Virus record (IMG/VR): IMGVR_UViG_3300044616_000782
Span: 1-20,092 of that record
Reading direction: 5' to 3' (one strand)
Origin: a virus
DNA length: 20,092 nucleotides
Shown: positions 1 to 20,092 of the stretch, piece after piece
Layout: the number at the start of each line of letters is the position of its first letter
How positions within the stretch are numbered: the stretch's first letter is position 1
Position numbers and translations under genes: made by a program
The notes under the pieces: model-generated
What the model was told of the DNA's origin: nothing
What the model saw: the letters and a program-made list of their open reading frames with translations, nothing else
Database searches by the model: none

Positions 1-1200
1 CGCCCGACGCATCCGGACCGCTCCACGAGGCCAGCTCTAGCGCGTCGAACGCGCCGCCGTCGCCCTGGGCGTCTGGCCCGGACCAGTAGACCAGCTCCCC
101 GACGGTGAAGCTGCCGCCGTCAGCGGTCGCATCCGGACCCGCCCAGCTCGCCAGCTCCAGCGCGTCAAAGGTGCCAGCTTCGCCGAACGATTGCGGCCCC
201 TGCCACAAGCTCTCGATGTTGACGGAGTAGGCGCCGCCGTCGGCCGTAGCGTCTGGCCCTGCCCAGTTGGCCAGTTCGAGCGCTCCAAAGGTGCCGCCGT
301 CCGCGTCGCTGCCCGGTCCCGTCCAGTTGGCCAGTTCGACCGCCCCGAAGTTGCCGCCGTCGCCGTCAGCGTCAGGGCCAGACCAGAGCGCCGCCTCGGC
401 CGCGTCAAAGCTGCCACCGTCGGCAATGGCGTCAGGCCCGGCCCAGGAGGCGTTTTCGCTGGCGGTAAACTCGGCCTGCGTTCCGTTTGCGCTTGGGCCC
501 ATCCACACCGCGAACTCAAGCGCCCCGAAGCTGCCCGCGTCGCCGCTAGCGTCAGGGCCGCCCCACGACTGATCCTCCTGCGCTGCCCATGAGCCGCCGT
601 CGCCGACCGCCGTAGAGCCGCTCCAGTTGGCCGTCTCAAGCGCCGCGAACGAGCCGCCCACGCCGAGGGCGTCCGGCCCCGACCAGTTGGCGGCCTCGGC
701 CACGTCGAAGCTACCGCCGTCGCCCTGGGCGTCAGGCCCAACCCACGACGCCAGCTCAAGCGCCGCGAAGGTACCGCCCGCGCCGAGGGCGTCAGGTCCG
801 CCCCACGTCGCTTCCTCGTTGACCCCGAAGTTGCCGCCCCAGCCCGAGGCGTCTGGCCCGGACCAGTTGGCAAGCTCTAGCGCGCTGAACGAACCGCCCG
901 CACCCGAGGCGTCAGGCCCCGCGTAATCGGCCTCCTCGGCCGCGCCAAAGGTACCGCCCGCGGCCGAGGCGTCAGGCCCGGACCAGTTGGCCGTCTCCAG
1001 CGCCGAGAAGAGCGCCGTCGAGCCGTCAGCCTCGGGCCCCTGCCAGTCGGCCGACCGCGACGCCGCAAAGACACCGGCGTCAGCAACCGCGTCGGGCCCA
1101 CCCCAGGTGGCCTGCTCGTTGACGCCGAAGGTGCCGCCGAACGCGACCGCAACAGGCCCAGCCCACGACGCCACGATAGGCGGACGGCGCCGGTTCTGCG
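1..1200 (-). repeat. Array of twenty 60-bp direct repeats within the fibre gene
   Basis: The units are contiguous, with no spacer and no insertion or deletion, so they keep exact phase over 1.2 kb. Copies are diverged at DNA level but share cores encoding the W-x-G-P-D-A turn (for example around 861-872) and the A-L-E-L-A stretch. The array continues to the left edge, so the total copy number is unknown. Confidence 0.9.
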
Positions 1201-1255
1201 CACCCGTGGTGACGTACCACAGGTCCGAGTACCACTTGCGGTCCTGCGTCGGCAT
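1..1255 (-). CDS. 20-residue-repeat protein, probable tail fibre/appendage (C-terminus beyond left edge)
   Basis: An open frame of 418 codons runs off the left edge without a stop. It starts at ATG 1255-1253, which shares one base with the stop of the preceding gene (TAATG). After a short N-terminal segment (MPTQDRKWYSDLWYVTTGA) the protein consists of twenty consecutive 20-residue units, each exactly 60 bases. The typical unit reads G-G-x-F-x-A-x-E-x-A-x-W-S-G-P-D-A-x-G-D. An aromatic residue is present at unit position 4 in 19 of 20 units and at position 12 in all twenty; Gly-Pro occupies positions 14-15 in 19 units. The first unit (1141-1200) is degenerate. The regular period with fixed glycine, aromatic and GPD turns suggests a beta-solenoid or similar rod. 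Position at the distal end of the tail cassette suggests a fibre, spike or host-contact protein; this role is inferred. I do not recognise the repeat as a named family. Confidence 0.82.
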   Translation of the reverse strand, partial: MPTQDRKWYSDLWYVTTGAQNRRRPPIVASWAGPVAVAFGGTFGVNEQATWGGPDAVADAGVFAASRSADWQGPEADGSTALFSALETANWSGPDASAAGGTFGAAEEADYAGPDASGAGGSFSALELANWSGPDASGWGGNFGVNEEATWGGPDALGAGGTFAALELASWVGPDAQGDGGSFDVAEAANWSGPDALGVGGSFAALETANWSGSTAVGDGGSWAAQEDQSWGGPDASGDAGSFGALEFAVWMGPSANGTQAEFTASENASWAGPDAIADGGSFDAAEAALWSGPDADGDGGNFGAVELANWTGPGSDADGGTFGALELANWAGPDATADGGAYSVNIESLWQGPQSFGEAGTFDALELASWAGPDATADGGSFTVGELVYWSGPDAQGDGGAFDALELASWSGPDASG

Positions 1256-1605
1256 TAGGCCGGCCGCGTGCGGCTGGTGTACTCGATGATGACGTCGATC
1301 TCTCCGGCGGTCGCTTCGAGCCGGACGCCCGAGGGCTGCGCCGGAATCCACCCCGTGTCGATGCGCGTCTCGTCGAGCTGCGAGCACTCCGACGCCGACA
1401 GCGCCGCGGTGTCCGCCGGGTCGGCCACGCCGGTCGAGAGCTCGTGGACGTTGCGAAAGAGGACCACAACGCCGGTCGCATCGCCCGACAGGAGCAGGCG
1501 GAAGTCGTTGGCCAGCGGCATGTCGACGGTAGCCGAGGGACTGCCCGTCGTCAGCGACACGCGCGCCACCTGGAAGAAGTCACGAAGAGCCATCGTGCGC
1601 CGCAT
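1255..1605 (-). CDS. Small distal tail protein of unknown function (116 aa)
   Basis: I do not recognise this protein. The frame is open further upstream, but ATG 1605-1603 is chosen because it lies one base after the stop of the preceding gene (TGA 1609-1607) and has AGGCGG about seven bases before it. A second in-frame ATG at 1593 (MALRDFFQ) is an alternative. The sequence has short alternating hydrophobic stretches (VARVSL, FRLLLSGD, VVVLFRNV, IDVIIEYT) typical of a compact beta-rich virion protein, with no signal peptide or membrane segment. It ends in TAATG shared with the repeat protein gene, so the two are probably translationally coupled, and it may form the junction between the tail tip and that appendage. 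Confidence 0.7.
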   Translation of the reverse strand: MRRTMALRDFFQVARVSLTTGSPSATVDMPLANDFRLLLSGDATGVVVLFRNVHELSTGVADPADTAALSASECSQLDETRIDTGWIPAQPSGVRLEATAGEIDVIIEYTSRTRPA

Positions 1606-1606
1606 G

Positions 1607-2158
1607 TCAGACCGCCTGTTCGAGCACTGGGTAGAAGGCGAGGGCCAAGATCTGGCCGAACCAATACTGGCCGTAGGAAATGGTGACGGCGACAGTCGAC
1701 CACGCTGGGGCGGCTGCCGCAAGCACCTCAAGACATTGCGTTTCATTACCGACACTTGAGGGCGCAGTGCTCCCTTCCTCCCATCTAGCCCCTTGCGTCC
1801 AAGTGCCGGCGTCAACAGCGAAATTGCTTGTCGGCGTCAACGCTCCGACCTGCAAAACGAAACCCTCGTCGCTTGCCGGGGCGAAGTAGGAACCACCCCA
1901 GACCATCACGGCGACGCGCATCCGGGTGCAGTACGGTGGCACGCGCAGCAGGAACGTATCCGTTTCGGTGCCAGCATAGAACACGGTGTTCTGCGTCAGC
2001 GTCACCACGGTCGGAGGCGTACCCCACCCACAGACTAGCGCGTGCTGCCGCGATTCAATGGTCCGCACGATGGCGGCGTCGCCGGCGGTGTAGTCTTCGA
2101 GCGACGCGGCCCGCGGAAGCAGATCAAGGCTGACGTCGAACTGCGGTGGCCTGCTCAT
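1607..2158 (-). CDS. Distal tail protein of unknown function (183 aa)
   Basis: I do not recognise this protein. ATG 2158-2156 (MSRPPQFDVSLD) overlaps the stop of the preceding gene as ATGA, and TGGAG lies about ten bases upstream. An in-frame GTG at 2173 would add five residues but lacks that coupling. The protein looks all-beta, with an aromatic-rich central part (YFAPASDEGFVLQVG) and a hydrophobic C-terminal third (VAVTISYGQYWFGQILALAFYPVLEQAV in part) that could pack against a partner. No catalytic motif is visible. Its place between larger tail-tip genes and the repeat protein suggests a structural or adaptor role at the tail end, an inference from position only. Confidence 0.72.
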   Translation of the reverse strand: MSRPPQFDVSLDLLPRAASLEDYTAGDAAIVRTIESRQHALVCGWGTPPTVVTLTQNTVFYAGTETDTFLLRVPPYCTRMRVAVMVWGGSYFAPASDEGFVLQVGALTPTSNFAVDAGTWTQGARWEEGSTAPSSVGNETQCLEVLAAAAPAWSTVAVTISYGQYWFGQILALAFYPVLEQAV

Positions 2159-3126
2159 GGTGACATTCTCCACACCTGGATCGTCTCAAAGTACGCCCAC
2201 TCACTCGCCCCACAGGCGTCGACCTGCGCGGTAATGTCCACGTCGGCAGGGCCGAGCTCGACTTGGAAGGAGCCCCATGCGTCAGCCGTGACCGGAAACT
2301 CGGTCGCCCCGATGCGAATGGTCCCCGGCGTGCCGTTGCTGGTCCGCAGGAAGTAGTCCACGAAGTAGGTCCGCTGGCGAACGTCAGACGCCGGAATGCG
2401 CCCCCGTCCAGCCACCACCGGCTGCGTGTTAGCGTACACGCCCCAAGCCGCCCATCCGCTTGTCTTTGAGAAGGACGCGCCGCTGATGTCGTACTGGTGC
2501 AAATGAGAGAAGACGCACGCCGGCCGGTCGCGAGCAATAAACACTGGCCCGTTGAGCAGCCGCGCTGCAAGCTCGGTGTTGACGGTGGCGCCGGCCGCGT
2601 AGCTGAGGGCAGCGCTTTGGCGGTAGCCACTTGGGTACGCCCGCACGCCGGGAGCAGACGCCACCCAATAGGCCACCACGCTGCACACCTCAAGCACCTT
2701 GCCCGCGCCCGGCGCGAGGGCCAGCGTCCACTCCTCGTTGCCCGCGGCCGGTGTGGCCGTCAGCGTGTAGCTCGCAAACGTCAAGCCCGACACCGCGGCC
2801 GTGACCGTCGAGCTGCCGCCGTAGAGCTTGAGGTCACCGCCCGCGCCCGCCGTCGTCGAGCGCGCTAGCACCTCGACGCGCAGCTGGATGCCCAGTCCTG
2901 CAGACTGCAGGTCATAGCCACGACGTGAAATGAATCGCAGAACCGTCAACTCGGAGCCGCTCGGTGAAGCTATTGGCTTACCGTGCCACGCAGCCACCGG
3001 CGTCTCAGCGACTGCATAGACCTCGTTGTGGTTTTCCAAGCACAGGCGCCACGCGCTGCTGCCCGAACTGGCGAGCGTCTCGATGGGCGGCACTAGGTCC
3101 GTCAAGTCCTGCGGCGTGTAGGTCAT
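2155..3126 (-). CDS. Distal tail protein of unknown function (323 aa)
   Basis: I do not recognise this protein. It starts at ATG 3126-3124 (MTYTPQDLTDLVPPIE), which overlaps the stop of the 835-residue tail protein as ATGA. The sequence is rich in Gly, Ala, Ser, Thr and Val with many short alternating strands (TVTAAVSGLTFASYTLTA, IRIGATEFPVTADAWGSFQVELG in part), consistent with one or more beta-sandwich domains of the kind found in tail tips and receptor-binding proteins. It has scattered cysteines (for example LCLEN, EVCSV, PACVF, DACGAS) but no clear metal-binding arrangement. Coupling to the neighbours supports a virion role; an enzymatic role cannot be excluded. Confidence 0.75.
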   Translation of the reverse strand: MTYTPQDLTDLVPPIETLASSGSSAWRLCLENHNEVYAVAETPVAAWHGKPIASPSGSELTVLRFISRRGYDLQSAGLGIQLRVEVLARSTTAGAGGDLKLYGGSSTVTAAVSGLTFASYTLTATPAAGNEEWTLALAPGAGKVLEVCSVVAYWVASAPGVRAYPSGYRQSAALSYAAGATVNTELAARLLNGPVFIARDRPACVFSHLHQYDISGASFSKTSGWAAWGVYANTQPVVAGRGRIPASDVRQRTYFVDYFLRTSNGTPGTIRIGATEFPVTADAWGSFQVELGPADVDITAQVDACGASEWAYFETIQVWRMSP

Positions 3127-5630
3127 GCCTCAAACTCCTGGTCGAGCCGCACAAACAGATGCTGTTGCTGCGTCGAGATGCAGTCGGCGTAAACGTCGTA
3201 AGTGATCCAGCTGTCATCATCGGCCGGGAACGTTGCGGTCGTAGCGCCCGCCGTCAGCGTCAAGACCGTCGACGAGTTGACCGCCGAGATGATGCGGTCC
3301 TCGAACGTGGTGTCGTCGCCGCGCCGGTAGACCCGGACCTTCTGGCCCGACGCGAAGCCGGTCGTGTCGTCCACCTGGACGACCGTCGAGCTCAGCCACC
3401 CCGTGATCACCGCCGCCGGACACAGCACCCTCGGCCTGCGCTGCTGACCCGCCACGAGGAACGTCAGCTTGCGCGTTCCGTCCCCGAGGCTCTCGTGCTC
3501 GCCGATGACCCGCGCGGGCGTGTCGGCCGAGACCTCGCCGGTCACCCAGTCCCAGATCGCGGGATGCGACAGGACCAATCGGCACGGATTGCCGACGTGG
3601 AGGTCAAGCCCCGAGCGCACCGGCAGTGTCACGACAAGCTGCCCGTCGGACAGCCCGAGCATCTTGCCACCGTAGATGAGCGCAGACGCGGTGCTGATGC
3701 CCGGCGCGATGACCGTGACGTCCCTCGCACCCTCGGCCTGCTGTCGCGGCACGTCGCGGACGACGCTGATCGTCTTCCGCTCTCGCAGACTGTCCTCAAT
3801 GCGGATCACGTTTGGCGTCTCAAACAGGCGTTCGGCCGTGGTTCCCCCGATGAGCACGTCGCCCGGACCCACTTGCGCGGACACGCCTGGCGTATCCAAC
3901 GACGTCGGCACGGCCTCAATGCGGACATATCCGTCCGCCCCCTGCCGCTGCGTCAGGCAGTAGCCTTGCAGCGCGAGCCAGCCGCCCACGATGTTCTCGA
4001 CGCTGGCCTTGTCGTCGCTGATGCCGTCGACGTACTGCGCCGTCAGCGGGAAGCGCGAGACGTCGAGCCAGGTGTCTGGCAGTGCGAGCCCCATGCCGAA
4101 AGGCAGCGTGTCGAAGGCGCCGCGCTCGCCCGTGCCGGAGCTCGTCGCGATGGTGCGGATGATTTCAGCCAGAGGCCCACGGTATCCGGCGCAAACGGTG
4201 ATGCGAGTCGCACTGGCCCAAGGGTTGCCGCGCGTTGTGCCCATCAAGGCGCGCTGCGACAACCGCACTGCAAGGAAGCCGTCAACGCCCACGTCCTCGT
4301 CGATCGCGTCATAGGCAGCCAACTCGACGCCGTCGTCATTCTCAAGAGTGACGTAGCCCTCCGACGGCCAGCCAAGCGGCTGACCATCTGCTTCAAGCTC
4401 CTTCTTGACCACGAGCCACGCCGAGGGCGAGCTATTGGGGTCGAAGGCCATGGCAAACGCGTCGACCTCAAGCGTCGAAGGAATGCTCAGGAAAACCTGA
4501 CGGCGTACGACGGACTGCGTCAATCCGGTCGCAAACCAAGCAAACACCTCGGCAGTCAAGTCCTGCTTGCCAAAGGTTCCGGGATTGGCTGCCCGAGCCT
4601 CGAAGGTCAACACCGGCGAAGGCCGCGACTCGTCCACGTCGAGCACCGTTGCGTGGCGGTACTCGGTGTTGATGTTGGTTCCGAGGTCGGTCATGACGAT
4701 GTCGCCCCACTCTTTGAGCGAGTAGATACGACCGCCATAGGTTGCGTTGGCGACCGGAGTCCAGCGCTCCGCATCGGTCTCGACGTTGGAAAACACCATC
4801 CGATCCGAGTTGCTAACGTAGACCGGATAGAGGCCGAGCGGATTTGCTTCGTGCTCCAACCCACCGCCCAGCGTTGTGAACATCACCTCGCCCTTGGCAG
4901 TGCCCCCGAGCTGCTGCGCCAACAGGCGATGGGCCGGCAGCGCGCGGAGCAGCATCTGGCGCCCGTCGACCTGCGGTTGCGCGTCGATGTAGCCCTTCCA
5001 AAGCTCGCGGCAGTAGGACCCGACGGTGTTGGCCGTCGCCGCCAGTGCCCGCCCGTCAGGCCCGACGAGGTGCTCGTAGAGCGTGACCAACCGCCCGCGC
5101 CAGTAGAGCGGCGTGTCGGTCGCGAAGCGGTAGCCGCTGGCCGTGCTGCTGGGGTGATAGTGCGCCCACCCAGCCACGGCCCGGACGCAGTTCTGGAAGG
5201 TGGTCGGCGTCGTGCCGTCGTAGTCGATGCGCTCGCGCCCAAGGTAGAAGGACCCCTTGGTGTCCCAGCCCGTGGTCGAGTCCACGGTGACCGTGGTCGC
5301 GGTGCCGTCAAGGTCCGCCGTCAGCTTCGCCCTCTTGGTCGGCTGGCGGAAGAGCGTCACGCTGTTGGCGGCAAGCACGTCCAATGCCAGGACGAAGTCG
5401 ACCGACCGCCCGCGTGCGAGGCCGGCCACGCGGTCGAGCTCGGAGCTGATAGCGTCGGACTCACGCACCCGAAGCGCCCCGCGGACCACGACCGCGTCCG
5501 AAGGCGACGCGATGTCCACGTCAGCCGTGGTGAGCAGGCGGGTCTCGAGGAAGGCATACGGGATGCCCTCGATAGCCAGCCCGAGGACGCGACTATACCC
5601 CGCGTCAATGAGGTCGCCCCATGCCGTCAT
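3123..5630 (-). CDS. Large tail hub/tip candidate (835 aa)
   Basis: This is the largest distal tail gene and sits four genes from the tape measure counting the tape measure itself, the place where siphophages encode their tail hub or tip (Tal/gpJ-like) proteins. ATG 5630-5628 (MTAWGDLIDAGYSRVLGLAIEG) is chosen because it overlaps the preceding stop as ATGA and has GGAGGAG directly upstream. The N-terminus (residues 12-32, R-V-L-G-L-A-I-E-G-I-P-Y-A-F) resembles the start of hub domains that wrap the tail end. Two modules with a similar plan, a V-x-D-x-T-T-G-W/F strand followed by a charged turn, occur near residues 108-165 (ending NCVRAVAGWAHYHP) and 748-800. The middle is long and mixed alpha/beta without a recognised peptidase or lysozyme motif. 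Assignment rests on size, position and these patterns. Confidence 0.72.
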   Translation of the reverse strand: MTAWGDLIDAGYSRVLGLAIEGIPYAFLETRLLTTADVDIASPSDAVVVRGALRVRESDAISSELDRVAGLARGRSVDFVLALDVLAANSVTLFRQPTKRAKLTADLDGTATTVTVDSTTGWDTKGSFYLGRERIDYDGTTPTTFQNCVRAVAGWAHYHPSSTASGYRFATDTPLYWRGRLVTLYEHLVGPDGRALAATANTVGSYCRELWKGYIDAQPQVDGRQMLLRALPAHRLLAQQLGGTAKGEVMFTTLGGGLEHEANPLGLYPVYVSNSDRMVFSNVETDAERWTPVANATYGGRIYSLKEWGDIVMTDLGTNINTEYRHATVLDVDESRPSPVLTFEARAANPGTFGKQDLTAEVFAWFATGLTQSVVRRQVFLSIPSTLEVDAFAMAFDPNSSPSAWLVVKKELEADGQPLGWPSEGYVTLENDDGVELAAYDAIDEDVGVDGFLAVRLSQRALMGTTRGNPWASATRITVCAGYRGPLAEIIRTIATSSGTGERGAFDTLPFGMGLALPDTWLDVSRFPLTAQYVDGISDDKASVENIVGGWLALQGYCLTQRQGADGYVRIEAVPTSLDTPGVSAQVGPGDVLIGGTTAERLFETPNVIRIEDSLRERKTISVVRDVPRQQAEGARDVTVIAPGISTASALIYGGKMLGLSDGQLVVTLPVRSGLDLHVGNPCRLVLSHPAIWDWVTGEVSADTPARVIGEHESLGDGTRKLTFLVAGQQRRPRVLCPAAVITGWLSSTVVQVDDTTGFASGQKVRVYRRGDDTTFEDRIISAVNSSTVLTLTAGATTATFPADDDSWITYDVYADCISTQQQHLFVRLDQEFEA

Positions 5631-6331
5631 GGCTCCTCCACTGCGAGCGTCATGGAGACCTCCGCCCAAAGCTGCGCCTCGCCCAGCCACGTCGGCGTCG
5701 TCGTCGACATGACGCGACCGTCAATGCGCCCGTTGGGCCGCAGCGGCTCAAGGATGTCGTCGAGGTTGCCGACGAGCGTGACCTTGCCCCGCTGGCACCA
5801 GCCAAAGAGCCAAGCGTCAAGCGCCCACTTGTGGAGCGTCAGGCGCACCGTGAGCACCCGAGCGGCGCCCCAGGTGTAGCCCATATCGCGCTCCATGCGG
5901 TCGTTCAGGCGCTCGTCGTCGGCGTCCACGCGATGGGCTTGCGTGTAGAAGCCCGCGATGGGGATAGCCACGGGCGCGATGCGCTGCGACGTGAACGAGG
6001 TCGCGGTGGCCGTCGGCGACAGCGACGCTTCTTGGGTTAGGCCCATGATGACCGCCAGCCGGTCGGGCGCCGTCAGCGTCGCCGAGCTTGCCGGCGTCAC
6101 CGTGTACAGCCCGCCCGCGTGCGTCGTCGGAGCGCCCGCCGTGGTGAGCGCGGTCGCAAGCTCGTCGGCGCGGTAAGCGCTTGGCGCGGCCGGAATGGTG
6201 TAGGTCGTCGCGCCCACCTTGAGGCTGCGATACCCCGCCTCGCTCGTGTCGATGTAGCCGTAGAGCATGGCCGCCGGCGGCGGTAGCACGTCGGGCAGCG
6301 GGTGTTGCAGCGCCTGCGATAGCGTCCTCAT
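5627..6331 (-). CDS. Tail protein downstream of tape measure (234 aa)
   Basis: ATG 6331-6329 (MRTLSQALQHPLPDVLPP) is preferred over upstream in-frame starts because it overlaps the previous stop as ATGA. The gene ends in ATGA shared with the large hub candidate. Residues about 40-105 read like a motif I have seen in virion structural proteins: a short strand (ATTYTIP), a Y-x-A-D-E-L-A-x-A-L helix, then Y-T-V-T-P and a M-G-L-T turn. A C-terminal part (about 150-234) contains R-V-L-T-V-R-L-T-L-H-K-W-A-L-D and is probably a second beta domain. The preceding gene product has a comparable central segment, so the two may be diverged paralogues forming parts of the distal tail, such as a Dit-like ring; that role is inferred. 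Confidence 0.7.
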   Translation of the reverse strand: MRTLSQALQHPLPDVLPPPAAMLYGYIDTSEAGYRSLKVGATTYTIPAAPSAYRADELATALTTAGAPTTHAGGLYTVTPASSATLTAPDRLAVIMGLTQEASLSPTATATSFTSQRIAPVAIPIAGFYTQAHRVDADDERLNDRMERDMGYTWGAARVLTVRLTLHKWALDAWLFGWCQRGKVTLVGNLDDILEPLRPNGRIDGRVMSTTTPTWLGEAQLWAEVSMTLAVEEP

Positions 6332-6927
6332 GGCGTGGCCACCCCGTTCAGCACGACCTCGACGATGCCAGGGAGACGCCCCTGCGGCTGCATGACCGAG
6401 CCCGTCACGCGCATGCGCCCGAGCCACACGCCCTCGGCGACCACGTCCCAGATGCCAGACCGAAGCGTGCGCACCTGCGCAAAGGCGTCAGCGAAGTCGA
6501 ACGCCACCGCCACGCTCAGCGACGCTGCTTGCCACCGTAGCGGCGCGACAGCGGTCGCGTCGGCCGACACCCCGCCCTTGCCCGTCGACCAGCCCGGAGG
6601 GGCCATCCGAAGGCCCTGTGGCACGATGACCGCGGGCACCGTGCTGCCGGTGTACGAGGACGCCCCCGAAGCCGAGCTGGGGAGGCCCGTCAGCGTGGCC
6701 ACGTCGGACCCGAGCCCGAGCGTGAAGTTGCTCGACCGTGAGACCGTCAGCGCGCCGGTGGCGTCGACCGACAGCGCAAACGAGTTGTCGCGCAGCCGCT
6801 GCGTCGCCGCTTGGACTGCGCGCGCCATGATGGACCACGCGCTCTCGCGCTCGTCGCCGTCGACGCCAGTGGACTGGAGGCTGGCGCTGCCGATGATGGG
6901 CGACGCCGGGAAGAACGCAGCGACCAT
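6328..6927 (-). CDS. Tail protein immediately after tape measure (199 aa)
   Basis: The start is ATG 6927-6925 (MVAAFFPASPIIGSAS): it overlaps the tape-measure stop by one base (TGATG) and has GGGAGG six bases upstream. A TTG at 6933 in frame is less likely. The protein has a helix around residues 30-48 (WSIMARAVQAATQRLRD), then F-A-L-S-V-D-x-x-G-A-L-T-V-S-R-S, N-F-T-L-G-L-G and a G-L-P turn, and later strands including RWQAASLSVAVAFDF. The plan helix, strand, A-L-T, G-L turn is shared with the next gene product. In siphophages the gene directly after the tape measure commonly encodes the distal tail or minor tail protein, which is the best guess here. Confidence 0.7.
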   Translation of the reverse strand: MVAAFFPASPIIGSASLQSTGVDGDERESAWSIMARAVQAATQRLRDNSFALSVDATGALTVSRSSNFTLGLGSDVATLTGLPSSASGASSYTGSTVPAVIVPQGLRMAPPGWSTGKGGVSADATAVAPLRWQAASLSVAVAFDFADAFAQVRTLRSGIWDVVAEGVWLGRMRVTGSVMQPQGRLPGIVEVVLNGVATP

Positions 6928-9224
6928 CACCAACCTCCCGCGCTAGCCATGCCCGTGTTGCGCGCCTGCTGCTCCGCCTGGCGAAAAGCCCGCGCCGTGC
7001 TCTGGCCGTCCACGATACCCGTCTGGAGGTTGTAGACGTTCGTGATGGCGCCGCCGCCGGAGCTTCCGGAGCTGCCCGTAGTGGCCGATGCAGGCTTTTC
7101 GGTCGGTGGTTTTTGGCCTCCTCCTTCGGTCTTGACGACGCCGCCCGCGACAAGCCCAAACATAGTAGCCGCAGTGAAGTGGCCGACCGACTGCGCAGGG
7201 TTCGTGAACATGGTCGCAAAACCCATGGCCGTTTCGTAGATGGCTCGAATGCCCGCCTCGGCCTTGACGCCCCCAATCTGCTTAGCGACTGCGCCCGCGA
7301 TGCTGCTGGCACTCGCGCCGACCGCGGCAGCGAGCCCCGTCTGGCCTTCTTTGTAATTGCCCATCTGCGTCGCGACTTGGTCGACGACCTTAGCAATATC
7401 GGCAAACGCCGGCACTGCCATTTGCGAGAGCTGGCTGATGCCGTCTTTGTAGCTTTCCACCTCTTGCAACGGCATGGCGAGCTTCTGCTTCTCGAGCTCC
7501 TCGCGGGCCTTCTTGTCGGCCGCCAGAGCCTCTTCGCGCATCTTCTTTTCGGCCTCGGCAGCCTTCTCTTTCGCGCCCGTCAGGTTGTCTACGCCTTCCT
7601 TAAGCTTGGTATAGGCGTCCGTCTGTTTCTTGACAGCATTGGCAACCTTGTCCTCGTTGACGGCACCAAGCAGGTCAAGCTCCCCGCGGGCCTTGAGCAC
7701 TTCGTCGATCGCCTTCAGCTGTTCCTCAAGCTCTTTACGAACCTTTTGAACCTCTTCGCCAGCCTTGCCCTTCGGAACATCTGCAAGCTGGGCCAGAACC
7801 CCGCGAATCTCATCCCGCTTTTTCTGGATCTCAAGCTGAACCTTAAGCGCTTCGGCCGTCTGCTCCTTGGCTTGTTCTAGAGTGACCGGCTGAACGCGCG
7901 ACGCCAGCAATTCATTGACGCCCTTGATCTGTGTCTCAAGCTGCTTTCTGACTTCTTCGTGAGCCTTGGCATATTGGCCGGTCGGAAGCGCAGACAGCTC
8001 AGCGGTCAGGCGCGCCTTCAGCGCTTCGGCCTGCACAAACAGGTCCTTCTCGCGCTTGATCGCGTCTTCGCGCTCCATCTCCTGGATGCGCAGCTCCTTC
8101 AGCTTGTCGCGGGCCTGCTCGGCCTTCTCCAGCGCTTCCTTTTCGCGCTCCGCCTTGCTCTTCCCGCCACCGCCACCGGAAGGGACGACCGGCTTGTCAG
8201 CGGCAACGTCCGCAGCCGCTCCTGCGAGGACGACTGTGTCCTTTGTCAGGCCGACCATCTGCTTCAACGCGGCGACCTGCTTGTCCATTTCAATTCTGGC
8301 GAGCTTCGCTTGGTTGGCCTTCGCTCCAGTAAGGGTCACTCCGACGAATGAAAACGAGTTGATTTCCTGCTCAAGCTCTAGCTGGCGCTTTTTCTTCTCG
8401 GTCAGCTCACCTTCGCCGTAGTTGAGTACCTCGGTCGCAAAACCACGCACGCGGTTTTCTTTGTTAAGCTTTTCGTCGAGCTCAAGCACTCGGTTCTTGA
8501 CCTTGAAGTGCTCAGCTTGAAGCTGATTCAGCAACTCTTGACCATGGGTGTGAACAGTCGTCGCAATGCGCTCCTCGCGTTCAAGCTCCTTCTGCGTTTC
8601 GAGCTTGTCGCGCAGCTGCTCCTCAAGGTCCTTAACCCGGTCAACCTCTGCCTTGTGGTCCAGCTCGGCTTGGATGCGACGCGCGCCGGCCTCGTCTTTC
8701 AGGAGCTGCGCATGCCGAAGCTGCTCCTGCAATATCTGCGTCTGAAGGTCTCGCTGCTCAGTCACGCTGCCGCGCTCGGCTTCTTGCAAGGCGGTAATCT
8801 CATCCCGCAGCTCACTGGCTCTTTCCGCCTGTTCCGCCAACCTCTCGTTGAGCTTCTCGGTGGCCTCCTTGGCCTCCTCGGATTCCTCCGTGAAGAACTT
8901 GTAGACCTCGATTGCGCCCTGGACAATCTCGCTCACGTTGCCAAAGACGCCGGTGACCTTTTCGATAGCGCCGAACAGGCTATCAAAGCTTCCGGTTACG
9001 CCTTCAAGGCCTTCACCAAACGAGTCAAGACCGCCGTTGAAGCGCTCCCACGCGCTCTGATTGTCGTCGGCAGCGTCGGTGTTGTCGTCCGAAGCATCCG
9101 TCAGGTCGCGCAACTGGTCCTCAAGCGCCTTCATCCGGCGCTTGGCGTCCTCGAGCATCTTCCGGGTTTCGTCCTCACCCGTCAGACTGATGTCAAGCTC
9201 CGTTCTGCCCGCGCCCAGTCCCAT
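6927..9224 (-). CDS. Tail tape measure protein (765 aa)
   Basis: A long, highly charged, helical protein that sets tail length and is ejected with the DNA at infection. Nearly all of residues 110-590 are heptad-like with dense E, K, R, Q and L, predicting extended coiled coil, broken by a G-rich stretch near 349-354 (SGGGGG). Residues 600-700 are Ala/Gly-rich and hydrophobic (LAAAVGASASSIAGAVAKQIGG, TMFGLVAGGVV), the usual membrane-active part. The C-terminus (ITNVYNLQTGIVDGQSTARAFRQ, in part) matches the conserved ending of many tape measures. Residues 403-443 and 473-513 are similar without gaps, about 14 identities in 41, indicating an internal duplication. ATG 9224-9222 has GGGAG upstream; the gene overlaps the chaperone extension by 32 bases. 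At the usual rule of about 0.15 nm per residue the tail would be near 115 nm. Confidence 0.93.
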   Translation of the reverse strand: MGLGAGRTELDISLTGEDETRKMLEDAKRRMKALEDQLRDLTDASDDNTDAADDNQSAWERFNGGLDSFGEGLEGVTGSFDSLFGAIEKVTGVFGNVSEIVQGAIEVYKFFTEESEEAKEATEKLNERLAEQAERASELRDEITALQEAERGSVTEQRDLQTQILQEQLRHAQLLKDEAGARRIQAELDHKAEVDRVKDLEEQLRDKLETQKELEREERIATTVHTHGQELLNQLQAEHFKVKNRVLELDEKLNKENRVRGFATEVLNYGEGELTEKKKRQLELEQEINSFSFVGVTLTGAKANQAKLARIEMDKQVAALKQMVGLTKDTVVLAGAAADVAADKPVVPSGGGGGKSKAEREKEALEKAEQARDKLKELRIQEMEREDAIKREKDLFVQAEALKARLTAELSALPTGQYAKAHEEVRKQLETQIKGVNELLASRVQPVTLEQAKEQTAEALKVQLEIQKKRDEIRGVLAQLADVPKGKAGEEVQKVRKELEEQLKAIDEVLKARGELDLLGAVNEDKVANAVKKQTDAYTKLKEGVDNLTGAKEKAAEAEKKMREEALAADKKAREELEKQKLAMPLQEVESYKDGISQLSQMAVPAFADIAKVVDQVATQMGNYKEGQTGLAAAVGASASSIAGAVAKQIGGVKAEAGIRAIYETAMGFATMFTNPAQSVGHFTAATMFGLVAGGVVKTEGGGQKPPTEKPASATTGSSGSSGGGAITNVYNLQTGIVDGQSTARAFRQAEQQARNTGMASAGGW

Positions 9225-9513
9225 AGTGACGCTCCCATCCTGCTAGGTCATGCAGGTCCCGGACCACCCATGCGGGCAGGTCATCGCCGCGGAGGGTACC
9301 ACAGACCTCCCGCTCTTGCTGCAAACCACGCAACACGCGCAATCTCGCGCTGTTGCGCACCTCGCCGATAGGGCAGGAGGGCCAGAGGACGTCGTAGAGC
9401 TTGCCGCCTGCGCAAAGCTCATCGCACGCGCCTTTGCCGACGCAGTGATACCCCCACCGGGCCAACTCCTGGAGGCTGGCCGCCACGCGGATGAGAGCTA
9501 TTTCGTGACCGCT
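9193..9513 (-). CDS. Tail assembly chaperone T-like extension, made as G-T fusion by -1 frameshift
   Basis: This frame lies in the -1 phase relative to the upstream G gene and has no good start of its own; an in-frame GTG at 9486 has no ribosome binding site and would discard a coherent upstream stretch (SGHEIALIRVAAS). Joined at the slippery heptamer 9519-9513, the fusion runs from ATG 9845 to the stop at 9193 and gives 217 residues. In lambda-like phages such G/GT pairs sit just before the tape measure and chaperone its assembly with the tail tube, exactly the arrangement here. The extension (106 aa) contains five cysteines (YHC, GAC, ELC, PSC, EVC), unusual for this class, and overlaps the tape-measure start by 32 bases. 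Confidence 0.82.
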   Translation of the reverse strand, partial: SGHEIALIRVAASLQELARWGYHCVGKGACDELCAGGKLYDVLWPSCPIGEVRNSARLRVLRGLQQEREVCGTLRGDDLPAWVVRDLHDLAGWERHYGTGRGQNGA

Positions 9514-9845
9514 AAAGGGTTGGTGCTAACCCGGTAGATGAAGGCCCCCAGCGACCGCTGGAAATGCCACGGAATAGGCTCCGCGCCGCTGATTAGCGCC
9601 TTGTCGCCCTCGTGAACGCCCGCATCCACCAGTGCGCCGAGCATCTTGCCGTCGTCCGACAGCGGTACGGCGTCGAACTCCCGCCGTGTCAGCGCTCGCA
9701 CCCGCACCCGCGTAGCATCTTCCCCCGCAATCACGTCTGAAATCGGCACCCATTCGTTGTTGCCACGCTCCCCGACACCGGACACGTCCGGGTCGGAGGT
9801 GTTCACCACTTCGAAATAGGCCGTGTTGACCCGCTGCAACCCCAT
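9498..9845 (-). CDS. Tail assembly chaperone, G-like (115 aa)
   Basis: This small protein sits between the tail tube and the tape measure, the fixed position of lambda G-type tail assembly chaperones, and ends four codons after a canonical -1 slippery heptamer. ATG 9845-9843 (MGLQRVNTAYFEVVNTSDPD) has GAGGAG about eight bases upstream. The sequence is a mix of charged and beta-forming segments (VRVRALTRREFDAVPLS, FIYRVSTNPLAVTK) without a catalytic motif. Family knowledge: most ribosomes make G alone, a minority make the G-T fusion, and the ratio is important for tail assembly; neither protein normally remains in the virion. The assignment comes from position and frameshift signal more than from sequence similarity. 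Confidence 0.8.
   Translation of the reverse strand: MGLQRVNTAYFEVVNTSDPDVSGVGERGNNEWVPISDVIAGEDATRVRVRALTRREFDAVPLSDDGKMLGALVDAGVHEGDKALISGAEPIPWHFQRSLGAFIYRVSTNPLAVTK
9513..9519 (-). promoter_or_regulatory. -1 programmed ribosomal frameshift site CCCTTTA
   Basis: In the G frame the codons read AAC CCT TTA, so the heptamer C-CCT-TTA fits the canonical X-XXY-YYZ pattern (X=C, Y=T, Z=A). Slipping back one base moves the ribosome into the frame of the T-like extension four codons before the G stop at 9498 (GCG GTC ACG AAA TAG). Position, phase and gene order all agree with the G/GT frameshift of siphophages. Confidence 0.85.
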
Positions 9846-9865
9846 CTGCGTCTCCTCAGATGGCG

Positions 9866-11089
9866 TCAGGCGAACGACACGCGGAACGCCGTGCCCTTCA
9901 CGGTGCTCGTCCCGGTGGTGCCGTCGTCTGGCGCAATGACATTGCGGACTTCGAGCACGCGCTCAAAGCCCCAGATACCGCCAAGGTCGACCGGCTTGCT
10001 CGTGCTCTGCACTTGGAGCGCAGGACCGTAGGCCGCGACATGGAATCCCTGCTGCGCGCCGCGTGCCGACAGGTACCAGGCGCGCTTTACGGCCTCGCCT
10101 GGCGTGCTCTGGCTGGCCATGTCGGCGTAGATGTCCTCGGTGGTCTTGCGCTCGGTGATGACCGCCGTTCGGTCCGTGGTCACCAGCTGCGAAACACCCT
10201 GCGCCGACTGCGCGCAAAGGGCCTCGGCGAGGGTCTGCGTCACGACGATGGACACCTCCGAGAAGCACTCGTAGGCGTCGGCAATGCTGTCGTAGACGCC
10301 GGCCGTGTTGATGACCGGGCCGAGCTGCGTGCGAGGGAACGAGAACGCCGGAGCCGTCAGCCCGCTGACGTAGTCCCAATCAAGGAACTGCAGCGTGATG
10401 GCGACCGTCACCTGCGTCTTCGAGTTGGCCGTGATGGTGCAGTTCGTGACGCGACCGTCGTAGGCCCGGAAGCCACCGTCGACGCTGCCGGCCGTCGCGA
10501 ACTGCATGGTGAAGGGGAGATTGGCAAGGCCACCCGTCCCGAATGCCACGGTGACCGAGGCGCTCGCCGAGTTGCCCGGCGTGTCCTCCATGTCGAAGGG
10601 CAGGTTGACCTCGTCGGGATTCGGCCCCGTGTCGACCGTCTGCACCCACGAAATTTGGCGGTTGCCGTTGTCGAGCAGCACGCCCGCGCCTTGGCCAATC
10701 CAGTCGGCGCTGGCGCTCGCGACGAGCAGCTGGTCCGCACTACCGCCCGAGATAGCGCCGATCGCTGCCAGCTGCTGAAGCGTGCCAAAGGCGTCGGCGA
10801 TGAGCTTGTGCTCGATGGTGGTAGCAATGGCGCCACCAACGCCGACGTTACAGTTTGTCAGCACGAACGTGAGCTGCGCGGTGGCGCCGGCCTTGCTGCC
10901 CGGCTTCTTGTCGCTGGCGCCGAACACCGGCCGCTGCGTCGGCTGGCCCAAAGCCTCCTGCTCGCCAGCGGGCATAAACATGCCCTGCGAGTCGATGGCG
11001 TCGGTGTCCGCAAAGGAGGTCTCGGCAGTGCCCCACGCGCTCTGCTGCTTGACCCAGATTCGTCCGAGCTTGGTCGGTCCCAGTGCCAT
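9866..11089 (-). CDS. Major tail tube protein (407 aa)
   Basis: The protein begins MALGPTKLGRIWVKQQSAWGTAE, matching the common opening of siphophage tail tube subunits (a strand, then a K-x-x-x-x-G-T turn). It lies between the tail terminator candidate and the G/GT chaperones. The body is beta-rich and Gly/Thr/Ala-rich, with strands such as TAQLTFVLTNCNVG, NCTITANSKTQVTVAITLQFL in part, and SIVVTQTLAEAL. At 407 residues it is long for a simple tube subunit, so an extra surface domain (Ig-like or similar) is likely. ATG 11089-11087 has GGAGGT six bases upstream, one of the strongest sites in the window and fitting for an abundant protein. Polymerised rings would surround the tape measure. Confidence 0.82.
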   Translation of the reverse strand: MALGPTKLGRIWVKQQSAWGTAETSFADTDAIDSQGMFMPAGEQEALGQPTQRPVFGASDKKPGSKAGATAQLTFVLTNCNVGVGGAIATTIEHKLIADAFGTLQQLAAIGAISGGSADQLLVASASADWIGQGAGVLLDNGNRQISWVQTVDTGPNPDEVNLPFDMEDTPGNSASASVTVAFGTGGLANLPFTMQFATAGSVDGGFRAYDGRVTNCTITANSKTQVTVAITLQFLDWDYVSGLTAPAFSFPRTQLGPVINTAGVYDSIADAYECFSEVSIVVTQTLAEALCAQSAQGVSQLVTTDRTAVITERKTTEDIYADMASQSTPGEAVKRAWYLSARGAQQGFHVAAYGPALQVQSTSKPVDLGGIWGFERVLEVRNVIAPDDGTTGTSTVKGTAFRVSFA

Positions 11090-11100
11090 GAGCTACCTCC

Positions 11101-11541
11101 TCAACCTGTGATGACAGCGCCGTCGAGCTTGTACACGACGACGACGGAAAACGCACTCGTAATGCTACTTGGCGAGGCCTCGGTCAGGCCCACCGGCTGG
11201 ACGTCTACGCGCATGACGCCCGGCGCAGTCTCAAAGAGCCGCTCGGCCTTGGACCAAAAGCGCTCGGAGTCCGACGCGATGCGGTCCTCGACGCCGGCTT
11301 GCATGGCCGCATAAAAGAACGTCGCGGTGAACTCGACGCGCCAAGTGTCGCAGTTGTTGATTTCGACGCGCGCCGGCTGGGCCGCCAGCGTCAGAGTAAA
11401 GACGCGGTCGGGCGCCGAGTCCGGGTCGATGGCCCCGGCGTCGAGGTGCCGGAAGCGGTCGCTCGCGTGGGCCCGCACATCCGGGATGGCGCTCTCGATG
11501 GCCGCCGCCAGCGCTTGTCGAATGGTCGAGGCGCGCGTCAT
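11101..11541 (-). CDS. Tail terminator/completion protein candidate (146 aa)
   Basis: ATG 11541-11539 (MTRASTIRQALAAAIESAIPD) overlaps the stop of the connector gene as ATGA; an upstream in-frame GTG at 11550 is less likely. The N-terminal amphipathic helix, then a beta-rich region (RVFTLTLAAQPARVEI, WRVEFTATFFYAAM) and a C-terminal strand (AFSVVVVYKLDGAVI) fit the alpha/beta fold of siphophage tail terminators (lambda gpU-like), which cap the tube and join it to the head. The position directly before the tail tube gene is where such proteins are encoded. Length is close to the usual 130-150 residues. The assignment is inferred from position and secondary-structure pattern. Confidence 0.65.
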   Translation of the reverse strand: MTRASTIRQALAAAIESAIPDVRAHASDRFRHLDAGAIDPDSAPDRVFTLTLAAQPARVEINNCDTWRVEFTATFFYAAMQAGVEDRIASDSERFWSKAERLFETAPGVMRVDVQPVGLTEASPSSITSAFSVVVVYKLDGAVITG

Positions 11542-12410
11542 GTGCGGCACAGCCTGATGGTCTTAGGACTCCGCAGATCGGACGCGTCCACCTTGCCGTC
11601 GTCCTGCTCGTCGTAGTAGGCGCCCGCCAGCGCAAACTCCATCTGCTGCTTGAGCTCCTCCTCCATCCGGTCGACAAACGTCGTGCCGTCGAAGCCCGGA
11701 GGAATGAGCCCGTCGCGCGCAAGCTCGATGCGAAGCGCCGCCATGCCTGCGTCAGCAAGCAGGCTCTGGTCGCCGACGAGGTACGGCATGCGGCCCGACG
11801 CCATGACGCGCTGGATGACCCGCCGCGACGCCCGCTCGGCAACGCCGACCCAGTACTCGGACCGCTTGCCGGCCGCGACGCCAGGGAACGCATAGCCCGC
11901 GTGACGGGCTGCGACGTCCGGCGTCATCGGCACGCTGAATACGGTGCGACATACGCAGGCCGGTTCGAGGTAGTTGCTGACCTGACCCGCCGTCGGAGTG
12001 ACGAGCCAACGCAGCTGATACCACTGGCCGACCTGCGCAGTCGACGCGCTCGGGATGGTGGCCGACAGCGTAGCCCCGTAGAGGCTGCACGCGGTCGTGA
12101 CCGTCACACCGAGAGTGTCCTGGTACGAGACGGTCGTACCGGACACCGACGAGGGGCGGATGAGCGCCGCACCCTCGGTCGGATTAACCAGCCAGTAGGC
12201 CCGGCCGGCCGTGATGGTGCCCGCTCCGGCCGCCACCACGAAAGAGAAGTCCCCGACGCTGGCGATCGCTCGCGACACCGGGTCGAGGGTCACGCTGGGA
12301 GACGACAGCGTGACACCCGCCGATGAGACGAACGCCAGCGTCGCAGACGCGGGACGCACCGGCGGCACGAGCTCCACCGGTGCGCTTTGGTTTTGCTGAA
12401 GAAACCGCAT
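11538..12410 (-). CDS. Head-tail connector/neck protein candidate (290 aa)
   Basis: The gene lies between the major capsid protein and the tail terminator candidate, where head-tail adaptors are encoded. ATG 12410-12408 (MRFLQQNQSAPVELVPPVRP) has GAGGAG about seven bases upstream. The protein has two parts: residues 15 to about 165 are Ser/Thr/Val-rich beta strands resembling an Ig-like or carbohydrate-binding sandwich (TLAFVSSAGVTLSSPSVTLD in part), and residues 170-290 are helical (VAERASRRVIQRVMASG, ADAGMAALRIELARDG, MEEELKQQMEFALAG), as in connector proteins that form helical rings under the portal. The added N-terminal domain makes it roughly twice the usual adaptor length. Function is inferred from context. 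Confidence 0.65.
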   Translation of the reverse strand: MRFLQQNQSAPVELVPPVRPASATLAFVSSAGVTLSSPSVTLDPVSRAIASVGDFSFVVAAGAGTITAGRAYWLVNPTEGAALIRPSSVSGTTVSYQDTLGVTVTTACSLYGATLSATIPSASTAQVGQWYQLRWLVTPTAGQVSNYLEPACVCRTVFSVPMTPDVAARHAGYAFPGVAAGKRSEYWVGVAERASRRVIQRVMASGRMPYLVGDQSLLADAGMAALRIELARDGLIPPGFDGTTFVDRMEEELKQQMEFALAGAYYDEQDDGKVDASDLRSPKTIRLCRT

Positions 12411-12436
12411 GGCGTCTCCTCACACGCGGTTGGGCT

Positions 12437-13315
12437 TCAGACCTCAGAGCCGACGATGCCGTCAGGCAGGGCCGAGACGGCCGCGCTGATAGCGAAGTCG
12501 AGCGAGTACTTGCCCGCCTTGCTGTCTTCGTCGATCTGCACCTGAAGGTCCGGCGCGCTGCGCTCCCAGAAGATGAGCGGCGAGCTAGAGCGCGACACGA
12601 GGAACCAGTTGTCGGCATCGCTCAGGTGGTTCCAGACGATGGTCTGAATCCCGTAGGAGCCCGCCATGTTGAGCTGGTTCTGGTCGCTGGTGACGGCCGA
12701 GCCGAGGGCCTGACCGGCAGCCTCCTCGAGGTCCGGCGGAACGATCAAATAAAAGCCACCCTCGGCGACGACATCGCGCGGCAGGCCCTGGTAGTCGCGC
12801 CACCGGCGGAACATGGCGATGGCCGCCATGATGGCCGCGGAGTCAAGAGCCGTGGTGAGCTTGTTGGACCGCGTGCCGATGGCCGTGGTGTGGTCCACAG
12901 CGCAGAGGGCCTTGCCGTCGACCGACGTGGTCTGCGTCGAGAACGCGCCAGCGAGGACCTCGGCAGCCTTGGCCGCGTAGGTCGAAGCGGTCGCCACGCC
13001 GATGCGCTGCGGCAGCGTGGTGGTCGACTCGGGCACGTCCTTGGCGTCGTACTTGTCCACGCGGACCTGCACGCCGTACTTCTCGTACTCGACGAGCTGC
13101 GGCGTCAGGGCCTCAAGCTCCTGCACCGGGAGGTCGCCGCCCATCCACTTCGGAATCTGGGACACGCCGGTAATGGGCGAGATGCGGAGGTCGGCGATAT
13201 CGTTGCGACGGTAGTCGAACGCCTGCGCCCACTGCTCGCTGACCGAGAAGACGCCCTCGAAGAAGCGCTCGACGACGGTCTGCTTGACGTTGGTATTGTT
13301 GAAGTTGGTAGCCAT
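12437..13315 (-). CDS. Major capsid protein, Mu gpT-like (292 aa)
   Basis: The sequence follows the pattern I know from Mu-type major head subunits (gpT family): after a helical N-terminal arm (residues 1-40) and the I-P-K-W-M-G-G-D segment near 54-61 comes D-G-K-A-L-C-A-V-D-H-T (133-143), corresponding to the family's DGxxLFxxxH motif, then Y-L-I-V-P-P-D-L-E-E-A-A (189-200) and a late N-W-F-L-V strand near 236-240. The length of 292 is close to the family's 300. It should form the HK97-fold icosahedral shell. ATG 13315-13313 has AGGAGGT eight bases upstream, and the decoration candidate lies just ahead, an order typical of capsid cassettes. No cleavable N-terminal delta domain or adjacent protease is evident. 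Confidence 0.88.
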   Translation of the reverse strand: MATNFNNTNVKQTVVERFFEGVFSVSEQWAQAFDYRRNDIADLRISPITGVSQIPKWMGGDLPVQELEALTPQLVEYEKYGVQVRVDKYDAKDVPESTTTLPQRIGVATASTYAAKAAEVLAGAFSTQTTSVDGKALCAVDHTTAIGTRSNKLTTALDSAAIMAAIAMFRRWRDYQGLPRDVVAEGGFYLIVPPDLEEAAGQALGSAVTSDQNQLNMAGSYGIQTIVWNHLSDADNWFLVSRSSSPLIFWERSAPDLQVQIDEDSKAGKYSLDFAISAAVSALPDGIVGSEV

Positions 13316-13330
13316 GTCAGTGACCTCCTA

Positions 13331-13798
13331 TCAGTCGAGCGGCTGGAGAGAGACGATGAACTCCTTCGCGTCCGCCTGGTTCGCCGCGGAAGCCGCGTTG
13401 AACTGGCCCGTCAGGGAGATGACCACGTCGGAGTTGGTGTCGAGCGCAAGGTCCGCCAAATGGCTTCCCGAAACGAGGACCGCCGAACCAGCCGACAGCG
13501 ACCGAACCTGAAGCAGGTCGTTAGCGATGCTGCCCGAGACAAAGCCGTCGATGACCTCGTTGTTGACGACGTCATGAGCCGCGACCGTGGCCACAACGTG
13601 GCTTCCGATCTTGACCTTGGTCAGGAAGGTGTCGGAACCGTTGGTCGACGGCAGCTTCAGCGCATAGTCAATGCTAAGCTTGTAGGGGCTGCGCAGAAAA
13701 AACGCCGGCACAGTGACCTCGGCCATGACGATCTCGGCAGTCGAGTTCGTGGCCCGGGTGAACGACGCAGGCTGAAACAGATTGGCAGGCTTTGCCAT
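13331..13798 (-). CDS. Capsid decoration/head accessory protein candidate (155 aa)
   Basis: A small protein encoded directly before the major capsid gene with a very strong ribosome binding site (GGAGGA before ATG 13798-13796). That position and size are typical of decoration proteins that trim the capsid surface (Mu gpN-like or lambda gpD-like). The sequence is beta-rich: MAEVTVPAFFLRSPYKLS, TKVKIGSHVVATVAAHDVV and SDVVISLTGQFNAAS alternate hydrophobic and polar residues, with a short acidic C-terminus. There are no cysteines. It follows the hairpin-containing gap, so it and the capsid gene may be expressed as a boosted two-gene unit. The role is inferred from context. Confidence 0.68.
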   Translation of the reverse strand: MAKPANLFQPASFTRATNSTAEIVMAEVTVPAFFLRSPYKLSIDYALKLPSTNGSDTFLTKVKIGSHVVATVAAHDVVNNEVIDGFVSGSIANDLLQVRSLSAGSAVLVSGSHLADLALDTNSDVVISLTGQFNAASAANQADAKEFIVSLQPLD

Positions 13799-13818
13799 GT
13801 TGTCCTCCGAGTGAAAGA

Positions 13819-13859
13819 GCCGGCCCGCGCCGGTGCCCGACCACTATGGGCGCGCCGGC
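13819..13859 (-). promoter_or_regulatory. Strong hairpin in the gap before decoration and capsid genes
   Basis: Arms GCCGGC at 13819-13824 and 13854-13859 pair perfectly, and an inner GCGCC/GGCGC pair (13827-13831 with 13849-13853) extends the stem to 11 G-C pairs with a two-base bulge and a 17-base loop. It occupies the middle of the only sizeable gap inside the head cassette. There is no run of T after it on the minus strand, so a classical intrinsic terminator is unlikely; an RNA-processing, stability or attenuation element is possible. Confidence 0.5.
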
Positions 13860-13894
13860 GAGAGCCTGCAATCACCACCAGAAACCCCTAACAA

Positions 13895-14344
13895 TCACCG
13901 ACGCTTGGCTTTGTCAAAACCCTTGGAAACGGTGATGTCCACACCCTGCCCGAGCTCGCGCTGCATGACCTGCGCCGCCGTCGGACGGTTGCGCGACAGG
14001 GCCTTTCGCGCGGCCTGCACGTTGGCCCACACCTGGGGGTCATACCAGACGTACACGCCCAGCTTGCCGTCGCGCTCGAAGCCCAGCGGCGGACGCATCC
14101 CCGCCGGCGCGTCCATGGCGCCCATGGCCTTGTGCTTGTGGTAGATGCGAGCGCAGGCCGGCGGCATCGACCCGTCCGTGTGGCGCGCTCCGCAACGGAA
14201 CCAGTGCATGCGCTCCATGCCCGGAGGGGCAAACCACATGCCCACCTCGTCGGTCTTCGAGATGTCGTCGAGGTCGCGCACGAACCGCTCCGCCTGCGCG
14301 CGCTGCTCGGCGAGGGCCTTTTCCAGGTCGAAGTTGGTCGTCAT
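13895..14344 (-). CDS. Head-region protein of unknown function (149 aa)
   Basis: I do not recognise this protein. ATG 14344-14342 (MTTNFDLEKALAEQRAQAER) overlaps the stop of the scaffold candidate as ATGA, so the two are probably coupled. The N-terminal 30 residues are helical and charged. Residues about 36-75 contain W-F-A-P-P-G-M-E-R-M-H-W-F-R-C-G-A-R-H, then P-P-A-C-A-R-I-Y-H-K-H-K, a Cys/His spacing that could bind a metal ion. A Y-V-W-Y-D-P-Q-V-W segment follows, and the C-terminus is basic (VSKGFDKAKRR). Location between scaffold and decoration genes suggests a head assembly role, but nothing in the sequence proves it. Confidence 0.7.
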   Translation of the reverse strand: MTTNFDLEKALAEQRAQAERFVRDLDDISKTDEVGMWFAPPGMERMHWFRCGARHTDGSMPPACARIYHKHKAMGAMDAPAGMRPPLGFERDGKLGVYVWYDPQVWANVQAARKALSRNRPTAAQVMQRELGQGVDITVSKGFDKAKRR

Positions 14345-14868
14345 GGCTCACCCCCGAGGTTTTTCGCGATGGTCCGCCGCACAAGCTCCTGGTCAAAGAC
14401 CTTGCGGTCTTCAAGCTTCTGCTGGCCACGGTTGCGCGCGGTCTTCTCGATGCGCTCGACCACGCCGGCCGTGACGTCACCCGCCGGCCTTGACGCGGGC
14501 GCAAAGATGTCCGCATGCGAAGCCCTGAACTCTTCGAGGGCCTTGCGCCCGTCGGCCGTCCGCGGGTCGACCTGCGGCGCGACCTGGGCGAGGAGCGACG
14601 GGCTGACACGAGCACCCGCCCGCGTGAGGTAGCCCACCACCTCCTCGCGCTGCGAGGCTGCCAGCTGCTGGCGCTGCTGGTCCAAGAACGCAGCTTGCTG
14701 CGCCCGGAGGTCCGCCATCTGCTTTTCGAGCTCCGCCGCCCGAAGCTCCGCCTCGCTCGGCCCCTTCTTCGCGGCAGGCTTTGCGGGAGCTTTGACGGTC
14801 GCACGCCGCTGCTCCTGCTTGGCCTTCTGCTTTGCCCGCAATGCTGCGAGCTGGTCTTTAAGCGCCAT
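14341..14868 (-). CDS. Capsid scaffold candidate, coiled-coil protein (175 aa)
   Basis: The N-terminal half is almost entirely Ala, Lys, Glu, Gln, Arg and Leu: residues 1-25 (MALKDQLAALRAKQKAKQEQ) and 38-76 form heptad-like helices separated by a Lys/Pro/Ala linker. The C-terminal half has a helical domain (VVGYLTRAGARVSPSLLAQV) and a basic end. Helical, charged, 150-250 residue proteins encoded just before the capsid genes are typically internal scaffolds that guide shell assembly. ATG 14868-14866 has AGGAGGGAG immediately upstream, consistent with high expression. No protease catalytic motif is visible, so it is not an obvious protease-scaffold fusion. Alternative: an inner head protein. 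Confidence 0.66.
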   Translation of the reverse strand: MALKDQLAALRAKQKAKQEQRRATVKAPAKPAAKKGPSEAELRAAELEKQMADLRAQQAAFLDQQRQQLAASQREEVVGYLTRAGARVSPSLLAQVAPQVDPRTADGRKALEEFRASHADIFAPASRPAGDVTAGVVERIEKTARNRGQQKLEDRKVFDQELVRRTIAKNLGGEP

Positions 14869-14883
14869 GTCTCCCTCCTGCTC

Positions 14884-15111
14884 TTACGCGGCCTCGACGT
14901 CAGCCACTTCGGCCTCGGCCTCTGCCCCGTCCTCGAGGACCTCGTCCTCTTCGTCCCCGGCCTCGTCCATGTACTCAAGGTGCTGGATCAGACGCGCCAG
15001 CATCTCAGCCACTTTCGCCTCAAGCTCGGTCGTCGGCTCGGCTGGCAGCAGCGCCACCAGCTCGTCCGCGAGGATACCCAGCTTGTCCACGTTCTCCTGA
15101 AACTCGTCCAT
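14884..15111 (-). CDS. Small acidic head-region protein (75 aa)
   Basis: ATG 15111-15109 (MDEFQENVDKLGILADELVA) follows the stop of the morphogenesis gene after a single base (TGA G ATG), so translation is likely coupled; an upstream in-frame start at 15150 would overlap that gene. Residues 1-48 form an amphipathic helix pair with a T-T-E-L-E-A-K-V-A-E-M-L core, and the last 27 residues are very acidic (DEAGDEEDEVLEDGAEAEAE in part). Small acidic proteins near the portal and scaffold genes can act as assembly chaperones or DNA mimics, but the role here is not established. I do not recognise the family. Confidence 0.62.
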   Translation of the reverse strand: MDEFQENVDKLGILADELVALLPAEPTTELEAKVAEMLARLIQHLEYMDEAGDEEDEVLEDGAEAEAEVADVEAA

Positions 15112-15112
15112 C

Positions 15113-15766
15113 TCACACCCCCAGCAGCTCGGACCTCCGACGCTCTGCACCTCGCAGACGTCGGTCCATCCGCCCTAGCTCGACGGCTTGACCGATGCGG
15201 CGCGCAAACGCCTCATCGATGTTTGCCTTGATTTCGGCCACGAACTGGCGGCGCTCCTGGTCGGAGTACTGAAGCACGCTCGTGGACTCCTTGCGACCCG
15301 CCAGCGTGGCCACCTGCGCCTGCGCCACGCCCTTCTTGCGCGAGCCGTAAAAGCTCACCTTGACGCGGTTGACCGCCATGGCCCGGACGCCCAGAGAGCG
15401 CCACAGAGACCCAGTGCGCTTAAAGTCGCGACGACGTGCCCCCGGCGCGAGGTCGAGATAGCGGTCGTAGTTTTCGTAGCAGGCCCAGCCCTTGAAGACG
15501 CCCTGCGTCGAGATGAACAGGTAGCCCGGGGGCTGCGGCTGTGTCGGCGGAATCCACCAGCGGTTCGCCTCGTCCTTGCTGCGCCCCGTCGTCGCGTAGC
15601 TGCCCAGCTGGCTGAAGGGCTGGCCCGTCGCGGCAATGCCACGCAGAGCACGGTCGCGGATGCGCTCGGCCAGATGTGTCGCGGCATTCTTCAGCGGCAC
15701 AATGAGCTTCTTCGACAGCTCGTCGAGCTTGTCGAAGCCCTTGTGCTGGATGTCATATCCCACCAC
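15113..15766 (-). CDS. Virion morphogenesis protein, Mu gpG-like (217 aa)
   Basis: The start is GTG 15766-15764 (VVGYDIQHKGFDKLDEL), with AGGAGG six bases upstream; a second GTG follows immediately. It overlaps the portal gene by 14 bases. The layout matches phage virion morphogenesis proteins (Mu gpG / HK97 gp10-like neck proteins): an N-terminal helix L-D-E-L-S-K-K-L, then a long helix R-I-R-D-R-A-L-R-G-I followed by a Q-P-F-S-Q-L-G-S-Y turn, then F-K-R-T-G-S-L-W-R-S-L and strands with V-K-V-S-F-Y-G-S. The C-terminal 60 residues are a charged helix (EIKANIDEAFARRIGQAVEL) that extends beyond the usual core. Family members act in head completion or head-tail joining. Location next to the portal supports this. 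Confidence 0.68.
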   Translation of the reverse strand: MVGYDIQHKGFDKLDELSKKLIVPLKNAATHLAERIRDRALRGIAATGQPFSQLGSYATTGRSKDEANRWWIPPTQPQPPGYLFISTQGVFKGWACYENYDRYLDLAPGARRRDFKRTGSLWRSLGVRAMAVNRVKVSFYGSRKKGVAQAQVATLAGRKESTSVLQYSDQERRQFVAEIKANIDEAFARRIGQAVELGRMDRRLRGAERRRSELLGV

Positions 15767-17159
15767 TTGGCACCTCCTCCGGCGGCTCGACGGCTACGGT
15801 CTCCGCGACCGCCTGCTCCGCCTCCGGCATCAGACGCGCGTCAAGCTCCTCGTCCGCCAGCATGCGACGCAGGGCCTCCTCGACCCCAATTCCATCCATC
15901 TTGGCGCGGGCGCGGACCTTGCCGATGAGGCCAAGCGTCTGCTGGAGCTGAAGGGCCTGCGCGTCGTGCAGCGGGTCGGCAGGCAGCACCGGCTCGCGGA
16001 ACTCGAGCTCCACCTTCGCCGGCGGCAGGACCTCGACGCCACGCACTGCGTTGACGTACGCGCGGACAAGGTCGTAGCACCGCTGCTCGCCGCGCTGAAG
16101 CTCGTCGAGGTACTTCTGGCGCTCGGTGTCGCGGTCAATCTGCTCCATCTTCTTGGCCAGCGCCGTGATGCCCGCCGACTTCAGGAACGTCGCCGGGTTC
16201 ATGCCCTGCGCCGAGATGACGGCTCGCATGTACTGCTCGTTGGTCGCCGCGTACCCCGCGAGGTCCGGCTGCGGTCGCGCGAAGTCCAGGCGCGCGGTCG
16301 GGTCCCCGAACGCCGCCAGCGTCTCGGGCCCGGTGTCCATGTTCTCGGCCTCGCCCGCGCTGACGCCCGAGACGTACATCTGCGAGTAGCCCTGCAACCG
16401 CGCGATGTGCCCGAGGTCGGTCATGTCGTGGTTAATGGCCCGCTGCGCGTCCAGCAGGTCGTCGGGCGCGTAGCACCACCATGCCCCAGAGACCGTGTCG
16501 TCTCCACGCATGCACACGACGGGGATGCGGCCGAACGGATTGACTCCGCCAAACGGCGGCGGGTACTCGGCCGCGTACTCGTCCATCCAGGTGATATCGC
16601 TGGCCGTGAAGCGCGCGGTCGCGTAGCGCACCCCGCCGAGGTCCGGGTCCTGCTCGATAGGCACAAGGATGCGCCACGCCGAGACCTCGTCCTCCGACTG
16701 CGCCAGCGGGTCTGTCAGCTCCACCGCCTGGTCATGCGGCGGCATGGTCACGCAGCGCAGCGAGGCCCCGTTCGGGAACAGCCAGACCGTCGACTGGTTC
16801 AAGGTCACAAGCTGCCCGTAGGCCGCTTGCATCGCCTTATCGACGCCGGCCTCGGAGTACACAAGCTCGATGACGCGCAGCACGGCCTCCGGCAGCGGCA
16901 GCCCCGTCACCGGGTCCACGAAGGCCCGCGTGCGCTTCATGGAAGCCATCTCGCGGGCATTGCGCCAGATAAACGGGACGACGCGCTGGACGTGCTTCTG
17001 CCACGTCTTCGGGTACAACCTAGCCCGCTGCCGGCGGCTGTCCTCCATGTTGCGATGCAGGTACTCCCAGAGGATGCGCATCTTGTCGCGCCAGACCTGC
17101 GAGCCCGGCCCGTCCGTGAGGTATCGCCACCCACCGTTCAGCTGAAGCGCCAGACTCAT
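15753..17159 (-). CDS. Portal protein (468 aa)
   Basis: The gene directly follows the large terminase and has the size and character of a phage portal, the dodecameric ring at one capsid vertex through which DNA enters and leaves. The N-terminal region is Arg/Trp-rich and helical (WRDKMRILWEYLHRNMEDSR). The central part has the portal pattern of strands with F-G-R-I-P-V-V-C-M, followed by the long helices D-L-L-D-A-Q-R-A-I-N-H-D-M-T-D-L and Y-M-R-A-V-I-S-A-Q-G-M-N-P-A-T-F, which correspond to the wing and stem parts. The C-terminal 60 residues are helical and end acidic (VAVEPPEEVPSGGI). ATG 17159-17157 has a TGAGG site that overlaps the terminase stop ten bases upstream. Confidence 0.88.
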   Translation of the reverse strand: MSLALQLNGGWRYLTDGPGSQVWRDKMRILWEYLHRNMEDSRRQRARLYPKTWQKHVQRVVPFIWRNAREMASMKRTRAFVDPVTGLPLPEAVLRVIELVYSEAGVDKAMQAAYGQLVTLNQSTVWLFPNGASLRCVTMPPHDQAVELTDPLAQSEDEVSAWRILVPIEQDPDLGGVRYATARFTASDITWMDEYAAEYPPPFGGVNPFGRIPVVCMRGDDTVSGAWWCYAPDDLLDAQRAINHDMTDLGHIARLQGYSQMYVSGVSAGEAENMDTGPETLAAFGDPTARLDFARPQPDLAGYAATNEQYMRAVISAQGMNPATFLKSAGITALAKKMEQIDRDTERQKYLDELQRGEQRCYDLVRAYVNAVRGVEVLPPAKVELEFREPVLPADPLHDAQALQLQQTLGLIGKVRARAKMDGIGVEEALRRMLADEELDARLMPEAEQAVAETVAVEPPEEVPSGGI

Positions 17160-17168
17160 ATCGAGACC

Positions 17169-18659
17169 TCACAAGTGCTTTCGGCTCAGCATGTAAGCCG
17201 TCGAGTGCCGGGAGTGTAGCATCACCTGATGCATGCGCAAAGCGTCGCACCCGTGGTCAAAGACGTTGTCTTTGTGCGGGATGTTGGTGATTACGCCAAA
17301 CATGTCCTGCTTGTACCTGTAGTTCTGGACGCATGCAACGATCCCGCGCCGCTCGTCCGTCTTCGCTAGGTGCCGAGCGAAGAGCAGCATGGGCGAGCGC
17401 TCCACCGGGTCGAGCTGGTCACGCACCAGCTCAATGCCCTCGGCGACGCTCTGCTCAAGGCGGCTGTTCATGCGGTGCACTTGCGACTTCGGGAACTGCT
17501 CAAGGCACCACTGAATCTCGCGCTTCACGGCGCGGTCGCAGACGATGTGCGTGGGCTCGCGCTGAAGGCGCTTGCACCGCATGACAATCTCCTCGTGGAG
17601 CTTGCCCGTCGGCACGTTGTCGGGGCACAGCTCGTCGAAGACGATGCTGCGGCCCTGCGGGTCGCGGGCAACCCAGAGGACGTGGGGATACTGGTCGCCG
17701 GCGTCGTAGGCTAGGTCATACTCCATGTTGGCGAGGAAGCGGCTGAACTCGACGCAGTGCCGCTGCTCGTCGAACTCGGCCCAGATGACCGACTCCGGCC
17801 GCAGGATTTCGGCGAGGACCTCCTGCCGCCAGCGTCGCGCGCTGTAGTGGACCCGCAGGCCGTCGAGGTAGTTGGCCGGCAAGTGCGGGTTGTCTAACGC
17901 GGTGTTGCGCCACCAGCCCCACCGCATCAGCTCCTTGCGGCGCTCGCCCTCGTCCTTGATGCCCTTGGCCTTGGTCCGAGCCTCGTGGAACTTGGCCACC
18001 ACCCCGCGCAACCCGTTGGGCGTAGTCGTGCCGAAGATCTGGCGCCACTTGCTCCCCGGCCGCCGGATACGCCCGTCGACCGTGTCCCAGACCTCAAGCG
18101 ATCGCGGGATGGTCTCGATCTCGTCCATCCACGCGGTCGAGAACTCGAAGCCCAGCAGGTTGGCGATCTTCGCGTAGGTGCGGGCAAAGACCTTGCCCCC
18201 GCACACGAGGGTCTGTTCCTTGGCCGCCTTGTGCCACTTGCCACTGGCGAGCGGGTACCCCGACTGCTCCATCTCCTCGACGTAGCGGTGCCAGTGCGGC
18301 AGGTTTACGTTGCTGACCTGGTCGTGCGTCGGACCGCTCAGCATGTGCCAGCCGCCCGGGTTGGCGATGACGCCCATGACAAACTCCGCCCCGGCCCACG
18401 CGGTCTTACCCGCGCCGATGCCCCCTAGGTGCAGCTTCTGCGTCTTCGGGCTCGTATACCGGCCCTTGACCGGGTCCCACTCCGGCAGCGACAGCCCCGC
18501 GCAGTGCGCCTGCATCATGTGCGGCATGGGCTTGTACGTCGTGACCGAGCAGAAGAACTGGAGCAGCAGACGCCGGTCTTTGCTTAGCTCTTCGCGAAGC
18601 TCTCGCCACCCTCGCATCTTGATGCTGGCGGCTGCCTTGCGAGCGCTGCTCTTCATCAT
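17169..18659 (-). CDS. terL: Terminase large subunit (496 aa)
   Basis: The DNA packaging motor: an ATPase that pumps genome DNA into the prohead and a nuclease that cuts it. ATPase signatures are complete: Walker A G-G-I-G-A-G-K-T (79-86), Walker B W-M-D-E-I-E (177-182, with D179 and catalytic E180) and the coupling motif T-T-T-P-N-G (211-216). The RNase H-like nuclease domain follows with acidic residues in Y-D-A-G-D (near 319), I-V-C-D-R-A (375) and D-H-G-C-D-A-L (468 and 472). Length is normal. ATG 18659-18657 is doubled (ATGATG), has GGAGG eight bases upstream and directly abuts the stop of the overprinted frame at 18660. The methyltransferase frame reads on into its first 254 bases. Confidence 0.97.
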   Translation of the reverse strand: MMKSSARKAAASIKMRGWRELREELSKDRRLLLQFFCSVTTYKPMPHMMQAHCAGLSLPEWDPVKGRYTSPKTQKLHLGGIGAGKTAWAGAEFVMGVIANPGGWHMLSGPTHDQVSNVNLPHWHRYVEEMEQSGYPLASGKWHKAAKEQTLVCGGKVFARTYAKIANLLGFEFSTAWMDEIETIPRSLEVWDTVDGRIRRPGSKWRQIFGTTTPNGLRGVVAKFHEARTKAKGIKDEGERRKELMRWGWWRNTALDNPHLPANYLDGLRVHYSARRWRQEVLAEILRPESVIWAEFDEQRHCVEFSRFLANMEYDLAYDAGDQYPHVLWVARDPQGRSIVFDELCPDNVPTGKLHEEIVMRCKRLQREPTHIVCDRAVKREIQWCLEQFPKSQVHRMNSRLEQSVAEGIELVRDQLDPVERSPMLLFARHLAKTDERRGIVACVQNYRYKQDMFGVITNIPHKDNVFDHGCDALRMHQVMLHSRHSTAYMLSRKHL

Positions 18660-19560
18660 TCAAAATCCTCCATGCAGTTGCTGCCACTGCTGGTACTTGT
18701 CCGTTGCCAAGGGCTGCAAGTCTGTGTAACCGAGCGGCCACCCCATTAGCCACTCGACCCACGTCGGGTTCAACATTCCACCAGCTTGCGCTGCTAAGGT
18801 TGGCGTGTTCCGCTCCTTCTCTGATTGATAGTTGCCCTCCTTCGCATTGTGTGCTGTTGGGGTTGGCCACAAGCATTTCTTCTCGAACATCGGACCATAT
18901 TGAGCTTCCCACTTCTGAATCAAGTCCTTGTTGCTCTCGTCTTTGATGTTGGGCCTGCGATCGAAATGCATCGCAAGACTTTCCAGCCTCATTTGAACGT
19001 GCCCGCCATGCCGCTTTGCTCTGGCTGCCAAAAGCTCCAGTGGTTGGTTGGTTTGAGTTTTGACTGGTGTCGGCAGCAACAATCCAGATTCGTTCTCTCT
19101 TGTGAGGAGCTCCGGTGTTTTCTGCTGAAACAACACCCCATCGCGCATCATACCCCATCGCGGCAAGGTCACCGAGGACTCTGGCAAGGCCTCGTCCCAC
19201 AAGCATCGGTGAGTTCTCCACGAACGCGTAACGAGGTCGTACCTCGCTGATAATTCGTGCCATGTGTGACCACATTGAAGAGCGCTTTCCGTCAATTCCT
19301 GCACCCTTTCCGGCAGCGCTGATGTCCTGGCAGGGAAAGCCTCCAGAAACGACGTCAACACGGCCTCGCCATGGGCGGCCGTCAAAGGTTTGAACGTCAT
19401 CCCAGATTGGGAAAGGCGGCAATGTTTTGTCGTTTTGACGGGCAACCAAGACGCTTGCAGCGTAGGCGTTCCACTCAACAGCGCACACGGTGCGCCATCC
19501 AAGCAGGTGTCCGCCGAGTATGCCTCCACCAGCGCCCGCGAAAAGAGCCAGCTCATTCAT
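18406..19560 (-). CDS. dcm: DNA (cytosine-5) methyltransferase (384 aa)
   Basis: Transfers methyl groups from S-adenosylmethionine to C5 of cytosine, probably to protect phage DNA from host restriction. Motif I is L-A-L-F-A-G-A-G-G-G (4-13), motif IV G-G-F-P-C-Q-D (73-79, catalytic C77), motif VI V-E-N-S-P (114-118; the usual ENV is ENS), motif VIII K-R-E-R-I-W-I-V-A (154-162) and motif X L-G-N-G-Q-V-P (284-290). Residues 165-265 are the likely target recognition region. ATG 19560-19558 has GAGGAG upstream, seven bases after the small terminase stop. The catalytic domain ends near residue 300; the frame then runs 84 codons further, overlapping terL by 254 bases, and that tail is low-complexity and may be neutral. 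Base composition is nearer 53 percent G+C, unlike the neighbours. Confidence 0.85.
   Translation of the reverse strand: MNELALFAGAGGGILGGHLLGWRTVCAVEWNAYAASVLVARQNDKTLPPFPIWDDVQTFDGRPWRGRVDVVSGGFPCQDISAAGKGAGIDGKRSSMWSHMARIISEVRPRYAFVENSPMLVGRGLARVLGDLAAMGYDARWGVVSAENTGAPHKRERIWIVAADTSQNSNQPTTGAFGSQSKAAWRARSNEAGKSCDAFRSQAQHQRREQQGLDSEVGSSIWSDVREEMLVANPNSTQCEGGQLSIREGAEHANLSSASWWNVEPDVGRVANGVAARLHRLAALGNGQVPAVAATAWRILNDEEQRSQGSRQHQDARVARASRRAKQRPASAAPVLLLGHDVQAHAAHDAGALRGAVAAGVGPGQGPVYEPEDAEAAPRGHRRG
18660..19556 (-). CDS. Overprinted frame within the methyltransferase gene (298 aa)
   Basis: A second frame, also on the minus strand, is open for 298 codons across the methyltransferase domain. 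It starts at ATG 19556-19554, four bases after the methyltransferase start and usable from the same ribosome binding site, and stops at 18660, exactly abutting the terL ATG. Its product (MSWLFSRALVEAYSADTCLD...) looks protein-like: L-T-S-F-L-E-A-F-P-A-R-T-S-A-L-P near 67-81, R-W-G-M-M-R-D-G (133-140), L-L-L-P-T-P-V (159-165), W-P-T-P-T-A-H-N (230-237), and the ending L-N-P-T-W-V-E-W-L-M-G-W-P-L-G (262-276). From memory, open frames with this MSWLFS start, WPTPT motifs and LNPxWVEWLMG ending recur in phage and metagenome sequences, often labelled hypothetical or methyltransferase. Function unknown; it might alternatively be a conserved shadow of the enzyme. Confidence 0.55.
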   Translation of the reverse strand: MSWLFSRALVEAYSADTCLDGAPCALLSGTPTLQASWLPVKTTKHCRLSQSGMTFKPLTAAHGEAVLTSFLEAFPARTSALPERVQELTESALQCGHTWHELSARYDLVTRSWRTHRCLWDEALPESSVTLPRWGMMRDGVLFQQKTPELLTRENESGLLLPTPVKTQTNQPLELLAARAKRHGGHVQMRLESLAMHFDRRPNIKDESNKDLIQKWEAQYGPMFEKKCLWPTPTAHNAKEGNYQSEKERNTPTLAAQAGGMLNPTWVEWLMGWPLGYTDLQPLATDKYQQWQQLHGGF

Positions 19561-19567
19561 TGTCTCC

Positions 19568-20038
19568 TCAACTGACGATGTTGTCATCACCGGTCCCGCG
19601 CTCCGGAAAGGGGAGGGGCAGCTGGAGGTCGAGCGGCACCTGGACAAGCTGGTTGTCAGCGGTCGCGTTAGCCCCAAAGCGCTCGGCCATCAGCCGCAGG
19701 TGGCGCAGCTGCGCGGCCGCAAGCTTCTCGTAGCTCAGGATGTGCTCGTCCTCCTCGTCCATCTTTGCCAGCATCGAGCGAAGACGCAGGCAGTCGGCCG
19801 CCTGAAGCATCATGACGGTCTGGATGTTGAGCGCATTGTCGTCGAACAGCCGCTCGACCGCCTGCGCGACGTGCGCCGGGTAGTACTCGCGGAACACCTG
19901 CCAGCCGAACGGGATGCTCGACTCGCGCGCGTCAGCCGCTTCGCGCGAAACGTTGTGCATTTTCTTGGCACTTGGTCGCGGCGCCTTCTCGGTTGGCACT
20001 TTGACGACCGTTTTTTTCGATGTGCCACGGGATTTCAT
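19568..20038 (-). CDS. Terminase small subunit candidate (156 aa)
   Basis: The gene lies ahead of the large terminase, separated only by the methyltransferase, at the start of the packaging cassette, where small terminases that recognise the packaging site are normally encoded. ATG 20038-20036 is the first ATG after an in-frame TAA (20047-20045). The N-terminus is basic and disordered-looking (MKSRGTSKKTVVKVPTEKAP); residues 44-72 are helical (FGWQVFREYYPAHVAQAVERLFDD in part), residues 73-118 form long charged helices suited to oligomerisation (QAADCLRLRSMLAKMDEEDE), and the C-terminus is Pro/Leu-rich (LQLPLPFPERGTGDDN), which could contact the large subunit. No clear helix-turn-helix is seen, so the call rests on position, size and helical pattern. 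Confidence 0.6.
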   Translation of the reverse strand: MKSRGTSKKTVVKVPTEKAPRPSAKKMHNVSREAADARESSIPFGWQVFREYYPAHVAQAVERLFDDNALNIQTVMMLQAADCLRLRSMLAKMDEEDEHILSYEKLAAAQLRHLRLMAERFGANATADNQLVQVPLDLQLPLPFPERGTGDDNIVS

Positions 20039-20042
20039 GGGT

Positions 20043-20049
20043 ATTTATA
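20043..20049 (-). promoter_or_regulatory. Possible -10 element (TATAAAT) just before the first gene
   Basis: The heptamer lies only four bases before the ATG at 20038 within a short A+T-rich patch in otherwise G+C-rich DNA. If it acts as a -10 box, transcription would begin at or near the A of the ATG, giving a leaderless message. No convincing -35 element is seen at the expected spacing, so this remains tentative. Confidence 0.25.
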
Positions 20050-20092
20050 ACCTTTTCTGGGGCCCCGTCCTCCGTTTTTCGGGGGGGCAAGC

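Follow-up and report, generated by a model that had tools for sequence, protein, structure and literature searches.

Overlapping frames of a phage gene that probably encode two chains of one C5-cytosine methyltransferase

Split methyltransferases and the layout of the phage locus

The principle of dividing an enzyme over overlapping frames is already known for one bacterial enzyme. Lee, Kam and Shaw reportedly described in 1995 a small M.EcoHK31I polypeptide whose coding sequence is nested, in a different frame, within the large gene. Orphan methyltransferases of phages usually serve to protect phage DNA from restriction. The larger M.EcoHK31I subunit carries motifs I–VIII, motif X and the predicted recognition domain and the smaller one only motif IX, while in M.AquI one subunit holds I–VIII and the other IX–X (both from a paper on M.SssI fragments, PMC3404938). 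The locus analysed here, on the minus strand of a 20,092-nucleotide stretch of viral DNA (the window), resembles M.EcoHK31I, a two-polypeptide C5-methyltransferase (YGGCCR), in that one chain (frame F1) has motifs I–VIII and X and, of the conserved motifs, the other (frame F2) has only IX. It differs in that F2 shares its ribosome-binding site with F1 and covers nearly the whole gene, in that the window showed no restriction gene and in that the recognition region apparently belongs to F2 rather than to the large subunit. Unlike M.AquI (CYCGRG), the window has motif X retained in F1, so that its second chain does not unite IX with X. A phage methylase gene with a second protein in another frame offers a further likeness, although that protein is encoded by a mobile insertion, is an endonuclease and is not part of the enzyme. 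The features of the locus are:

18643–19560, minus strand: F1, C5-cytosine methyltransferase frame (PF00145, E 1.2e-33; phrog_363, 3e-68)
19066–19560, minus strand: F1 motifs I–VIII, the catalytic half (hhalign to single-chain enzymes, E 3e-44)
18655–18714, minus strand: F1 motif X (ALGNGQVPAVAATAWRIL; hhalign E 6e-6)
18660–19556, minus strand: F2, 298-aa overprinted frame at +1 relative to F1 (phrog_1008, 2e-22, and homologues)
18717–18773, minus strand: F2 motif IX (LNPTWVEWLMGWPLGYTDL; hhalign E 2e-11; F1 four-fold divergence of 0.024 opposite)
18774–19079, minus strand: F2 middle with LPTP/WPTP modules, probable target-recognition region (from the codon-position pattern)
19564–19569, minus strand: GAGGAG, Shine-Dalgarno-like, ahead of both starts
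19554–19560, minus strand: ATGAATG, F1 start (19560) and F2 start (19556)

F1, taken here as 306 aa from the ATG at 19560, lacks motif IX; GGFPCQ occupies residues 73–78, ENS lies at 115 and KRERIW at 154, and the Pfam match (profile positions 4–180 of 324) covers motifs I–VIII only. F2 runs from its ATG, 4 nt past that of F1 (ATGAATGAGC) and behind a common leader (GAGGAGACAATGAATGAG), to a TGA whose last base, 18660, directly abuts the terL ATG at 18659, and its LPTP and WPTP modules are at 19076 and 18869. A preliminary description of the window had reported the two open frames, the shared ribosome-binding site and the abutting terL, together with a lowered third-position GC and paired readings of the same bases, in which V-A-N-P-N-S faces W-P-T-P-T-A and the end of the methyltransferase faces LNPTWVEWLMGWP. 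All of these were recovered, with a third-position GC of 0.48 in F1 versus 0.90 in terL and portal.

The F1 open frame extends about 80 codons beyond motif X, to 18406 (18406–18654, minus strand) and into the terL start; in one relative (L003) F1 ends directly after motif X. A 156-aa ORF directly upstream (19568–20038, minus strand) has no PHROG match and, judging by its location, may encode a small terminase subunit. Downstream lies a virion module (6927–18659, minus strand) with PHROG matches to terL, portal, major head protein and tape measure.

Dual coding and the uneven selection on F2

Comparative tests exclude chance, and on their evidence the dual coding of F1 and F2 is real. Synonymous codons were permuted within each of 187 non-redundant relatives as a null model, from which about 819 internal F2 stops and 2.1 stop-free genes are expected; 6 stops and 184 stop-free genes are observed. 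These 187 genes were picked for an intact F2, and relatives fetched by F1 alone provide a fairer check: F2 is open in 79 of 80, a set made up of the nearest F1 relatives, with distant C5-methyltransferases outside it. Near homologues thus do not commonly carry F2 stops, and the conserved overprinting proposed earlier stands. Base composition is no explanation for the depletion because GC3 in the overprinted class is only about 0.51. In the distant C5-methyltransferase of Streptococcus phage Javan240, motif IX is in frame and the F2 frame carries stops.

Constraint on F2 is uneven: mild over the first half, it becomes dominant in the middle and extreme over LNPTWVEWLMGWP. Divergence at four-fold degenerate F1 sites is 0.42 over codons 4–155 and 0.56–0.59 in relaxed stretches, and falls to 0.19 opposite WPTP and to 0.024 opposite LNPxWVEWLMGWP (motif IX), an 18-fold fall for which the compared pairs are not independent. 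When sequences are aligned by F2, the third position of F1 is the most variable over motifs I–VIII; over the middle and the C-terminal motif the third position of F2 varies most and conservation is higher in F2 than in F1. In the middle of the gene it is thus F2, not F1, that is under constraint. Pairs with F2 identities of 0.55–0.70 have identities of 0.52 (F2) versus 0.29 (F1) in the middle and 0.86 versus 0.73 at the C-terminal motif, and in some columns F1 alternates among V/M/L (NTG) or D/H/N (NAT) while F2 is constant W or M. First-half divergence is not below that of actinophage relatives, a control whose GC3 is unmatched (0.80 vs 0.51), and most of the F2 first half may therefore need only to stay open; lower values occur within it at F1 codons 1–12, 37–60 and 133–144. 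The first ~150 F2 residues look largely like a leader, probably kept open since translation would begin at the shared start. Equally strong selection along the whole of F2 was considered and is ruled out by the codon-position pattern and the four-fold divergence.

Relatives and their three architectures

Homologues of F2 were found by tblastn in 80 phage records, and pattern scans added 36 IMG/VR loci and then at least 556 confirmed stretches. Bacterial genomes yielded 308 matches, many in Pseudomonas and Acinetobacter. Relatives of the Salmonella phage copy occur in four E. coli genomes (e.g., NZ_CP090448.1, 1254489–1255210), in which the matches are annotated as DNA cytosine methyltransferase, with a neighbouring Ea22-like gene in two of the four. 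The start codon of F2 is ATG or GTG in 178 of 186 relatives. An apparent group of relatives without an F1 start was dropped, because 31 of the 32 that lack a start in the usual place have an in-frame start upstream.

In class A, both F1 ends lie in one ORF and both F2 ends in another, with F2 at +1; in class B, F1 ends after motif VIII and F2 carries motif X as well. An HMM scan of 277 loci assigned 252 to class A and 11 to class B, and a wider scan of all loci with actinophage profiles added gave 264 class A, 26 class B and 44 single-chain loci; most loci were fetched by F2, and prevalence is to be taken from the F1-only set. Class B (for instance loci L010, L016, L278 and L284) is like M.AquI in having a second chain with IX–X. 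At L010, motif IX of F2 persists where stops close F1. Split pairs in mycobacteriophages are annotated as two DNA methylases (SchoolBus gp6/gp5 and Blue7 gp92/gp91). On an F1 tree of 123 rows, in which many branches are weakly supported, the three labels require 16 changes; in metagenome contigs, assembly indels may account for some of the class B or single-chain labels.

Several individual loci depart from these classes. The single-chain gene of Gordonia phage Derg (L290, 1417–2802) retains, next to its in-frame LPTP modules, a stretch of open F2 frame that also has such modules, as if the frame junction had moved. Locus L036 (2600–4050) has a stop in the F1 frame within the GFPC motif region (GGFP*LCQDIS), and at L008, L022, L024 and L031 small apparent frame shifts interrupt or fuse F2 or F1; these are either sequencing errors or real switches.

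A probable two-chain enzyme and its alternatives

Judged by profile alignment, the LNPTWVEWLMGWP segment of F2 is the methyltransferase motif IX that is absent from F1. In Derg gp4, from a Gordonia phage, and in its actinophage relatives, a single frame encodes motifs I–VIII together with an EWMMG-type motif and GNGV; a profile was built from 20 aligned relatives of Derg gp4. F1 residues 1–168 align with its first 187 columns (hhalign, 3e-44), F2 residues 258–282 with columns 375–399 (2e-11) and F1 residues 275–302 with columns 401–428 (6e-6). The two frames thus tile the single-chain enzyme in the order F1–F2–F1, which argues that F2 is the missing part of the same enzyme and not an unrelated overprinted gene. 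An AlphaFold2 model of one single-chain enzyme (pLDDT 73, pTM 0.75) matches M.HhaI from end to end (Z 23.5, residues 1–343), and the profile aligns the single-chain EWMMG motif with M.HhaI 272–308, the motif IX–X stretch, a match that is weak by itself; identification of the F2 motif as IX draws on the tiling together with this M.HhaI match. The hallmarks of a C5-cytosine methyltransferase are divided accordingly, with I–VIII, including GFPCQ and ENS, in F1, and IX and X in the gene pair. F2 is a member of phrog_1008, and a relationship to this family is noted for a gene of Streptomyces phage Samy; the family is labelled DNA methyltransferase, yet the members seen carry only the C-terminal part of one. 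The separate second gene implied by the preliminary description gives way to this reading, since the motif IX in F2 belongs to the very methyltransferase that F1 encodes, and relatives have the parts in one chain.

Catalytic F1 together with F2, holding motif IX and probably target recognition, very probably make up a two-chain C5-methyltransferase encoded in overlapping frames. We infer that both frames are translated: F1, with motifs I–VIII and X, would provide catalysis and SAM binding, and F2, starting at the neighbouring ATG from the same ribosome-binding site, would contribute motif IX and probably target recognition. The two chains would bind to form one functional methyltransferase that may mark phage DNA, probably against host restriction. 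F2 probably reads the DNA target because the middle region has an F2-type codon pattern and the F1 spacing between motif VIII and the IX/X profile shrinks to 35 residues in the shortest case, a gap that would leave little room for a recognition domain. The placement of the predicted recognition domain of M.EcoHK31I in its large subunit (PMC3404938) runs counter to this assignment.

Three other explanations of F2 were weighed. ORF length alone is weak evidence for F2 because the window, with a GC content of 65.5%, holds 122 ORFs of at least 60 aa, among them one of 971 codons (2964–5879, plus strand) that is antisense to an 855-aa frame and is likely a high-GC shadow. Long spurious ORFs are thus common here, and the first-half divergence is no lower than in actinophages, as would suit a frame merely held open by F1 and high GC; depletion of F2 stops at a GC3 of about 0.5, the steep fall in synonymous divergence at motif IX and the stops in the same frame of the Streptococcus phage enzyme make such a shadow scarcely credible. 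An unrelated accessory protein (e.g., anti-restriction) that overlaps by accident would fit the separate F2 start and a long N-terminal part for which VIA-align found no fold match, a negative that carries no weight because the model of F2 alone is poor (pTM 0.23). That poor model, and the comparison of the F2 sequence with solved structures, which gave chance-level matches only, also count against the two-chain reading; no Pfam or NCBIfam family scored above threshold for F2. We consider an accessory protein very unlikely, as the most constrained F2 segment is precisely the motif IX that F1 lacks and that single-chain relatives carry in frame.

A +1 ribosome shift from F1 to F2, producing one fused chain, would in class B join I–VIII to IX–X in single-chain order, and phage methyltransferases are listed among the genes with known frameshifts (PMC10885494). 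Fusion in the class to which the window belongs would, however, lose motif X, F2 retains its own start in nearly all loci, and the class B F1 stops after motif VIII show no evident common slippery sequence by eye, so that a frameshift is unlikely. The two-chain enzyme remains the preferred reading.

At a broader scale, we lean slightly towards a very common phage C5-methyltransferase lineage with an overprinted target-recognition half, in which small indels shift genes among one-chain, split and overprinted forms and annotation counts one enzyme as one or two methylases. The arrangement known from one bacterial enzyme recurs in the hundreds of loci from phages and prophages collected here; the open-access literature searched, with most subscription journals and REBASE outside the search, holds no description of it in phages, of its scale there or of interconversion among the three architectures. 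Long same-strand overprinting is well supported in this case, with hundreds of natural replicates. The two-chain reading would explain why many annotated phage methyltransferases lack motif IX and would correct the mislabelled family phrog_1008, and the locus lends itself to testing the loss of F2 with the F1 protein unchanged.
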